NCBI RefSeq assembly: GCF_039888675.1
Contig: NZ_JBDQQR010000003.1
Span: 124,001 to 188,000, forward strand
Reading direction: 5' to 3'
Length of the DNA: 64,000 bases
Source of the DNA: Mesorhizobium sp. CAU 1732
GTDB taxonomy: Bacteria > Pseudomonadota > Alphaproteobacteria > Rhizobiales > Rhizobiaceae
The position numbers and the translations under genes were made by a program. Shown piece after piece: positions 1 to 64,000 of the stretch. Numbering within the stretch: position 1 is the first letter of the stretch; each line of letters starts with the position of its first letter. The notes under the pieces are model-generated. The model saw nothing but the letters and a program-made list of their open reading frames with translations. It did not search any database and had not been told where the DNA came from.

Positions 1-502
1 CATCGGCATGCACCACATTGCCAGCAAAGCTATCCAGCGAACCGGCTTGAAGTTCGGCCGCCAAGAGCCGCCTGGGGTCGACCGGGCGCGGCATCACCAC
101 CTGGCCGAACGGCACGACCTTCGAAAAGCCGAGCGGGGCATAATAGGGCGCATCGCCGACGAGCAGAACGAGCCTGCAGCCATCCTTGCGGGCGGCATCG
201 AGCGCGATGGCCACGAGGCGCTTTCCGATCCCAAGGTTCTTGTATGCGGGTCGCACGGCGAGCGGGCCCAGCAGAAGCGCCCTGCCCTCGCCAGCAGCGA
301 CCTCCGTCATGCGGACGGAGGCGATGACCTTGCCGTCTACGATGGCGACGAACGACAGGTCCCGGCGATGCGGTCCGCCCTCGCGGATCTTGTAGGCCGC
401 GCGTGCAAACCGGCCCGGCCCGAAGGCTTCGGCGTTGATGTCTTCGATTTCAAGGTCGTGCGCGGCAGTCTCGGGCGCGTAGGCCACGTCGGCGGTGCTC
501 AT
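1..502 (-). CDS. GNAT N-acetyltransferase, YhbS-like (partial)
   Basis: The reading frame begins at the ATG at 502 and runs off the left edge, so the C-terminus is missing. About 167 residues are visible. The middle carries a GNAT acetyl-CoA binding signature (LGPLAVRPAYKNLGIGKRL, the RxxGxG/A-type loop), followed by LVLLVGDAPYYAPLGFSKV, which is typical of the YhbS family of predicted small-molecule or protein acetyltransferases. The substrate cannot be told from sequence. It is divergently oriented to the reductase gene at 771, with a 268-bp spacer in which I see no clear promoter or other gene. Confidence 0.85.
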   Translation of the reverse strand, partial: MSTADVAYAPETAAHDLEIEDINAEAFGPGRFARAAYKIREGGPHRRDLSFVAIVDGKVIASVRMTEVAAGEGRALLLGPLAVRPAYKNLGIGKRLVAIALDAARKDGCRLVLLVGDAPYYAPLGFSKVVPFGQVVMPRPVDPRRLLAAELQAGSLDSFAGNVVHAD

Positions 503-770
503 GGTGTCAATCCGGGTTCAGGCTGGAAGAATGGTCTGCGCGGCTGCGCCGCAACGCCACCAGGGGCGTCTCAGCTCATTCGTCGTCGCTCGAAGCGGAT
601 GATCATTGCCATGGTTCTCCCGCCGGAAATCCGGCTGAAAATTCCGCTACCATCAAAGATGTGCGCCTGCAATCGGAGATTTTTCCCGCCGTGACGAACT
701 GTTCAGCACTGGAGACGTTTTGCCCGACGTGAAGAGCCCCTAGATAGGAACGAACACAAGGAGCGAGACG

Positions 771-1760
771 ATGGGCCTTCTGGTCGACGGCATCTGGAAG
801 AACGAATGGTACGACACCTCCAAGAGCGGCGGGAAGTTCGTTCGCTCGCAGTCGCAGTTTCGTGACTGGATCACCAGGGACGGAACACCGGCCGAGGGGC
901 GCGAGCGCGGCTTCAAGGCGGAGCCGGGCCGTTACCACCTCTATGTTTCGCTTGCCTGTCCGTGGGCCCACCGCACACTGATCGTCCGCAAGCTCAAGAA
1001 GCTCGAGGACGTCATCTCGGTCGATGTCGTGCACCATTTCATGGGCGAAAACGGCTGGACGTTCGTGAAGGAAGACGGCGCGACGGGCGATACTCTGTAC
1101 GACAGCGCGTTCCTGCACCAGATATACACGCGGGCCGATCCGACCTATTCCGGCCGTGTGACCGTGCCCGTCCTGTGGGACAAGAAGGAGCAGACGATCG
1201 TCTCGAACGAGTCCGCCGAGATCATCCGCATGCTGAACTCGGCCTTCGACGAATGGGGTGATGCGTCCGTCGATCTTTGGCCTTCACACCTTAGAAGCGA
1301 CATCGACGCGATCAACGACCGCATCTATCCGTCGATCAACAACGGCGTCTATCGCGCCGGCTTTGCCACCAAGCAAGGTGCGTACGAGGAGGCATTCGAC
1401 GAGCTTTTCGATGCGATGGACGAGATGGAACGCCGCCTTTCCCGGAGCCGCTACCTTGTCGGAGATCGCATGACGGAGGCCGACTGGCGGTTCTTTACCA
1501 CCTTGATCCGCTTCGACGCGGTCTATTACGCGCACTTCAAGTGCAATCTGCGCCGTGTCGCCGATTATCCCAACCTGTCGAACTACCTGCGCGATCTCTA
1601 TCAGGTGCCGGGTGTCGCGGAGACGGTCAACATGCTGCACATCAAGGCGCACTACTACGCCAGCCATGAGACCGTGAACCCGACGCGCATCATTCCAAAG
1701 GGTCCGGAACTCGACTTCACGTCGGCGCATGATCGCGACAGGTTCAAGAAGGCAGCCTGA
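771..1760 (+). CDS. Glutathionyl-hydroquinone reductase (Xi-class GST, YqjG/PcpF family)
   Basis: This 329-aa protein has the expected length and architecture of Xi-class glutathione transferases: an N-terminal thioredoxin-fold domain with the CPWAHR motif near residue 63, whose Cys attacks glutathionyl-hydroquinones, and an all-helical C-terminal domain. The family reduces glutathionyl-(hydro)quinones using GSH in the cytosol and protects against quinones. The start is supported by GGAGCGAGACG just upstream of the ATG. It is a single gene; the Nudix gene is convergent, 13 bp downstream. Confidence 0.93.
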   Translation: MGLLVDGIWKNEWYDTSKSGGKFVRSQSQFRDWITRDGTPAEGRERGFKAEPGRYHLYVSLACPWAHRTLIVRKLKKLEDVISVDVVHHFMGENGWTFVKEDGATGDTLYDSAFLHQIYTRADPTYSGRVTVPVLWDKKEQTIVSNESAEIIRMLNSAFDEWGDASVDLWPSHLRSDIDAINDRIYPSINNGVYRAGFATKQGAYEEAFDELFDAMDEMERRLSRSRYLVGDRMTEADWRFFTTLIRFDAVYYAHFKCNLRRVADYPNLSNYLRDLYQVPGVAETVNMLHIKAHYYASHETVNPTRIIPKGPELDFTSAHDRDRFKKAA

Positions 1761-1773
1761 CGCGGCGGGTGTC

Positions 1774-2274
1774 CTACCAGTAGGCGTCGGCCGGCTTGCC
1801 TTCGAAGATTTCGGCAAGCCGCCGGCGCGTCGCCGGGCTGGTCTCGTCCGGCAGGGAATCGAGACTGAAGAAACCCGCCTCCGCGATCTCCATGTCCGGT
1901 GTCTTCGGCGAGGTCTGGCGATAGGATTTGACCAGATAGAGCGCGACATGGTCTCGCCGGCTGACATTGCGGTTGAAATGCAGTGATTTGAGCAGCGCCG
2001 GCGTGCCGTCGAGGACGATGTTGCCCTCTTCCTCGAGTTCGCGCGCCAGCGCCTCATACGCCGTTTCACCAGCCTCCACGCCGCCGCCGGGCAACTGCCA
2101 TCCCGGCACGTAGGTATGGCGGATGAGAAAGACCGCGTTCGCAGCTTCGTCATAGACCACGCCGCGCACGCCAAACGTCATCGGACGGCGCAGCACGAAC
2201 CAAAGATGAAAGAGCCTGGTGCGCAATCGGCGCCACAGCGGCTCGCGCATGAAGTGAGGCAGATCGTCGCTCAT
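1774..2274 (-). CDS. Nudix hydrolase
   Basis: The 166-aa product contains a Nudix box, G-x5-E-x7-RELEEEGNI, beginning about residue 65. It differs slightly from the consensus: the last Gly is replaced by Asn. The ATG at 2274 is preferred because the upstream extension to 2391 is low-complexity and lies outside the domain. Nudix enzymes hydrolyse nucleoside diphosphates linked to another moiety and bind divalent metal through the box glutamates. The N-terminus has a hydrophobic stretch (FHLWFVLRRPM) common to alphaproteobacterial members. The substrate is unknown. Confidence 0.85.
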   Translation of the reverse strand: MSDDLPHFMREPLWRRLRTRLFHLWFVLRRPMTFGVRGVVYDEAANAVFLIRHTYVPGWQLPGGGVEAGETAYEALARELEEEGNIVLDGTPALLKSLHFNRNVSRRDHVALYLVKSYRQTSPKTPDMEIAEAGFFSLDSLPDETSPATRRRLAEIFEGKPADAYW

Positions 2275-2420
2275 GGATGCTCGTCGCGGTTGGTGCGTCG
2301 CCCGAAAGCGGGTTCGCGGAAGGCTGGTCGGCGATCTGGCCGAAGGAACAAAGGCGCGCGGCTTCGATTTCTTTCGAAATGCGGTTCCCACCCTTCGGAG
2401 GGATGCTCTAAAGAAACAGT

Positions 2421-3332
2421 ATGTTCAGGCTCGCCCATCTCTCAGACATCCATCTCGGCCCGCTGCCCGACCTAGCCTATCGCGATCTCATCACCAAGCG
2501 CATAACCGGCTACATCAACTGGCGCCGAAACCGCCGTGCAAACCTGCATGAAGGCGTGATCGACCAGATCGTGGACGACATCAAGGCGCAAGCGCCCGAC
2601 CACATCGCGGTGTCGGGCGACCTGATGAACCTTGCACTGTCCGGTGAAGTTGAGCTTTCGCGGCTTTGGCTCGAAGAGCTCGGCCCCGGAAACGACGTCT
2701 CCGTCATCCCCGGCAATCATGACGCCTATGTTCCCGGCGCGCTGGACAAGGCGTGCGCGGCATGGGGACCATGGATGCACGGCGACGGGATGCACCGCTC
2801 CGCTCGACGCGGCGAGTTCCCCTATATGCGCGTGCGCGGCCCCATGGCGCTGATCGGCGTCTCCTCGGCGCGTGCCACCGCGCCTTTTCTGGCAAGTGGC
2901 TTCTTCGGCGAGAAGCAGGCGGACCGTCTCGGCACCCTTCTCGACGAGGCTCACGAGCGCGATCTCTGCCGTGTCATCATGATCCACCACCCGCCGGTGC
3001 GTGGCGCGGCAGCATCCCACAAGCGCCTGCTCGGCATCGGACGGTTTCAGGACACGATGCGCAGGCACGGCGCCGAGCTCGTTCTGCACGGGCACACGCA
3101 TCTGCCCACGACATATCGCATTGATGGGCGGCACGGTTCTGTGCCCGTCGTGGGCGTGGCCGCCGCCGGCCAGGGGCCGAAAGGCAGCCATCCGGCCGGG
3201 CAGTACAACATGATCGGGATTGGTGGCGAGGCGGGCGCGTGGAACATTTCGCTGACGCGGCGCGGTCTGTCCGACACCAACGCCGCCGTTCATACGATTA
3301 CGACCGAGCAGCTTTCGGGCGAGCCCGGCTGA
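2421..3332 (+). CDS. Calcineurin-like metallophosphoesterase
   Basis: This 303-aa cytosolic enzyme carries all the dinuclear metal motifs of the family in order: LSDIHLG (D9, H11), SGDLMN, PGNHDAY, IHHPPV and LHGHTH. The spacing resembles the Icc/CpdA-like group of phosphodiesterases, so cyclic nucleotides are possible substrates, but the family is broad. The Shine-Dalgarno at 2421 is weak. The gene is convergent with the small membrane-protein gene at 3339, leaving only 6 bp between stop codons. Confidence 0.88.
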   Translation: MFRLAHLSDIHLGPLPDLAYRDLITKRITGYINWRRNRRANLHEGVIDQIVDDIKAQAPDHIAVSGDLMNLALSGEVELSRLWLEELGPGNDVSVIPGNHDAYVPGALDKACAAWGPWMHGDGMHRSARRGEFPYMRVRGPMALIGVSSARATAPFLASGFFGEKQADRLGTLLDEAHERDLCRVIMIHHPPVRGAAASHKRLLGIGRFQDTMRRHGAELVLHGHTHLPTTYRIDGRHGSVPVVGVAAAGQGPKGSHPAGQYNMIGIGGEAGAWNISLTRRGLSDTNAAVHTITTEQLSGEPG

Positions 3333-3338
3333 CCGTCG

Positions 3339-3938
3339 TCAGGCCGTCTGCATCCATGCGAGAAACAGGATCGCACCGACGCCGAACAGGCCGCCCATGA
3401 TGATCATGGCCACGCCCCGCAAGACCGACGATCCGCGCTTCGCAGGCACCTGCGGTGCTTCCAGGCGAGCCGGGCTATCCGCTTTCGTCGGCGTGTGGAT
3501 CACCACAGGAATGCTGTCGCCCTCAAGAATCCTGCGGCGCTCGATGACCCGTTCCGCGATGTAGCGCGTGACCTGCTCCGCGACGGGCTTGAGGTCGGAT
3601 GATTCCGCCAAAACGACGCGGCCAAGCCGCGTGTCGCGCAGGAAGCGATAGGTGCGACGGTCGCGCGCCATGGTGACGTGCGCAACGGAATCGATCCACA
3701 GGCGAGGCTGCGAGCCGGTTGAGATCGCGAGGTCGAAACGATCGTCATCCACCGGAATGTCGGCGAACACAGGTCCAAGGTCTTCAGCCAGAAGCTCGAG
3801 ACGCGTGCGCTGCGCTTCACGGATATCGACAACGACGTCGTCGCGATCGGCGACAGCGTTCTTCATGTCGCGTATCGCGTCGGCGAGCCGGCTTTCAGGC
3901 TTTGTGGCGAATGCGGATTTCTCGACTGGCTCGCTCAT
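3339..3938 (-). CDS. Hypothetical protein with a C-terminal membrane anchor
   Basis: The 199-aa product is unrecognised by name. It has a polar N-terminal region rich in Asp and Arg, a central mixed alpha/beta-looking region, and one hydrophobic segment at the extreme C-terminus (GVAMIIMGGLFGVGAILFLA), as in tail-anchored proteins. The ATG at 3938 is chosen over the longer frame to 3995 because a perfect CtrA-type site lies at 3958-3974 and would otherwise fall inside the coding region. That site suggests cell-cycle control. Function unknown. Confidence 0.75.
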   Translation of the reverse strand: MSEPVEKSAFATKPESRLADAIRDMKNAVADRDDVVVDIREAQRTRLELLAEDLGPVFADIPVDDDRFDLAISTGSQPRLWIDSVAHVTMARDRRTYRFLRDTRLGRVVLAESSDLKPVAEQVTRYIAERVIERRRILEGDSIPVVIHTPTKADSPARLEAPQVPAKRGSSVLRGVAMIIMGGLFGVGAILFLAWMQTA

Positions 3939-3957
3939 CGCTCGCCTCCTGGGTGTG

Positions 3958-3974
3958 GTTAATCGTTGATTAAC
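3958..3974. promoter_or_regulatory. CtrA-type full site upstream of the tail-anchored protein gene
   Basis: GTTAATC-GTT-GATTAAC is a perfect inverted repeat that contains TTAA-N7-TTAA at 3959-3973, the consensus for the alphaproteobacterial cell-cycle regulator CtrA. It lies 20 bp upstream of the ATG at 3938, so its position fits overlap with that promoter. Occupancy is inferred. Confidence 0.6.
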
Positions 3975-4035
3975 ACAGCGCGCAGGCAAAATCACGGCAA
4001 TCGTGGAGATTGCGCACCGGGTTTCACGGTCGCAC

Positions 4036-4803
4036 TCAGACCGCGTCCCCGGCAGCGATCGTCCGCTCCACGATGCGGATCACCGCGTCCGACGCTTCCT
4101 CCGGCAACATGTGGCCGAGGTCCGGGAAGACATGCACCGCGAACTGCGGCGGCAGGCTCCGGGCGTGCCGCACCGGCAGGACATTGTCGATCTCGCCCCA
4201 CGCGACCGTAACCGGCATGTCGAGCGCATCAAGCTTCTCACGCGGGAGTTGCCCCTGGCGACCATCGCGCACGAGTCCGCGCGCGATGGTCTTCAGTATG
4301 TCGAGCTGACCCGGCGCGGAGCGCATGGTGAGCGCCCTCGCCAGGGCCTCGTCCGTGACCGGCGACATCCAGCCATGGAGCGCTTCGAGGCACGGCAGCA
4401 GCGTTTCGGCCGTGTCCGCGGCAGCGACGCGGCTCAAGAGGCGATGGTTGATCTCGGGCCCGAACCCGCCCGGCGCGAGCAGTGTGAGCGACGCGACCCG
4501 CGGAGCGTCGAGAATCGCGATCAGCGCCGCGATCGCGCCACCCATCGAGTGACCGACCAGATGCGCGCGCTCGATGCCGCGCGCTTGGAGATCCTGGATG
4601 ATGGCATCGGCCGCGCGCTTTGCCGGTCCCGCATCGGGAAAATTCGACGATCGCCCATGGCCGGGAAGGTCGTAAGCAAGTGTCTGCCGCGCGCGCGATA
4701 TCTCGGCCTGGATGGTCCCCCACACCGCGTGGCTTCCCGCAAAGCCGTGAAGAAACACGACCGGCGTCCCGCCCTCGCCCTGTTGATGCGCGAAAAGATC
4801 CAT
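4036..4803 (-). CDS. Alpha/beta hydrolase
   Basis: This 255-aa alpha/beta-hydrolase-fold protein has the oxyanion motif HGFAGS near residue 19, the nucleophile elbow GHSMGG near residue 88, and a likely catalytic His in the C-terminal DLGHMLPEEA region. The family covers esterases, lactonases and the catalytic domain of acyltransferases, so the substrate cannot be assigned. The ATG at 4803 is preceded by GGGGGAG. It runs in the same direction as the TPR gene at 4882, 78 bp downstream of that gene's stop. Confidence 0.85.
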   Translation of the reverse strand: MDLFAHQQGEGGTPVVFLHGFAGSHAVWGTIQAEISRARQTLAYDLPGHGRSSNFPDAGPAKRAADAIIQDLQARGIERAHLVGHSMGGAIAALIAILDAPRVASLTLLAPGGFGPEINHRLLSRVAAADTAETLLPCLEALHGWMSPVTDEALARALTMRSAPGQLDILKTIARGLVRDGRQGQLPREKLDALDMPVTVAWGEIDNVLPVRHARSLPPQFAVHVFPDLGHMLPEEASDAVIRIVERTIAAGDAV

Positions 4804-4881
4804 GTCGTTTTGCTCCCCCGAATCCGTCTAACAGGTGGGACGGTTTCATGAAGCGCGGCGCGCGTAAAGCGATAGCGACCG

Positions 4882-6609
4882 TCAGCTTGCTCCGATGAGC
4901 CCCGCTTCGCGCAGCGATTGAACAAGGCGCACGGACATGTCCTGCGGGTAATTGCCCTTCCTGAAGAAACCTTCTGGATTGGCTGCAAAAGCCGAATTTC
5001 CTTCCCGTAACGCGGACAGAAGCGCCTTCGCTTCGGTTTCGTCCCGATGCGCCTTCGCCACGACCAGACGGGCCGCGATGTAATGTGCCCGCTTGCTCGC
5101 ACCGAGAGGACTCAGCGCATCCGCGGCGGCTTGCATGTCACCCAGCATGAAATGCCCGAGAAACAGTCCGTAGTCCCACCATGTCGGGTGCGCGCTGGCG
5201 GACGATACCGCGCGCTGCAATATGGGCGTACCCTCCTCGTACCTGCCGGCAAAGATAAGCGCATAGCCGTAGGATGCGGCCATGCCCAGATCGAACGTAT
5301 TCAACTCGTAGGCTTTGCGCATCCAGCGCAATGACTCGTCCGGGCTGGCCGTGCGCGACAGCACATATCCCATCGAGCGATGCGCGTTGGCGCTGTTCGG
5401 TGCCAGTTGAACCGCGTTGCGCGCATGGGCCAGCGCCTGTTCTACCGACGGGTCTGGCGGATAGGTGAAGTTGCCAAGCACAGCCTGCATCTCAAGCGAG
5501 GCCAGTTCCGAAAACACCAGCGGCGACGTGACGCCGGAGGCGATCGCATCCTCCAGGCATCGATACGCCGCACGATGCGCGCTCGGCTTCTGGTCGCGGT
5601 AGTAGCGTTCATTGAGGTCGAGGCACCGAACGAGCAGAGATGACGAACCGTCATTCGCAAGGCTCGTGTAGATCGCGCCGGACACAGGCACGACCGACGA
5701 CAGGAGGTCCGCCACCTGATTCGTGGTCGCAGACTGGTCTTCCGGCAAGGCATGGATCGTGCGCGACAGCAGGACCTTTCCGCTCGCGACGTTTGCGAGT
5801 TCCAAATGCACCTCGCCCGCATCGTCGCCGGGCTTCACTTCGAAAACGAAATCCGTCCGGCGATGGGTTTTCTCGGGGCCGGGCGGCCTGCCGATGAAGG
5901 TGATGGAATCGAAACCGGACAATCCGCGTCGCAGCGTCTCCGAGACACGGTTCACGACGTCGGCGGCGGCGCTCGCATTCAAATAGACGGAGGGAACGAG
6001 ATCGAACGAGACGGTTCCTGTCTGTTCGTCCTTGGCTATGCCGGCCTCTGCCTGCGCTGTCGCACTCCCTGGCGGGTTTGCAAAGCGGAAGCCGAAGGCT
6101 CCGAGGAGCACGAGTGACAGCGCAACCGCTGCGAGAGCGACGTTGCGGCCACGCCGCATCAGATACGAGGGCAGTGTTCCGGCTGGTCGAACCGTATCGT
6201 GCTGAGGCTCTAAAGCCGCCTCAGGGGCGACGGGGCGATCCGGCTCCACGCGCCGCGCTTCGTCGCCCTCGCACGCGTGATAGTCGGGAACGTAGCTTCC
6301 TCTGGGAATGCTGATCCGCAGCGGGTCTCGAGCGCCCGCGCCCGCATAATGCTGATCCAGAAGATCGCGAAGCCGCCCGGCCTGCACGCGAACGACCGTG
6401 TCCGTGGCGGGATCGAACGTTTCCGCCTTGCCGAAGACATCGACAGCTATCGAAAAGCCCTTCAGGCGATCTGCGTGTCCCGCAAGATCCTGATCGACAA
6501 TATAGGTCAGCAGCGCGCGGGCGCGTTCGGAACGAGCGAAAGTCTCGCTCGAAAGAACACGGCCAAGCGCATCGCGAACCTGTTCGGCGGGGGGCAAAGT
6601 GCGCCGCAA
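4882..6609 (-). CDS. Membrane TPR protein with N-terminal regulator-like domain
   Basis: The 575-aa product has three parts: an N-terminal ~125-residue domain (RSERARALLTYIVD, then PRGSYVPDYHA) found in rhizobial proteins annotated as adenylate-cyclase-like or transcriptional-regulator-like; one transmembrane helix around residues 155-177 (VALAAVALSLVLLGAFGFRF); and a C-terminal region with TPR-type helices (ALAHARNAVQLAPNSANAHR). The start is TTG, with GGAAGG upstream. Signal reception by the periplasmic TPR part is plausible but inferred. The partner is unknown. Confidence 0.75.
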   Translation of the reverse strand: MRRTLPPAEQVRDALGRVLSSETFARSERARALLTYIVDQDLAGHADRLKGFSIAVDVFGKAETFDPATDTVVRVQAGRLRDLLDQHYAGAGARDPLRISIPRGSYVPDYHACEGDEARRVEPDRPVAPEAALEPQHDTVRPAGTLPSYLMRRGRNVALAAVALSLVLLGAFGFRFANPPGSATAQAEAGIAKDEQTGTVSFDLVPSVYLNASAAADVVNRVSETLRRGLSGFDSITFIGRPPGPEKTHRRTDFVFEVKPGDDAGEVHLELANVASGKVLLSRTIHALPEDQSATTNQVADLLSSVVPVSGAIYTSLANDGSSSLLVRCLDLNERYYRDQKPSAHRAAYRCLEDAIASGVTSPLVFSELASLEMQAVLGNFTYPPDPSVEQALAHARNAVQLAPNSANAHRSMGYVLSRTASPDESLRWMRKAYELNTFDLGMAASYGYALIFAGRYEEGTPILQRAVSSASAHPTWWDYGLFLGHFMLGDMQAAADALSPLGASKRAHYIAARLVVAKAHRDETEAKALLSALREGNSAFAANPEGFFRKGNYPQDMSVRLVQSLREAGLIGAS

Positions 6610-6699
6610 GCTCGACCTTCCTTCAGTGGTCGGTAAAGAGAGGGCACTTTACGGAACGCGCGACGCATCACAAGGCGTCTGTCGCGATGAACAGGGAAT

Positions 6700-6726
6700 G
6701 TCGGCGCAACCCATTGTTGCGCCGAC
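6700..6726. terminator. Strong hairpin between leuA and the TPR gene
   Basis: GTCGGCGCAAC and GTTGCGCCGAC form an 11-bp perfect stem with a 5-nt loop, 28 bp after the leuA stop. There is no T-tract downstream of the stem on the leuA transcript strand, so it may be a processing or Rho-assisted end and not a classic intrinsic terminator. Confidence 0.5.
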
Positions 6727-6753
6727 TGAAAAAAATCGTGGATAAACGGCCGG

Positions 6754-8585
<1,832 letters not shown>

Positions 8586-8586
8586 T

Positions 8587-8706
8587 TCAGCGAGCCCGGC
8601 GATCGCCGCTAAGGCCGAGAAGAAGAAGCGTGGAGAAAAGCGCGCGCACGGTCTCGCCGGCAAAGGCTGCCGGACGAATGGTAGAAGGGGCGCGACGGAT
8701 ACTCAT
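8587..8706 (-). CDS. leuL: leuA leader peptide
   Basis: A 39-codon frame from the ATG at 8706 contains Leu codons packed as FSTLLLLGL, with three consecutive CTT codons plus CTC and a further CTT. It stops 1 nt before attenuator hairpin A. A GTG at 8649 would give a 20-residue leader with the same Leu run, which is closer to usual leader size. Branched-chain attenuation of leuA in alphaproteobacteria is established. The exact start is uncertain. Confidence 0.65.
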   Translation of the reverse strand: MSIRRAPSTIRPAAFAGETVRALFSTLLLLGLSGDRRAR

Positions 8707-8856
8707 GCCGGCGTCAATAGCCGATGGCGCGCGAACTGGCAAGATGCGAGATGCCGCCTCTCCGCGCGCCTGGCCAGCAACTGCGGGCCGCCGGTCGTCC
8801 GGCGCCCCGCGAGGCCGGCCGCGCAGCGGCGGAACGGCCCTTGAGCGAAAACAGCC

Positions 8857-9987
8857 CTACTTGTCCACGCCGCCCCAGATCGTTTCCGCGGTCTTGACGA
8901 CGAGATCGAGCTTTCGACGCTGGTCGTCGACGGTGATCTTGTTGCCTTCCTCGGTGGAGGCGAAACCGCATTGCGGTGCGATGCCGAGTTGGTCGATGTC
9001 CGCAAATTTCGATGCTGCGTCGAACTTGCGCTTCAAATCGTCCAGATTTTCGAGGTCGCCCGTCTTGGTGGTGATGAAGCCCGGCAGAACCCGCTTCTTG
9101 CCCTTCGGCAGCAGGCGAAGCGGATCGAGGCCGCCTGCCCGCTCGCTGTCATATTCCATGAAGTAGATATCGACGTCGGTCTGGTTGAAGATCGCGTCCG
9201 CCGCCGGATCGTAGGCTCCTTCCGCCGCATAGGTCGACTGGAAGTTGCCACGGCACATATGCATACCGATGACCATGTCGTCGGGACGGTCCTTGATCGC
9301 CTCGTGCATCATCCAGGCATAGCGCTGGATCAGCCAATCCGGATCGTCGCCCTCCGCGGCCTTCGCCGCGCGGTGCTTGGGATCGCACAGATAGGCGAAG
9401 AAGATATCATCCATCTGGAGATAGCGGCATCCCGCATCGTAGAACGCCTGCACGGCCTTGGCATAGGTCTTCGCGAGATCGGCGAAAAGCGCGTCCGGGT
9501 CCTGATACTCCTTGGGATGGATGTCGGCCTTGGCCGTACGGAAGTGGCAGCAGCTTGGTCCGGGGATCGAGATTTTCGGCGTGACCTTCGTCACCGACGC
9601 GACGTAGCGATAGTGCTCCAGCATCGGGTGGTCGGCCGGAAAATCGAGCTTTTCCTTGATGGTCGGAAAGATCGGCCGCAGCTTCACGCCATGGAACTGC
9701 ACACCCTCGTCGCGCGTCTCCATGTCGAAGCCGGTCAGGTCTCCCATGAAATCATAGTGCCAGAACGAGCGGCGAATCTCACCATCCGTCACCGCCAGAA
9801 GGCCGGCTTCCTCCTGCATCCTGACGACGTCGCGGATCGCTTCGTCCTCGACCTCGCGTAATTCCTCGGCGTCGATCGCATGGTCTTCATGTAACCGCTT
9901 GCGCGCATCCTTCACCGCCTGAGGGCGCAGAAGGCTACCGACATGGTCCGCACGATAGGGTGGCTTGGCAATGGACGTGGCAGGCAT
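8857..9987 (-). CDS. Cobalamin-independent methionine synthase-like methyltransferase (short, YxjG type)
   Basis: The 376-aa protein corresponds to the C-terminal zinc-dependent half of MetE. It shows the zinc-ligand motifs MHMCRGN and PQCGFAS and the N-terminal DHVGSLLRP start typical of the short YxjG/YxjH family. Such proteins transfer a methyl group to a thiol such as homocysteine; the donor for this short class is not certain. The ATG at 9987 has GAGGAG upstream and is preferred over an ATG at 10077. It is divergent from the TRAP binding-protein gene. The 150 bp downstream of its stop, toward the leuL leader, holds only GC-rich sequence. Confidence 0.88.
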   Translation of the reverse strand: MPATSIAKPPYRADHVGSLLRPQAVKDARKRLHEDHAIDAEELREVEDEAIRDVVRMQEEAGLLAVTDGEIRRSFWHYDFMGDLTGFDMETRDEGVQFHGVKLRPIFPTIKEKLDFPADHPMLEHYRYVASVTKVTPKISIPGPSCCHFRTAKADIHPKEYQDPDALFADLAKTYAKAVQAFYDAGCRYLQMDDIFFAYLCDPKHRAAKAAEGDDPDWLIQRYAWMMHEAIKDRPDDMVIGMHMCRGNFQSTYAAEGAYDPAADAIFNQTDVDIYFMEYDSERAGGLDPLRLLPKGKKRVLPGFITTKTGDLENLDDLKRKFDAASKFADIDQLGIAPQCGFASTEEGNKITVDDQRRKLDLVVKTAETIWGGVDK

Positions 9988-10005
9988 GACGTCTCCTCGT
10001 AAATG

Positions 10006-10019
10006 CATCATGAATGATG
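10006..10019. promoter_or_regulatory. Short perfect palindrome upstream of the methyltransferase
   Basis: CATCAT-GA-ATGATG lies 19 bp upstream of the start at 9987. It may be an operator or part of the 5' UTR. It does not match the TGAA-N5-TTCA MetR consensus. No SAM riboswitch was recognised in the 190-bp upstream region. Confidence 0.3.
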
Positions 10020-10185
10020 GCGCGGGTAGCATGCAGCGGCGGCAAATGCCATCCGCCCGCGCCGCAAATGTATACATGGCGGACTGCAGGGGTAGCCGCC
10101 GAAGGCTTCACGCCATTGCCTCAAACCCCTTTTCCACAAAACAGTTCTGCTATATAACAATTCGTGTCATTCGGGAGGAAACGAC

Positions 10186-11217
10186 ATGTTGAAATTCAGG
10201 ACTGCCCTGCTTGCCGCGGCCTCGCTCGCCGCGCTTACGGCAAGCTCCTTCGCGCAGGAAGTGACGCTGCGCCTTCACCAGATGCTACCGCCGCAGGCCA
10301 CCATTCCCGCAAAGGCGCTGACGCCTTGGGCGGAGAAGGTGATGGCCGACTCCGGCGGTCGAATCAAGGTCGAAAAATACGACGCGATGGCGCTCGGCGG
10401 CACACCGCCGCAACTCGTCGATCAGGTATCGGACGGCGTCGTCGATCTGATCTGGACCGTCATCGGCTACACGCCGGGCCGCTTCCCGGCAACGGAGACC
10501 TTCGAGCTGCCGTTCATCATGACGACCGGAGAGGCGACCTCGAAGGCGTTCCACGAATTCTGCGAAACGCACTGCGCCGACGAGTTCAGCGGCATGCGGG
10601 TCATCGCCTGGCACACGCACGGGCCGGGCCTCATCCACTCCAAGGGACAGATCGAGAAGCTCCACGACATGCGCGGCGTGAAGATTCGCGGCGGCTCGCG
10701 CGTCATCAACCAGATGCTCGAGGCGCTGGGCGCAACGCCGGTGGGCATGCCCGTGCCGGCCGTCTCGGAATCGCTCTCAAAGGGCGTCATCGACGCCACC
10801 ACCATCCCGTGGGAGGTCACGCCCTCGCTGAAAGTTTCGGAACTTGTCAAAAACCACACCGGCTTTTCCGGCGGCAACGGCCTCTACACCCAGACTTTCG
10901 TCTTCGCGATGAACCAGGCATCCTACGACAATCTGCCCGACGACCTGAAGGCAGTCATCGACGCGAATTCCGGCCTCGAGACGGCGGCCGAGTTCGGCCG
11001 CGTCATGGACGAAGGCGACAAGGCCGGCCTCAAGATCGCCGAGGATTTCAACAACAACATCATCACCCTCGACGAGGCCGAAACCGAGCGTTGGAAGGAG
11101 ACCGCGTCGCCGCTGATCGACGCCTGGATCGCCGAGATGGACGGCAAGGGCATGGACGCGTCCGCGATGGTGGACGATGCGCGCGCGCTGATCGAAAAAC
11201 ACTCCGCGGGTCTGTAG
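10186..11217 (+). CDS. TRAP transporter substrate-binding protein (DctP family), orphan
   Basis: The 343-aa protein begins with a signal peptide (about residues 1-23, cleaved near SFAQ) and has DctP-family features, including GYTPGRFPATETFELPF and an internal HTHGPGLIHS segment. It would bind an organic acid in the periplasm. No dctQ or dctM gene adjoins it: an intrinsic terminator and then tRNA-Arg follow. It must work with permeases elsewhere or is a remnant. It resembles the binding protein at 54.1 kb (shared YTPGRF and HGPGL motifs). TATATAAC at 10151-10158 may be the -10 element. Confidence 0.9.
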   Translation: MLKFRTALLAAASLAALTASSFAQEVTLRLHQMLPPQATIPAKALTPWAEKVMADSGGRIKVEKYDAMALGGTPPQLVDQVSDGVVDLIWTVIGYTPGRFPATETFELPFIMTTGEATSKAFHEFCETHCADEFSGMRVIAWHTHGPGLIHSKGQIEKLHDMRGVKIRGGSRVINQMLEALGATPVGMPVPAVSESLSKGVIDATTIPWEVTPSLKVSELVKNHTGFSGGNGLYTQTFVFAMNQASYDNLPDDLKAVIDANSGLETAAEFGRVMDEGDKAGLKIAEDFNNNIITLDEAETERWKETASPLIDAWIAEMDGKGMDASAMVDDARALIEKHSAGL

Positions 11218-11239
11218 AGCAACCCACCCGGGGATTTAT

Positions 11240-11274
11240 AAGAGGCGGCAGCGCAACATCGGCGCCGCTTCTTT
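11240..11274 (+). terminator. Intrinsic terminator after the orphan DctP gene
   Basis: AAGAGGCGGC pairs with GCCGCTTCTT (10 bp with one G-U) across a 14-nt loop, and the right arm itself ends in a T-rich stretch. It starts 23 bp after the stop codon. Confidence 0.65.
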
Positions 11275-11382
11275 CGTGAAGCCAACGATACATGGCTCGC
11301 GATGTGAAGGCCGGCGATCGGCGTGCATCCGGTGTCGGCCAGAATGCACGGGCGGTTCGCCCCTCCGCACGCTCCGGCCTCA

Positions 11383-11614
<232 letters not shown>

Positions 11615-11726
11615 CCAGCAGGATCATCGACGCATCAAGCGCCGGATCTATCTCTCTTTGTTTGAGCATCGGAATAGCCCGAAAACCGGATTCCACCTTT
11701 CGGTCCGATACCCTGGTATTCGCATA

Positions 11727-12689
11727 CTATAATGCGAGTGGATAATGACAGGCGACCACGCGGTTCGGATCGCCTTTCACGTCCAGAACCGGTGCGGCCA
11801 GATTGCAATCTGGCCGTGAGGTCGGGCACCGCGGATGAAAAACGCAGCCTGCTGGAATATCCATCGCATTGGGGAAGTTACCGCGCAGGCCGAGATCGGG
11901 CACGCCGCTTTCATCGTCGGGGCTGAAGACTGCGTCACGCAGCACCGCCGTATAAGGATGCTCCGGTTTCGCGAAGATTTTCTGCGTCGAACCGGCCTCT
12001 ACCACTTCCCCGAGATACATCACCATCATTCGGTCGGCCATGTGCTCTATCACGGAAAGATTGTGCGAAATGAAGAGCATGGCGATGCCGTGCTCGGCGC
12101 GCAGGTCGAGCAGCAGATTGAGTATCTGCGCCTGCACGGACACATCAAGTGCGGACGTAGGCTCATCGCAGATGACGAGTTTTGGACCAGCCACGAGAGC
12201 CCGCGCAATCGCGACACGCTGACGCTGCCCGCCCGAAAGCTGGGAGGGGCTCGCCGAAAGTGCCCGCTGCGGAAGGCCTACCTGATCGGCCATTTTTTTC
12301 ACGCTCTGCCGGCGTGCCTGCCGCGTTCCGACGTTGTGGACATGCAACGGAAGCGCTATCAGGTCCTCGACGGACATCGAGGGGTTGAGCGAACCGTAAG
12401 GGTCCTGAAACACGGGCTGAACGGCAAGTGCACGCTCCTTGCGTGGAAAGCTCGAGATCGGTTCGCCATCCAGAAACACTTCGCCCGAAGTCGGCGCTTC
12501 GAGACCGAGCAGTATCCGCGCTAGCGTGCTCTTGCCGCAGCCGGACTCGCCAACGACTCCGAGTATCTCGCCGGGGGCCACGCTGAGGGAGACGCCGTGC
12601 AAAGCCCTTAGCGGGGTAGCCCGGCCAAAGATGTCCCGCCTTATCGAATAGACGTGGGTGAGGTCGCGCGCTTCGAGAAGTGGTTTCAT
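11727..12689 (-). CDS. Peptide ABC transporter ATP-binding protein, OppF/DppF type
   Basis: The 320-aa ATPase has Walker A GESGCGKST, signature LSGGQRQR, Walker B LVICDEPTSALD, and the C-terminal oligopeptide-transporter domain with the GCVFHPRCP cysteine motif that binds an Fe-S cluster in some family members. The ATG at 12689 overlaps the stop of the next ATPase gene by 4 nt; the longer frame to 12971 only runs antisense through that gene. It pairs with the ATPase at 12686 and permeases at 13675 and 14574 to import di- or oligopeptides or similar amides. Confidence 0.93.
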   Translation of the reverse strand: MKPLLEARDLTHVYSIRRDIFGRATPLRALHGVSLSVAPGEILGVVGESGCGKSTLARILLGLEAPTSGEVFLDGEPISSFPRKERALAVQPVFQDPYGSLNPSMSVEDLIALPLHVHNVGTRQARRQSVKKMADQVGLPQRALSASPSQLSGGQRQRVAIARALVAGPKLVICDEPTSALDVSVQAQILNLLLDLRAEHGIAMLFISHNLSVIEHMADRMMVMYLGEVVEAGSTQKIFAKPEHPYTAVLRDAVFSPDDESGVPDLGLRGNFPNAMDIPAGCVFHPRCPTSRPDCNLAAPVLDVKGDPNRVVACHYPLAL

Positions 12690-13675
12690 GCGCCGTGTGC
12701 TTCCTGGCTTTCCAGCGGGAGATGGCACACGACCTGTTGCCCTGCCGGAGCATGTTTGATCGGTGGAGCTTCGCTCGCGCAGATCTCCATTCGCTTTGGG
12801 CAGCGCGACAAGAACGGGCATCGCGCGTCTTCGCGGTGAAAAGCCGGCACGTTCCCGGGGATACTTGCAAGGCGACCGCTGCCAGGCTGCGAACCTTGGG
12901 GCCGCGGCACCGAAGCAATCAGACCCCTTGTATAGGGATGGGCCGGCTCCTTCAGAACGGCCTGCCGCCATCCGTGTTCCACGATGCGTCCCGCATACAT
13001 CACGGCAACCCGATCGGCGATACGGGCAACGACGCCCAGATCGTGCGTGATGAATATCATGCCCATCCGCCGGGCCGTCTGCGCATCCTTGAGAAGACGG
13101 AGAATCTGGGCCTGTGTAGTCACGTCGAGCGCGGTCGTCGGCTCATCGCAGATCATCATCTCCGGTTCGCACATCAATGCCATCGCGATCAGCACGCGCT
13201 GGCGCAAGCCGCCCGAAAGCTGGTGCGGAAACTGCTTCATGCGCAAGGCCGCGTTGGTGAGACCGACACTTTCCAACATCTCGATGGCGCGATGTTGCGC
13301 CACGCGAGCGCTGCTCCCGACGTGCCGGCGATAGACCGCGCGCAGTTGGTCGCCGATCGTGAAGACGGGGTTTAGTGCCGTCATCGGCTCTTGGAATATC
13401 ATCGACATGCGCCGCCCGCGCACCGCGGAAAGCTTGCTTTCCGAAAGCTTCGACAGCTCCGTATCGCCCAGCTTTAGCTCCGACGACGTCAGCTCAGCGC
13501 CGGGCGGCAAAAGCCGCATGAGGGCGAGCGCCGTCATCGACTTCCCGCAGCCCGATTCACCTACAAGACAAAGCGTTTCGCCCGCCGCCACGTCGAGGTC
13601 GACCCCGCGAACGGCTCGCAGGCGCTGGCCTTGGTCGGGAAGGCTCACATGGAGGTCGCGCACCTGCAACAACAT
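12686..13675 (-). CDS. Peptide ABC transporter ATP-binding protein, OppD/DppD type
   Basis: The 329-aa ATPase has Walker A GESGCGKSM, signature LSGGLRQR, Walker B MMICDEPTTALD and a C-terminal CPFLSRCPKRMEIC cysteine motif typical of DppD/OppD. Its start overlaps the upstream permease stop by 1 nt and its stop overlaps the next ATPase start by 4 nt, so translation is probably coupled along the operon. It powers peptide-type uptake at the inner membrane. Confidence 0.93.
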   Translation of the reverse strand: MLLQVRDLHVSLPDQGQRLRAVRGVDLDVAAGETLCLVGESGCGKSMTALALMRLLPPGAELTSSELKLGDTELSKLSESKLSAVRGRRMSMIFQEPMTALNPVFTIGDQLRAVYRRHVGSSARVAQHRAIEMLESVGLTNAALRMKQFPHQLSGGLRQRVLIAMALMCEPEMMICDEPTTALDVTTQAQILRLLKDAQTARRMGMIFITHDLGVVARIADRVAVMYAGRIVEHGWRQAVLKEPAHPYTRGLIASVPRPQGSQPGSGRLASIPGNVPAFHREDARCPFLSRCPKRMEICASEAPPIKHAPAGQQVVCHLPLESQEAHGA

Positions 13676-14577
13676 CAGCCACGCCCTCCTGCCGTGAGAT
13701 CGCGCATGGCGTCACCCATCAGGTTTATGGCAAGAGCGAGGATGAAGAGGCATGCTCCGGGCAAGACGATGAGCCAAGGGCTGAAGAACATCGAGGTTTT
13801 CGCTTCGGACAACATCAGCCCCCAGGATGGCAGAGGTGCCTGAACGCCCAACCCAAGGAAGGAAAGTGCTGCTTCCAGCAACACGGCCTGAGCCATTTCA
13901 ACGGTCGCAACGACCATCAGCGGCGCGCGGATATTGGGCAGTATCTCGCGAAACAGGATATGCGGCAGCGAGCTGCCAACTACCCGCGCCGCAGTCACAT
14001 AGTCTCGCGCACAGACCTGTTGGGTCGCAACGCGGGTGACGACTGCAAACTGATCCCACAAAAGCAACCCGAGAACGACGATCACCACCGTGAGAGACGG
14101 CCCGACGATGGCAACAACCGCAAGCGCGATGAGAATGATCGGCATCGACAGGCGCGTGGTGACTACCGTCGAAATCGCCGTATCGATCCACCCGCCGTAG
14201 TAGCCCGCGAGCAGGCCGAGCGTGATGCCGATGACCGCCGACATGGCCGTCGCCCCGATCGCAATCATCATGGATATGCGCGCGCCGTAGATCAACCGGC
14301 TAAGATAGTCGCGCCCGAGCTGGTCGGTACCCAGCAGATGTTCGGCGACGGTGTTGTCATGCCAGAAAGGCGTCTTTAACCGCATGGCGATGTTCTGCGC
14401 AAAAGGATCGTAAGGTGCGATCAGGTGCGCGAAAATTGCTATCAGAAGGATCGCCACGAGAATGACGCCTGAGAAAACAAAGGTGCGATGAGACATCGCC
14501 TTCCGCCAGAATCCCAGCCGGTGGATCAGCGGTTCTTCTTCGGTCAGCGCGTCGGGAATCATCTCGGGATGTCTCAT
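13675..14577 (-). CDS. Peptide ABC transporter permease, OppC/DppC type
   Basis: The 300-aa inner-membrane protein has six predicted helices, an extended N-terminus before the first helix typical of DppC, the GTDQLGRDYLSRLIYGARIS motif and a C-terminal EAA loop (EAALSFLGLGVQAPLPSWG). It forms the heterodimeric pore with the DppB-type permease, whose stop codon region it overlaps by 4 nt. Confidence 0.93.
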   Translation of the reverse strand: MRHPEMIPDALTEEEPLIHRLGFWRKAMSHRTFVFSGVILVAILLIAIFAHLIAPYDPFAQNIAMRLKTPFWHDNTVAEHLLGTDQLGRDYLSRLIYGARISMMIAIGATAMSAVIGITLGLLAGYYGGWIDTAISTVVTTRLSMPIILIALAVVAIVGPSLTVVIVVLGLLLWDQFAVVTRVATQQVCARDYVTAARVVGSSLPHILFREILPNIRAPLMVVATVEMAQAVLLEAALSFLGLGVQAPLPSWGLMLSEAKTSMFFSPWLIVLPGACLFILALAINLMGDAMRDLTAGGRG

Positions 14578-15497
14578 TTACGGCTGGTCCGAAGTCTCGG
14601 GTCCATCACACCGTTGAGCAGATCTGCGAGCAATGTCAGGACGATGTAAATCATCGAAATCAGCAAGACGATCGCCTGAATGACAGGCATGTCCGAGCGA
14701 GACATGGATTGCCATGCGAGATAACCCACGCCGTTCAGTGCGAAGATGGATTCAACCACGATCGAACCTCCGAGCATGAAACCGAGTTGCACGGCCGCCA
14801 GCGAGATTACCGGCAGTACGGCATTCTTCAGGGCATATTTGAATGTGAGCTGGAAGGGCCGGATGCCCATTGCGCGCGCCGTGCGGATGTAATCGGCGGC
14901 GAGGACCTCGATCATGCCAGCGCGGATGAGGCGCATGAGAGGCGGCATCGCGAATGTGCCGAGCGTAATTGAGGGAAGTACAAAATGCGCCCATGTGGCG
15001 GAACCCGAAATGGGCAACCAGCGCAACTGCACGCCGAATACGACGATCAGCAGCAGGCCCGCCCAAAAATTCGGAATGGCTTGGCCGGTCACCGCCATAA
15101 GCTGCGCCAGGCGGTCGATGATTGTATTGGGCCATACGGCAGCCGCGCAGCCCAATGGCACCGCGATAGCAAGCGCGAGTGCCATCGACAGCGCAGCAAG
15201 CAGAGCCGTGACCGGCAGCCGTTCCCAGATCATGTCCAGCGCCGGCCGCTTCGACAGATAAGACGTACCGAAATCGCCCTGCAAAAGACCGCCGACATAC
15301 TCAACGTAGCGAACAGGAAGCGGCCGGTCGAGACCATACGCCTCCCGGATGACCGCCAAGTCCTCGTCGGTCGCTTGCGCGCCTGCGATCCCCATAGCTG
15401 GGTCCGAGGCAACATTGCTCAGGATGAAGCAGATGACGGAAACGATCACCATCACCACCATCGCCATGGTGGCTCGCCTCAACAGATAGGTCAGCAT
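14574..15497 (-). CDS. Peptide ABC transporter permease, OppB/DppB type
   Basis: The 307-aa inner-membrane permease has a first helix immediately at the N-terminus, the periplasmic DPAMGIAGAQATDEDLAVIR segment with the LGLDRPLPVRY-like EAYGLDRPLPVRY motif of DppB, and a C-terminal EAA-type loop (YIRTARAMGI). It is the first permease gene after the binding protein, from which it is separated by 113 bp containing an intercistronic hairpin. Confidence 0.93.
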   Translation of the reverse strand: MLTYLLRRATMAMVVMVIVSVICFILSNVASDPAMGIAGAQATDEDLAVIREAYGLDRPLPVRYVEYVGGLLQGDFGTSYLSKRPALDMIWERLPVTALLAALSMALALAIAVPLGCAAAVWPNTIIDRLAQLMAVTGQAIPNFWAGLLLIVVFGVQLRWLPISGSATWAHFVLPSITLGTFAMPPLMRLIRAGMIEVLAADYIRTARAMGIRPFQLTFKYALKNAVLPVISLAAVQLGFMLGGSIVVESIFALNGVGYLAWQSMSRSDMPVIQAIVLLISMIYIVLTLLADLLNGVMDPRLRTSRK

Positions 15498-15525
15498 TTC
15501 GCTTGCCGTTTCTTCAAGAGGTTCA

Positions 15526-15592
15526 GGTGACCGCGCCCTGGCCAGCCGAACGGCTCTGTATGAGCTGAATGGCTGCTGAGAGCGGGGTCACC
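15526..15592 (-). other. Intercistronic stem-loop between binding protein and permease genes
   Basis: GGTGACC (15526-15532) pairs with GGTCACC (15586-15592), and the enclosed segment can fold further through AGCCG/CGGCT. Such hairpins after the binding-protein gene often stabilise its mRNA or partly terminate, giving more binding protein than permease. This role is inferred. Confidence 0.4.
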
Positions 15593-15610
15593 CGTCATTT
15601 CAAGTCGTAC

Positions 15611-17143
15611 TTACTGCCAGCTTGCGTCGTAGAAGCGCGGCAGTTCGTCGAGCGTCGGCTCGAAGTTCAGCGTGTTCGTGTACGCATATCCCATCACGAT
15701 GGTATGCATCGGCACCCAGTAGGCCTGCTCGGTGATGATCTTGATCGCCTCGGCATACTTGGCCTTGCGCTCTTCTGGATCAGAGACAGCAGCCGCCTCC
15801 TTCACGAGTGCGATCACCGTCTCGTCGCGTGCGCCGTCATTGCTGGAGCCGTCGAACATGCTGCCAATCGACGCCGAGCTGTCGGCAAGTGACTGCGAAC
15901 CCCAGTCACCGTACCACATGCCGACCTTGCCCTCGCGCCAGCCCGAGAACGAGGGGCTTGCCTGAAGCATTTCCAGCTCGGCGGTGATGCCCACCGCCGC
16001 CAGATAGGATTGCACCGCTTCAGCACGCGCGCGGTCGCGATAGCTGCCGATCTTCACCGAAAAGCCATCCGCATGGCCTGCTTCCGCCAGCAGTTCCTTG
16101 GCCTTTTCAGGGTTGTAATCGTAGACCACAGCAGCCGACTGTTCGCAGCCGAACTGGACCGGATGGCAAGGCGCGTTGATGACCTCGCCGTCGCCGCCGA
16201 CCAGATTGGCGACGATCGTCTCGCGATCGATGGCATGATTGACGGCCTGGCGTACCCGAACATCCGTAAGCGGGTTGTCACCCGTCCGTCCGGCGGCGTC
16301 CAGCGTAACCATTGCAATGCGCAGGGTCGACGCAAGCGCCACGTCGAGCGTTGGCACGACTTTGAGCTGTTCGACCTGATCGGAAGGCACGTTCCAGACC
16401 CAATCGACGCCGCCGCCGATGACTTCAGCGATGCGGGTTGCGGTGTCCGGAATAATGCGCCAGTTGACGGTTGTGATCGATGGCGTGCGCTTGGCGCCGC
16501 CTTCGTAATAGCTCTCATGAGCCACCAGCTTAACCAGGCCGTCGCCGAAGGATTCGACCTTGTAAGGGCCTGCGCCAATCGGCTTCTGGCCGAATGCTTC
16601 CGCGCCAACGGACTCGAAATAATCCGAAGGATAGATCGGCAGCGAACCGGCGACGAATTCCAGTGCGGCGGGCGCCGCCGTCTTTGAGATCACCCGAACC
16701 GTGTATTCGTCAACCACTTCGGCACGATCGATCCAGGAGACCGATGCCTGCACGCGCGCGCCGTTGGCCGGATCGGCCCAGTAGTTGTATGTGAAGGCAA
16801 CGTCTTCAGCCGTCAGCGGCGATCCATCGTGGAAGGTCACGCCTTCGCGCAGTTTGAACTCGATGGTCTTGTCATCGATGCGTTCCCAAGCTGTGGCCAG
16901 CAATGGCTCGTATTCGAACGTCTTGGGGTTGCGGTAGATAAGCATGTCGTTGATGTGCATGGTTATCACCACGCCGTCTCGGGCAGTGTTGATGTAGCCG
17001 TCCAGAGTCGGGAAGTCCTCACCCATGCCGATGGTGATCGACTGATCTTCAGGGCCGGCAAATGCCGGCGCTGCGAGAGCGGTGCCAGCAAGAAGAGTGG
17101 CACAGAGCGGAAGGATGCGAGTGAGATTGCGGAATTCCATCAT
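15611..17143 (-). CDS. Peptide ABC transporter substrate-binding protein (family 5, DppA/OppA type)
   Basis: The 510-aa protein has a signal peptide (residues 1-30, ending APAFA) and a family 5 solute-binding domain (EYEPLLATAWERIDD, LREGVTFHDGSPLTAEDVAF). It would deliver peptides, opines or related amides to the adjacent permease. The ATG at 17143 has AGAGG 8 nt upstream and lies 13 bp after the M81 peptidase stop. The co-transcribed M20, DapA-like, SDR and M81 enzymes suggest that the imported compound is degraded by them. Confidence 0.92.
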   Translation of the reverse strand: MMEFRNLTRILPLCATLLAGTALAAPAFAGPEDQSITIGMGEDFPTLDGYINTARDGVVITMHINDMLIYRNPKTFEYEPLLATAWERIDDKTIEFKLREGVTFHDGSPLTAEDVAFTYNYWADPANGARVQASVSWIDRAEVVDEYTVRVISKTAAPAALEFVAGSLPIYPSDYFESVGAEAFGQKPIGAGPYKVESFGDGLVKLVAHESYYEGGAKRTPSITTVNWRIIPDTATRIAEVIGGGVDWVWNVPSDQVEQLKVVPTLDVALASTLRIAMVTLDAAGRTGDNPLTDVRVRQAVNHAIDRETIVANLVGGDGEVINAPCHPVQFGCEQSAAVVYDYNPEKAKELLAEAGHADGFSVKIGSYRDRARAEAVQSYLAAVGITAELEMLQASPSFSGWREGKVGMWYGDWGSQSLADSSASIGSMFDGSSNDGARDETVIALVKEAAAVSDPEERKAKYAEAIKIITEQAYWVPMHTIVMGYAYTNTLNFEPTLDELPRFYDASWQ

Positions 17144-17156
17144 GCGATTGACCTCT

Positions 17157-18665
17157 TCAAGCGGGGTTGGTCTGGGGAGAAACGGAACGCGCCGGTCTAC
17201 GCAGCGCGTGCTGATAAGGGAGGCTCGACAGGTCGGCTTCGACGGCACCGGGCGCTATGGCCGGGATGATGGCGCGGGCCATCTCCTGGTAGGCACCCCG
17301 AAAATGTACCGAACTTTTGACTGCCAGAATCGGCAATTCTTGCGGGTCTAGGCCGAGATGCGACAGGAGGCCGGGTTCGGATGCCTGCATTTTGCGGGGG
17401 GCAACGATCACTTTCACATCATCGCGCTCCAAAAGAGCCACTGGTCCGAGAACGATGGGGTTTCCGCGATACATCGGCCCAACACCTGGAAAGCTGCCGC
17501 TGCCGAGCCTCAGGACCTTCCACGGCCCCTCCAGCGGCGCGCCATATTGCGCGGAGAGGTTTGCGCCGATGACCCGGTCTATGACGCCCCCCTCCCCAGC
17601 TTCGTGGGCACTTGCCGACGCGTCGGCGTCTGCGATGTGAACCATTACCGCGCCCCTTGCACCAGCCTCGACAAGAGCACGCAGCATTCCGGTCGTATCG
17701 CCGGTCCCGCCGCCACCCGGATTGTCCTGCGTATCGGCGATGACCACTGGTCCCGTACCCGCCCCGGCCGCAAGCAGCATGGCCTGCGCAACGGCACTGG
17801 TCGCCGAAAGAAAGCGCGTGGCAAACAGCGTTTCGGCTTCCATCCATCGCTCCAGAAGAGCGTCGGCTGCGGCCTCGACCGCCTTCGCATCGCGTCCCTG
17901 AACCACGAGCGCCGGGCCGGCATCCGGCACGTCGGCAAGCGGAAATCCGAAGAACTGGCTCACGCAATCGATACCGTCATCCGCCTCAAGCCTCTCGCCA
18001 TGGGCCAAAAGGCTGCGCGTCGGCTCGACGAATGTGCATTGGTCGTTGATCGAGGCGAGATAGGGCACTGCTCTGTACGCAATGGCGGGGGCCCGGCGTC
18101 CGCGTAAAATGTCGATCAGCCGGTTCATGACCCGCGCGCCGGTTTCCTTCAAATCGGTGTGAGGATAGGTACGGTAGCAATCGAGCAGCGTGCAGTCGCG
18201 CACCATGCTTTGGGACACATTGCCGTGCAGGTCGAAAGATGCCGCTATGGGGAATGGCGCAGGTGCGATGCGACGCAGGCGAGCGAGCAGTTCGCCCTCC
18301 GCATCCGACCAGGATGGCGTTGCCATCGCGCCATGAAGATCGAGATACAATGCTTGCGCACCTTCTGACAGCGCAACGCGAAAGCGCGCGCAGATGTCTT
18401 CGGCAATATCCTCGAAGGCTTCATCTTCCACCGGGCCTGAAGGCAGGCCAATGCACCACAACAACGGAAGAACCTGGACGGAGGTAGCGTTAGCAGCGGC
18501 CAGAGCGCCTGATGCCGGCGTTCCAGCCCCGGAGATGATTTCCATCATCTCAGCGCCGGCACAGAAAGGCGGCCATCCGCCCGGTCGCTCGAAATCGCTG
18601 CGCGCGGCTGTCGTGCCGGCAAAGCTGTTGGTCTCATGCTGAAAGCCGGCAACCGCAATCTTCAT
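17157..18665 (-). CDS. M81 family metallopeptidase (MlrC-like)
   Basis: The 502-aa protein starts MKIAVAGFQHETNSF and carries the ADTQDNPGGGGTGDTTGM motif diagnostic of the MlrC/M81 family, named after the microcystin-degradation enzyme MlrC. Family members are zinc-dependent amidohydrolases or peptidases and are often encoded beside Dpp-type ABC transporters, as here. The ATG at 18665 has AAGG 7 nt upstream and is preferred over the one at 18680. The true substrate is probably a modified peptide or amide, not microcystin. Confidence 0.9.
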   Translation of the reverse strand: MKIAVAGFQHETNSFAGTTAARSDFERPGGWPPFCAGAEMMEIISGAGTPASGALAAANATSVQVLPLLWCIGLPSGPVEDEAFEDIAEDICARFRVALSEGAQALYLDLHGAMATPSWSDAEGELLARLRRIAPAPFPIAASFDLHGNVSQSMVRDCTLLDCYRTYPHTDLKETGARVMNRLIDILRGRRAPAIAYRAVPYLASINDQCTFVEPTRSLLAHGERLEADDGIDCVSQFFGFPLADVPDAGPALVVQGRDAKAVEAAADALLERWMEAETLFATRFLSATSAVAQAMLLAAGAGTGPVVIADTQDNPGGGGTGDTTGMLRALVEAGARGAVMVHIADADASASAHEAGEGGVIDRVIGANLSAQYGAPLEGPWKVLRLGSGSFPGVGPMYRGNPIVLGPVALLERDDVKVIVAPRKMQASEPGLLSHLGLDPQELPILAVKSSVHFRGAYQEMARAIIPAIAPGAVEADLSSLPYQHALRRPARSVSPQTNPA

Positions 18666-18689
18666 GCGCGTGCCTTGCATTGGGTCATC

Positions 18690-19472
18690 TCAATATGTCC
18701 CCGGATATTCACCGCCGTCGATCAGCAGATTTTGCCCGGTGACGAAGCCTGCATGCTCGCTGACGAGGAAAGCGAAATAGGCCCCGATCTCTGAAGGACG
18801 ACCATAACGCCCCGCAGGGTTCTTGCCCGCACGCTGCGACCAGATTTCATCGTAGGAACGGCCGCTCGTCTCGCTCATTTTGGCAACGTGCTCGCGCTGA
18901 CCATCGCTGTCGAATATGCCCGGCAACAGGTTGTTGATGGTTACGTTGCGGCCCACCGTCTGCCGCGCCAGACCGGCAGTGAACCCGACGAGACCCGAGC
19001 GCGCGCCATTGGACAAGCCAAGCTCGGCATGCGCGATCTTCACACTGCGCGAGGCAATGTTGACCACCCGTCCGAAACCACGCTCCATCATCCCGTCCAC
19101 AGTCGCCTGCATCATGAAGATCGGCGGCAGCATCATCAAGTCGATGGCCTTGATCCAGTCTTCCCGCGCCCAGTCGCGAAAGTCGCCCGGCGGCATGCCA
19201 CCGGCATTGTTCAGGAGAATGTCCGGCTCCGGGCAAGCACTCAGCGCAGCCTTTCGGCCTTCGTCGGTGGTGATGTCCGCAACGACAGTGGTAATGTGTG
19301 CGCCCGTCTCGTTCCTGATCTCGTCGGCCGCCGCGATCAGCGTGGCCTCGGTGCGCGCAACGATCGTGATGTCGACGCCGGCGCGCGCGATTTCGAGGGC
19401 GCAGGCTTTGCCCATGCCCTTGCTCGCTCCCGATAACAGCGCTCTGCGCCCGCGAATCCCCAGATCCATCAT
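18690..19472 (-). CDS. SDR family oxidoreductase
   Basis: The 260-aa classical short-chain dehydrogenase has the Rossmann motif SGASKGMGKA, the NNAGG motif and C-terminal VTGQNLLIDGGEYPGTY. At the usual YxxxK position the sequence reads LSNGARSGLV, so the catalytic Tyr appears to be Asn and the Lys appears to be Arg. Activity as a normal SDR is therefore doubtful, or the active site is shifted. It lies between the DapA-like and M81 genes in the same operon. Confidence 0.85.
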   Translation of the reverse strand: MMDLGIRGRRALLSGASKGMGKACALEIARAGVDITIVARTEATLIAAADEIRNETGAHITTVVADITTDEGRKAALSACPEPDILLNNAGGMPPGDFRDWAREDWIKAIDLMMLPPIFMMQATVDGMMERGFGRVVNIASRSVKIAHAELGLSNGARSGLVGFTAGLARQTVGRNVTINNLLPGIFDSDGQREHVAKMSETSGRSYDEIWSQRAGKNPAGRYGRPSEIGAYFAFLVSEHAGFVTGQNLLIDGGEYPGTY

Positions 19473-19524
19473 TCGTCCTCATTGGCGCGGCACTGTGGAG
19501 CGTCGCGCCCTTCCCTGCAGTGGG

Positions 19525-20463
19525 CTACTCGGCAGCTAGCGCCGGGCGGATGTTCAGGCCATATTTGCGATCGAGACCGAGTTCCCGATACGCATCCAGC
19601 CCTGCCGCCAGCGCCGCTGGCGCCAGCGGCTTCAGCGGCTTGCGCAACGGTCCCGACGGCAGCCCAAGCGCGCGCATGATCGTCTTGGTGGCGACGGGAT
19701 TGATTGCTGAATACACGAAGTGCAGAATCGGCAGATTGCGCAGATAGGCGTCGCGGAATGCATCGGCGTCGCCAGCCTTGCGCCACGGCGTGGAAATCGT
19801 GGTCATTTCCGCCGGTATGATGTTGCCGGTCATATTGGCCGTGCCATGTCCGCCAAGCGACATCGTGGGTACGACCAGACCGAGATTTGGCGAGCAGCAG
19901 CACATGATCGACATGTCCGGCTTTGCCGCGCAGACCTGCGCAACCTGACCGACGCGGGTGGTCGATTCCTTGAGCACGACCATGTTGTCGTGCCGCGCAA
20001 GCTTGAGAACATCGGTCCAGTGAAGGTCAGTCTTCACGCGCGGCGGGTTGTTGTAGAAACCCATCGCCAGATCGGTGCTGTCGAGCACTTCGAACATGAA
20101 ATCGGTGATCGCGTCGTTATCCGCTCCGATATAGGCGGGTGCGGCAACGATCGCGCCGTCAGCGCCCGAAGCTTTGGCATGACGCACATAGCCGATTGTC
20201 GTGTCGGTATTGTTGCCCGTGCAGCCATAATACATCTGCATGTTTCCTGGGCGCATCTTGACGGTCGTTTCGACGATCTCGCGGCGCTCTTCCGGCGACA
20301 ACATCGACACTTCACCGGTCGACCCCATGATCAGCACTGCGGTGGTGCCGTGCTCCTGGTGCCAGTTCAGGAGGGTACGAAACCCTTCATAGTCGATAGT
20401 TCCGTCCGCATTCATAGGCGTGACGAGGGCGACGAAAGAGCCTTCGGGTTTCTTATGAGTCAT
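19525..20463 (-). CDS. DapA/NAL-superfamily Schiff-base aldolase or lyase
   Basis: The 312-aa TIM-barrel protein has the family Schiff-base lysine in MVVLKEST (K165), the catalytic tyrosine in GFYNNP (Y137) and the GSTGEVSML loop. Members condense or cleave pyruvate or related 2-oxo acids. Location inside a catabolic operon, not with lysine genes, argues for a degradative aldolase or dehydratase and not for DapA proper. The start has AGGAGAATACG upstream. Preceded by a LysR-type box at 20558-20580. Confidence 0.9.
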   Translation of the reverse strand: MTHKKPEGSFVALVTPMNADGTIDYEGFRTLLNWHQEHGTTAVLIMGSTGEVSMLSPEERREIVETTVKMRPGNMQMYYGCTGNNTDTTIGYVRHAKASGADGAIVAAPAYIGADNDAITDFMFEVLDSTDLAMGFYNNPPRVKTDLHWTDVLKLARHDNMVVLKESTTRVGQVAQVCAAKPDMSIMCCCSPNLGLVVPTMSLGGHGTANMTGNIIPAEMTTISTPWRKAGDADAFRDAYLRNLPILHFVYSAINPVATKTIMRALGLPSGPLRKPLKPLAPAALAAGLDAYRELGLDRKYGLNIRPALAAE

Positions 20464-20557
20464 CGTATTCTCCTGGACCTTTGCTCGCGCAATTCCACTG
20501 ACATGCCGGATACTGTGGGGCCGTGATTGATGGCCGGCAAATACAAAAAATGGAAAG

Positions 20558-20580
20558 GGTCATGCACAAATGCTATGACC
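20558..20580. promoter_or_regulatory. LysR-type operator between lysR and the DapA-like gene
   Basis: GGTCAT and ATGACC form inverted arms around GCAcaaaTGC. The core fits the T-N11-A LTTR box. It abuts the lysR stop and lies about 95-117 bp upstream of the DapA-like start, consistent with activator binding at the promoter of the dapA-SDR-M81-dpp unit. Confidence 0.5.
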
Positions 20581-20581
20581 A

Positions 20582-21475
20582 TCAAGGCTGGGGAAGAAAG
20601 CCTTCGATTTCGGCTGTAATTTCGTCGAGTAGCGCTCCGGCAGCACGCGAGAGCGGGATTTCACGGGGTTTGAGCACGCAAATGTCGAACGGAATCATAG
20701 GTTCGAAAGGCACGACTGCCACCCTTTCGCCCATCGCAGTGGCGCTGAATTCGTCCACGATTGCTATGCCGCACCCCTCAGCCGCCAAAGAGGCTGCCGC
20801 AAATGATGGCTGGCTTTCCGCGATGATGTTGGGAGCAATGCCAAAATCGGCAAAAGCATTGGTGATGTAGCTCGCCGAAATAGTGTGCCGAGCCAGCGTG
20901 ATCAGAAGCTCACCGCGCAATTCGGCGGGAGTTAGGACGCTGGAATTTGCCAACGGGTGATCCGGATGGAGCACACACACGCAACGCGCGTGATAGGCAC
21001 GGAGTATATCGATATCTTCGCGGCGCACATTCGTCTGGGCGACGCCAATTTCCACTTGCCGCGAGGCGACCAGTTCGACAACGCGAGCGGATGTGAACAC
21101 GTCCTGGAGAACCCGTGCTCGCGGATAATGGATCTGGAACCGTTTCAGCGCTCGCGGCACGATCTGAAAAGACAACATCGGTAGTGTTGCAAAACGCACC
21201 GTAGCGCGCGAAAGCGTGCGGATTTCTCCGGCGACAGTCGCCAGCCGATCAAGGCTGTAAAACATCATGTCTACTTCGCGAAAGAACTCCTGCGCTTCGC
21301 GCGTCGGCACGATGCGACCGGTCTGCCGCGTGAACAAGGGGAAGCCAAGACTGAACTCGAGATCGGCAATAAGGCGGCTCACGGCTGGCTGCGAAACGTT
21401 GAGCTCCTTCGCAGCCGCTGTGATGGATCCGAGCACCATAGCTGCCCGGAATGCCATGAGCTGACGCTGGTTCAC
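20582..21475 (-). CDS. LysR family transcriptional regulator
   Basis: The 297-aa protein has an N-terminal winged helix-turn-helix (ITAAAKELNVSQPAVSRLIADLE) and a C-terminal periplasmic-binding-like effector domain. The start is GTG and its GTGA overlaps the M20 hydrolase stop, so the two are translated together. It probably senses the substrate or product of the pathway and acts at the T-N11-A box just downstream of its own gene. Confidence 0.92.
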   Translation of the reverse strand: MNQRQLMAFRAAMVLGSITAAAKELNVSQPAVSRLIADLEFSLGFPLFTRQTGRIVPTREAQEFFREVDMMFYSLDRLATVAGEIRTLSRATVRFATLPMLSFQIVPRALKRFQIHYPRARVLQDVFTSARVVELVASRQVEIGVAQTNVRREDIDILRAYHARCVCVLHPDHPLANSSVLTPAELRGELLITLARHTISASYITNAFADFGIAPNIIAESQPSFAAASLAAEGCGIAIVDEFSATAMGERVAVVPFEPMIPFDICVLKPREIPLSRAAGALLDEITAEIEGFLPQP

Positions 21476-22659
21476 GCGGCCAGTTCTTCCTGTGCAATGG
21501 TAACCCAGTAGCGCACGCCGTCCGCTATGAGGTTGTCGTTGAAGTCATAGTGGTCTGAATGAAGCGTAGGCCCGGTGCCGGCACCAATGAAGAAGAAGCA
21601 ACCGGACGCCTCTTCCAACATGTAGGCGAAATCTTCCGCGCCGGTGACCGGCACCATTTTGTCATCCACACGGCTTTCGCCGAAGCGCGCGCGAAGCGCG
21701 GATACGATCTTGTTCGTCGCCTCCGGCAGATTGTGGAGCGACGGAAACAGCCTTTCATAGTTTACTTCCAGCGTGGTGTTGAAGGCGGAAGAGGCGGCGT
21801 TCGCCACCTCGTTCAGCCGCCGCTCAAGTAGATCGCGCGTTGCCGGCGAAAAGCTGCGTACCGTGCCACGTATCACCACACGCGACGGGATCACGTTCGG
21901 CGCATCGTAATTGCCGCCACCGATATAGCCGACACTGATGACACCCTGGTCGAACGGCGAAATATTGCGTCCGACGATCGCCTGCAGGTTGGTCACGAAC
22001 TGTGCTGCGGCCATTGTAGGATCAACCGACATGTAGGCACCGGAACCGCCATGTCCGCCCTGTCCGCCGAACGTGACCGTGAACGTGTCGGCTGCGGCAA
22101 GCATCGCACCGATGGTAACGTTGAACGACCCTTCCGGGAGGTTCGGCTTGTTATGCAAGCCATAAACCGCATCGACAGGAAACCGCTCGAAAAGACCATC
22201 GCGCATCATGGCCGGCGCGCCGCCCAACCCCTCTTCGGCTGGCTGGAAAATGAAATGAATGGTGCCCGAAAAAGCCGGGTTCCTTGCCAGAACCTCGGCG
22301 GCGCCCAGAAGCATTGTCGTATGTCCGTCATGGCCGCAGCCGTGCATCATGTCGGGAATGGTAGAGGCGTGCGGCAAGCCGGTCGCCTCGTTCATTGCCA
22401 GCGCGTCCATATCCGCCCGGAAACCGATGGCGCGGTTGCCCGTGCCTGCCCGCAGTGTGCCGACAACGCCTGTCCCGCCAATACCTTCCGTCACTTCGAG
22501 ACCCATCTCACGCAGCCTGTTCGCGACGATGGCAGCCGTCCGCACTTCCTTGAAGCCGATTTCGGGGTGACGGTGCAGGTCGCGCCGTGTTTCCACCAGG
22601 CTTGGCAGAATTTCCCTCAGATGTGTTTCGATCTCCGCGGAAAATTTTGCACTGTCCAT
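21472..22659 (-). CDS. M20D amidohydrolase (hippurate/IAA-amino acid hydrolase family)
   Basis: The 395-aa enzyme shows the M20D metal-ligand motifs MHGCGHDGHT and FQPAEEG and the N-terminal RRDLHRHPEIGF. The family cleaves N-acyl amino acids such as hippurate or auxin-amino acid conjugates, and dipeptides, using two metal ions. The ATG at 22659 has GGAG 7 nt upstream (a second ATG at 22662 is possible). It is the first gene of the leftward catabolic unit, consistent with hydrolysing an imported amide. Confidence 0.92.
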   Translation of the reverse strand: MDSAKFSAEIETHLREILPSLVETRRDLHRHPEIGFKEVRTAAIVANRLREMGLEVTEGIGGTGVVGTLRAGTGNRAIGFRADMDALAMNEATGLPHASTIPDMMHGCGHDGHTTMLLGAAEVLARNPAFSGTIHFIFQPAEEGLGGAPAMMRDGLFERFPVDAVYGLHNKPNLPEGSFNVTIGAMLAAADTFTVTFGGQGGHGGSGAYMSVDPTMAAAQFVTNLQAIVGRNISPFDQGVISVGYIGGGNYDAPNVIPSRVVIRGTVRSFSPATRDLLERRLNEVANAASSAFNTTLEVNYERLFPSLHNLPEATNKIVSALRARFGESRVDDKMVPVTGAEDFAYMLEEASGCFFFIGAGTGPTLHSDHYDFNDNLIADGVRYWVTIAQEELAA

Positions 22660-22662
22660 CAT

Positions 22663-23033
22663 AGGGCTCCACTGGCAGTCAAACTTTGAATATGTCCGCC
22701 CCTTGTCTTCCCAATGCTCGCCGCGTGCAAGACGCAAAGAAGCCATAGATCCGGGTTCGCCGGTTTCAGCTTGGCCATTGCGGACGCTCATGGGGCTCAA
22801 GGACCAGATCGCGCGAAACGATCAAGCGGACGGGGAAGAGCAACGCATCTGTTGCCCCACCTACGGCTATTATTGGTCGATGAAGAAAGGCACACAGCGC
22901 GACTGTCTCCGCGATATCGGACGCCTGGCGAGATTCCTCGGGCGCCCACCGGACAAGCGGCCGCCGACGACCGACGTCGGTTCCAGATCGACCAGCAGGA
23001 AGACGGCGTTCACGTGCCACCTGCCCGTGGTGC
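22663..23033. other. Intergenic stretch, no gene recognised
   Basis: About 370 bp between the M20 start and the ABM gene stop. Open frames exist on both strands but none has a recognisable domain, convincing ribosome site or codon pattern. It presumably holds the M20 promoter and may contain decayed sequence. Confidence 0.4.
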
Positions 23034-23384
23034 TCAGCCGCCAGGCGCCGGTGCTTCCCCGCTTGTTGCTTTGACAGTCTCAGCAAGCCGATACGATTGC
23101 CGCCCGGCGCTGCACGACAGGTCCTGCAAAGCATTCCGAATCGCGGCCGTCCGTCCTTCACTGTCCGATACGGCTTCAAAATGAGCGAAGTCGGCTTCGC
23201 TTGCCCAACCGACGATACAAAGGACGCGCGTCCCGTCCGGGCTGGCCAGGAACCTGGCCGATCCGTATCCGGGATATGAGGCAACCCATTGTCGCTGGAT
23301 ATCGGCAAAGGCGGATATGACGGCCGCCTGGGTCTCGGCGCTGTCGACGCTATAGTCGATGATCGAATAGAATTGATTGTCCAT
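23034..23384 (-). CDS. Antibiotic biosynthesis monooxygenase (ABM)-domain protein
   Basis: The 116-aa product has the ferredoxin-like ABM fold signature (FYSIIDYSVDSAE near the start, then VSDSEGRTA). Such small proteins act as cofactor-free monooxygenases or bind quinones or haem. The ATG at 23384 has GGAGA upstream; the longer frame to 23969 runs antisense through the hxlR-type gene. It is divergent from that regulator with a palindrome between them, so it is likely the regulated target. Confidence 0.75.
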   Translation of the reverse strand: MDNQFYSIIDYSVDSAETQAAVISAFADIQRQWVASYPGYGSARFLASPDGTRVLCIVGWASEADFAHFEAVSDSEGRTAAIRNALQDLSCSAGRQSYRLAETVKATSGEAPAPGG

Positions 23385-23431
23385 GCGGTTTCTCCAGGCA
23401 CGCCCGCGATGGCTCGGGGCAGCATGGACTA

Positions 23432-23446
23432 ACCATTGGAAATGGT
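23432..23446. promoter_or_regulatory. Candidate HxlR operator
   Basis: ACCATT-GGA-AATGGT is a perfect inverted repeat in the divergent region between the ABM gene and the HxlR-type regulator. Position suggests control of both promoters. Confidence 0.45.
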
Positions 23447-23483
23447 CATAACAATTTGCAAGAACGTACCTCAGGGTAAGCCC

Positions 23484-23858
23484 ATGAGCCGCACCGCTGC
23501 CATATCCAACGACGGCCCGCTGACCGCTGACTGCCCATGTCGAGTGGTATTCGATCATTTGACCAGCCGGTGGTCTCTGCTCGTGCTGCTGGCTCTCAGC
23601 GATGGCGTATTGCGTTTTCATGCGCTGCGGGACCGCGTGGAGGGAATAAGCGAGAAGATGCTGTCGCAAAGCCTGAAGACGCTGGTGCGAGACGGCAGGG
23701 TCGTGCGGCATGTGGAACCCACCGTGCCACCGAAGGTGTCCTACGAGCTCACCCGTCTTGGCGAGGAGGTATCCGAACCTTTGCGCCAGGTATCGGAATG
23801 GATTGGCCGGCGGATCGACGACATCAAGATTGCCCAAACGCACTACGACGCGGCTTAA
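23484..23858 (+). CDS. HxlR family winged-helix regulator
   Basis: The 124-aa protein has the family pattern CPCRVVFDHLTSRWSLLVLLAL, where the Cys near residue 18 is the usual redox- or aldehyde-sensing residue, followed by a winged helix (GISEKMLSQSLKTLVRDG). The ATG at 23484 has AGGGTAA upstream; an ATG at 23436 would overlap the candidate operator. It probably controls the divergent ABM gene in response to reactive aldehydes or quinones. Confidence 0.88.
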   Translation: MSRTAAISNDGPLTADCPCRVVFDHLTSRWSLLVLLALSDGVLRFHALRDRVEGISEKMLSQSLKTLVRDGRVVRHVEPTVPPKVSYELTRLGEEVSEPLRQVSEWIGRRIDDIKIAQTHYDAA

Positions 23859-24156
23859 GAGGCCTGACTGGGGTCCCTCGATGTGTCGGTCACGGCGGGG
23901 GAAAGCACCCGCGCCGGCGCGCCAAATACCGCCGATTGCTTCACAAGCTGATCTGCTTTCTCTTAACAATCAACAAGATGCGGCTTTTCGACATTACCAA
24001 TGATGTCGTGAACGTATGCCCTACCATTCGATCTGCCCCTTGGGGATAGCTGTCGGCTCAATACGGCTGATCTGCTCGACGAACTTTATCGCCGTGCAGT
24101 AGACATCGTAGTTCTCGAGCCGGATTCGGCCGTCGCCGGACTCCGGACAAAGCCAC
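23859..24156. other. Convergent intergenic stretch, no gene recognised
   Basis: Just under 300 bp between the converging HxlR-type and TetR-type genes. It is more AT-rich than its surroundings around 23940-24010. No clear terminator hairpin, ORF or RNA was recognised. Confidence 0.35.
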
Positions 24157-24720
24157 CTAGCTGGCTGACGCTTGGCCGATCCCGGCATCGATCCAGGCAC
24201 GCGTCTGTTCCAGCACCTCATCGGAAAGCGCCGCGTCGTCGATCGCCCGCGCGAGGATCACCGCCCCTACCATCGCCGCCCAGCTTCCGATTGCCGCGCG
24301 ACGCCTGTCGGCCACGTTCATATCCGGGAGTGCTTCGCCGATACGGTCGATCTGCGATCGAAGACCTTCCGTCATCGCCAGGCGTGCCGCCGCGGTCTGG
24401 TGGCGTATGTCCGCGGCTAGACCAGCCATCGGGCAGCCATCGGCAGCATTGTCGCGATGTTTGGGCGAAAGGTAGGCGTCGAGATAGGCACGAAGATCGT
24501 CTCCTCCGGCTGTGTCCTGGGCTAGGACATGGGCGAGAGACTGGGCCACAAGGTCGTCCTTTGAGCCGAAATGGCCATAGAACCCGCCATGGGTGAGGCC
24601 TGCGGCCTTCATCACTTCGGCAACAGTGACCGCCTCAAAACCTTTCTCGCGGAACAGCCGGCTAGCCTCATCCAAGATCCGGCGGCGGTTCTCCGCCATC
24701 TGTTCTCGACTGACTCTCAT
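24157..24720 (-). CDS. TetR/AcrR family transcriptional repressor
   Basis: The 187-aa protein has an N-terminal TetR DNA-binding domain (RRRILDEASRLFREKGFEAVTVAEVMKAAG, then HGGFYGHFGSKDDLV) and a variable ligand-binding domain. The ATG at 24720 has GGAG 9 nt upstream; the ATGs at 24744 and 24750 would crowd or overlap the operator. It is divergent from the SDR gene, with paired operators in between, and likely represses the SDR-OYE-quinone reductase genes. Confidence 0.92.
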   Translation of the reverse strand: MRVSREQMAENRRRILDEASRLFREKGFEAVTVAEVMKAAGLTHGGFYGHFGSKDDLVAQSLAHVLAQDTAGGDDLRAYLDAYLSPKHRDNAADGCPMAGLAADIRHQTAAARLAMTEGLRSQIDRIGEALPDMNVADRRRAAIGSWAAMVGAVILARAIDDAALSDEVLEQTRAWIDAGIGQASAS

Positions 24721-24748
24721 TTCAAAATTCTCCGACTGCGCCATTGAC

Positions 24749-24798
24749 ATTCATGATGGTCATCATATTTGTCATCAATCATGACGACCATCATGAAT
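24749..24798. promoter_or_regulatory. Paired TetR-type operators
   Basis: A 13-bp perfect inverted repeat (ATTCATGATGGTC at 24749-24761 and GACCATCATGAAT at 24786-24798) encloses two near-identical 14-bp palindromic sites, ATGATGACCATCAT (read on the minus strand, 24754-24767) and ATGACGACCATCAT (24781-24794), in opposite orientation and 27 bp apart. They sit between the divergent tetR and SDR starts. Confidence 0.7.
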
Positions 24799-24828
24799 AT
24801 AGGTTTCATCAGAGAAGAGAACAATCCC

Positions 24829-25617
24829 ATGACCTCCATTCCCTCCGTCCTCATCACCGGAGCTTCTTCCGGCATCGGCGCCGCCTATGCAGAACGCTTC
24901 GCCCGGCGCGGCCACGACCTGGTGCTGGTTGCTCGCGACAAGGCGCGCATGGAGACGCTCGCGGCCCGTCTGCGCCGGGACAGTGGCGTGGCTGTCGACA
25001 TCCTGCAGGCAGATCTCACCGACCTTGGCGATCTCGCTGCGGTCGAGACGCGGCTCCGCGACGATCGTCGTATCGGGATTCTCGTCAACAATGCCGGGGC
25101 GGGCCTTGCGGGCGGCTTCGAGCAGCAGCCGAGCGACGACATACAGCGACTTGTCACGCTCAACACGACCGCCGTCGTCCGGCTCGCAAGCGCCGTGGCG
25201 CCGCGCTTTGTGAAGGCGGGCGAAGGAGCCATCATCAACATCGGTTCGGTGGTCGGGCTCGTTCCGGAATTCGGCCAGACCGTCTACGGGGCGACCAAGG
25301 CGTTCGTCCTGTTCCTGTCTCAAGGACTAAGCTTCGAGCTCGCGCCGAAAGGTGTTTACGTGCAGGCGGTGCTTCCCGCCGCAACCCGCACCGAAATCTG
25401 GGAGCGTGCTGGCGCCGACACCAATGCGCTGCCGGCGATGATGGACGTCGGCGAACTGGTGGATGCCGCCCTCATCGGCTTCGACCGCCGCGAAGCCGTC
25501 ACTATCCCCGTGCTTTCCGATGCCGGTCAGTGGGACGCCTATCAGGCCGCACGGCAGACCATGCTCCCCGGATTTGCCCAGGTCCACGCAGCAGCGCGCT
25601 ATCGCTCCGCCCCTTAA
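24829..25617 (+). CDS. SDR family NAD(P)-dependent oxidoreductase
   Basis: The 262-aa classical SDR has TGASSGIG (about residues 10-17), LVNNAGAG, the catalytic Ser in NIGSVVG and the YGATK YxxxK pair. The ATG at 24829 has GAAGAG upstream; earlier ATGs fall inside the operator. It is the first gene of a likely SDR-old yellow enzyme-quinone reductase unit under the divergent TetR, suggesting handling of reactive carbonyls or enones. Confidence 0.92.
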   Translation: MTSIPSVLITGASSGIGAAYAERFARRGHDLVLVARDKARMETLAARLRRDSGVAVDILQADLTDLGDLAAVETRLRDDRRIGILVNNAGAGLAGGFEQQPSDDIQRLVTLNTTAVVRLASAVAPRFVKAGEGAIINIGSVVGLVPEFGQTVYGATKAFVLFLSQGLSFELAPKGVYVQAVLPAATRTEIWERAGADTNALPAMMDVGELVDAALIGFDRREAVTIPVLSDAGQWDAYQAARQTMLPGFAQVHAAARYRSAP

Positions 25618-25674
25618 GCCATCGAGACGAACTGCCGGCGAGAAGCACCGCAACGCAAACGAATAGGTGAACCC

Positions 25675-26769
25675 GTGACCAACAATCCACTCTTTGGGTC
25701 CTATGCCCTCGGCTCGCTGACGCTCCGCAACCGGATCGTCATGGCGCCCCTGACGCGCAATCGCGCTGGCCCGGGCTTCGTTCCAGGCGATCTCGCCGCG
25801 CAGTATTACAGTCAGCGCGCATCGGCCGGCCTGCTGATTTCTGAAGCCACGCAAATCTCTCAGCAGGGACAGGGTTATCAGGACACCCCCGGCATCTACT
25901 CTCAAGCGCAGATCGACGGCTGGCGCAGGGTAACAAAGGCCGTGCACGCCGAGGGTGGCCGGATCTTCCTGCAGCTCTGGCATGTCGGCCGCGTCTCGCA
26001 TATCGACTTGCAGGAGCGCGGTGCCCCGCCCGTTTCCCCCTCGGCGATCCGAGCCGCGACTAAGACGTTCGTGAACAACGGCTTCGTTGAGGTGTCGGAA
26101 CCCCGGGCGCTTGAGCTCGAAGAGCTTCCGGGAATCGTCAACGATTTCCGCAAGGCGGCCGCGAACGCCATTGCGGCCGGCTTCGACGGCGTCGAGATTC
26201 ACGGAGCCAACGGCTATCTGCTCGACCAGTTCGCCAAGGACGGCGCGAATGTCCGTGACGATGCCTATGGCGGCTCTGTCGAGAACCGCGCCCGGCTGAT
26301 GCTGGAAGTCACGGCTGCGGTCGTCGACGAGATCGGAGCCGAGCGCACGGGCATCCGGATTTCGCCTGTCTCGCCCGCGAACGGCATCGCAAGCACCGAT
26401 CCGCAGGCGCAGTTCGACTATATCGTCGATCACCTCGACGCCTTGGGCATCGTCTATATCCATGTCGTCGAGGGCGCCACCGGCGGACCGCGCGATGTTG
26501 CGCCATTCGACTTCGGATCGCTCCGCCGGCGCTTCAAAAACACCTATATCGCCAACAATGGCTACGATTTCGGGCTCGCCGCGGCCCGGCTCGCCGAGGG
26601 CAAGGCCGACCTGTTCGCCTTCGGACGCCCGTTCATCGCCAATCCCGACCTTGTCGAACGGCTGAAGACCAGCGCACCGCTCGCCGCATTCGATCAGGCA
26701 ACTCTCTACGGCGGCGGCGCTGCCGGCTATACTGACTACCCCGCCATCGCAATGGCTTCGCTGTCGTAG
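25675..26769 (+). CDS. Alkene reductase, old yellow enzyme family
   Basis: The 364-aa FMN-dependent TIM-barrel protein starts with the OYE pattern LFGSYALGSLTLRNRIVMAPLTRNRA and has IHGANGYLLDQF (substrate/FMN loop) and YGGSVENR. It reduces activated C=C bonds of enals, enones, maleimides or nitro compounds with NAD(P)H. The start is GTG with AGGTGAACCC upstream. The gene follows the SDR by 57 bp and fits an electrophile-detoxification operon. Confidence 0.94.
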   Translation: MTNNPLFGSYALGSLTLRNRIVMAPLTRNRAGPGFVPGDLAAQYYSQRASAGLLISEATQISQQGQGYQDTPGIYSQAQIDGWRRVTKAVHAEGGRIFLQLWHVGRVSHIDLQERGAPPVSPSAIRAATKTFVNNGFVEVSEPRALELEELPGIVNDFRKAAANAIAAGFDGVEIHGANGYLLDQFAKDGANVRDDAYGGSVENRARLMLEVTAAVVDEIGAERTGIRISPVSPANGIASTDPQAQFDYIVDHLDALGIVYIHVVEGATGGPRDVAPFDFGSLRRRFKNTYIANNGYDFGLAAARLAEGKADLFAFGRPFIANPDLVERLKTSAPLAAFDQATLYGGGAAGYTDYPAIAMASLS

Positions 26770-26799
26770 GCATTGGCGGAAAACGGAGAGCGGATCATC

Positions 26800-27801
26800 A
26801 TGAAGGCCTTCATCCTGGATCGATACAAGAAGAAGAGCACGCTGCGCTTCGGCGATATGCCGGAGTCGGCGCTGGCCGACGATGATGTCTTGGTCGAGGT
26901 CCACGCGGCTGGGCTCAATCCTTTGGACTCCAAGATTCGCGATGGAGAGTTCAAGCTCATCCTCCCATATAAACTGCCTCTCATTCTCGGACACGATGTG
27001 GCCGGGGTTGTGGTTCGTGTCGGCGCGAACGTCCAGCGCTTCAGGCCGGGCGACGAAATCTATGCCCGGCCGCGCGATGGCCGGATCGGGGCCTTGGCTG
27101 AGTTCATTGCCGTCAACGAAGCCGACATGGCGCTGAAACCCAAAAACCTGACCATGGAGGAAGCGGCTTCCATTCCCTTGGCGGGTTTGACCGCCTGGCA
27201 GGTGCTGGTCGATCGAGCCAGGCTGGCGAAAGGGCAGAAGATTCTCATCCATGCCGGTTCCGGCGGCGTGGGGACATTCGCCATACAGTTGGCGAAGCAT
27301 CTCGGCGCGACCGTCGCGACGACCACGAGTGCGGCGAATGCCGAGCTGGTCAAAAACCTCGGGGCCGATGTCGTCATCGATTACAAAAACCAGGACTTCG
27401 AAAAAATCCTGTCCGACTATGATGTGGTTCTCAACAGTCTGGCCGGAGATACGCTTCAAAAGTCCCTGAACGTGCTGAAGCCCGGCGGCAGGCTGATCTC
27501 GATCTCCGGTCCGCCGGACCCTGATTTTGCCAAAGAACAAGGGCTGAACTGGTTGCCGCGGCAAGTCGTGCGTTTTCTGAGCTTCGGCATCCGGAGAAAG
27601 GCCGAGGGACGGCAGGTCAGCTATTCGTTCCTGTTCATGCGCGCGAGCGGCGCGCAGTTGAGCCAGATCACATCGCTGATCGAAGCCGGCACTATCCGCC
27701 CCGTGATGGACCGGGTCTTCCCGTTCGAAGCGGCCAACGAAGCTCTGGCTTACATCGAAACGGGACGCTCGAAAGGCAAGGTCGTCGTCAAGCTGAGGTG
27801 A
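26800..27801 (+). CDS. NADP-dependent zinc-free alcohol dehydrogenase / quinone oxidoreductase (MDR family)
   Basis: The 333-aa medium-chain dehydrogenase has the GroES-like N-terminal domain (LGHDVAGVV) and the Rossmann loop HAGSGGVGTFAIQLAKHLGA (AxxGxGG type). Structural and catalytic zinc cysteines are absent, as in quinone reductases and enone reductases. The ATG at 26800 has GGAGAGCGG upstream. It lies 30 bp after the OYE gene and probably shares its transcript. Confidence 0.92.
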   Translation: MKAFILDRYKKKSTLRFGDMPESALADDDVLVEVHAAGLNPLDSKIRDGEFKLILPYKLPLILGHDVAGVVVRVGANVQRFRPGDEIYARPRDGRIGALAEFIAVNEADMALKPKNLTMEEAASIPLAGLTAWQVLVDRARLAKGQKILIHAGSGGVGTFAIQLAKHLGATVATTTSAANAELVKNLGADVVIDYKNQDFEKILSDYDVVLNSLAGDTLQKSLNVLKPGGRLISISGPPDPDFAKEQGLNWLPRQVVRFLSFGIRRKAEGRQVSYSFLFMRASGAQLSQITSLIEAGTIRPVMDRVFPFEAANEALAYIETGRSKGKVVVKLR

Positions 27802-28181
27802 AGGCGGGCGCTGCCTTTGCCTGGAAGCACGCAGCGCCCAGTACGTGCCTGTCGCGCATATCCGGGGAAATGGTCTACCGGCAACTCGCGGAGGCGCTGT
27901 CGCTGGCGGGCCTGACCCCGCTGATCGCTTCACGCATGCTAGCCGCACCATATGCGCGACGTCGGATGCACCGAACGTCGCGCTCCGGGCCTCACCTCAA
28001 AACTGCAGGCATAAGGCTTTCGGGAAAATCCTGATAGGATACGGGACGAAGGAACCGCGGGTTGTTCCACGCGGACGATGGATGCACACCTCATCCACGC
28101 CGGTCCCGACAGCGGACATGGGTTCGGCCTTTGTGAATATCTCCGCGTCTGGTCCGATGCCAACCACAGGGAGGGCACATT
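27802..28181. other. Intergenic stretch, no gene recognised
   Basis: 380 bp after the quinone reductase. Short frames exist but no domain or start signal is convincing. The last 20 bp carry a good Shine-Dalgarno (GGGAGGG) leading into an orphan start codon at 28182. Confidence 0.35.
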
Positions 28182-28268
28182 ATGAAAGCGCTTTCAAATC
28201 AATGCATGTGCTTGGTGAAGCCAGCCCGATGCCGGTCTTCGGCGCCGCGGCTTTGCCGCGTTCGCTGA
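28182..28268 (+). pseudogene. Possible remnant of a gene start (28 codons)
   Basis: A strong Shine-Dalgarno GGGAGGG sits 9 nt before ATG AAA GCG CTT. MKAL is a common beginning of MDR alcohol dehydrogenases, but the frame loses any family resemblance after about four codons and stops after 28. It may be the 5' scar of a deleted gene or chance. Codons 1-5 also form a perfect 14-bp palindrome. Confidence 0.25.
28183..28196. promoter_or_regulatory. LacI-family-like palindrome
   Basis: TGAAAGCGCTTTCA is a perfect 14-bp palindrome with the central CG typical of LacI/GalR-family operators. No lacI-type gene is in the window, and the site overlaps the orphan start codon at 28182, so its relevance is uncertain. 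Confidence 0.3.
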
Positions 28269-28276
28269 CCTGTTCA

Positions 28277-28308
28277 GAGTGAGCCTGCCCACCAGGGCAG
28301 GCTCACTC
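28277..28308. terminator. Strong bidirectional hairpin
   Basis: GAGTGAGCCTGCCC and GGGCAGGCTCACTC form a perfect 14-bp stem with a 4-nt ACCA loop. It lies 5 bp from the stop of the leftward hydrolase gene and after the rightward unit, so it can end transcription from both sides. No T-tract is present. Confidence 0.6.
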
Positions 28309-28313
28309 GCCAC

Positions 28314-29408
28314 TTACGCAGCGAGATGCTGACTGAAGAAGCTGGTCAGCTTGTCGAACGGGATCACGTCCACCTTGTCGTAAAGATCGGTGTGGTTGGC
28401 GCCCGGAATGATCATGAGTTCCTTCGGCTCCGCCGCAGCGGCGAAGGCCGTTTCGCTGAAGTAACGCGAATGGGCCTTCTCGCCATGAATGATGAGGACC
28501 GGGCGCGGCGAAATCTCGGCGATGTAATTCAGGATCGGCATGTTCATGAAGGACAGCGGAGTCGTCAGGCTCCACGAGGCATTCGAGTTTATGGCTCGCG
28601 GGTGGAAACCTCGGGGCGTCTTATAGTAGTCAGCGTATTCCACGACAAACTGCGGCTCACCACCTTTCAGCTCCAGCGAGACAGGACCATAAGCGGGAGT
28701 GCCTTCTTCTGCGTCTTCCCAACGCTGCCGGCTCAGTTGCTCCAGCGTCTCCGAGCGCTGTTCCAGGGTGACGCTGTCGTTGTAGCCCTTCGACATGACG
28801 CGGGTCATGTCATACATGGTGCTGGCAACGATCGCCTTGACGCGCTTGTCGGCAGCTACGGCGCTCAACGCCATGCCGCCCCAGCCGCAGATGCCGATGA
28901 CACCGATACGCTCGCGGTCGACGGAAGCGTGCAGACCGAGATAATCCACCCCCGCCATGAAATCCTCGGTGTTGATGTCTGGCGACGCGACGTTGCGAGG
29001 CTCACCGCCGCTTTCGCCGGTAAAGGACGGATCGAAAGCCAGCGTGACGAAGCCGCGCTCGGCCATGGTCTGCGCATAGAGACCCGATGACTGCTCCTTG
29101 ACCGCACCGAACGGTCCGCTGACGACAATGGCCGGCAGGCGGTTATCGGCACGATCCTTCGGCAGATAGAGGTCACCTGTCAGGGTGATGCCGTAGCGGT
29201 TCTTGAACGTGACCTTCTCGTGATCGACACGCTCACTGCGCGGAAAAACCTTATCCCATTCGTCTGACATATTCTGAGCCTTTGCTTTGAGGGTGTTGAA
29301 CGTCGAAGCTACGCCGAATGCGGCGACGCCCGCGCCAGTCAGTTTCAGAAGCTCGCGTCGGTGAACGACGTGAGGCGATGGATTCTTTTCAGAGGTATTC
29401 GTAGGCAT
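28314..29408 (-). CDS. Exported alpha/beta hydrolase, dienelactone-hydrolase-like
   Basis: The 364-aa protein has a Tat-like signal (HRRELLKLTGAGVAAFGVA, residues 16-34, then AKAQ). The mature domain carries a Cys nucleophile elbow GICGWGG, as in dienelactone hydrolases, and a C-terminal GANHTDLYD with the catalytic His. Such proteins hydrolyse esters or lactones; the substrate is unknown. The ATG has GGAGATCC upstream. It follows the MFS gene by 44 bp on the same strand and may share its LysR-controlled promoter. Confidence 0.85.
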   Translation of the reverse strand: MPTNTSEKNPSPHVVHRRELLKLTGAGVAAFGVASTFNTLKAKAQNMSDEWDKVFPRSERVDHEKVTFKNRYGITLTGDLYLPKDRADNRLPAIVVSGPFGAVKEQSSGLYAQTMAERGFVTLAFDPSFTGESGGEPRNVASPDINTEDFMAGVDYLGLHASVDRERIGVIGICGWGGMALSAVAADKRVKAIVASTMYDMTRVMSKGYNDSVTLEQRSETLEQLSRQRWEDAEEGTPAYGPVSLELKGGEPQFVVEYADYYKTPRGFHPRAINSNASWSLTTPLSFMNMPILNYIAEISPRPVLIIHGEKAHSRYFSETAFAAAAEPKELMIIPGANHTDLYDKVDVIPFDKLTSFFSQHLAA

Positions 29409-29452
29409 TTTGGATCTCCTGCCTGGTTGGAACGAACCTTTGGTTGGATGAC

Positions 29453-30652
29453 TTATGGCTGTGAACAGTCAGACTTGAGCAGCCGCTGCCCAGTGCCGAT
29501 GAGGCTGATTGCGAAGCCGGCGAGAACCACACTGCCGATGAAGGTCGCGATGATCGTCAGGCCGTCCAGAAGCAGCCCGCCAATGACCGCGCCCAGCAGG
29601 ATCGAGGCCTGGATGGCCGCAACCATGAGGCTGCCGGCAGCCTCGGGCGCATCGGCCGCGTTCTGCGACATCCATGTCATCCAGATGACCGACATGGCAG
29701 TGTTCATCGCGCCCCAAAGAGCGAGGAACAGGCCGGCGGCGGCAACCGAACCGCCAAGAAGCAGAAGTCCCAGCGTGCAGCCGCCCATCAGTAGCGCCGG
29801 CAGCCGCAGCAGGGGTGCCACATCGCCGCTCACGAAACGACCCGCCGCCCAGGTGCCGACGAAACCGGCGCAGCCCAGTAAGAGCAGAAGGATCGACAGC
29901 GTCCCAACCCCCACGCCCGTCACCTGCTCCAGGAACGGGCGCAGATAGGTGAACATGGTGAAAGCGGAGCCCCAGGACAGCATCGCCGCGATCAACCCGC
30001 GCAGGAAGTAAGGGCGCTTGAGCAGATCGGTCATGGTCCTGAAGTCCTGGCGCCGGCTTGCGGGCAGTGACGGCAGCGCCACCATATGCCAGACCAGATT
30101 GCCGGCGACGATCGGCGTCAGTGCCCAAAACACCGCGCGCCAGCCGAACATATCGGCCAGATAGCTGCCTATCGGCGCAGCGAAGGCCGCCGCGATGGCC
30201 TGCCCGCCATACATCAGGGCGAGTGCACGAGGCACGTCACTCTCGGGAACCAGCCGCATGATGACGGCAGTGGCCAACGCCCAGAAGCCGCCGATGCAGA
30301 TGCCCAGCAGCGCGCGGCCGATCATGAGCACCGCGAAATTCGGCGAGGTCGCCACAAGAACCAGTGACAGCAACATCAGGGCGGTCATCGCGACCAGCAC
30401 CCATTTCCGGTTCAGCGTCCCGGCGGCCGTGGTGATGATCATGCTGGCCGCCATCGCAAAGAGGCCGCTGATCGAAATCGCCTGCCCCGTCTGTCCGGTG
30501 GTTGCGTTTAGCCCTTCTGCCATCGGCGTAAGCAGGCTGACCGGCATGAATTCCGAAGCGATCAGCATCGCCACGCAGAGCGTCATGGAAAGCACCGCCC
30601 CCCAGGCGGTGGATGGCTCGCTGCGTATGTTGGATGTGGTCGTGATGAGCAT
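29453..30652 (-). CDS. MFS transporter, drug/sugar efflux (DHA1-like)
   Basis: The 399-aa inner-membrane protein has 12 predicted helices, the motif-A-like loop after helix 2 (AAGTLNRKWVLV) and motif-C-like GIGVGTLS and related glycine-rich helices. It resembles arabinose- or drug-efflux MFS carriers with 12 TM segments. It is divergent from a LysR gene, with a T-N11-A box between, and probably exports a toxic compound related to the adjacent hydrolase. Confidence 0.9.
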   Translation of the reverse strand: MLITTTSNIRSEPSTAWGAVLSMTLCVAMLIASEFMPVSLLTPMAEGLNATTGQTGQAISISGLFAMAASMIITTAAGTLNRKWVLVAMTALMLLSLVLVATSPNFAVLMIGRALLGICIGGFWALATAVIMRLVPESDVPRALALMYGGQAIAAAFAAPIGSYLADMFGWRAVFWALTPIVAGNLVWHMVALPSLPASRRQDFRTMTDLLKRPYFLRGLIAAMLSWGSAFTMFTYLRPFLEQVTGVGVGTLSILLLLLGCAGFVGTWAAGRFVSGDVAPLLRLPALLMGGCTLGLLLLGGSVAAAGLFLALWGAMNTAMSVIWMTWMSQNAADAPEAAGSLMVAAIQASILLGAVIGGLLLDGLTIIATFIGSVVLAGFAISLIGTGQRLLKSDCSQP

Positions 30653-30700
30653 CCTCGGCCCCTGCTTGAACGTGCAGGGTCAAGGTAATCCTTGAGCCAT

Positions 30701-30728
30701 CATGCGATTAGCCGTAGAAATCCGCATG
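30701..30728. promoter_or_regulatory. LysR-type box between MFS and lysR genes
   Basis: Inverted arms CATGCG (30701-30706) and CGCATG (30723-30728) enclose ATT-N9-AAT, which fits T-N11-A. Position in the divergent spacer suggests control of the MFS gene and autoregulation. Confidence 0.45.
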
Positions 30729-30783
30729 AACTTATCGACACAGACGAACAATCAAGACACAGTGAGAGAGGCGAAGGGCCTTT

Positions 30784-31671
30784 ATGGTCAAGACCGACCT
30801 TAACCAACTGACCTGGTTTCAAGCCGTTGCCGAGGAGCGCAGCTTCACCAAGGCGGCAGCGAAGCTCGGCGTGTCGCAATCAACGCTCAGCCATGCGATC
30901 AAGCAACTTGAGGAGCGTATGGGGATACGGTTGCTGACACGTACGACCCGCAATGTCGCGACGACCCTTGCAGGCGAAAGACTTCTCCAGACGATCGCAC
31001 CACGTATCGGCGAAATCGAAGACGAAATTGCCGCCTTGATGGCTTTTCGCGAGAAGCCATCGGGCTCGATCAGGCTGACCCTGTCCGACCACGCACTGGA
31101 AAGCGTCGTATGGCCAAAGCTCAAGCCGGTGCTCGCCGCTTATCCCGATATTGGCGTCGAACTGATCCTGGACAGCATGTTCCGCAACATCGTCGAAGAG
31201 GGCTTCGACGCGGGCGTGCGGTTGGGGGAGAGCGTCGAAAAGGACATGATCGCGGTTCGAATTGGTCCGGACTGGCGTTTGGTGGCCGTGGCTTCTCCCG
31301 ATTATTTTGCTGCGCATGGTGTGCCTGAGCACCCACAGAATCTGGTCCGGCACGTCTGCATCAACATGCGTCACGAGACCGCCGGGGGCCTATATGCCTG
31401 GGAATTCGAAAAGGATGGGCAGGCGTTGCGTGTCCGGGTAAACGGACAATTGACCTTCAACAACTCGTACGCGATGATCGATGCCGCGGTGAACGGCTAC
31501 GGCATCGCCTATGTCCCAGAAAACATCGTCGAGCGGCACATCGCTGCGGGCCTGCTCGTGCAGGTCCTGGACGATTGGTCGCCCTTCTTCGATGGCTATT
31601 TCCTCTACTATCCGAGCCGCCGCCAGAATCTTCCCGCGTTCAAGGTGATCGTCGATGCGCTGCGGCATTGA
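30784..31671 (+). CDS. LysR family transcriptional regulator
   Basis: The 295-aa protein has the LysR winged HTH (FTKAAAKLGVSQSTLSHAIKQLEERMG) and an effector domain of the type seen in regulators of MFS or aromatic-stress genes (LRLTLSDHALESVVWP-like region, with DAGVRLGESVEKDM). It is divergent from the MFS transporter and likely its activator or repressor. Confidence 0.92.
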   Translation: MVKTDLNQLTWFQAVAEERSFTKAAAKLGVSQSTLSHAIKQLEERMGIRLLTRTTRNVATTLAGERLLQTIAPRIGEIEDEIAALMAFREKPSGSIRLTLSDHALESVVWPKLKPVLAAYPDIGVELILDSMFRNIVEEGFDAGVRLGESVEKDMIAVRIGPDWRLVAVASPDYFAAHGVPEHPQNLVRHVCINMRHETAGGLYAWEFEKDGQALRVRVNGQLTFNNSYAMIDAAVNGYGIAYVPENIVERHIAAGLLVQVLDDWSPFFDGYFLYYPSRRQNLPAFKVIVDALRH

Positions 31672-31803
31672 AACCGAAGCGAGGGTTGATCGGCCCGCGT
31701 TCCATTTGATTGCACGGCGCGGCGCGCCGCTTCAGGACAGAACTATGAGCCGTTCTTGAACAGAATGCGCTTGTGAGCGATGCCCGGATGGCCATCCATA
31801 CAG

Positions 31804-31819
31804 TTAGCCGTTGCGCTAA
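31804..31819. promoter_or_regulatory. Candidate ArsR operator
   Basis: TTAGC-N6-GCTAA inverted repeat, 26 bp upstream of the ArsR-type start, compatible with autoregulation. Confidence 0.35.
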
Positions 31820-31844
31820 GTCTTGCGCCATGATACTTAGCCTT

Positions 31845-32186
31845 ATGGATCAGTATACGGAAAACCTCGACGCCATCTTTCAGTCGCTGGCCGATCCCAC
31901 GCGTCGCGCCGTCATCGCGCGCCTGGGCAAAGGGCCAGCGAGCGTTACCGACCTCGCGAAGCCGTTCGAGATGGCCCTGCCCTCATTCATGAAACACGTC
32001 CGGCAGCTCGAAGGCAGCGGCCTGATCCGCACACAAAAGCATGGGCGCGTGCGCACCTGCATCATCGAGGAGAACAAGTTCGCGATGGTCGACGCATGGC
32101 TCAAGGAGCAGCGCACCCTTTGGGAGGCCCGGCTCGACCGGTTGGATGCATTTGCGATGAAGACGATGAAGGAAAGCACGAAATGA
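31845..32186 (+). CDS. ArsR family winged-helix regulator
   Basis: The 113-aa protein has an ArsR fold: LADPTRRAVIARLGKGPASVTDLAKPFEMALPSFMKHVRQLEGSGLI. It lacks the metal-binding ELCVCDL motif and belongs to the group commonly paired with SRPBCC/AHSA1 proteins. Its stop overlaps the start of the tandem AHSA1 gene (ATGA), so the two are co-translated. ATG at 31845 is chosen by alignment of the domain start. Confidence 0.9.
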   Translation: MDQYTENLDAIFQSLADPTRRAVIARLGKGPASVTDLAKPFEMALPSFMKHVRQLEGSGLIRTQKHGRVRTCIIEENKFAMVDAWLKEQRTLWEARLDRLDAFAMKTMKESTK

Positions 32187-33106
32187 TATCGAAATCGGAC
32201 CCTGAGCACACGCCTGCTGCACACGATCGTGCGGAAAGCCGCTTTGCGACGCTGACTTTCGAGCGGGAGGTGGCCGCGCCATTGTCGGCACTCTGGCAGG
32301 TCTGGACCGCTCCAGCCGCGCGGACGATCTGGTCCGCTCCCACACCCTCGGTCGTCGTGGAGTTTCTGGAGGCCGATACCAGGGTGGGTGGACGCGAAGT
32401 CTCGCTCTGCAAAAGCGAGGGCCAGCCGGATATCCGCTGCGAGTGTGGCTGGCTTGAGTTGCAGCCGGAGTTGCGCAGCGTGAACTACGAAGTGATCTCA
32501 TCCGAGGGAGTGACGCAATCGGCGGCGCTGGTGACGGCCGATTTCTCCGGCACTGACGAGCGCAGCCGGCTGGTCGTGACGGTGCAGCTTTCCGCACAGG
32601 CCGAGAACATGGAGGCCGGCTATCGGCAGGGTTTCAATGCGGGATTGGACAATCTCGCAGGGGCGGCCAAACGAACGATGGTGCTGCAACGGGTGATACG
32701 GGCACCGCGATCCATCGTCTGGAATAGCTGGATGAACCCCGAGGCGCTGCCGCAATGGTGGGGGCCAGACGGGTTTTCGTGCCGGACCAAGCGGATCGAC
32801 CTGCGAACGGGCGGCGAATGGGTGTTCGACATGATCGCACCTGACGGCACGGTGTTCCCGAACCACCACCTGTACACCGAGGTCAGGCCCGAGGAGAGAA
32901 TCCGCTATACGCTGCTATGGGGAGAGAATGGACCGAAGCATGCCGACGCCTGGGCCTCGCTCGAGGCTCAGGACGGAGCGACGAAAGTCACGCTGGGCAT
33001 GGTATTCAGCACGGCTGCCGAGTTCCAGGACGCGAAGGGCTTCGGTGCCGTGGAACTGGGCCTGCAAACGCTGGGGAAACTGGAGCATTTCATCACATCC
33101 CGCTGA
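32183..33106 (+). CDS. Tandem SRPBCC (AHSA1-like) protein
   Basis: The 307-aa protein contains two AHSA1/START-like hydrophobic-pocket domains in tandem: residues about 15-145 (FEREVAAPLSALWQVWTAP) and about 165-303 (LQRVIRAPRSIVWNSWMNPEALPQWWGPDGF). The second has the standard motif WWGPDGF; the first is more diverged. Such proteins bind small hydrophobic ligands. The ATGA overlap with the arsR-type gene supports one functional unit. Two domains in one chain are less common than the usual single one. Confidence 0.88.
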   Translation: MISKSDPEHTPAAHDRAESRFATLTFEREVAAPLSALWQVWTAPAARTIWSAPTPSVVVEFLEADTRVGGREVSLCKSEGQPDIRCECGWLELQPELRSVNYEVISSEGVTQSAALVTADFSGTDERSRLVVTVQLSAQAENMEAGYRQGFNAGLDNLAGAAKRTMVLQRVIRAPRSIVWNSWMNPEALPQWWGPDGFSCRTKRIDLRTGGEWVFDMIAPDGTVFPNHHLYTEVRPEERIRYTLLWGENGPKHADAWASLEAQDGATKVTLGMVFSTAAEFQDAKGFGAVELGLQTLGKLEHFITSR

Positions 33107-33142
33107 AATGCTGCAGCTCCCGTCGGCTCGAAGAGGCCGGGC

Positions 33143-34114
33143 TCACAGCTCGGCATGCATGTCCCGAAACAGGCGCGGCGCGACGCCGAAGCAGCGCTCG
33201 AAGGCTTCCGCGAGGCGCGTTGGCGGGAACAGTCCCACCTGCGTCGCGACCGACTTCAGTGATAGTCCACGCGACAGAAGCATGCGCGCCGCATCGAGCC
33301 GGGCGGCCTCCACGAAGCGGGCCGGCGTCTCGCCGATCGCCGCCACGAATTTGCGATGGAAGGTTCGTTCCGACAGACCGGCACGTTCAGCGAGCGACGG
33401 CACGTCCAGCGGCGCGTCAAGGTTCGCCTGCATCCACCCGATCAGGTCGGCGAACGGGCTATCCCCCTTCACCTGCGCCTTGAGAACCGGGCTGAACTGG
33501 GATTGATAGCCCGGGCGCCGGGCGTAAAGCACCAGCCTTTTGGCGACCTCCCCGGCGATCGAGGCGTCGTGATCCTGCGCGACCATCGCCAGAGCCATGT
33601 CGATGCCGGTGGTCACTCCGGCCGATGTCCAGAGGCGGCCATCGACCACATAAAGCGCCTCGGGATCGACCGCGGCCTTGGGAAAAGTCTTCGCAAGAGG
33701 CTCACAGGAATCCCAGTGCGTCGCGACGCGGCGGCCATCGAACAGCCCGAGTCCGGCCAGGACAAAGCCGCCGGTGCAGATCGAGCCGAAGCGCTCCGCC
33801 TCCCCTGCGAGGCGCGGGAGGGCTTCAAGCAAGGCAGAATCCTCCGCCGCCCGCATGACGGGTTCGCGTTCTGCTCCCGCAACCAGCACCGTTCGGGCAT
33901 CCACGGGTCGAAGGTCTGCGATCGGCCGTGTCTCCAGCGTGACCCCACTGCTGCTTTCGACGCTGCCGCCCTGGGCCGATGCGAGCAAGACCGTGTAGAA
34001 TGCCGGCTTCCCGCGCTGGCTCAGAGCGCGATTGGCGCCGCTGAAAACCGATGCAGGCCCTGAGACGTCAAGCAGTTCGAAACCCGGATAGACGATGAAG
34101 GCGACGTGATGCAT
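33143..34114 (-). CDS. GlxA family transcriptional regulator (DJ-1/PfpI plus AraC HTH)
   Basis: The 323-aa protein joins an N-terminal DJ-1/PfpI domain (residues about 5-175, with the SICTGGFVLA nucleophile-elbow Cys) to a C-terminal AraC/XylS double helix-turn-helix (about 215-320: DVPSLAERAGLSERTFHRKFV). It is divergent from a membrane DJ-1/PfpI gene and has a perfect 10-bp inverted repeat immediately upstream of its start codon, suggesting autoregulation. Confidence 0.92.
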   Translation of the reverse strand: MHHVAFIVYPGFELLDVSGPASVFSGANRALSQRGKPAFYTVLLASAQGGSVESSSGVTLETRPIADLRPVDARTVLVAGAEREPVMRAAEDSALLEALPRLAGEAERFGSICTGGFVLAGLGLFDGRRVATHWDSCEPLAKTFPKAAVDPEALYVVDGRLWTSAGVTTGIDMALAMVAQDHDASIAGEVAKRLVLYARRPGYQSQFSPVLKAQVKGDSPFADLIGWMQANLDAPLDVPSLAERAGLSERTFHRKFVAAIGETPARFVEAARLDAARMLLSRGLSLKSVATQVGLFPPTRLAEAFERCFGVAPRLFRDMHAEL

Positions 34115-34149
34115 TGGCAGAAATTACCAGCTCTTTGTCATTTCTGCCA
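34115..34149. promoter_or_regulatory. Inverted repeat upstream of the GlxA-type regulator
   Basis: TGGCAGAAAT (34115-34124) and ATTTCTGCCA (34140-34149) are perfect 10-bp inverted arms with a 15-bp spacer, starting right next to the regulator start codon and upstream of the divergent PfpI gene. Likely operator for both. Confidence 0.55.
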
Positions 34150-34244
34150 GGCGTCGCTTCCGATAGAGTCCAGATAGGCAAGCGCCGGAAAGACCAGCCG
34201 GCCAATTGAACCGTAAAGTCCGTCTCATCCAAGGAGACCCGGTG

Positions 34245-35393
34245 ATGTCGAGATCATATTTCTTTTGGGGTGGGCTCGCTCTCATTGCGCTTTCTCTGGC
34301 TGGTTTCGGCGGCTGGGTGTTCAGCCTCCCGTCCGCGACGGCATCCGCCGAGGCGCCGCCGGTACCACAGGAAGAGGCGGACGCGATGCTCATCTCACTC
34401 AAGCCCGCGAAACGCGAGCGCCCGCTGGTGGCGGTAATCGGCATCAACGACGCCACAGAGACGACCGACTATCTGATGCCGACCGGCATTCTGCGCCGCG
34501 CCGACGTGGCCGACGTGACGCTGCTGGCGACCGGACCGGGACCGGTGCGGCTCTACCCCGCGCTCATTGTCGAACCTGACGCGACCATCGCGGCGTTCGA
34601 TGCAGCGCACCCCGAAGGCGCGGACTATGTGATCGTGCCCGCCATGAGCCGTGACGACGATCCCGCAGTGATCGCCTGGCTGCATAGTCAAGCGGAGAAG
34701 GGCGCGACGATCCTCGGCATCTGTGCCGGCGCCAAGGTCGTCGCGGCGGCTGGCCTGCTCGACGGCAAGCGCGCGACGACGCACTGGTACTATCTCGATG
34801 AGATGCTGAAGCGCAGCCCGACTGTTCGATATGTCGCCGACCGGCGCATGGTCGCGGACGGGAGCGTGGTCACGACGACCGGAATCTCCGCCTCCATGCC
34901 CATGATGCTGACGCTGATCGAGGCGATCGCCGGACGCACCAGGGCTGAAGCAGTTGCGCGCGACCTAGGCATCGAAAGGTGGGATTCCCGGCACGCGAGT
35001 GGCGCGTTCCGGTTCACACGCCCCTTCGCGACGACGGTGCTCGCCAACAGAATGGCCTTCTGGAACCGGGAAGAGCTCGGCATCTCCCTCGAGCCGGGCA
35101 TGGACGAGGTGTCGCTTGCATTGGTGGCCGATGCGTGGTCGCGGACCTATCGCTCGAATGTGGCGGTTTTTGCCGGGACGGACGCGGTGGAGAGCCGCAA
35201 CGGCGTACGCCTTATTCCCGACCGTGTCGACGCCGGCATGCCCGAAGAGCGGCGCGTCTCGACCTTTCCCGACCGCAAGCCCGCCGACGCGCTTGATCTC
35301 ACGCTCGACGCGATCGCGGTACGCTATGGTGAACGAACCACCGATATCGTCGCGATGCAGCTCGAATATCCGAGGTCGGGAGCGAACCGATGA
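34245..35393 (+). CDS. Membrane-anchored DJ-1/PfpI family protein
   Basis: The 382-aa protein begins with a signal-anchor (YFFWGGLALIALSLAGFGGWVF, residues about 4-25) that would place the rest outside the inner membrane. A DJ-1/PfpI domain follows (LVAVIGINDATETTDYL to about residue 235) with GICAGAKVVAAAG supplying the conserved Cys. The C-terminal ~150 residues have no recognised domain. ATG at 34245 has AAGGAG 8 nt upstream. It shares its DJ-1 domain type with the divergent regulator. Confidence 0.82.
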   Translation: MSRSYFFWGGLALIALSLAGFGGWVFSLPSATASAEAPPVPQEEADAMLISLKPAKRERPLVAVIGINDATETTDYLMPTGILRRADVADVTLLATGPGPVRLYPALIVEPDATIAAFDAAHPEGADYVIVPAMSRDDDPAVIAWLHSQAEKGATILGICAGAKVVAAAGLLDGKRATTHWYYLDEMLKRSPTVRYVADRRMVADGSVVTTTGISASMPMMLTLIEAIAGRTRAEAVARDLGIERWDSRHASGAFRFTRPFATTVLANRMAFWNREELGISLEPGMDEVSLALVADAWSRTYRSNVAVFAGTDAVESRNGVRLIPDRVDAGMPEERRVSTFPDRKPADALDLTLDAIAVRYGERTTDIVAMQLEYPRSGANR

Positions 35394-35530
35394 CCGTGTC
35401 AGCCGACGCCCTGTATTTTTCCGACTTGGTGTCGGGTTCCCGCAGTTCCGTTCGTCGTTACTATAGCAGGCGGCGAATGGCCGCCCGCGGAACCGAACTA
35501 TCCAACCGAAACCGAACCAGGGAGAGACCC

Positions 35531-35974
35531 ATGCCCAGCACGATCCGTCTTCACCGCGTCTTCGCCGCCAAGCCCGACAAGCTTTATCGCGCCTTCCTCG
35601 AACCTGATGCGGTAGCGAGCTGGCTTCCACCCTTTGGCTTCGTCTGTACCGTCCATGAGCTGGATGCGAAGGTCGGTGGCAAGCATCGGATGTCGTTCCG
35701 GAATTTCACCACGGGGCACAGCCATTCCTTTGGCGGCACCTACCTGGAACTCGTTCCGGGTGAACGGCTCGTCTATACCGACACATTCGACGACGCCAAT
35801 TTGCCGGGTGAAATGAAGGTTACGGTCGAATTGAAGGCCGTGTCTGTCGGCACGGAAGTCAACATCAAGCAGGAAGGCGTGCCGGATGTGATCCCCGCCG
35901 AGGCCTGCTATCTCGGCTGGCAGGAATCCCTGCGCAAGCTCGCGAAACTCGTCGAGCCCGAGATCAACCAGTAG
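35531..35974 (+). CDS. SRPBCC (AHSA1-like) family protein
   Basis: The 147-aa single-domain protein shows the AHSA1 pattern: RVFAAKPDKLYRAFLEPDAVASWLPPFGF near the N-terminus, GGTYLELVPGERLVYTDTF in the middle and a C-terminal long helix with GWQESLRKLAKLVE. It likely binds a small hydrophobic ligand. ATG at 35531 has GGGAGAGACCC upstream; the longer frame to 35390 has no homology in its extra part. Confidence 0.9.
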   Translation: MPSTIRLHRVFAAKPDKLYRAFLEPDAVASWLPPFGFVCTVHELDAKVGGKHRMSFRNFTTGHSHSFGGTYLELVPGERLVYTDTFDDANLPGEMKVTVELKAVSVGTEVNIKQEGVPDVIPAEACYLGWQESLRKLAKLVEPEINQ

Positions 35975-36057
35975 CGGCGTGCCACATCCAGGAGACTTCC
36001 GGGCTCTTCGCGACTCAATCCTGTTGCAAGGGCAGCTTTCCTCGCCGATGGTGGCGA

Positions 36058-36081
36058 GGCGGCTGCCGTACTGCAGCCGCC
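36058..36081. terminator. Hairpin between the AHSA1 and PaiB-like genes
   Basis: GGCGGCTGC and GCAGCCGCC form a 9-bp perfect stem with a 6-nt loop, 84 bp after the AHSA1 stop. No T-tract follows, so it is a weak terminator candidate. Confidence 0.4.
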
Positions 36082-36113
36082 AGTTCGCCGGATGAGTTTG
36101 CAAGGACAAGACG

Positions 36114-36740
36114 ATGTATGTGCCGCCAGCCTTTCGTGAAGACGACCCGGTGGAATTGCGCCGGATCATGCGCGAAGCGCGCCTGGCAACGCTCGTCACG
36201 ATGACTGCCGACGGTCTCCTCGCGACGCCGTTGCCGCTGTTTCTTGAAGACGAAGGCGAGCATGGCGTGCTGTGCGGCCACCTCGCAAAAGCCAACCCGC
36301 AATGGAAAACACCTGCGGCAGGCGAGGCGCTCGTCATCTTTTCCGGCCCGGACGCCTATGTGACGCCGTCATGGTATGCGACGAAGCAGGAGCACGGCAA
36401 AGTGGTTCCGACATGGAACTACGTCGCTGTCCATGCCTATGGGCAGGCCGAGTTCTTCGAGGACGAGGATCGCCTGCTCGACATGGTCACCCGCCTCACC
36501 GACCTGCACGAGGGAAGCCGGGAAGCTCCGTGGGGGGTGACGGACGCACCCGAGATGTTCATCAAGTCGCAGCTCAAGGGCATCGTCGGATTGAGGATTC
36601 CCATCAGCCGTATCGAGGGCAAACGCAAGATGAGCCAGAACCGCCCCGCCGCCGATCGCGAGGGCGTGGCGGGTGGTTTGGCCGCAAGCGAACGGCCTTC
36701 CGACAGGCACGTCGCGCCACTCGTTGCTCGGCCAACTTGA
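36114..36740 (+). CDS. FMN-binding negative transcriptional regulator, PaiB family
   Basis: The 208-aa protein matches PaiB over its length: MYVPPAFREDD at the N-terminus, the split-barrel flavin-binding region (LATLVTMTADGLLATPLPLF, GHLAKANPQW) and KVVPTWNYVAVHAYG, followed by IVGLRIPISRIEGKRKMSQNR. PaiB-like proteins bind FMN and were named as repressors of sporulation and protease genes in Bacillus; in proteobacteria the role is unclear. No partner PaiA acetyltransferase is adjacent. Confidence 0.92.
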   Translation: MYVPPAFREDDPVELRRIMREARLATLVTMTADGLLATPLPLFLEDEGEHGVLCGHLAKANPQWKTPAAGEALVIFSGPDAYVTPSWYATKQEHGKVVPTWNYVAVHAYGQAEFFEDEDRLLDMVTRLTDLHEGSREAPWGVTDAPEMFIKSQLKGIVGLRIPISRIEGKRKMSQNRPAADREGVAGGLAASERPSDRHVAPLVARPT

Positions 36741-36779
36741 TGGCAATCGACCGGTAGTTACGCCCCTCAGCGCCCGCTG

Positions 36780-37799
36780 TCAGGCGATGGGAAATGCGTG
36801 GGCACGCACGACCGAGATGCGCCCCGCATCGTCCTTGCGGACAGACACTTCGGGCGCGACATCCAGTTCGACCATCGTTCCATCCTCAAGCCGCGCCAGC
36901 ACGCGGCGGGCCTCCGGGCGGTCGATGACGCGCGCGACCGTGGCCGCGATATCGCCATTCTGATCCCACCGCAGATCAGCCGGCCTCACGAAAATTTCGG
37001 CCTTTCCATCGGGCAGATCCGCAACTGGCAGCGTTCCGCTTCCCAGCCTCGCCACGCCCTGATGGACATCGACTTCGAGCCGGTGCGCATCGCCCAGAAA
37101 CCGGGTCACGAAGGGCGAGTTGGGCTGTCGGCAAACCTCCTCGGGCGTGCCTTCCTGCACGATCCGGCCCTGATCGAGGATCACGACGCGGTCGGCGAGA
37201 TCGAGCGCCTCCTCCTGATCGTGGGTGACGAAGAGTGTCGTGATGCCGAGCTCGTCATGGATTTCGCGCAGCCAGCGCCGCAGATCACGCCGGACATTGG
37301 CGTCCAGCGCGCCGAACGGCTCGTCGAGCAACAACACCTTGGGATCGACGGCCAGCGCGCGCGCAAGCGCCACGCGCTGCCGCTGGCCACCGGAAATCTG
37401 GCTGGGGAAGCGATCGCCCAGCCCTTCCAGCCGCACAAGCGACAGCAAATCGGTGACGCGCGCGGCGATCTGGCCGCGATCGCGTCTGGTCTTAGAGACC
37501 TTCATGCCGAAGCCGATATTCTCGGCCACCGTCATGTGCGGAAACAGCGCGTAATGCTGGAACACGAAGCCGACGCCACGGTCGCGCACCGGAATATCGG
37601 TCGCGTCCTGATCACCGAAGAGAATGCGGCCGCCATCGGCATATTCGAGACCGGCCACCATGCGCAGGATCGTGGTCTTGCCGGAGCCGGACGGGCCGAG
37701 AAGTGCCACGAGCTGGCCGCTCTCGATCTCCAGCGACACGTTGCGCACCGCGCGGAACGTGTCGAACGTCTTCACGACATGGTCGAGCGTGATCTTCAT
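36780..37799 (-). CDS. cysA: Sulfate/thiosulfate ABC transporter ATP-binding protein
   Basis: The 339-aa ATPase has Walker [10 protein letters not shown], signature ISGGQRQR, Walker [13 protein letters not shown], the H-loop [16 protein letters not shown] and a C-terminal TOBE-like domain that includes [10 protein letters not shown], typical of CysA. It energises sulfate uptake for cysteine synthesis. ATG at 37799 overlaps the cysW stop by 4 nt. It is the last gene of a four-gene operon read leftward. Confidence 0.95.
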
Positions 37800-38692
37800 G
37801 GCTTGGCTCCCTGTTCCAGCGGTGCCGCCCCGGCAAGCGCCGGCCGCCCTGCCCGCCCGGCGCCACGCCGTTCGAGGATGACCTTGGCGACGATCGTCAC
37901 CAGAGCCAGTACGGTCAGGATCGACGCGGCGGCAAAGGCGCCCACCGTCTGATAGTCGTGATAGAGAAGTTCGATATGGAGCGGCAGGGTGTTCGTCTGT
38001 CCGCGAATGTTGCCCGATACGATGGACACCGCGCCGAACTCGCCCATGACGCGCGCATTGCACAACACCACGCCGTAAAGCAGCGCCCAGCGGATATTGG
38101 GCAGCGTGACGGAAAAGAAGGTGCGCCAGCCCGACGCGCCGAGCGACGTTGCGGCCTCCTCGAGATCGCGACCCTGTGCCTGCATCAGCGGGATGAGCTC
38201 GCGCGCGACGAACGGCGCGGTGACGAACATCGAAGCAAGCACGATGCCGGGCAAGGCGAAGAGAACCTTGACGTCCGCCGCCTGAAGCGCCGGGCCGAAC
38301 AGGCCCTGCAGGCCGTAGACGAAGAGATAGGCGACGCCGGCGACGATCGGCGAAATCGAAAACGGTATCTCGATCACGATGATCAGGAAGCGCTTTCCCC
38401 AGAAGTCGAACTTGGTGACCGCCCACGCAGCCGCGACGCCGAACGCCGTGTTTAAAGGCACTGCGATCAGGGCTGTCGCCACCGTCAAAAATATCGCGTG
38501 ACGCGTATCCGGGTGCCCGATCGTCGACGTGAACGTATCCACGCCGAGCGAAAAAGCCTGCGTGAAGATGACCACCAGCGGCGCGAGGACAAGGATGGCG
38601 CCGGTCACCAGCACGAAGCTGATCAGGGTTCGCCTGACAGCCGGTGAATCGCCGACGCGCGGCGGTTTCCTGCCGATGCGGTTCGTGCTCAT
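37796..38692 (-). CDS. cysW: Sulfate ABC transporter permease CysW
   Basis: The 298-aa inner-membrane protein has six helices and the CysW permease loop with [30 protein letters not shown] (EAA motif). It forms the channel with CysT. The ATG at 38692 lies inside the operon 2 bp from the cysT stop; a TTG at 38698 overlapping the cysT stop is an alternative start. Confidence 0.94.
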
Positions 38693-38694
38693 CG

Positions 38695-39516
38695 TCAATT
38701 CCTCGCCGTGTAGCGCAGGGCGCGCGCCTGCAGCATGTTGGTCACGGCGAGCATGACGAAGGCGGTGATCAGCAGGACGGACGCGATCGCAGCCGCCGCC
38801 TGATAATCGTATTCCTCAAGCCGGATGAAGGCGAGCAAGGCCGTGATTTCGGTCTGGAAGGGTTGGTTGCCGGCGATGAAGATGATCGCGCCGAATTCAC
38901 CGAGGCTGCGCGCGAAGGACAGCGAAATGCCCGCCAAAAGTGCCGGTGTCAGAAGCGGCAGGATCACGCGCAGGAATATGGTCCGGTCGGAACCGCCCAG
39001 CGATTGCGCGGCTTCCTCGAGCGCCGGATCGAGGTCTTCCAGCACGGGCTGAACCGTCCGCACGATGAATGGAAGGCTGGTGAACGCCATGGCGATCATG
39101 ATGCCGAGCGGCGTGTAGGCGACGCGGATGCCTGCCTCGGCCAGCAGACCGCCGAACCAGCCATTGGGCGCGAACAGGGTCGTCAGCGCTATACCGGCGA
39201 CGGCGGTCGGCAGCGCGAAAGGAAGATCGACGATCGCATCGACGAGGCGCTTGCCGGGAAAATTGTAGCGAACCAGCACCCACGCGAGCGCCAGCCCGAA
39301 GACGAGATTGAAGGCCGTCGCCGCGGCGGCGGCCAGTACGGTGACACGATAGCTCGCCACCGCGCGGGCGGACGACACGATGCGCCAATAGTCCTCAGGC
39401 CCGAGGCTTGCGGCCTTGAAGATCAACGCGCCGAGCGGCAGCGCCACGATCAGGGCCACGTAAAAGAGGGTGATACCGAGCGACAAGGGCAGGCCCGGCA
39501 GGACGCGGCGTCTCAA
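38695..39516 (-). CDS. cysT: Sulfate ABC transporter permease CysT (CysU)
   Basis: The 273-aa permease has six helices and the EAA loop [30 protein letters not shown], with [26 protein letters not shown] as in CysT/CysU. The start is a TTG: an in-frame TGA lies seven codons before position 39516, and GAAAG is correctly spaced. It is 71 bp downstream of the binding-protein stop. Confidence 0.93.
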
Positions 39517-39587
39517 TGGAACGGTCTTTCAATGCAGGAGAGCCGGCAGCCAGAGGGCCGCCGGCTCATCGTTAGGTGTGGTGAACC

Positions 39588-40574
39588 TTAGCGCTCGCCG
39601 TAGATCTGGTCGAGTAGCGCGCCGGACGCAAAATGCTCTTCCTGGATCTTGTCCCAGCCGCCGAACACGTCTTCGACCGTCACCAGGCGAACCTCCGGGA
39701 ACTGATCCTTGAATTCAGCGGCCACGGCCTCGTCGTTCACCCGATTGCCGTTCTCGGCGAGGATCTTCTGGCCTTCCGGCGTGTAGAGGAAATCAAGGTA
39801 GGACTTCGCGAATTCACGCGATCCGCGCTTGTCGACAACCGTGTCGACGATCGCGACCGGGAATTCCGCCAGAAGGCTGGCCGGCGGCACGACGATGTCG
39901 AACTTATCCTCGCCGAACTCCTTGGCGATGCCGCGCGTTTCGGCTTCGAAGGTGATCAGCACATCGCCGATTTCACGCTCGACGAAGGTCGTCGTCGCGG
40001 CACGGCCGCCCGTGTCGAAGACGGGCACGTTGTCGAAGAGCTTGCCGACGAATTTGGCGACTTTCTCCGCGTCATCGTTGAACGCTTCCTTGGCGTAGGC
40101 AGTGGCCGCCAGATAGGTGTAGCGCGCATTGCCGGATGTCTTGGGATTGGGGAAGATCACCTTGACGTCGTCGCGAACGAGATCGCTCCAGTCCTTCACA
40201 CCCTTCGGATTTCCCGCGCGCACGAGAAACGCCGGAAGCGAATAATAAGGCGACGCGTTGTTGGCGAATTCGCTCTGCCAGTCGGCCGAGACGAAGCCGC
40301 CCTTCACCAGCGCGTCGATGTCGGTCACCTGGTTGAACGTGACGACATCAGCCTCGAGACCTTCAAGGATGGCGCGTGCCTGTCGCGACGAGCCTGCATG
40401 CGACTGGTCGATCGACTTGCCGGGATGTGCGGCCACATACGCCTCGTTCACATTGACGAAGAGCTCGCGCGCAATGTCGTATGACGCGTTCAGGATTTTG
40501 TCGGGCTCCTGCGCATGAAGGGGTGAGGCAAGCAGCGTGACGATGGCGGCGCCAGCGAGAAGAAGGTGTCTCAT
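39588..40574 (-). CDS. Sulfate-binding periplasmic protein (Sbp/CysP)
   Basis: The 328-aa protein has a signal peptide (residues 1-21, ending LHAQ) and the family hallmark ILNASYDIARELF at the mature N-terminus, with QSHAGSSRQARAIL and FPNPKTSGNARYTYLAA forming sulfate contacts. ATG at 40574 has GGAG upstream; the long frame to 40739 has no signal peptide. It is the first gene of the sulfate operon. Sbp versus CysP cannot be settled by eye. Confidence 0.93.
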   Translation of the reverse strand: MRHLLLAGAAIVTLLASPLHAQEPDKILNASYDIARELFVNVNEAYVAAHPGKSIDQSHAGSSRQARAILEGLEADVVTFNQVTDIDALVKGGFVSADWQSEFANNASPYYSLPAFLVRAGNPKGVKDWSDLVRDDVKVIFPNPKTSGNARYTYLAATAYAKEAFNDDAEKVAKFVGKLFDNVPVFDTGGRAATTTFVEREIGDVLITFEAETRGIAKEFGEDKFDIVVPPASLLAEFPVAIVDTVVDKRGSREFAKSYLDFLYTPEGQKILAENGNRVNDEAVAAEFKDQFPEVRLVTVEDVFGGWDKIQEEHFASGALLDQIYGER

Positions 40575-40907
40575 GATGTCTCCGGAGGAAGCGATAGTCT
40601 CTGCATTCCAAGCTAGAGAGCTTTTGCATCCCGGTAGAGAGAAGAACATTCCGCTGTCACCCGATTTTCGGAACGTTAGACCCAAATACATCCAAGAGAA
40701 GGATTGTGAATCCACCCCCTGCGGGCATTTCAGGCCCATCCGACGACGTCTGATCTTCCGTGCGATCGCAGCCCTCGGCCGTGGCGTTCGACAGGAGCCC
40801 GCGCGATGACGTATAGGGGAATCGTATGCAAGCGGATTTTTCCAGCCGGATCGCCAGGGGAGCCGCGATGCTGACGCATCGAAATCTCAAGGTGAGAAGG
40901 AACGGCC
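40575..40907. other. Divergent intergenic region between sulfate operon and marR-type gene
   Basis: About 330 bp with no gene recognised. It must hold the sulfate-operon promoter and the start of the MarR transcript. A palindrome AAGCT-AGAG-AGCTT lies at 40610-40623, 36 bp upstream of the binding-protein start; its meaning is unknown. Confidence 0.4.
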
Positions 40908-41444
40908 ATGGCGGGCGCGAAAGCTTCGAGACTGAACAAGAACTCGAGCCAGAACGGCGGGGAACGGGCCGCATCTGACGCCGATCCGATATCCACCAAA
41001 AGCCTGGGCGAGATCGGCCTGCAGCAATTTGCGCCCTACCTGATGAACCGCATCATGGGCCGCTACAACCACACGCTGCGCGACGAACTGTCCAGCGCGG
41101 GCCTCACCACGCCGAAGATGCGTGCGCTGGCGATCCTGTCGATCATGGATGGCCTGAAGATCAACGAACTGGCGGTCTACGCGGTCGTCGAACAGTCGAC
41201 GCTCAGCCGCTCCCTCGACGCGCTCGAAACAGAGGGACTGATCCGGCGCGAAGCCCCGTCAGACGACAATCGGGTTCGCCACATCTTCATCACGGACCTA
41301 GGCCGGGGAACGTTCTCCGCTTTGTGGCCGACGATGTTCAGATCGTCGGAAGCCATGTTCACCGGCATCGACGTGGAGGAGCGCGAGCGCTTCGTCGGCA
41401 CACTTCATAAGATCCTGCGCAACATCAGAAAACACGACATCTAG
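40908..41444 (+). CDS. MarR family transcriptional regulator
   Basis: The 178-aa protein has a MarR winged helix (LTTPKMRALAILSIMDGLKINELAVYAVVEQSTLSRSLDALETEGLIRRE, with the wing EAPSDDNRVRHIFIT) and a longer, Ser/Asn-rich N-terminus. It lies 124 bp upstream of iorA in the same direction, with a 16-bp palindrome in the spacer, and likely represses the oxidoreductase genes until an aryl ligand is present. Confidence 0.93.
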   Translation: MAGAKASRLNKNSSQNGGERAASDADPISTKSLGEIGLQQFAPYLMNRIMGRYNHTLRDELSSAGLTTPKMRALAILSIMDGLKINELAVYAVVEQSTLSRSLDALETEGLIRREAPSDDNRVRHIFITDLGRGTFSALWPTMFRSSEAMFTGIDVEERERFVGTLHKILRNIRKHDI

Positions 41445-41466
41445 GCGAGTTTCCTCAGCTCTTCCC

Positions 41467-41507
41467 TTGACGCGGCCAGGCATATCCCAGAATATGCATT
41501 TGCATAT
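41467..41507 (+). promoter_or_regulatory. Promoter and MarR-type operator before iorA
   Basis: TTGACG (41467-41472) is a good -35 element; AATATG at 41491-41496 fits the -10 at 18-bp spacing. The -10 is covered by the perfect palindrome ATATGCA-TT-TGCATAT (41492-41507), the expected layout for MarR repression. Confidence 0.6.
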
Positions 41508-41568
41508 TTATAGAGGTTCCTGCCGCCATCGCTCATGGTGACCGGACCCGCAGCGAGCCGGAGACGAC

Positions 41569-43722
41569 ATGGCCGAACGCTCTTTTGCGACCGAAGTCCG
41601 CAAGCTGCGGATGGGCGAAGGCGAAACCTTTCACGGCGAAGGCATTCTTGCGCTGACAAAGGCGCTGCTGGAGAACGGTGTCGGCTATGTCGGCGGCTAT
41701 CAGGGCGCTCCGATCAGCCATCTGATGGACGTGTTGGCCGACGCGCAGGACATTCTCGGCGAACTGGGCGTCCATTTCGAAGCCAGCGCGTCGGAGGCGA
41801 CCGCCGCCGCGATGCTGGCAGCCTCGGTCCATTATCCGATACGCGGCGCGGTAACCTTCAAATCCACCGTCGGCACCAACGTCGCATCGGACGCGCTCGC
41901 CAATCTCGCATCCGGCGGCGTGACGGGTGGCGCACTCGTAATCGTTGGCGAAGACTACGGCGAAGGCTCCTCCATCATGCAGGAGCGCAGCCACGCTTTT
42001 GCGATGAAGAGCCAGATCTGGCTGCTCGATCCGCGCCCCAACCTGCCCTCCATCGTCGATTCCGTGCGCCACGGCTTCGAACTCTCGGAAGCGTCGAACA
42101 CGCCGGTCATGTTGCAGGTGCGCATCCGCTGCTGCCACGTGCATGGCTCGTTCACGGCCCGCGACAATGTTCGTCCGCCGATGACGGTCGGCGACGCGCT
42201 CGAAAACCCGAGGCGCGACACCAAACGCATCGTGCTGCCGCCGGCCTCGTTCCTACACGAGCACGAAAAGATCGGGAAGCGCCTCCCCGCCGCCATCGAC
42301 TACATCCTGCAAAACAAGCTCAACGAGTTCTTCGGCCCCGAAAAATCCTCGGTCGGCATCGTGCTGCAAGGCGGGATGTACAATTCGGTGCTGCGCAGCC
42401 TGCAACGGCTCGGGCTGGCGGACATCTATGGCGAGACCGATGTTCCGCTCTACGTGCTCAACGTCACCTATCCTCTCATCGACAGCGAATTCCTCGATTT
42501 CTGCAAAGACAAGAAAGCCGTTCTCGTCGTCGAGGAAGGCCAGCCGGACTACATCGAGCAGGCATTCGGGTCGATGCTCTACAAAGCGGGCGGCACGACG
42601 AAGCTGATCGGCAAGGGTCCGTTCCCGATGGCCGGCGAGTACACCGGTCAGGTGATGACCGACGCGATCCGCACCTTTCTGGCCGATCATGCATCGGAGA
42701 TGCTCCCCTCGCGCGGCCGCGCGCCCAACACGCCGCCCCTGCCGGTAGCCGCAAAGAACCTCGCCAACGTCGTCCCGGCGCGCCCGCCGGGCTTCTGCAC
42801 CGGCTGTCCGGAGCGGCCGATCTTCGCAGCGACCAAGCTGGTCGAAAAGGAACTCGGAGAGCACCACATCGCATCCGATATCGGCTGCCATTTATTCTCG
42901 ATCATGCCGCCTTTCGATCTCGGCGCGACGACGATGGGTTACGGCCTCGGGCCGGCATCCGCCTCGGCCTTCAACGACAAGAACGCCAGGAAGCGGTCGA
43001 TCTCATTCCTCGGCGATGGCGGCTTCTGGCACAACGGCCTCACCTCCTCGATCGGCAACGCCGTCTTCAACGACAATGACAGTGTCATCGTCATCGTCGA
43101 CAACTACTATTCCGCCGCGACCGGCGGGCAGGACATTCTGTCGTCCCGCGCCGACAACAAGTCGAAATCGACCAAGCACCCGATTGCCGAAGCGGTGCGC
43201 GGCATGGGCGTGAAATGGGTGCGCCAGATCGATCGTACCTACGACGTCACCAAGGTCCGCGACACCTTGAAGGAAGCCCTGACGACGCCGCAGACCGGCC
43301 CGAAGGTCATCATCGCGTCGTCGGAGTGCATGCTGAACAAGCAGCGCCGCGAAAAGCCGATCATTGCCAAGGCGATGAAGGGCGGCGAGCGCGTCGTCAA
43401 ACCCCGCTTCGGTGTCGACGAGGACGTGTGCACCGGCGATCACGCCTGCATGCGGCTTTCCGGTTGCCCGTCGCTGTCTGTGAAGAAGCTCGACGACCCG
43501 CTGCGCGACGACCCCGTCGCGTCGATCGACCAGAGCTGTGTTGGCTGCGGCAATTGCGGCGAGGTCGCCGACGCGGCGGTGCTGTGCCCGTCCTTCTATC
43601 GCGCCGACGTCGTCCACAATCCGACCGGTCTGGACCGCTTCGCCAACCGCGTCCGTCGTGGCGTCATCGGCTGGATGCAGGCGCGCCGCGAAAAGCGCCG
43701 CCTCGTCTTCGAGAGCGTATGA
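41569..43722 (+). CDS. iorA: Indolepyruvate ferredoxin oxidoreductase, alpha subunit
   Basis: The 717-aa protein carries an N-terminal pyrimidine-domain region (GYQGAPISHLMDVL), a central TPP-binding part with CTGCPERPIF near residue 409 and GDGGFWHNG, and a C-terminal ferredoxin-like region (about 620-680) with CTGDHACMRLSGC and CVGCGNCG cysteine sets. IorAB oxidatively decarboxylates arylpyruvates such as indolepyruvate to aryl-acetyl-CoA. ATG at 41569 has GGAG 5 nt upstream. Stop overlaps the beta gene. Confidence 0.93.
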   Translation: MAERSFATEVRKLRMGEGETFHGEGILALTKALLENGVGYVGGYQGAPISHLMDVLADAQDILGELGVHFEASASEATAAAMLAASVHYPIRGAVTFKSTVGTNVASDALANLASGGVTGGALVIVGEDYGEGSSIMQERSHAFAMKSQIWLLDPRPNLPSIVDSVRHGFELSEASNTPVMLQVRIRCCHVHGSFTARDNVRPPMTVGDALENPRRDTKRIVLPPASFLHEHEKIGKRLPAAIDYILQNKLNEFFGPEKSSVGIVLQGGMYNSVLRSLQRLGLADIYGETDVPLYVLNVTYPLIDSEFLDFCKDKKAVLVVEEGQPDYIEQAFGSMLYKAGGTTKLIGKGPFPMAGEYTGQVMTDAIRTFLADHASEMLPSRGRAPNTPPLPVAAKNLANVVPARPPGFCTGCPERPIFAATKLVEKELGEHHIASDIGCHLFSIMPPFDLGATTMGYGLGPASASAFNDKNARKRSISFLGDGGFWHNGLTSSIGNAVFNDNDSVIVIVDNYYSAATGGQDILSSRADNKSKSTKHPIAEAVRGMGVKWVRQIDRTYDVTKVRDTLKEALTTPQTGPKVIIASSECMLNKQRREKPIIAKAMKGGERVVKPRFGVDEDVCTGDHACMRLSGCPSLSVKKLDDPLRDDPVASIDQSCVGCGNCGEVADAAVLCPSFYRADVVHNPTGLDRFANRVRRGVIGWMQARREKRRLVFESV

Positions 43723-45272
43723 CCATGAACGTACACGCACTCCCCGATCTCCCGCGGCGCGGCGAGGACACGACGCGCTCCATCATCAAGATCGCGGTTC
43801 TGGCCGTGGGCGGCCAGGGCGGCGGCGTTCTGACGGACTGGATCACGGCGGTCGCCGAGGCGAACGGCTATCGCGCGCAGTCGACATCCGTCGCAGGCGT
43901 CGCGCAACGCACCGGCGCCACGATCTATTATGTCGAGATGGCACCGGACACCGGCCGCGCGCCCGTCTTCTCGCTCAGCCCGTCGCAGGGCGACGTGGAT
44001 ATCCTGATCGCGGCCGAACTGATGGAGGCCGGCCGCGCGATCGTGCGCGGCTTCGTTACGCCCGACCGGACCACGCTCATCGCATCGTCGCACCGCGTGC
44101 TTGCCGTATCGGAAAAGATCGTGCCGGGAGACGGCCGCGCCGATCGCGATTTCGTGGAGATCACGGCGGAAGGCGCATCGCACAAGCTCATCTGCTTCGA
44201 CATGGAAAAGATCGCGCTCGATGCTGGAAGCGTCATCTCCTCCAGCCTGTTCGGCGCGCTCGCGGGGTCGGGCGCCCTGCCCTTCGCGCGTGAGACCTAT
44301 GAGGCGACCATTCGGGATTCCGGGCGCGGCGTGGAGGCCAGCCTGCGCGCATTCCGCGCCGCCTGCGACCAGGCGGAAGCGGGTGGCCGCGATACCGCCC
44401 CGACGCCGGCCAAAGCAACGTATACGACAGCCCCTGTCGGGCCTGCAGCGCTTCTCGACGCATGGCGCGTGCTCACGTCACGCGTGGACGCGCTTCCGAA
44501 GGCGGTCCGGGATATGGCCGGCCGCGGTCTGCGCAAAGTCGTGGACTATCAGGACACCGCCTATGGCGCGGCCTACCTTGATCGCCTCGACGCTGCGATC
44601 GCGAAGGACAGCGCGGCGGCCGAATGGCGCTATGCGATCGAGGCGGCAAAATATCTCGCCAATGCGATGGTCTATGACGACATCATCCGCGTTGCCGATC
44701 TGAAGACGCGCAGCGCGCGCGACGACCGTCTCCGCCGCGAGCAGGACATCAAGGGCGATGTCGTGGTGCAGGTGACGGAATACTTCCATCCGCGTATCGA
44801 GGAAGTGTGCGGCACGCTGCCCCCCCCGATCGGCCGCTTCATCGAAAGCCGCCCGAAGCTCGCCGCCTGGCTCGACCGCCGCATCAACAAGGGCCGCCGC
44901 ATACGCACCGACAGCCTCAGCGGCTACGTCATGCTATGGGTGATCGGCACGCTGCGCCCATGGCGGCGCAGCCTGTTGCGGCACAAGGTCGAGGAAGCGC
45001 ATCTCGACACATGGTTCGCGACCGCGCAGACGACGGTGGTGTCCAATTACGACCTCGGCGTCGAGGTGTTGAAGTGCCGCCGCCTGATCAAGGGTTACTC
45101 GGACACCCACGCGCGCAGTCACTCGAAGTATGCCCGTGTCCTGTCGGGCCTGCCCGTCATCGCATCTCGCAGCGACGCCGCCGACTGGCTGCGCCGCCTG
45201 CGCGAGGCAGCCCTGATGGACGAAGACGGCAAGGCGCTGGATGGCGCGTTGAAGACGATCGCTACGCTGTAG
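43719..45272 (+). CDS. Indolepyruvate oxidoreductase beta-subunit family protein with extended C-terminus
   Basis: The 517-aa protein has an N-terminal gamma/beta-type oxidoreductase domain (about 20-190: VGGQGGGVLTDWI) seen in IorB, followed by about 320 residues found in the large aerobic-type IorB proteins (DUF6537-like). Archaeal IorB is only about 200 aa. The ATGA overlap at 43719 couples it to iorA; an ATG at 43725 is the alternative. It completes the arylpyruvate oxidoreductase. The extension's function is unknown. Confidence 0.88.
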   Translation: MTMNVHALPDLPRRGEDTTRSIIKIAVLAVGGQGGGVLTDWITAVAEANGYRAQSTSVAGVAQRTGATIYYVEMAPDTGRAPVFSLSPSQGDVDILIAAELMEAGRAIVRGFVTPDRTTLIASSHRVLAVSEKIVPGDGRADRDFVEITAEGASHKLICFDMEKIALDAGSVISSSLFGALAGSGALPFARETYEATIRDSGRGVEASLRAFRAACDQAEAGGRDTAPTPAKATYTTAPVGPAALLDAWRVLTSRVDALPKAVRDMAGRGLRKVVDYQDTAYGAAYLDRLDAAIAKDSAAAEWRYAIEAAKYLANAMVYDDIIRVADLKTRSARDDRLRREQDIKGDVVVQVTEYFHPRIEEVCGTLPPPIGRFIESRPKLAAWLDRRINKGRRIRTDSLSGYVMLWVIGTLRPWRRSLLRHKVEEAHLDTWFATAQTTVVSNYDLGVEVLKCRRLIKGYSDTHARSHSKYARVLSGLPVIASRSDAADWLRRLREAALMDEDGKALDGALKTIATL

Positions 45273-45318
45273 GTCCGGCGGTCCGCTTCAATTCGGCAGC
45301 GGTTGAGCGTGTCGATCT

Positions 45319-45457
45319 ACCCCCACCCCTAACCCCTCCCCACAAGGGGGAGGGGAACTTGGTGACGATCCCGCCAGACAGTGATCGTCGAGGGTTCGTG
45401 CGACATGGCGGCCAGCGAATCCCCCTCCCCCTTGTGGGGAGGGGTTAGGGGTGGGGG
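45319..45457. repeat. Inverted-repeat element with about 37-bp perfect arms
   Basis: Left arm 45319-45355 (ACCCCCACCCCTAACCCCTC onward) is the reverse complement of the right arm 45421-45457. Each arm is itself an imperfect palindrome around CCCCTCCCC-ACA-AGGGGGAGG. The 65-bp core carries no gene. Similar GC-rich palindromic elements are dispersed in alphaproteobacterial genomes. It sits between the converging iorB-type and racemase-like genes. Confidence 0.7.
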
Positions 45458-45481
45458 TTCTTCCAGCCAAACCCGAACTGG

Positions 45482-46255
45482 CTAAAGCCCCTTGGGGTGC
45501 GCCATGAATTCCTCGATGATCTCGAGCGGCGGCTTCACGTAGTCGGACGTGCGGCTGACGCCAAGCCCCGAAAGCCGCCTCAGGCGCACCTGCATTTCTG
45601 CCTGCTTGACCACGATCGGAATGCCGTTGATCACCGGCGCGCCATCGACCCGGTGCGCCTCTATCTGCGAGAACAGGAGCATCGGGATACCGCCGCCGGG
45701 GATCAGGACATCCACGCCGTCCGCCACCAGCGGTCTCGCCTGTTCCTCGAACAGGTTGCGCACCTCAGCCAGGCGCTCGTCGGAACCGAATGCGGCCAGG
45801 ATCTGGCCCGGCTCGAACTGCATCGCATGAACGCCGGCGACGCGCTTTTCCAGCCCGTAGCGCCCGATCTGGTGATGGAACCAGGGAATGTAGCGCCGGT
45901 TGATCGTCACGATGCCGGAGCGCTGCCCAAGCTGGCAGGCATGCAGCATCGACGCCTCGCCCATCCCGAGAACGGGAATGTCCACCACCGAGCGCGCCTC
46001 GTAGAGCCCCGCATCCTGGAAATGGCCGATCACGAAAGCGTCGTAGCCCTCGCGCTCGGCCTTCACCGCATTGCAGATCACCTCGCGCGCGCAGCGGAAC
46101 TCGACGATCGGATGCGCGTAGGAATCGTGCGGCGTGATGCCCTTGATGTCGATCGTCGTGCCCGGATCGACGATCGCGTCGAGGTGCTTTCGCAACTCGT
46201 CCCAATAGGTCGCGCCGTTCTCGTAGTCGACATAGCTCTGATACCAGATACGCAT
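45482..46255 (-). CDS. Asp/Glu/hydantoin racemase family protein lacking both catalytic Cys
   Basis: The 257-aa protein belongs to the Asp/Glu racemase superfamily by length, overall pattern and the position of GHFQDAGL and LIPGGGIPM. The usual catalytic cysteines (GCFxDPG and LGCAGM) are replaced by His78 and Gly188, so the two-base Cys mechanism cannot operate. It may be a maleate-isomerase-like, decarboxylase-like or binding protein, or have a different chemistry. It is the last gene of a leftward TRAP-transporter unit, 6 bp after dctM. Confidence 0.85.
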   Translation of the reverse strand: MRIWYQSYVDYENGATYWDELRKHLDAIVDPGTTIDIKGITPHDSYAHPIVEFRCAREVICNAVKAEREGYDAFVIGHFQDAGLYEARSVVDIPVLGMGEASMLHACQLGQRSGIVTINRRYIPWFHHQIGRYGLEKRVAGVHAMQFEPGQILAAFGSDERLAEVRNLFEEQARPLVADGVDVLIPGGGIPMLLFSQIEAHRVDGAPVINGIPIVVKQAEMQVRLRRLSGLGVSRTSDYVKPPLEIIEEFMAHPKGL

Positions 46256-46261
46256 CGCCCG

Positions 46262-47581
46262 TTACCTCATCATGCTCGGCAGCCACAGCGCGATTTGCGG
46301 GAAGATCGCGATCACGACCGCCAGCAAAAGCGTGCAGCAGATGTAGGGGAACGACGCGCGCGCCGCGTCGCCGATCGTCGTGCCCTTGGGACTGACGCCC
46401 ACCATGACGAACAGCAGCAGCCCGAACGGCGGCGTGACGAGGCTCAGTTCCAGCGCCAGCAGCATGATGACGCCGAACCACACCGGATCGAAGCTGTAGA
46501 GCGCGGCGATCGGCATGAAGATCGGCAGCGTCAGCATCATGATCGAAAGCTGGTCCATGAACATGCCCAGCAGGAGCAGGACCAGGAACATCATGAACAG
46601 CATCATGTAGGCGCTGACGTCGAAGTTGGTCGCGAACGCGATCAGCCCGGAGGATGCGCCGGAGAAGGCGAGGATTTGCGAAAACGTCGTCGAGCCGACG
46701 ATAATGGTCATCATCATCACCGACACGGCCAGCGTTCCGCGCATCGCCTTGACGATCGCCTCCCACGTCAGGACGCGATAGCAGATCGCCAGGATCACCA
46801 CGGAAAGCGCGCCGAAGGCGGCGGACTCGGTCGGCGTTGCCCAACCAAGCAGGATGAGGCCGATGACCGCGAAAATGACGAGCCCCATCGGCAGCACGTC
46901 CACGATCAGCCCTCTGATGATTTCACGGGCAGGCGCGCGCTCGGCGGCGTAGCCCGGCGCGGCATCGGGATCGATCGCGATCTGGATGCGGATCGTGATC
47001 GCGTACAGGACCGCAAGGATCAGACCCGGCAGAAGGCCGGCGATCAAAAGCGCGCCGACGTCGATACGCCCGAGCGATCCGAGCAGAACCGCCAGTGACG
47101 ACGGCGGGATGATCATCGCCAGACCGCCCGTTGCAAGGATCGGCCCCATGATCATATGCGGCTTGTATCCGCGCTTGATCATGTCGGGCATGAGCGTGGT
47201 CCCGAGCATGGCCGTGTTCGCCATCGAAGAGCCCGACAGGGTCGCGAAGATCGTTCCACCGCCGACCGTCAGATAGGACAGCCTGCCCTTGATGCCGCCG
47301 AGACATTTGTCCAGCGCATCGAAGACGCGGAACGCCAGCCCCGTATGGAACAGCAGTTCGCCCATGATCAGGAACAGCGGCACCGGCACCAGCGCGAAGC
47401 TGGTCACGGACGTGGAGGCGTTCGCCACGAGCTGGTCGATGCCGACCATACCGCCCATGAAGATGTAGACGCCGACCACATTGATCGTGAGAAATGCGAA
47501 TGCCACCGGCATGCCGGACAGCATCAGAACCAGAAGGCCACCCACCATCAGCAGCGTGGCTTCGTACCATTCCATCATCAT
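46262..47581 (-). CDS. TRAP transporter large permease (DctM)
   Basis: The 439-aa inner-membrane protein has the 12-helix DctM architecture, with GGLAMIIPPSSLAVLLG and ATPTESAAFGAL, both characteristic of DctM. It exchanges Na+ for the substrate delivered by DctP. Three consecutive ATG codons occur at 47581-47573; any may start translation. It follows the DctQ gene at 47619 by 37 bp. Confidence 0.94.
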   Translation of the reverse strand: MMMEWYEATLLMVGGLLVLMLSGMPVAFAFLTINVVGVYIFMGGMVGIDQLVANASTSVTSFALVPVPLFLIMGELLFHTGLAFRVFDALDKCLGGIKGRLSYLTVGGGTIFATLSGSSMANTAMLGTTLMPDMIKRGYKPHMIMGPILATGGLAMIIPPSSLAVLLGSLGRIDVGALLIAGLLPGLILAVLYAITIRIQIAIDPDAAPGYAAERAPAREIIRGLIVDVLPMGLVIFAVIGLILLGWATPTESAAFGALSVVILAICYRVLTWEAIVKAMRGTLAVSVMMMTIIVGSTTFSQILAFSGASSGLIAFATNFDVSAYMMLFMMFLVLLLLGMFMDQLSIMMLTLPIFMPIAALYSFDPVWFGVIMLLALELSLVTPPFGLLLFVMVGVSPKGTTIGDAARASFPYICCTLLLAVVIAIFPQIALWLPSMMR

Positions 47582-47618
47582 CGGACGGCCCTCGGGCTAA
47601 CGGTTGTCGTGCAGGCCA

Positions 47619-48116
47619 TCAGTGTGCGGCTCCCGACCCTGAATAGGCGCGCCCGGCGATCAGAATCCGCAGGAATTCAAGCGCCATCAGGCCAAAGCCG
47701 CCGGTGAGCATGGCGTAGAGCACCCATGCGGGAATGTTGATCGACCGCATGTCGACCGAACGCGACGCGATCATCTCCAGCCCGACGACGCCGGAGCGCC
47801 AGGCCAGCAGCGCCAGAATGAAAATCGTCACCGACGTCAGGACACGGCCGACCCACATGCGCGCGGTGTCCGGGAGCTTCGCGACGAAGGAATCGATCGC
47901 GACGTGCCCCCCGGTCCGGACGAGCCACGGAGCCGCCGCCATCGTCGAGAACATCATGACGTACTCGACGATGGCGCTCGTGGACTGAAAGGGCCGAAAC
48001 CCTGTATTGCGCAGGATCACGTCGATCACGATCATGATCGTCGCGATGGCAAGGGACGTTGCGCCCAGGACCGCCAATCCCAGGATCAGGCGGTCGTAAA
48101 CTCGCACCAAATGCAT
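47619..48116 (-). CDS. TRAP transporter small permease (DctQ)
   Basis: The 165-aa protein has four transmembrane helices in the DctQ pattern (VLGATSLAIATIMIVIDVILRNTGF, then HVAIDSFVAKLP). The ATG at 48116 has GGTGGATGAG upstream; the longer frame to 48236 overlaps the binding-protein gene. It connects DctM to the binding protein of the same operon, whose stop is 50 bp before the start. Confidence 0.92.
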   Translation of the reverse strand: MHLVRVYDRLILGLAVLGATSLAIATIMIVIDVILRNTGFRPFQSTSAIVEYVMMFSTMAAAPWLVRTGGHVAIDSFVAKLPDTARMWVGRVLTSVTIFILALLAWRSGVVGLEMIASRSVDMRSINIPAWVLYAMLTGGFGLMALEFLRILIAGRAYSGSGAAH

Positions 48117-48166
48117 CTCATCCACCTGTTCTGTGTGATTGTTGGCGATCCTGCGCTGCGTTTTGC

Positions 48167-49168
48167 TCAGCGGCCGTAATAGGCTTTGCGCAGCGCGTCG
48201 TAATGCTCGCTGCCTGCCGCCTTCATGCGGGCCCACGCGCTTTCGAACGCCTGCTCGCGGAACGTGTCGGCGGCCTCACCTTCCAGCGTGATCACCGTCA
48301 TCCCCTTTTCCTTGACGCGCGCGTCGATCTCCGTCGCCATCGTCTGGAAATTCTCGTAGGAAATCTGCTCGTATTCCTCCGCGACGGCGGTGATAAGCGC
48401 GCGCGATTCTTCCGTCAGCGATTCCCATTTCGCGGGATTGATCACGACTGCAAGGTCGGTCTGGAAGACGCCCGGATCGATGCGGTAGCGCAGGAACTTG
48501 TCCCACGAGAGATCCTCGATGCCGATGATCGGCCATCCCGATCCGTCGAACGTGCTGCGCTCGAGACCGGTGTAGACGTCGGGAACCGGAACAGAGACCG
48601 GGATCGCGCCGATCTGCTCGAAGAACGCGTTGTAGATGGGCTGCGAACGGATACGCAGACCGGAAAGGTCCACGCCACCAGCTTCGGTGCGCTTCGGCTC
48701 ACCGATCGTATAGACGTGGAATTCCACGCCCGTATCGAGATGCGCGAGCAGTTCGACGCCGAGCTTGGTCTTGAATGCCCCCTGCATCAGCGCGAAGCCG
48801 CCATTCTCGCGGGCCTCCGCTGCGGTCACGGTCGAGCCGACCCAGGCATCCGCCTCGGGCATCGTGCCCAGATAGTAGGAGGCCGGGCCATACTGCATGT
48901 CGATCACGCCGCGGCGAACGGCATCGACCTGCTGGTTGGGCGGAAACATTTCCGGTCCGCCGGCATAGGTGATCTGAACCACGCCCTGCCCGCGCTCGTT
49001 GACGAGGTCGACAAAGCCCTTGAAGCTCTCGGAAAACGCCAAAGTCTGCGGGAAGGCAGAAATGGCGCGGATGGTGTCCTGCGCGCTGGCAGGCACACTC
49101 AACGCGGCGATGCCGGCGGTGGCTGTAAGAAGCGAAACTGCGGTACGTCTGGTGAAGGTAAGCGTCAT
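48167..49168 (-). CDS. TRAP transporter substrate-binding protein (DctP)
   Basis: The 333-aa protein has a signal peptide (residues 1-29; ends VPASAQ) and the DctP fold with the conserved SGLRIRSQPIYNAFFEQIGAIP region and the Arg that binds carboxylates. A ligand carrying a carboxylate is likely. It is the first gene of the second TRAP set, following the 3-hydroxyacyl-CoA-dehydrogenase-like gene by 58 bp, with GAGGAATG upstream of the ATG. Confidence 0.93.
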   Translation of the reverse strand: MTLTFTRRTAVSLLTATAGIAALSVPASAQDTIRAISAFPQTLAFSESFKGFVDLVNERGQGVVQITYAGGPEMFPPNQQVDAVRRGVIDMQYGPASYYLGTMPEADAWVGSTVTAAEARENGGFALMQGAFKTKLGVELLAHLDTGVEFHVYTIGEPKRTEAGGVDLSGLRIRSQPIYNAFFEQIGAIPVSVPVPDVYTGLERSTFDGSGWPIIGIEDLSWDKFLRYRIDPGVFQTDLAVVINPAKWESLTEESRALITAVAEEYEQISYENFQTMATEIDARVKEKGMTVITLEGEAADTFREQAFESAWARMKAAGSEHYDALRKAYYGR

Positions 49169-49226
49169 CTGTTCATTCCTCTGTCGGTTGATTGTCGGCT
49201 TTCCACCGATCTTGCGGGTTGATTGA

Positions 49227-50207
49227 TCAGGCTACGGGTGGGCGAACGAGCCCTGCTCCTTTCAGAGCCACGAGAAACGCTGCCATGCGCTTCTCGCGGT
49301 AGGCGTCGACGTCGACGCCCGCATAGTCGAAGAAGCCGGCCCCGGACTTCAGTCCGATGCGGCCCTTTTCCATGTTCTCGGAGATGATATCCGGCGGCGC
49401 GAAGCGTTCGTCCTCGAACGCCTTGGCCAGATAATTGCTCGCGTAATAGAGGATGTCGCCGCCGCCCCAGTCGATGAATTCGAGCAGCCCCAGCACGCCG
49501 AAGCGAAGCCCGAAACCGTAGGTCACGGCCTTGTCGACGTCCTCGGCGCTTGCCACCCCTTCCTCGACCAGCCGCGCGGCCTCGTTCATCGCCAGCGCCT
49601 GAATGCGCGGCACGATGAAGCCCGGCGATGCCTTGCAGACGATCGGCACCTTGCCGATGCTCTCCAGAAACGTCTTGGTCGCGGACAGAGTCTCCGGCGA
49701 GGTCTCGTCGGCCGGGCTGAGTTCGACCAGCGGCATCAGGAACGCCGGGTTGAGCCAATGCGCGTTCAGGAAGCGCTCGGGGTGACGCGTCAACTTCGCC
49801 AGATGCGTCGACAGCATCGTGGACGTGGTCGATGCCAGGATCGCATCGTCGCCGGCATGGGCGTCGAACAGCGCGAACGCGTCCCGCTTCGCGTCCTCGA
49901 CTTCCGGCACGCCCTCGAACACCAGCGTCACGTCGGTAAGTGCCGCCGCCGCGTCTTCGAGCGGCCAGACGGACACGCGCGAGAGGATCGTCGGCAGCAC
50001 ACCGGCGTCGAACGCACCAAGCGCCGCCATCGACGCCAGCGCCTGCTCGATCTCTTTCAGGGCATCCGCCTTGAACGTCTCGAAGGCCGCTGCATCGCGC
50101 GCCTTGGCATCCAGAAGGCGGATTTCATGCCCCGCATAGGCAACGCATTGCGCGATACCGCGCCCCATGCGTCCCGCACCGATGCAGCCTATGACGGCAC
50201 TATTCAT
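49227..50207 (-). CDS. 3-hydroxyacyl-CoA dehydrogenase family protein
   Basis: The 326-aa protein has the Rossmann motif GAGRMGRGIAQ (residues 10-20) and the HAD catalytic region NAHWLNPAFLMPLVEL with GFIVPRI. It resembles the smaller HAD-type enzymes that act on 3-hydroxyacids such as carnitine or L-gulonate as well as CoA esters. The ATG overlaps the upstream gene's stop by 1 nt. Its place in a TRAP operon suggests oxidation of an imported hydroxy acid. Confidence 0.88.
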   Translation of the reverse strand: MNSAVIGCIGAGRMGRGIAQCVAYAGHEIRLLDAKARDAAAFETFKADALKEIEQALASMAALGAFDAGVLPTILSRVSVWPLEDAAAALTDVTLVFEGVPEVEDAKRDAFALFDAHAGDDAILASTTSTMLSTHLAKLTRHPERFLNAHWLNPAFLMPLVELSPADETSPETLSATKTFLESIGKVPIVCKASPGFIVPRIQALAMNEAARLVEEGVASAEDVDKAVTYGFGLRFGVLGLLEFIDWGGGDILYYASNYLAKAFEDERFAPPDIISENMEKGRIGLKSGAGFFDYAGVDVDAYREKRMAAFLVALKGAGLVRPPVA

Positions 50208-51283
50208 CACAGGCCGTCCTGCAACATCGCCTGAACGTCCGCCCTGCCCTTTTCGGCCAGGCCGAGGCTTTCCAGCGTGCGCCCGTCCTTGCGGAAATCG
50301 CGCTCGGCGACCGCGCCCGCGACGGACAGGAGACCGGTCGCGACCGGGCATGGCACGCCAGCCCATTCGCCGACCGAGACCAGAAAGGCGAGGCCGAGGC
50401 CGACATCTTCCAGCATGTAGCGATGGTTCTTGAGATCAAGCGTCTCGTGCCAGTCGCCCGAACCGACCAGCTTGTCGTGTGCGAGGTTGCCATACATCCA
50501 GTCGCTGGTTTCGTAATGGTCCGCGAGCGGGAAATGCGGCGCGCCGTAGCCGAGCGCTTCGCGGATCGCGATGCGTTCATTGTCGAGCGCGGTGTGCGTG
50601 CGGCGGATCGCCGGCTGCGTGCCCTCGTTGTGGATGTCCCATTTGTCGAAATGCTCGATCGCGCCGGCATTCATCAGGATCAGCGGCGGGTGGATGATCG
50701 GCCCCGCATTCATCAGTGCGCCCGACAGCGCGTCCTCGACCGGTTCGATCGCGCCGGGAAACGCCTGCGAGATGATGTCGATCGCATGATCGGTCAGCCG
50801 CGCCGGCAGCACGCCGGTCGGCAGGCGCGACGCGCGCGTCGTGATACGGACCTCGAGTGAATTCTGCTTCCGCGTCAGCCACGGCAGCGTGCCGGTCTCC
50901 GCTATCGCGATATCGGCAGTCGAGCCCGCATCGCGAATCCGCTTCAGCATGATGTAGGAGCCGAAGGTGCCCGGCGGCAGATAAATGACCTGCCCATCGA
51001 CGAGATGGGCCGCCAGCGCCGTTGCCATGTCCTCCTGCGCAAAAGCCGGCGTCGGCGCGACGATCAGCGACGCGCCATCGATCGCGGCCTTGAGATCGTC
51101 GGTGGGCGATACGGCGACCTTGCGGCTGCCCTGGTGATCGGTGACGGTGATTGCGCCCGCTGCCGCGATGTCGGCGAAACTCGCGCGATCACGACGCCAC
51201 CATGCAACGTCGTGGCCGGCTTCGGTGAAATCCGCCACCGCCGCGTAAGAACCGTTTCCGCCACCCAGAACAGCAATCTTCAT
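50207..51283 (-). CDS. NAD/NADP octopine/nopaline dehydrogenase family protein
   Basis: The 358-aa enzyme has the N-terminal Rossmann motif AVLGGGNGSYAAVADF and the C-terminal octopine dehydrogenase helical domain with the NAGPIIHPPLILMNAG and HYETSDWMYGN segments. Members oxidise N-(carboxyalkyl) amino acids (opines) to an amino acid and a 2-oxo acid, or the reverse. ATG at 51283 has AGGGGG upstream. Gene order hints at opine-like or amino-acid-derived substrates for this operon. Confidence 0.9.
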   Translation of the reverse strand: MKIAVLGGGNGSYAAVADFTEAGHDVAWWRRDRASFADIAAAGAITVTDHQGSRKVAVSPTDDLKAAIDGASLIVAPTPAFAQEDMATALAAHLVDGQVIYLPPGTFGSYIMLKRIRDAGSTADIAIAETGTLPWLTRKQNSLEVRITTRASRLPTGVLPARLTDHAIDIISQAFPGAIEPVEDALSGALMNAGPIIHPPLILMNAGAIEHFDKWDIHNEGTQPAIRRTHTALDNERIAIREALGYGAPHFPLADHYETSDWMYGNLAHDKLVGSGDWHETLDLKNHRYMLEDVGLGLAFLVSVGEWAGVPCPVATGLLSVAGAVAERDFRKDGRTLESLGLAEKGRADVQAMLQDGL

Positions 51284-51314
51284 ATCAATCCCCCTTTGAA
51301 TATTCCGGCCATCG

Positions 51315-51758
51315 TCACGCCGATGCAGGCAGCACTGCCGTCGCCTCGATTTCGAGGAGCGCGTCAGCCTCGACCAGCCGCACCACCTGCACGGTCGCCA
51401 TCGCGGGGAAACTGCGCCCGAATACCTCGCGGTAGGCGCTCCCCAGCCCCTTCTGGTCGGCCATGTAGTCGTCGATGCTCGTGACGTACCAGGTGAGCCT
51501 AACGAGATGCTCGGGGCCAGCACCCGCCACCGCGAGCACGTCGCGAATGTTCAGGAATGTCTGGCGCGCCTGTGCCACAAAACCGTCCGCAAAGCGCCCG
51601 TCGCGATCCCACCCGACGAGACCACCGGTGAAAATCATCTGGCCTTGCGCGATCACGCCATTCGCATAGCCCTTCGGGACGGGCCAGCCTTCAGGCTGCA
51701 GGACACGATGCGTCAGGGATTGCGGCGCCTCCACGACGTCGTCGACAGGCTGGTTCAT
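51315..51758 (-). CDS. RidA family protein lacking the conserved Arg
   Basis: The 147-aa protein has the YjgF/YER057c/UK114 fold (GLVGWDRDGRFADGF, QTFLNIRDVLAVAGAG, ALLEIEATAVLP). The substrate-binding Arg of the archetypal imine deaminase RidA (Arg105, in PARSCVEV) is Met120 here, so 2-aminoacrylate deaminase activity is unlikely. Its ATG overlaps the marR stop by 4 nt. It probably acts in the pathway next to the octopine-dehydrogenase-like enzyme. Confidence 0.88.
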   Translation of the reverse strand: MNQPVDDVVEAPQSLTHRVLQPEGWPVPKGYANGVIAQGQMIFTGGLVGWDRDGRFADGFVAQARQTFLNIRDVLAVAGAGPEHLVRLTWYVTSIDDYMADQKGLGSAYREVFGRSFPAMATVQVVRLVEADALLEIEATAVLPASA

Positions 51759-52264
51759 TCGCCACTCTCCTCGGTGTCGATAACTGCATGGGGAGGATGC
51801 CCGTGCAGGCTGTTGATGCGCTTGAGAACGCCGATCAGGATATCGGCCTCCCCACGTGTGATCTGGGCCACGATTCCGGCCTCGTGATCCTTCGCGGCCG
51901 TCACGAGTTCGACCGCGAGCTTTTTGCCCTTTCCGGTGAGATAGACCCGCACCCTGCGTCGATCGCGCGCGTCGGACCGTCGCGTCACGAGATCGCGGGC
52001 GACCATCTGGTCGATGATCTTGGTGAGCCGGGACTGCTCCATCAGGGCAAGCGTCGCCAGTTGGGTGACCATCTGCCCGTCGGCGTCGGAAAGGCAGGCA
52101 AGCACACGCCATTCCGGCACCCGCACGCCCCGATCCCGCACCACCGCATGGAACTCCTCGCTGATGGCGTTGCTGGCGGCGGCGAGCAGATAGAGAAGAT
52201 AGTTCGAGACGAACCCATCCTCAGGAAGGTCGGGGCGCTTGTCTGGCGGAGGGTTCGTGCTCAT
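51755..52264 (-). CDS. MarR family transcriptional regulator
   Basis: The 169-aa protein has a MarR winged helix (LATLALMEQSRLTKIIDQMVARDLVTRR with the wing SDARDRRRVRVYLT). ATG at 52264 has GAGG 8 nt upstream. It lies inside the leftward TRAP operon, 10 bp after dctM, and probably controls this operon and perhaps the divergent oxygenase operon at 55.3 kb. Confidence 0.93.
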   Translation of the reverse strand: MSTNPPPDKRPDLPEDGFVSNYLLYLLAAASNAISEEFHAVVRDRGVRVPEWRVLACLSDADGQMVTQLATLALMEQSRLTKIIDQMVARDLVTRRSDARDRRRVRVYLTGKGKKLAVELVTAAKDHEAGIVAQITRGEADILIGVLKRINSLHGHPPHAVIDTEESGE

Positions 52265-52274
52265 GCCGGACACC

Positions 52275-53561
52275 TCACATCGAGTACGGGATAAGCAGCG
52301 CCATCGACGGAACCGCGATGAGCAACAGCAGGCGCAGGACGTCGACGATCACGAACGGCACGATGCCGACATACATGCGCTCGATCGGTATCTCCGGCGC
52401 GACCGAGCGCAGGACGAACAGGTTCATGCCGATCGGCGGCGTGATGTAGCTCAGTTCGGCTGCGACCACGACGAAGATGCCGAACCAGATCGGGTCGAAA
52501 CCGAGCCCGGTCACGATCGGAAACAGGATCGGTACGGTAAGCGTGATCATCGACAGGCTTTCGAGCAGGCAGCCCAGAACCAGATAGATGACCACGATCG
52601 ACAGAATGACCTGATACGGGCCGGCACCGAGCGCATTGACCCATCCACGCAGGTCCGTGGTGAGACCCGAGAAATTGACGTAGTTCAGGAAATACAGCGC
52701 ACCGAACAGGATGAAGAACATCACCGCTGTGGTCTTCGCCGTATCGAACAACGTCGTCAGCGTCTCGCGCAGTGTCAGCTTTCCGCGTGCGGCCGTCAGC
52801 AGCATTGCGCCCGCGGCGCCGACGCCCGCGGCCTCTGTGGCCGTGAAGATGCCGACATAGATGCCGCCGAGCACGCATGTAAACAGAAGCAGCGCCCACA
52901 CGACACCCTTGAGCGCGCGGAAGCGCTCGATCAGCGGCAGTTTTGGCAGGACCTGAAGGTCCTCCTTGTACATCACCAGCGACAGGCGAACGGCCAGCAC
53001 ATAGCCGATGATGCCGATCAGCCCGGGCAGCAATCCGGCGAGAAAGAGCATCCCGATATTCTGCTGCGTCAGGATGCCGTAGATGACGAGGATGACCGAT
53101 GGCGGGATGAGAATGCCCAGCGTCCCCCCTGCCGCGACCGACGACGCCGCCAGCCGGTCGGAATAGCCGAAGCTGCGCATGGCGGGCAGCGAGATACGGG
53201 CCATCGTTGCGGCGGTTGCAAGCGACGAACCGCAGACCGATGAGAACCCACCGCATGCGACGATCGTCGCCATGGCGAGCCCGCCTTTGCGGTGCCTGAG
53301 CCAGGCATTCGCAGCCGTGTAAAGATCCTGCGCGACGCCGGACTGGACGACGAAATTGCCCATCAGCAGAAACAGCGGCACCACCGACAGCGTGTAGCTG
53401 CGCCCCGCGTCGAAATAGGTCTGCCCGATCAGCGACAGCGCCGGCTGCCAGCCGATGATCGAGGCAACACCGACGAGCCCGACGCCAGCCATCGCGAACG
53501 CGATCGGCATGCCGGCGAACATCAGAAGCATCATGAGTGTTATGCCGAGAGGCCAGGCCAT
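52275..53561 (-). CDS. TRAP transporter large permease (DctM)
   Basis: The 428-aa protein is a 12-helix DctM subunit (GGTLGILIPPSVILVIYG, TATEAAGVGAAGA). Its start overlaps the DctQ stop by 1 nt. It is the first of two complete TRAP permease sets in this operon. Confidence 0.94.
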   Translation of the reverse strand: MAWPLGITLMMLLMFAGMPIAFAMAGVGLVGVASIIGWQPALSLIGQTYFDAGRSYTLSVVPLFLLMGNFVVQSGVAQDLYTAANAWLRHRKGGLAMATIVACGGFSSVCGSSLATAATMARISLPAMRSFGYSDRLAASSVAAGGTLGILIPPSVILVIYGILTQQNIGMLFLAGLLPGLIGIIGYVLAVRLSLVMYKEDLQVLPKLPLIERFRALKGVVWALLLFTCVLGGIYVGIFTATEAAGVGAAGAMLLTAARGKLTLRETLTTLFDTAKTTAVMFFILFGALYFLNYVNFSGLTTDLRGWVNALGAGPYQVILSIVVIYLVLGCLLESLSMITLTVPILFPIVTGLGFDPIWFGIFVVVAAELSYITPPIGMNLFVLRSVAPEIPIERMYVGIVPFVIVDVLRLLLLIAVPSMALLIPYSM

Positions 53562-54073
53562 CAGATGCCTCCCTCGCGTCCACGCGACAGGCGCAGGCAG
53601 GCCATGACAAACGTCGCGAGCGACGAGACCCCGGCGATCACCGCCGCGCCCTTGCAGAACGGCGCGAGCGGCATGCGCAGAAACACCGTCACCTCATTAT
53701 AGGTCGCAAGCCGGACCGCGTGCTCCCACAACTGCCACGCAACGATCGCCAGGACGACCGACACGGCAAGCCTCGCCGAGGCAAGCTGGACGGCTGCGAG
53801 CCAGCCCGTGAACTTCGACGTGAACAGATCCACGCTGACGTGTCCGTCGTCTAGGCACACCGCCGGCAGTCCGGTGAAGATGATCGCCATCAGGAGCAGT
53901 TCCGTATATTCGGGCGCGCCGGGCAGAGGCCGCAAGAGAAGGTAGCGTCCGAACACATCGACTACGGTCACGAAGGTCAGGGCGATGAGCAGCGAACCGC
54001 ACAGGAGCGCGGTCGCCAATCTCAGACCCTTCCGAACCCTCGTCGCGAGAGCTTCGGTCGGGGCGGGGGTCAT
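53561..54073 (-). CDS. TRAP transporter small permease (DctQ)
   Basis: The 170-aa protein has four transmembrane helices with DctQ sequence features (LIALTFVTVVDVFGRYLL, DDGHVSVDLFTSKF). It overlaps both neighbours (1 nt with dctM, 4 nt with dctP), so the TRAP subunits are translationally coupled. Confidence 0.93.
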   Translation of the reverse strand: MTPAPTEALATRVRKGLRLATALLCGSLLIALTFVTVVDVFGRYLLLRPLPGAPEYTELLLMAIIFTGLPAVCLDDGHVSVDLFTSKFTGWLAAVQLASARLAVSVVLAIVAWQLWEHAVRLATYNEVTVFLRMPLAPFCKGAAVIAGVSSLATFVMACLRLSRGREGGI

Positions 54074-55095
54074 TCCGCCTCGACTGCCTTCACTTCGGTG
54101 AGAAGCTTTTCATGAAGCGCCTCGAAGTCCAGGCCCTTGGCTTCGTATTTCGCCGCCACGTCGTCGAAGATCGGCTGGGCGGCTTCGCGCAGCGCGGTCA
54201 TCTCCTCCTCGGTCGCGTCGTGATAGGTGACCGTGTCCTTGATGATTTCGGCGCCTGCAGCGTCCGCGCGATCCCAGGCCTGGCCGGCCATGCGCGAGAA
54301 TGCCTCACCGGAAATCGAGTCGATCGCGGCCCTGTCTTCCTCGGACAGGCTGTCATATTTTGCCTGGTTCATGACGAAGAAGAACGAGGAATTGTAGAGA
54401 CCGCCAGGAGCTCGCAGCGCGGTGTCGACGAGCGCTTCGATCTTGAAGAACGGCACGGATTCGATCGGGAAGAAGATGCCGTCGGCAACGCCGCTCGACA
54501 GAATTTCGTAGGATTGCGGCGACGGAGCCTGGATGGAAACCATGCCGAGCCGGTCTGCGAGCATCCCCATCACGCCATTGCCGATGCGGATTTTCGCCCC
54601 GGAAAGTTCATCGAGAGGGGTGACCGGCCGTCCCTTGGTGAAGAGCAGGCCGGGCCCGTGGGTGAACACGCCGATCACCTTCGTGCCGCGATGCTCTCCA
54701 GCCTCCGCAAGGTCGCTCTCGTAGAGGCGCTGGAAGGCCACCGAGAGAGTTTCCGCCGAATCCGCGAGGAACGGAAGTTCGGCGATTTCGGTCAGGCTGA
54801 AGCGGCCGGGCGTGTAGCCGTGCACGCTGAAGGTCAGGTCGGCGACACCGTTCGCGGCCAGATCGAAATGCGCCGGCGGCGGCCCAAGCGGCGCGTCGAG
54901 GATTTGCACGGTGACGCGTCCGTCGGTCGCCTCCTTGAGCTGTTCGGCCCAGGGCATCACCATATCCTTGACGATCGGATGCGAGGCAGGAAGCCAGTTG
55001 GACAGGCGCAGAACCGTCTCCTGCGCGGACGCAGAGACACTCATTGCCAGAAAGAAAATAGATGCATTCGCAATTTTCTTGAAAGCTGAGCTCAC
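54070..55095 (-). CDS. TRAP transporter substrate-binding protein (DctP)
   Basis: The 341-aa protein has a signal peptide (residues 1-24; ends VSASAQ) and a DctP domain with HGYTPGRFSLTEIAELPF and FTHGPGLLFT, similar in pattern to the orphan binding protein at 10.2 kb. The start is GTG with AGGGGAA upstream. It is the first gene of the leftward operon and is divergent from the oxygenase operon, so the imported compound may be the oxygenase substrate. Confidence 0.93.
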   Translation of the reverse strand: MSSAFKKIANASIFFLAMSVSASAQETVLRLSNWLPASHPIVKDMVMPWAEQLKEATDGRVTVQILDAPLGPPPAHFDLAANGVADLTFSVHGYTPGRFSLTEIAELPFLADSAETLSVAFQRLYESDLAEAGEHRGTKVIGVFTHGPGLLFTKGRPVTPLDELSGAKIRIGNGVMGMLADRLGMVSIQAPSPQSYEILSSGVADGIFFPIESVPFFKIEALVDTALRAPGGLYNSSFFFVMNQAKYDSLSEEDRAAIDSISGEAFSRMAGQAWDRADAAGAEIIKDTVTYHDATEEEMTALREAAQPIFDDVAAKYEAKGLDFEALHEKLLTEVKAVEAE

Positions 55096-55199
55096 CGTGG
55101 TTCCCCTTTTTTGTCGGCAGCACTAACCAAATGCTGACACAGCTCAAATCACTCTTCAAGCTTAAAACGATGAAATTGCATCTAATGCCGTTCGAGCCA

Positions 55200-55229
55200 T
55201 TGACACGTCAAAACATGATATTTCATATT
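55200..55229 (+). promoter_or_regulatory. Promoter and palindrome for the oxygenase operon
   Basis: TTGACA (55200-55205) is a consensus -35 element and TCATAT/CATATT at 55223-55229 fits the -10 at 17-18 bp spacing. The -35 is part of the perfect palindrome TTGAC-AC-GTCAA (55200-55211), a candidate regulator site. A second, shorter inverted repeat GCAT-CTA-ATGC lies at 55178-55188. The adjacent MarR is the most likely binder. Confidence 0.55.
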
Positions 55230-55296
55230 CCTCGAATGGAGGAGGCTTGTGCGCCTCGACCCGGCAACCGCCAGAACAAGAGCGGAGGTAAAGCAC

Positions 55297-56262
55297 ATGT
55301 CGCATCTGCGGCTGAAGGTCCTCGAGGCCGAACCGATCACTGCGCGCATCCGCAGCGTGGTGCTTGTTGCGGAGGATGGATCGTCCCTGCCCGGCTACAC
55401 CGCCGGTGCGCACATCCGCATCCAGCTACCGGCGGGCGGCGAGCGCCACTATTCGCTGATCAACACCGATTCAACGACGGATACGACCCGTGGCGTCCAG
55501 AGCTACAGGCTCGGAATTCTGCTCGAGGAGGCCGGCACCGGGGGCTCCCGCTACATGCATGATCTGGCGGTCGGCGATGTCATCACGGTAGCACCGCCAA
55601 AGAACGACTTCTCCGTCGCCACCCATGACGGCCCCGCCATCCTGATCGCCGGCGGCATAGGCGTCACGCCCATCGTCGCGATGGCCGCCGAGTTGAAGCG
55701 CGCGGACCGGCCATTCGAGTTCCACTACAGCGGCCGCTCCCGCACGCTCATGGCATTCGTGGAAGATATCAGCGAAGCCTGCGGTGACGCATTGCGCGTC
55801 TATTGCGACGACGAGGACGGCAACTGCATTGATCTGGAGCGCCTGACGAAATCCCTCGCCACGGACGCCCACATCTATGTCTGCGGGCCGCGCGGCATGA
55901 TCGAGGCCGCGCGTGAGCGTGCGCTGGCGCAGGGTTTCGCCAAGGAGTGCATCCATTTCGAACTGTTCGAGCGCGTCGAAGAGCAGGCCGGCGACAAGCC
56001 CTTCGAGGTTGAAATCTCGTCCACCGGCCAAATCTTCACCGTGCCGCCCGGCAAGACCATCATCGAGATCCTCGAAGAAGGCGGCGTCGACCTGATCTAC
56101 GACTGCCAGCGCGGCGATTGCGGCATCTGCCAGACCACGGTGATCAAGGGCATTCCCGACCACCGGGACGTCATCCTGACCGACGACGAACGCGCATCCA
56201 ACGACGTGATGCAGATTTGCGTGTCGCGCGCGCTGTCGCCCAAACTCGTACTCGACCTGTAA
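55297..56262 (+). CDS. Oxygenase reductase, FMN and 2Fe-2S (VanB/phthalate dioxygenase reductase type)
   Basis: The 321-aa protein has the FMN-binding motif RHYSLIN (50-56), a NAD-binding domain (AGGIGVTPI, 118-126, and CGPRGM) and a C-terminal plant-type [2Fe-2S] domain with C270, C275, C278 and C308. It passes electrons from NADH through FMN and Fe-S to the Rieske oxygenase encoded next. ATG at 55297 has GGAGGTAA upstream. First gene of the rightward catabolic operon. Confidence 0.93.
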   Translation: MSHLRLKVLEAEPITARIRSVVLVAEDGSSLPGYTAGAHIRIQLPAGGERHYSLINTDSTTDTTRGVQSYRLGILLEEAGTGGSRYMHDLAVGDVITVAPPKNDFSVATHDGPAILIAGGIGVTPIVAMAAELKRADRPFEFHYSGRSRTLMAFVEDISEACGDALRVYCDDEDGNCIDLERLTKSLATDAHIYVCGPRGMIEAARERALAQGFAKECIHFELFERVEEQAGDKPFEVEISSTGQIFTVPPGKTIIEILEEGGVDLIYDCQRGDCGICQTTVIKGIPDHRDVILTDDERASNDVMQICVSRALSPKLVLDL

Positions 56263-56288
56263 CCTCCAAGCACAGGGGAACGCCCGTC

Positions 56289-57623
56289 ATGAGCCGTTAT
56301 GCCAATGACACCGCCGCCATCGAGGCCCTTGTCCGGCCGACCGAGGTGCATCGCGACATCTACATCGACGAGGACGTGTTCAAGCTGGAGATGAAGCATC
56401 TCTTCGCCAACACCTGGGTGTTCGTCGGTCACGACAGCCAGACGCCGAACAAGGGCGACTACTTCACGACTGAGATCGGCACCCAACCCGTCATCATGGT
56501 GCGCCACTCCGACGACCAGATCTACGTGCTGCACAATCGCTGCCCCCACAAGGGCACCAAGATCGCGATCGACCGGGCGGGCAATACGGGCAAGTTCTTC
56601 CGCTGCCCCTATCATGCGTGGTCGTTCAAGACGAACGGGTGCCTGCTCGCGATCCCGCTGCGCAAAGGCTACAAGGATACCGGCCTCGAAGAGAGCCATT
56701 CCGTCAACGGCATGGCGCCCGTCGGGGCCGTGAAGAACTATCGCGGCTTCGTCTTCGCAAGGCTCGCAAAGGACGGCATCGACTTCGACACCTTCTTCGG
56801 CAACGCCCTGAGCTCGATCGACAACATGGTCGATCGCTCGCCGGCCGGGCGTCTCGAAGTCTCCGGCCCGCCGCTCCGCTACATGCATCGCTGCAACTGG
56901 AAGATGCTGGTCGAAAACCAGACCGACACCTGCCATCCGATGGTCGCGCATGAAAGCTCTGCCGGCACCGCGATCGATCTGTGGGAAAAAATGGACAAGC
57001 CGGAGGGCACGAAGACCCCTATGGCGATGGAAGTCATCGCGCCCTTCATGTCGTCCTACGAATTCTTCGAGAACATGGGCATCCGCACATGGCCGAACGG
57101 CCATGGCCACACCGGCGTGCATCACTCGATCCACTCCGACTACTCGGCCATCCCTGGCTATTTCGAACAGATGGTCGAAGCCTATGGCGAGGAAAAGGCG
57201 CGCGCGATCCTCGGCGAGAGCCGGCACAACACGATCTATTTCCCCAACATCATGATCAAGGGGCCGATCCAGCAGCTTCGTCTGTTCAAGCCGATCTCGG
57301 CCGGCAGGACGCTGGTCGAGAGCTACATCTACCGTCTGGTCGACGCCCCCGACATGCTGGTCGAGCGCACCGCCATGTACAACCGCCTGATCAACGCCCC
57401 GACCTCGATGGTCGGGCACGACGATCTCGAAATGTACGAGCGCGCGCAGGAGGGGCTTCATTCGGACGGCCTCGAATGGGTCAACGTCCAGCGCCTCTAC
57501 GTTGAAGGCGAGGACTTCGAGGACGAGGCGATCGAGAACGGCACGACCGAACGCCAGATGCGCAACCAGTTCCATGCCTGGACAAAATACATGACGATGA
57601 GCATGGACGGAGGCGCACGATGA
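56289..57623 (+). CDS. Rieske ring-hydroxylating oxygenase, alpha subunit
   Basis: The 444-aa protein has the Rieske motif CPHKG with CPYHAW (C85, H87, C106, H109) and the mononuclear iron motif N210-x2-D213-x2-H216-x4-H221. It activates O2 to hydroxylate or dihydroxylate an aromatic or heteroaromatic ring. The reductase precedes it by 26 bp and the beta subunit follows with a 4-nt overlap, as in a two-component alpha-beta oxygenase. Confidence 0.95.
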   Translation: MSRYANDTAAIEALVRPTEVHRDIYIDEDVFKLEMKHLFANTWVFVGHDSQTPNKGDYFTTEIGTQPVIMVRHSDDQIYVLHNRCPHKGTKIAIDRAGNTGKFFRCPYHAWSFKTNGCLLAIPLRKGYKDTGLEESHSVNGMAPVGAVKNYRGFVFARLAKDGIDFDTFFGNALSSIDNMVDRSPAGRLEVSGPPLRYMHRCNWKMLVENQTDTCHPMVAHESSAGTAIDLWEKMDKPEGTKTPMAMEVIAPFMSSYEFFENMGIRTWPNGHGHTGVHHSIHSDYSAIPGYFEQMVEAYGEEKARAILGESRHNTIYFPNIMIKGPIQQLRLFKPISAGRTLVESYIYRLVDAPDMLVERTAMYNRLINAPTSMVGHDDLEMYERAQEGLHSDGLEWVNVQRLYVEGEDFEDEAIENGTTERQMRNQFHAWTKYMTMSMDGGAR

Positions 57624-58102
57624 CCTTCCCGTCGCGCGACGATCTGATCGACTTCGTCTACGACGAGGCCCGCATGCTCGATGACGGGCGCTTCGACGAG
57701 TGGCTTGCCCTGTGGAAGCCGGACGGCATGTACTGGATGCCGCTCGACTACAACCAGCAGGACGCGAAGCATGTGACCTCGCTGCTGCATGAGGATTTCT
57801 TCATGATCAAGCTGCGCGTCGAACGCTTCAAGGGCGAGCGTACTTTCTCGCAGAAGCCGAAAACCCGCTGCCATCACGTCATCCAGCGGCCGTTCATCGA
57901 GGAGGTCGATCACGAGGCGGGACGTTTCGTCACGCACACGCCGTTCCACTATGTCGAGACGCGCCTGGACGACCAGACATTGCTGGCGGCCAATGCGCGC
58001 CACGAACTGGAGCTGGTCGACGGTGCCTTGAAGATCAGGCTCAAGCGGGTCGATCTTCTCAACTGCGACGCCGCCTTCGGCAACATCCAGATGTTCCTGT
58101 GA
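57620..58102 (+). CDS. Ring-hydroxylating oxygenase, beta subunit
   Basis: The 160-aa protein has the NTF2-like small-subunit fold: LIDFVYDEARMLDDGRFDEWLALW near the N-terminus, then MYWMPLDYNQ and CHHVIQRPFIEEVD. The beta subunit stabilises the alpha3beta3 hexamer. It overlaps the alpha gene by 4 nt. Confidence 0.93.
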   Translation: MTFPSRDDLIDFVYDEARMLDDGRFDEWLALWKPDGMYWMPLDYNQQDAKHVTSLLHEDFFMIKLRVERFKGERTFSQKPKTRCHHVIQRPFIEEVDHEAGRFVTHTPFHYVETRLDDQTLLAANARHELELVDGALKIRLKRVDLLNCDAAFGNIQMFL

Positions 58103-58116
58103 GGGAGTTGGCAACC

Positions 58117-59757
58117 GTGGCAGGACAAATCCCGGATGACGCAACGGTCTACGGCGCGGTCAAGTCGGCGTCGGAGCGGTTCGGCGCGCGCGATTTCCTG
58201 AACGTCCTTCCGGAAACCGCGGCAGTCTACGGCATCGAGCCGCGCGCATGGACCTACGCGCAGGCATTCGCGGAGATCGAGCGTCTTCGTCTGGCCTATG
58301 AGGCGGCTGGCTACCGCGCTGGTGGCCGCGTAATGCTCCTGATGGAGAATCGCCCGGCCTTCTTCCTGCACTGGTTTGCGCTGAATGCGCTGGGCCTGTC
58401 GGTCGTGCCGGTCAACCCGGACCTGCAATCGTCCGAACTCGACTACATGGCGGGCCATGCCGAGCCCGTGCTCGCCGTAGCGATCGCCGCGCGCGTCTCC
58501 GACCTTGAAAAGGCGAGCGCGTCATCGGGCGTCGGATTTCCGGTGATCACGCCGGAGGATGCACCGCCTCCCCTCTCCGACCACCTGGCCGGTTTCTGCA
58601 AGGATGCATCTGCAACCCCGCTGCGCCGCGAGGCGGCGATGCTCTACACCTCCGGCACGACCGGGAAGCCCAAGGGCTGCGTCCTGTCGAACCTCTATTT
58701 CCTCGCGGCGGGCCGTTGGTATGCCGATGCCGGCGGCTATTGCAGCCTGACGGAAGATGGCGAGCGCATGATCACGCCGTTGCCGATCTTCCACATGAAC
58801 GCCATGGCCTATTCACTGATGGCGATGGTCTCGGTCGGCGGATGCCTCACCGCGCTCGATCGTTTCCACCCGCGAAGCTGGTGGCAAAGTGTGCGTGACA
58901 GCAAAGCGACCTGCCTGCACTATCTCGGCGTCATGCCGTCCATGTTGATGAAAGCCGAACCCTCCGCCGCCGACCGCGACCATGCGGTGCGCTTCGGATT
59001 CGGCGCGGGCATCGATCCGAAGCTTCACGGCCCGTTCGAGGATCGTTTCGGCATTCCGCTCGTCGAAGCGTGGGCGATGACGGAGACCGGCGCCGGCGCG
59101 GTGATCGCGGCAAACCACGAGCCGCGCAAGCGCGGCACGAGCTGCCTTGGTCGCACGCGCGACGGCGTCGAGGCGCGGATCGTCACCGACGCCGGCGAGG
59201 ATGCGGCTCCGGGCGAACCCGGCGAACTGCTCGTCCGCCATGCCGGCGAAGACCCGCGCTACGGCTTCTTCACCGAATACTACAAGAACGCGGACGCCAC
59301 CGCCGAGGCATGGGACGGCGGCTGGTTCCACACCGGCGATATCGTCGCCCGCGACGCCGACGGCGACGTCTTTTTCGTCGACCGCAAGAAGAACGTCATC
59401 CGCCGCTCCGGCGAAAACATCGCGGCCGTCGAGGTCGAATCGATCCTGATGCAGCACCCCGACGTCCGGGCCGCCGGTGTCGCCGCACTGCCGGACGAAC
59501 TGCGCGGCGACGAGGTCTTCGCCTGCCTCGTCGTCGATGGCGGCGGCGACGAGGCCAAGGCGCGCGCGATCGTCTCATGGTGCCTTGAGCGCGTCGCCTA
59601 CTACAAGGCGCCCGGCTATATCGCCTTCGTCGACGCCCTGCCGCTGACCGCGACCCAGAAGATCCAGCGCAGCGAACTGAAAGGTCTCGCCGCACGTCTC
59701 GCGCTCGATCCCGCGACGGTGAACACCTGCGCGATGAAGAAGCGGCAGGCAGCCTAG
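58117..59757 (+). CDS. AMP-dependent CoA ligase (ANL superfamily)
   Basis: The 546-aa enzyme has the AMP-binding P-loop YTSGTTGKPKG, the adenylate motif and C-terminal FFVDRKKNVIRRSGENI hinge and core. It activates a carboxylic acid as an acyl-CoA. The GTG at 58117 with GAGGGAG 9 nt upstream is chosen; a GTG at 58099 overlapping the beta-subunit stop would add 6 residues. Its place after the oxygenase suggests activation of the oxygenated, perhaps ring-opened, acid. ATG of the thiolase-like gene follows directly after its stop. Confidence 0.92.
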   Translation: MAGQIPDDATVYGAVKSASERFGARDFLNVLPETAAVYGIEPRAWTYAQAFAEIERLRLAYEAAGYRAGGRVMLLMENRPAFFLHWFALNALGLSVVPVNPDLQSSELDYMAGHAEPVLAVAIAARVSDLEKASASSGVGFPVITPEDAPPPLSDHLAGFCKDASATPLRREAAMLYTSGTTGKPKGCVLSNLYFLAAGRWYADAGGYCSLTEDGERMITPLPIFHMNAMAYSLMAMVSVGGCLTALDRFHPRSWWQSVRDSKATCLHYLGVMPSMLMKAEPSAADRDHAVRFGFGAGIDPKLHGPFEDRFGIPLVEAWAMTETGAGAVIAANHEPRKRGTSCLGRTRDGVEARIVTDAGEDAAPGEPGELLVRHAGEDPRYGFFTEYYKNADATAEAWDGGWFHTGDIVARDADGDVFFVDRKKNVIRRSGENIAAVEVESILMQHPDVRAAGVAALPDELRGDEVFACLVVDGGGDEAKARAIVSWCLERVAYYKAPGYIAFVDALPLTATQKIQRSELKGLAARLALDPATVNTCAMKKRQAA

Positions 59758-60939
59758 ATGGCATCTTGCTTTCAGCGACGAGGTTATGACGGCGTCGTGC
59801 TCGCGGCACCGGCGACCGTGCCTTACGAGCGCTTCTCGACGCAGACCGCGCATTGGTGGATCGCGCGCGCACTATCCGCATCTATAAGACAGGCCGGCCT
59901 GTCACCGCAGGAGATCGACGGATTCTCCGTATCGAGCTTCAGCCTGTTCCCCGACACCGCCGTCGGGTTGACCCAGCATCTCGGCCTGTCGCCGCGCTGG
60001 CTGGACCATATCCCGATGGGCGGCGCGAGCGGCATTGCAGCGATCAGGCGCGCGGCACGTGCCGTACAGGCGGGTGACGCGCGCGTCGTTGCCTGCGTCG
60101 CGGGCGACACCAACCACGTCGACAGTTTTCGCCGCATGCTGTCGAGCTTCTCGCGCTTTGCACAGGACGCGTCCTATCCCTACGGGGCCGGCGGTCCCAA
60201 CGCCTGCTTCGCGCTCCTGACCGACCATTACATGACGGCCTACGGCGCGACCCGCGAGGATTTCGGCCGCATCTGTGTCGCCCAGCGCGCCAATGCGCTC
60301 AAAAATCCCCATGCGGTGATGAAATCTCCGCTCACGATGGATCAATATCTCTCGGCCCGCATGATCTCCGACCCGATCGCGCTGTTCGATTGCGTCATGC
60401 CGGTCGCAGGTTCCGAAGCGTTCCTTGTCATGCGCGAGGACGACGCGAAGGCCGCCGGCATCCCCTACGCCCATATCCGCTCGACGATCGAGCGCCACAA
60501 CGCGTTTCCCGAGGACCCGATCCAGATGCGCGGCGGCTGGGCGATGGACATCGATGAACTCTATGCAATGGCCGACGCGAAGCCGGCCGACATGGACCTT
60601 TTGCAGACCTATGACGACTACCCGGTGATCTCGATGATGCAGGTCGAGGATCTGGGCTTCTGCGCGAAGGGAGAAGGCCCGGCCTTCCTGCGGGACCGCG
60701 ATCTCACCGTCGACGGCGACCTGCCACACAACACCTCTGGCGGGCAGTTGTCCGCCGGACAGGCGGGCGCGGCCGGCGGTTTCATCGGCCTCGTGGAAGC
60801 GATCCGGCAGGTGACCGGGACCGCAGGCCCGACGCAGGTGAAGGACGCAACGACCGCGCTCGTATCCGGCTTCGGCATGATCAATTACGATCGTGGCGTC
60901 TGCTCCAACGCGGCGATCATCTCCGGGACGAACGCATGA
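59758..60939 (+). CDS. Thiolase-like protein without catalytic Cys (retro-aldolase candidate)
   Basis: The 393-aa protein has the thiolase fold (GGPNACFALL, HNTSGGQLSAGQAG, NYDRGVCSN). The nucleophile position (xxCASG in thiolases) is MGGASG with Gly89, and the GHP His is replaced in SAGQAG (Gln335); the later Cys382 remains. Tyr285 and Tyr288 in TYDDYP are of the kind seen in Ltp/SCP-x-like aldolases. With the adjoining DUF35 partner it resembles the Ltp2-ChsH2 steroid side-chain retro-aldolase, so non-thiolytic C-C cleavage of a 3-hydroxyacyl-CoA is inferred. Confidence 0.88.
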   Translation: MASCFQRRGYDGVVLAAPATVPYERFSTQTAHWWIARALSASIRQAGLSPQEIDGFSVSSFSLFPDTAVGLTQHLGLSPRWLDHIPMGGASGIAAIRRAARAVQAGDARVVACVAGDTNHVDSFRRMLSSFSRFAQDASYPYGAGGPNACFALLTDHYMTAYGATREDFGRICVAQRANALKNPHAVMKSPLTMDQYLSARMISDPIALFDCVMPVAGSEAFLVMREDDAKAAGIPYAHIRSTIERHNAFPEDPIQMRGGWAMDIDELYAMADAKPADMDLLQTYDDYPVISMMQVEDLGFCAKGEGPAFLRDRDLTVDGDLPHNTSGGQLSAGQAGAAGGFIGLVEAIRQVTGTAGPTQVKDATTALVSGFGMINYDRGVCSNAAIISGTNA

Positions 60940-62189
60940 CGACACCCATCGCGCCGCCGCCGAAAAAGAACCCGCAGACGCGAGCCCGCTCGCCGTCCCA
61001 GCCCGAAAAGGCGCGCAGCCGCGCAGCCCTCGGCCTGACGGCCGCAGCCGCCGAAGGTCGGTTCATGCTGCAATGCTGTACCGAATGCGGCACGCTGCAA
61101 TATCCGCCCCGCGATGCCTGCCAGCGCTGTCTGGGCATCGACCTGCAGTGGCAGGATGTGCCGCCGTCCGGCAAGCTGATCGCAGAGACGACGGTGCGCA
61201 CCAGCACGAACGTCTATTTCCGTGAACGCACGCCATGGCGTGTCGGCACGGTCCTGCTCGATGCCGGGCCGTCGATCATGTGCCATCTCCATGGCGACGT
61301 CGAGCGCGGTGCGCGCGTGACACTCGTCAACCGCCTCGACCGTTCCGGTCGCGGCGTCATCCTTGCCATGCCGACGACGCCAACGCCCCATATGGAGGAC
61401 GATCCGATCGTGCGCGAACTGAGCTGCGACCCGAAATTCCGGCGCATCCTGATCACGGATGCGCGCAATGAAAACACAGTCGCGCTTGCCCGCGCGCTGG
61501 CCGATGCCGGCGCCTCGGCGATCTTCGTCGGTGAATCGGAAAGCTGGCGGCCCTACCCGCACCGCGATCAGCTCGCCGACATGCCCAAGGTCTCCATCCT
61601 GCCGCTCGACGTGACCGACATTCGATCCGTGAACGAACTCTGCGGCGAGATCGGCGGCAAGGTCGATATCCTCGTCAACAATGCGCGCTTCATGCGACCG
61701 GGCGGCATCATGGATCGCGGCGACACGGTCTTTGCGCGCGAGGAGTTCGAGGTGAACGTGCTCGGCCTGATGCGCCTTGCGCAGACTTTCGGCCCGGCGA
61801 TGCGCGGTCGCGGCGCGGACGGCACCAACAGTGCCGTGGCGTGGGTCAATCTCCTGTCGGTCTACGCCTATTCCAACATGCCCGCCTTCGGTTCGTTCTC
61901 CGCATCGAATGCGGCGGCCATGTCGGCCTCGCAATGCCTGCGCGCGGAATTCGCGCCCGGCTGCATACGTGTCATGAACGTCTATGCCGGGCCGACCGAC
62001 GATGAGTGGCACCAGCCGCTTCCGCCACCCAAGGTCGCGCCCTCGGCGCTCGCCAAAGCCGTCGTCGCGGGTCTCCGGGACGGTCTCGAAGACGTCTATG
62101 TCGGCGACGTCGCGAAAGACTTCATCGAGCGCTGGCGGCAGGGGCCGAAAGTGCTCGAACTGGAAATGACGTCTGGAGGTGGAGCATGA
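60936..62189 (+). CDS. DUF35 OB-fold/Zn-ribbon fused to a pseudo-SDR domain
   Basis: The 417-aa protein has two parts. Residues about 40-150 are a DUF35 (ACP-like rubredoxin plus OB) domain with the zinc ribbon C48, C51, C62 and C65. Residues about 168-410 are an SDR domain with VNNARFMRPGG, but the Rossmann glycine motif is degenerate (TDARNENTV) and the YxxxK pair is F321-SAS-N325, so catalysis is lost. DUF35 proteins partner thiolase-like enzymes. The ATGA start overlap with the thiolase-like gene supports a complex. The fusion is unusual. Confidence 0.88.
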   Translation: MTTPIAPPPKKNPQTRARSPSQPEKARSRAALGLTAAAAEGRFMLQCCTECGTLQYPPRDACQRCLGIDLQWQDVPPSGKLIAETTVRTSTNVYFRERTPWRVGTVLLDAGPSIMCHLHGDVERGARVTLVNRLDRSGRGVILAMPTTPTPHMEDDPIVRELSCDPKFRRILITDARNENTVALARALADAGASAIFVGESESWRPYPHRDQLADMPKVSILPLDVTDIRSVNELCGEIGGKVDILVNNARFMRPGGIMDRGDTVFAREEFEVNVLGLMRLAQTFGPAMRGRGADGTNSAVAWVNLLSVYAYSNMPAFGSFSASNAAAMSASQCLRAEFAPGCIRVMNVYAGPTDDEWHQPLPPPKVAPSALAKAVVAGLRDGLEDVYVGDVAKDFIERWRQGPKVLELEMTSGGGA

Positions 62190-62986
62190 ACATGCCGAAC
62201 GGAACCGAACTCCTCGGCCAGATGGGTGTTGCGATCGCCACTGGCGCGATCGAGGTCGTCGATCTCACGCACACGCTCGACCCGGATTTTCCTGTCATCG
62301 TCCTGCCGCCGGAATTCGGCCAGTGCGCGCGGTTCCGCATGGAGGAGATTTCCGCCTACGATCATCGCGGCCCCGCCTGGAAGTGGAACAACTTCACCTG
62401 CGGCGAGCATACGGGCACGCATTTCGACGCCCCGTCGCACTGGATTTCCGGCCGCGACGTGCCGAACGGCAGCGTCGATACGATCCCCGTCGAAAACTTC
62501 GTCGGACCGGTCTGCGTAATCGATTGCTCGCAGGGCGCCAGCACGGACGATGATTTCGAGCTGACGCCGGACATCATTCTTGGCTGGGAAAAGACCCATG
62601 GCCGCATCCCGGCGCAAAGCTGGGTTCTCATGCGCACCGACTGGTCGAAACGCCGCGGCGCGGCCTATCTCAACATGCGCGACGATGGCCCGCACTCGCC
62701 CGGCCCGACGCCTGAGGCGATGCGCCTGCTCGTCGATGAGCGCGGCGTGCGTGGTTTCGGTACGGAGACGGTCGGCACCGATGCGGGCCAGGGCGCGCAC
62801 TACACCCCGCCCTACCCCGCGCATTTCTACCTGCACGGCGCGGGCCGCTACGGCCTGCAGTGCCTCAACAATCTCGACCGCCTCCCGCCGACCGGCGCGA
62901 TGCTGATCGCGACACCGTTGAAGATCAAGCAGGGAACCGGCAGCCCGTTGCGCGTCATTGCGCTCGTTCCGGGACAAGGGAACTGA
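62186..62986 (+). CDS. Cyclase family metal-dependent hydrolase (kynurenine formamidase / isatin hydrolase-like)
   Basis: The 266-aa protein has the cyclase-family metal motif HTGTHFDAPSH (H75, H79, D81, H85) that binds zinc or manganese in kynurenine formamidase and isatin hydrolase. The family hydrolyses amides or lactams, including the indole-2,3-dione ring. It overlaps the DUF35-SDR gene by 4 nt with GGAGGTGGAGC upstream. In this operon it could open a lactam made by the oxygenase. Confidence 0.9.
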   Translation: MNMPNGTELLGQMGVAIATGAIEVVDLTHTLDPDFPVIVLPPEFGQCARFRMEEISAYDHRGPAWKWNNFTCGEHTGTHFDAPSHWISGRDVPNGSVDTIPVENFVGPVCVIDCSQGASTDDDFELTPDIILGWEKTHGRIPAQSWVLMRTDWSKRRGAAYLNMRDDGPHSPGPTPEAMRLLVDERGVRGFGTETVGTDAGQGAHYTPPYPAHFYLHGAGRYGLQCLNNLDRLPPTGAMLIATPLKIKQGTGSPLRVIALVPGQGN

Positions 62987-62987
62987 G

Positions 62988-63716
62988 ATGAGCGAGACCT
63001 ACACGGCCATCATCACCGGCGGCAACAAGGGCATCGGCGCGGATCTGGCGCAGCGCATGCTCGGCGAAGGCTACCACGTGATTTCGGTCGCGCGACGCCC
63101 GCCAGACTTCACGCATGACAGGCTCTCGTCGGTCGAGGCCGACCTTCTCGATCCTCAGGCGGTGAAGGAGGCGGCGTCGGAGATCGCGGCGAACCACGAC
63201 GTGTCGCATCTGATCCACAATGCCGGACTGATCTGGCCGAACCTCGTGGAAGAAGCGAAACCCGAGGACATCACCGGCCTTGCCCAGCTTCATCTCGGAT
63301 CGGCGCTCACCCTGCTTCAGGCCGTGCTGCCCGCCATGAAGGCGCGTCGTTTCGGGCGCGTGATGTTCAACGCGTCACGCGCGGCACTGGGTGCGCCCAC
63401 GCGCACCGCCTACAGCGCCTCGAAAGCCGGCATGATCGGCATGGCGCGGACATGGGCGCTCGAACTCGCCAAACATCAGATCACGGTGAACGTCGTCGCA
63501 CCCGGCCCGATCCTCACCGACAATTTCTGGGGCATCGTGCCGAAGGGCAGCGACGCCGAAAGCACGCTCGCCACCCGCATTCCGGTCGGTCGTCTCGGCA
63601 CCGTCGAGGACGTCACCAACGCCTTCATGTTCTTCTCGGACCCGAGGAACGGCTTCGTCACCGGCCAGACGCTTTACGTCTGCGGCGGCGCGAGCGTCGG
63701 AACCCTCCAAATCTGA
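62988..63716 (+). CDS. SDR family oxidoreductase (intact catalytic triad)
   Basis: The 242-aa classical SDR has TGGNKGIG (10-17), a HNAG motif near residue 77, and the catalytic S130, Y142 and K146 (TAYSASK), plus C-terminal VTGQTLYVCGG. It is the only clearly active SDR of the operon and could pair with the pseudo-SDR domain of the fusion protein, as BbsC and BbsD pair in benzylsuccinate degradation. It follows the cyclase gene by 1 bp. Confidence 0.92.
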   Translation: MSETYTAIITGGNKGIGADLAQRMLGEGYHVISVARRPPDFTHDRLSSVEADLLDPQAVKEAASEIAANHDVSHLIHNAGLIWPNLVEEAKPEDITGLAQLHLGSALTLLQAVLPAMKARRFGRVMFNASRAALGAPTRTAYSASKAGMIGMARTWALELAKHQITVNVVAPGPILTDNFWGIVPKGSDAESTLATRIPVGRLGTVEDVTNAFMFFSDPRNGFVTGQTLYVCGGASVGTLQI

Positions 63717-63717
63717 G

Positions 63718-64000
63718 CTATTCGGCCGCCATACGCTGCGCCTCGCTCAGCGAGCGATCGAGGGCTACCCGCAACTCGTGCTTGAGGGTCTCGAAATCCC
63801 CGGCATCGCGATCGCGCGGCCGCGCGATCCGCACGTCGAGGATCGCATCGATGCGGCCCGGCCTCGGCCGCAGGACGACCACCCGGTTGGCCACCACAAG
63901 GGCTTCCTCGATATCGTGCGTCACGAGAACCAGCGTCGGGCGGCTCTTTTCCCAGAGCTTGACCAGGTGATCCTGAAGGCCCGCGCGCGTCAGCGCGTCG
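63718..64000 (-). CDS. ABC transporter ATP-binding protein, nitrate/sulfonate/taurine type (partial)
   Basis: Only the C-terminal end (94 residues) is in the window; the gene continues beyond the right edge. It shows the D-loop (LDALTRAGLQDHLVKLW), the H-loop VLVTHDIEEALVVANRVVVL and RPGRIDAILDV, which is typical of the SsuB/TauB/NrtD group. The gene is convergent with the SDR operon, with 1 bp between stops, and may be part of a separate uptake system for the same pathway. Confidence 0.85.
   Translation of the reverse strand, partial: DALTRAGLQDHLVKLWEKSRPTLVLVTHDIEEALVVANRVVVLRPRPGRIDAILDVRIARPRDRDAGDFETLKHELRVALDRSLSEAQRMAAE

Follow-up and report, generated by a model that had tools for sequence, protein, structure and literature searches.

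A 64,000-nucleotide stretch of DNA from Mesorhizobium sp. CAU 1732, hereafter the window, carries an operon that couples a ring oxygenase to CoA chemistry, which raises the question of how a side chain can be removed there by a thiolase-like protein with no cysteine at the nucleophile position. The best explanation, which we consider quite probable, is that this is an iad operon in which IadG and IadH would carry out a retro-aldol cleavage to isatin and acetyl-CoA, followed by the action of IadI.

Identity and surroundings of the operon

By homology and gene content, the operon is iadCDEFGHIJ, the published type of indole-3-acetate degradation operon of Variovorax, and its kind is already known from root bacteria. 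Auxin degradation encoded by iad loci influences how roots grow in plant microbiomes, and it is being moved into other bacteria (PMC12633357). The eight genes originally predicted are real and correctly placed, with open frames on the + strand and families on which Pfam agrees (Table 1). The iadC-iadD gap is 26 bp, and the remaining junctions are 4 bp overlaps or gaps of 0-2 bp. The eight-gene order is found again in 57 of the best 80 relatives, a recurrence that we judge not to be due to chance.

Table 1. Features of the iad region, in window positions
Feature	Position	Strand	Supporting match
MarR-family regulator beside IOR genes	40908..41444	+	best PDB match 3cjn, E 5e-51; next 7kym
Indolepyruvate oxidoreductase alpha-like, candidate IadA/IotA	41569..43722	+	IOR_alpha, E 4.8e-86
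Indolepyruvate oxidoreductase beta family, candidate IadB/IorB	43719 (putative start)..45272	+	PRK08312; POR + DUF6537
MarR-family regulator, IadR type	51755..52273	-	best PDB match 3cdh, E 1.3e-43
TRAP transporter (DctM, DctQ, binding protein TRAP_S1)	52275..55095	-	divergent from iadC
IadC, oxygenase reductase (PDR/VanB type)	55297-56262	+	Pfam Fer2 + NAD_binding_1
IadD, Rieske oxygenase large (alpha) subunit	56289-57623	+	Pfam Rieske + Ring_hydroxyl_A
IadE, oxygenase small (beta) subunit	57620-58102	+	Pfam Ring_hydroxyl_B
IadF, acyl-CoA ligase	58099-59757	+	GTG start; Pfam AMP-binding, E 2.5e-58
IadG, thiolase-fold protein, proposed retro-aldolase	59758-60939	+	Pfam Thiolase_C_1
IadH, DUF35-SDR fusion	60936-62189	+	Pfam zf-ChsH2 + OB_ChsH2_C + adh_short
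IadI, isatin hydrolase by homology	62186 or 62192 (start)-62986	+	Pfam Cyclase
IadJ, short-chain dehydrogenase	62988-63716	+	Pfam adh_short_C2

Both the assignment of the operon and its substrate, which the original prediction had also taken to be indole-3-acetate, follow from the identity and pocket of IadD, the contacts of the MarR regulator and the gene order. IadD matches 7yls_B (E 4e-169) and 9o71_A (E 1e-168) in the PDB; it shares 244 of 439 residues (56%) with 7yls, a solved auxin oxygenase, and keeps 13 of the 14 metal and auxin-pocket residues, the exception being the Leu211 position, which is Gln in this genome. The adjacent IadE matches 7yls_A (E 2.4e-46), the genes F to J follow downstream in order, and IadF is 57% identical to the same-place gene of a Variovorax-like locus. 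At the seven auxin-contact positions of the Variovorax regulator MarR_73, the IadR-type MarR is identical to 3CDH, an auxin-binding MarR structure, at all seven and to MarR_73 at five, and it is predicted to sense auxin as a responsive repressor. In the region upstream of iadC (55096-55297) we found no convincing MarR-operator palindrome, only one weak inverted repeat at 55112-55139 with 8-base arms and one mismatch. The genes iadA/iotA and iadB/iorB are markers of iad-like loci (PMC9613470); alpha- and beta-like indolepyruvate oxidoreductase genes lie about 10 kb upstream of the operon, the former at 289 bits, under the curated cut-off of 651 for IOR_alpha, and the latter at 696 bits against a cut-off of 348 for PRK08312.

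The comparison with iad loci that had been proposed, MarR regulator included, is thus borne out in gene kinds and order. In Variovorax paradoxus CL14, the iad locus (iadC-iadK2; PMC12633357, PMC10374108, PMC9613470) has these eight kinds of gene in an unchanged order, a shared IadDE pocket with one residue differing, an IadR-type MarR and nearby iadA/iadB-like oxidoreductase genes. Unlike that locus, the present one is adjoined by a TRAP transporter, a candidate auxin uptake system whose genes appear as the same neighbours in the Paracoccus saliphilus annotation, and is linked to genes for a 3-hydroxyacyl-CoA dehydrogenase, an octopine-dehydrogenase-family protein and a RidA protein; the ABC binding protein closest to it is similar to sulfonate binders. 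This downstream ABC transporter was considered as an IadK2 auxin importer and rejected on the match of its binding protein to sulfonate-type binders (best PDB match 2x26, E 3.6e-26); its three genes lie on the opposite strand and are not counted in the operon.

A thiolase fold with an aldolase-like site

The description of the thiolase-like protein as lacking cysteine is right at the position that matters. An alignment of 81 iad-type IadG sequences, a set that, like that of IadH, was assembled without the V. paradoxus CL14 protein, was checked for a true Cys nucleophile and has Gly there (Gly89) in every row, with a Cys at position 91 in a single sequence; the IadG of this operon has seven cysteines elsewhere in the protein. 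All 81 carry the motif YDDY (Y285-D-D-Y) and a Gln in place of the GHP His (GQA); the IadG of this operon has Gln330 and Gln335. IadG therefore has neither the nucleophilic Cys nor the His of HDxF/GHP that define thiolases of SCP2 or classical type. Benzoylsuccinyl-CoA thiolase BbsAB likewise combines a thiolase-fold subunit with a DUF35 partner, but BbsB, as well as 7yvy, has HDAF and GHP where IadG has YDDY and GQA.

A close parallel is found in the steroid side-chain retro-aldolases Ltp2-ChsH2 and Sal-Shy (PMC12329534), which share with IadG a thiolase fold devoid of nucleophilic Cys, a base Tyr in YDxx (Y285, in 81/81) and a DUF35 partner with a zinc-binding Cys4 site, and which likewise act on a 3-hydroxyacyl-CoA substrate, with release of acetyl-CoA in the case of Sal. 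A DUF35 protein is encoded next after IadG in 80 of 80 loci. IadG groups with the aldolase CtSal in the tree, CtSal being a long branch, and the two are 31% identical in the fold match. Unlike the proven aldolases, which have YDHF or YDCY, IadG has YDDY; its expected substrate is an oxindole instead of a steroid, and its DUF35 partner is fused to a dead short-chain dehydrogenase (SDR), whereas Shy combines DUF35 with a MaoC domain. The catalytic acid also differs: in the place of Tyr344 (Ltp2) or Cys304 (Sal), IadG has Q335 and D287. Cys304 is needed in CtSal, where replacements by Ala, Ser and His all failed. Because IadG has Asp at this place and no second Tyr of the TcLtp2 kind, homology does not identify its catalytic acid; we suggest that it works like Ltp2 and Sal, yet, since the acid differs, it is filed as neither.

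The lack of Cys was rejected as proof of an aldolase by itself, since many thiolase-fold proteins among the wider relatives have other motif types and likewise no Cys at this place. Among 24 wider relatives from loci L085-L120, at most 44% identical to IadG, position 89 is Gly in 23, Ser in one and Cys in none; they include functionally uncharacterised proteins of the YDAF, YDCF and YDSF types, and some have a nearby Cys at position 90 (L096, L097, L107) or 92 (L105, L108, L111). The argument for an aldolase consequently lies in the motif, the partner, the gene neighbour and the substrate chemistry taken together. On these grounds, the originally proposed retro-aldol role of IadG and IadH is well supported by the sequences.

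The partner IadH and the hydrolase IadI

The DUF35 part of IadH has zinc ligands at Cys48, 51, 62 and 65 and an OB fold at 72-132 (Pfam). It is followed by an SDR domain at about 165-400, to which the listed matches of the structural model (50 rows, all SDR proteins) correspond, and which has no catalytic residues: YxxxK occurs in none of the 79 readable rows, with two further rows cut at contig ends, and the nucleotide loop GxxxGxG in none of 81. The label of pseudo-SDR given originally is thus apt, and the missing Tyr-Lys pair speaks against the published dehydrogenase label. IadJ keeps TGxxxGxG and Y142/K146; column by column, YxxxK is present in 70/70 readable rows and TGxxxGxG in 72/72. 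It may be imagined that the dead domain of IadH pairs with the active IadJ.

IadI matches PDB entry 5nnb (E 2e-147), with 79.8% identity over 252 residues. This is isatin hydrolase A of Labrenzia (Roseibium) aggregata (PDB 5NNA/5NNB; PMC6117287), with which IadI shares the metal motif HxGTHxDxPxH (here HTGTHFDAPSH); the comparison of the two found no function-relevant difference. R. aggregatum has an iad operon whose product is 96.8% identical to this hydrolase. The present analysis also ties a well-studied enzyme to its likely physiological operon.

A proposed route from auxin to anthranilate

Published genetics and tracing in Variovorax are read by their authors as showing that IadCDE introduces a single oxygen atom into indole-3-acetate and that oxidation of the hydrated product by IadJ then gives dioxindole-3-acetate; normal anthranilate formation thereafter requires IadF, G, H and I. 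We propose that the pathway would run from auxin through dioxindole-3-acetate, its CoA ester, isatin with acetyl-CoA, and isatinate to anthranilate. IadF would make dioxindole-3-acetyl-CoA. The DUF35 part of IadH would hold IadG, in which Tyr285 may deprotonate the tertiary hydroxyl at C3, with cleavage of the bond between C3 and CH2; the enolate of acetyl-CoA would then be protonated, perhaps via Asp287 with help from Gln330 and Gln335. Isatin and acetyl-CoA would be released with neither redox cofactor nor thiolase cysteine, and the SDR half of IadH would have a structural role only. IadI would then open isatin to isatinate, with loss of CO2 en route to anthranilate. The original prediction had anticipated the substrate, the dioxindole-3-acetate intermediate, the CoA activation and the retro-aldol step; it had placed lactam opening first, which does not hold, and had missed the second oxidation, which IadJ, the last SDR, would perform before the CoA step.

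In the published interpretation (PMC12633357), IadG as ketothiolase and IadH as alcohol dehydrogenase, with IadF, bring about a reductive removal of the side chain to dioxindole. This accords with the accumulation of C8H7NO2 (dioxindole, isatin plus two hydrogens) in the iadI deletion and in the iadCDEFGH-JK2 strain reported in the same paper, with dioxindole in wild-type cultures (PMC9613470), and with the family names under which IadG and IadH are annotated. We nevertheless regard it as improbable: the thiolase nucleophile and the SDR catalytic features are absent throughout the alignments described above, a 3-ketoacyl-CoA cannot be formed because the alcohol of the substrate is tertiary, and IadI, supposed to act on the product, is by close identity an isatin hydrolase. 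The published formation of dioxindole does count against retro-aldol cleavage and requires an extra explanation; on the retro-aldol reading, dioxindole would have to arise on the side, from isatin reduced by some other enzyme. An older Bradyrhizobium scheme, in which dioxindole precedes isatin, likewise counts against this reading (PMC9613470; PMC8383072).

It is very unlikely that the operon acts here on a different indolic acid, such as a substituted auxin. The Gln at the Leu211 position of IadD would fit such a substrate, as would the transport genes, the one examined adjacent ABC binding protein being sulfonate-like and not named IadK2, and a TRAP transporter adjoining iadC; however, the IadD pocket is otherwise unchanged, the MarR keeps the residues that contact auxin, and a retro-aldol to acetyl-CoA and isatin suits a C2 side chain on C3. 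Least credible is the original order, in which the cyclase-family enzyme opens the lactam before CoA activation and retro-aldol gives acetyl-CoA and isatinate directly: this would yield isatinate in one step and the iadI deletion also raises C10H9NO4, but the C8 compound C8H7NO2 still forms without iadI (both PMC12633357), which argues that the side chain is lost before the ring is opened and that IadI acts afterwards, as its closeness to a characterised isatin hydrolase also indicates.

Somewhat more cautiously than the route as a whole, we propose that, next to the Ltp2 and Sal kinds, IadG-IadH probably represents a third among the DUF35-dependent retro-aldolases of thiolase fold. Its active site would be YDDY, its partner domain an inactive dehydrogenase, and its reaction the cleavage of a tertiary 3-hydroxyacyl-CoA, dioxindole-3-acetyl-CoA, to isatin and acetyl-CoA. 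If so, it would fill a central step of the iad pathway that has so far been based on annotation, and it would account for an isatin hydrolase as the next gene; the wider YDD group, including members with no iad neighbours, would comprise unrecognised aldolases. The sequences argue against both annotation-derived labels, thiolase for IadG and dehydrogenase for IadH, and the step proposed instead needs no cofactor and specifies both its product, isatin, and the residues involved. A search of the openly available literature found no retro-aldol proposal for auxin or isatin metabolism, and the word "aldol" is absent from the main text of PMC12633357, PMC9613470, PMC8383072 and PMC10374108.

Distribution

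In the class sample, IadG has matches at E <= 0.001 in 133 of 289 genomes, only eight of which, the window's own included, reach at least 60% identity. Relatives of IadD at E <= 1e-60 occur in 8 of 398 genomes of the phylum sample. Six of these were followed (G000 was left out, as was G504, whose IadD is at 42%), and five have both IadG (60-69%) and IadI (60-66%); the sixth, G586, has no IadG and a weak cyclase match of 36%. In three genomes, all of one genus (G484, G468, G384), the G-H-I genes stand apart from C-D-E-J as a unit of their own, at a distance of about 19-33 kb.

Assignment to the iad type

The frame check found the eight frames of the original prediction open and on a single strand, with almost no gaps, and the family search returned the gene families it had named. 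They follow the order published for the Variovorax iad locus: C, D, E, F, G, H, I and J. The nearest solved proteins to IadD, the Rieske alpha subunit, are 7yls (E 4e-169) and 9o71 (E 1e-168), the next match lying at 5e-38. The latter is IadDE of V. paradoxus (PMC12633357). The former, whose code is absent from the text of PMC10374108, is assumed to be the IadD described there because all 14 residues named in this text sit at the stated numbers in 7yls. It is identical to window IadD at 244 of 439 positions; of these 14 residues, which bind metal or line the auxin pocket, window IadD shares 13 (Leu211 is replaced by Gln). The best match of the small subunit, IadE, is also the 7yls complex. The MarR regulator of the window is nearest to 3CDH (66/103 identical), a Ruegeria protein that binds auxin, indole-3-acetate, with a KD of 0.237 uM (PMC9613470). 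At the seven auxin-contact positions of Variovorax MarR_73, it agrees with 3CDH at all seven and with MarR_73 at five, including all three carboxylate-holding positions. Indolepyruvate oxidoreductase (IOR)-type genes, which serve as iad markers (PMC9613470), also have counterparts in the window. Oxygenase, gene order, regulator contacts and markers thus identify an iad locus; the operon is already known, and the window, which comes from a six-contig genome of 5.44 Mb, adds another member.

Isatin and the loss of the side chain

The cyclase-family protein IadI shares 79.8% identity with Labrenzia aggregata isatin hydrolase A, which was assayed with isatin and whose structure was solved with isatinate (PMC6117287); kynurenine formamidases match it at E 9e-7 or weaker. 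The iadI product of an iad operon in Roseibium aggregatum is 96.8% identical to this hydrolase (252 residues compared). Judging from the IadI match, the enzymes upstream should yield isatin, a compound reported from Variovorax cultures (PMC9613470). The iadI gene has two candidate ATG starts (window 62186-62192), the first overlapping the iadH stop as ATGA and preceded by a GGAGG-type site.

The main point of interest is the likely assignment of a retro-aldol step to IadG, a thiolase-fold protein, and IadH, a DUF35-SDR fusion: dioxindole-3-acetyl-CoA would be cleaved to acetyl-CoA and isatin, a reaction that balances in both atoms and electrons. No such proposal was found in the papers searched. 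The earlier chemical argument, that oxidation of a tertiary alcohol cannot yield a ketoacyl-CoA, was judged sound and is retained; the proposed sequence of events, with ring opening before CoA activation and acetyl-CoA release, is abandoned, since Variovorax iadI-deletion data place side-chain loss before ring opening. The same deletion strain accumulates C8H7NO2, dioxindole, and not isatin (PMC12633357); dioxindole is also present in wild-type cultures and precedes isatin in an older scheme (PMC9613470). These observations count against retro-aldol cleavage, and the wild-type occurrence slightly lowers our confidence in it. We infer that dioxindole arises from isatin by reduction through another enzyme. 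An iad auxin operon with IadG-IadH cleavage to isatin is held, with good confidence, to be the best explanation overall. It also seems fairly probable that IadG-IadH represents a third kind of DUF35-dependent thiolase-fold retro-aldolase, with a YDDY motif and a dead dehydrogenase partner domain.

Distribution among relatives

The IadG scan of species genomes gave 518 relatives, the best 80 loci being used for gene-order counts, with per-gene presence set by identity limits. Among these 80, G and H occur in all, I in 78, F in 73, E and J each in 67, D in 66 and C in 64; absences other than I are partly due to loci ending early, and both loci without I stop within H. H directly follows G in 80/80, and the complete order is found in 57. 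Complete operons are plasmid-borne in Roseibium, Paracoccus and Ruegeria, and Sulfitobacter plasmids carry IadG and IadD relatives. Some loci have G-H-I without C-D-E in the stretch examined; at two (L045, L048), G-H-I adjoins IOR-type genes, identified by eye from the beginning of their translations. An Agrobacterium pusense plasmid carries an IadG-H-I set (5483-12198 of its locus) with no Rieske genes within the 19 kb examined; as a guess, the adjacent thiamine-pyrophosphate-binding enzyme could decarboxylate isatinate. In a Variovorax-like genome, two IadDE pairs are separated by about 10 kb (5191-6477 and 15029-16339 of its locus), the IadD copies being 47% and 56% identical to that of the window.

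The YDD[Y/F] motif, together with GQ at the place of the thiolase GHP motif, is shared by proteins with only 33-44% identity to IadG (loci L093-L097, L119 and L120), which may be aldolases for other substrates. No iad neighbours were recognised there in the stretch examined, the weak matches being to F or H in L094 and L119 and to J in L095. In L119 and L120 the gene adjoins a separate one annotated as a zinc-ribbon or OB-fold protein; among the L119 neighbours are genes for an acyl-CoA ligase and a flavin reductase and one resembling acyl-CoA dehydrogenase genes.

Flanking genes

Genes flanking the operon in the window
Feature	Position	Strand	Note
IOR-type genes	41569-45272		
Asp/Glu-racemase-family protein	45482-46255	-	
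Second TRAP system, permease	46262-47581	-	
Second TRAP system, binding protein	48167-49168	-	
3-Hydroxybutyryl-CoA dehydrogenase	49227-50210	-	PRK08269, above its cut-off
Octopine-dehydrogenase-family protein	50207-51292	-	
RidA-family protein	51315-51737	-	
MarR regulator	51755-52273		

By annotation, both dehydrogenases and two TRAP systems also adjoin the iad operon of Paracoccus saliphilus. A frame of 2274 residues lying downstream of the window (6757-13581 of locus L004) contains many glycine-aspartate-rich repeats of RTX-like appearance.
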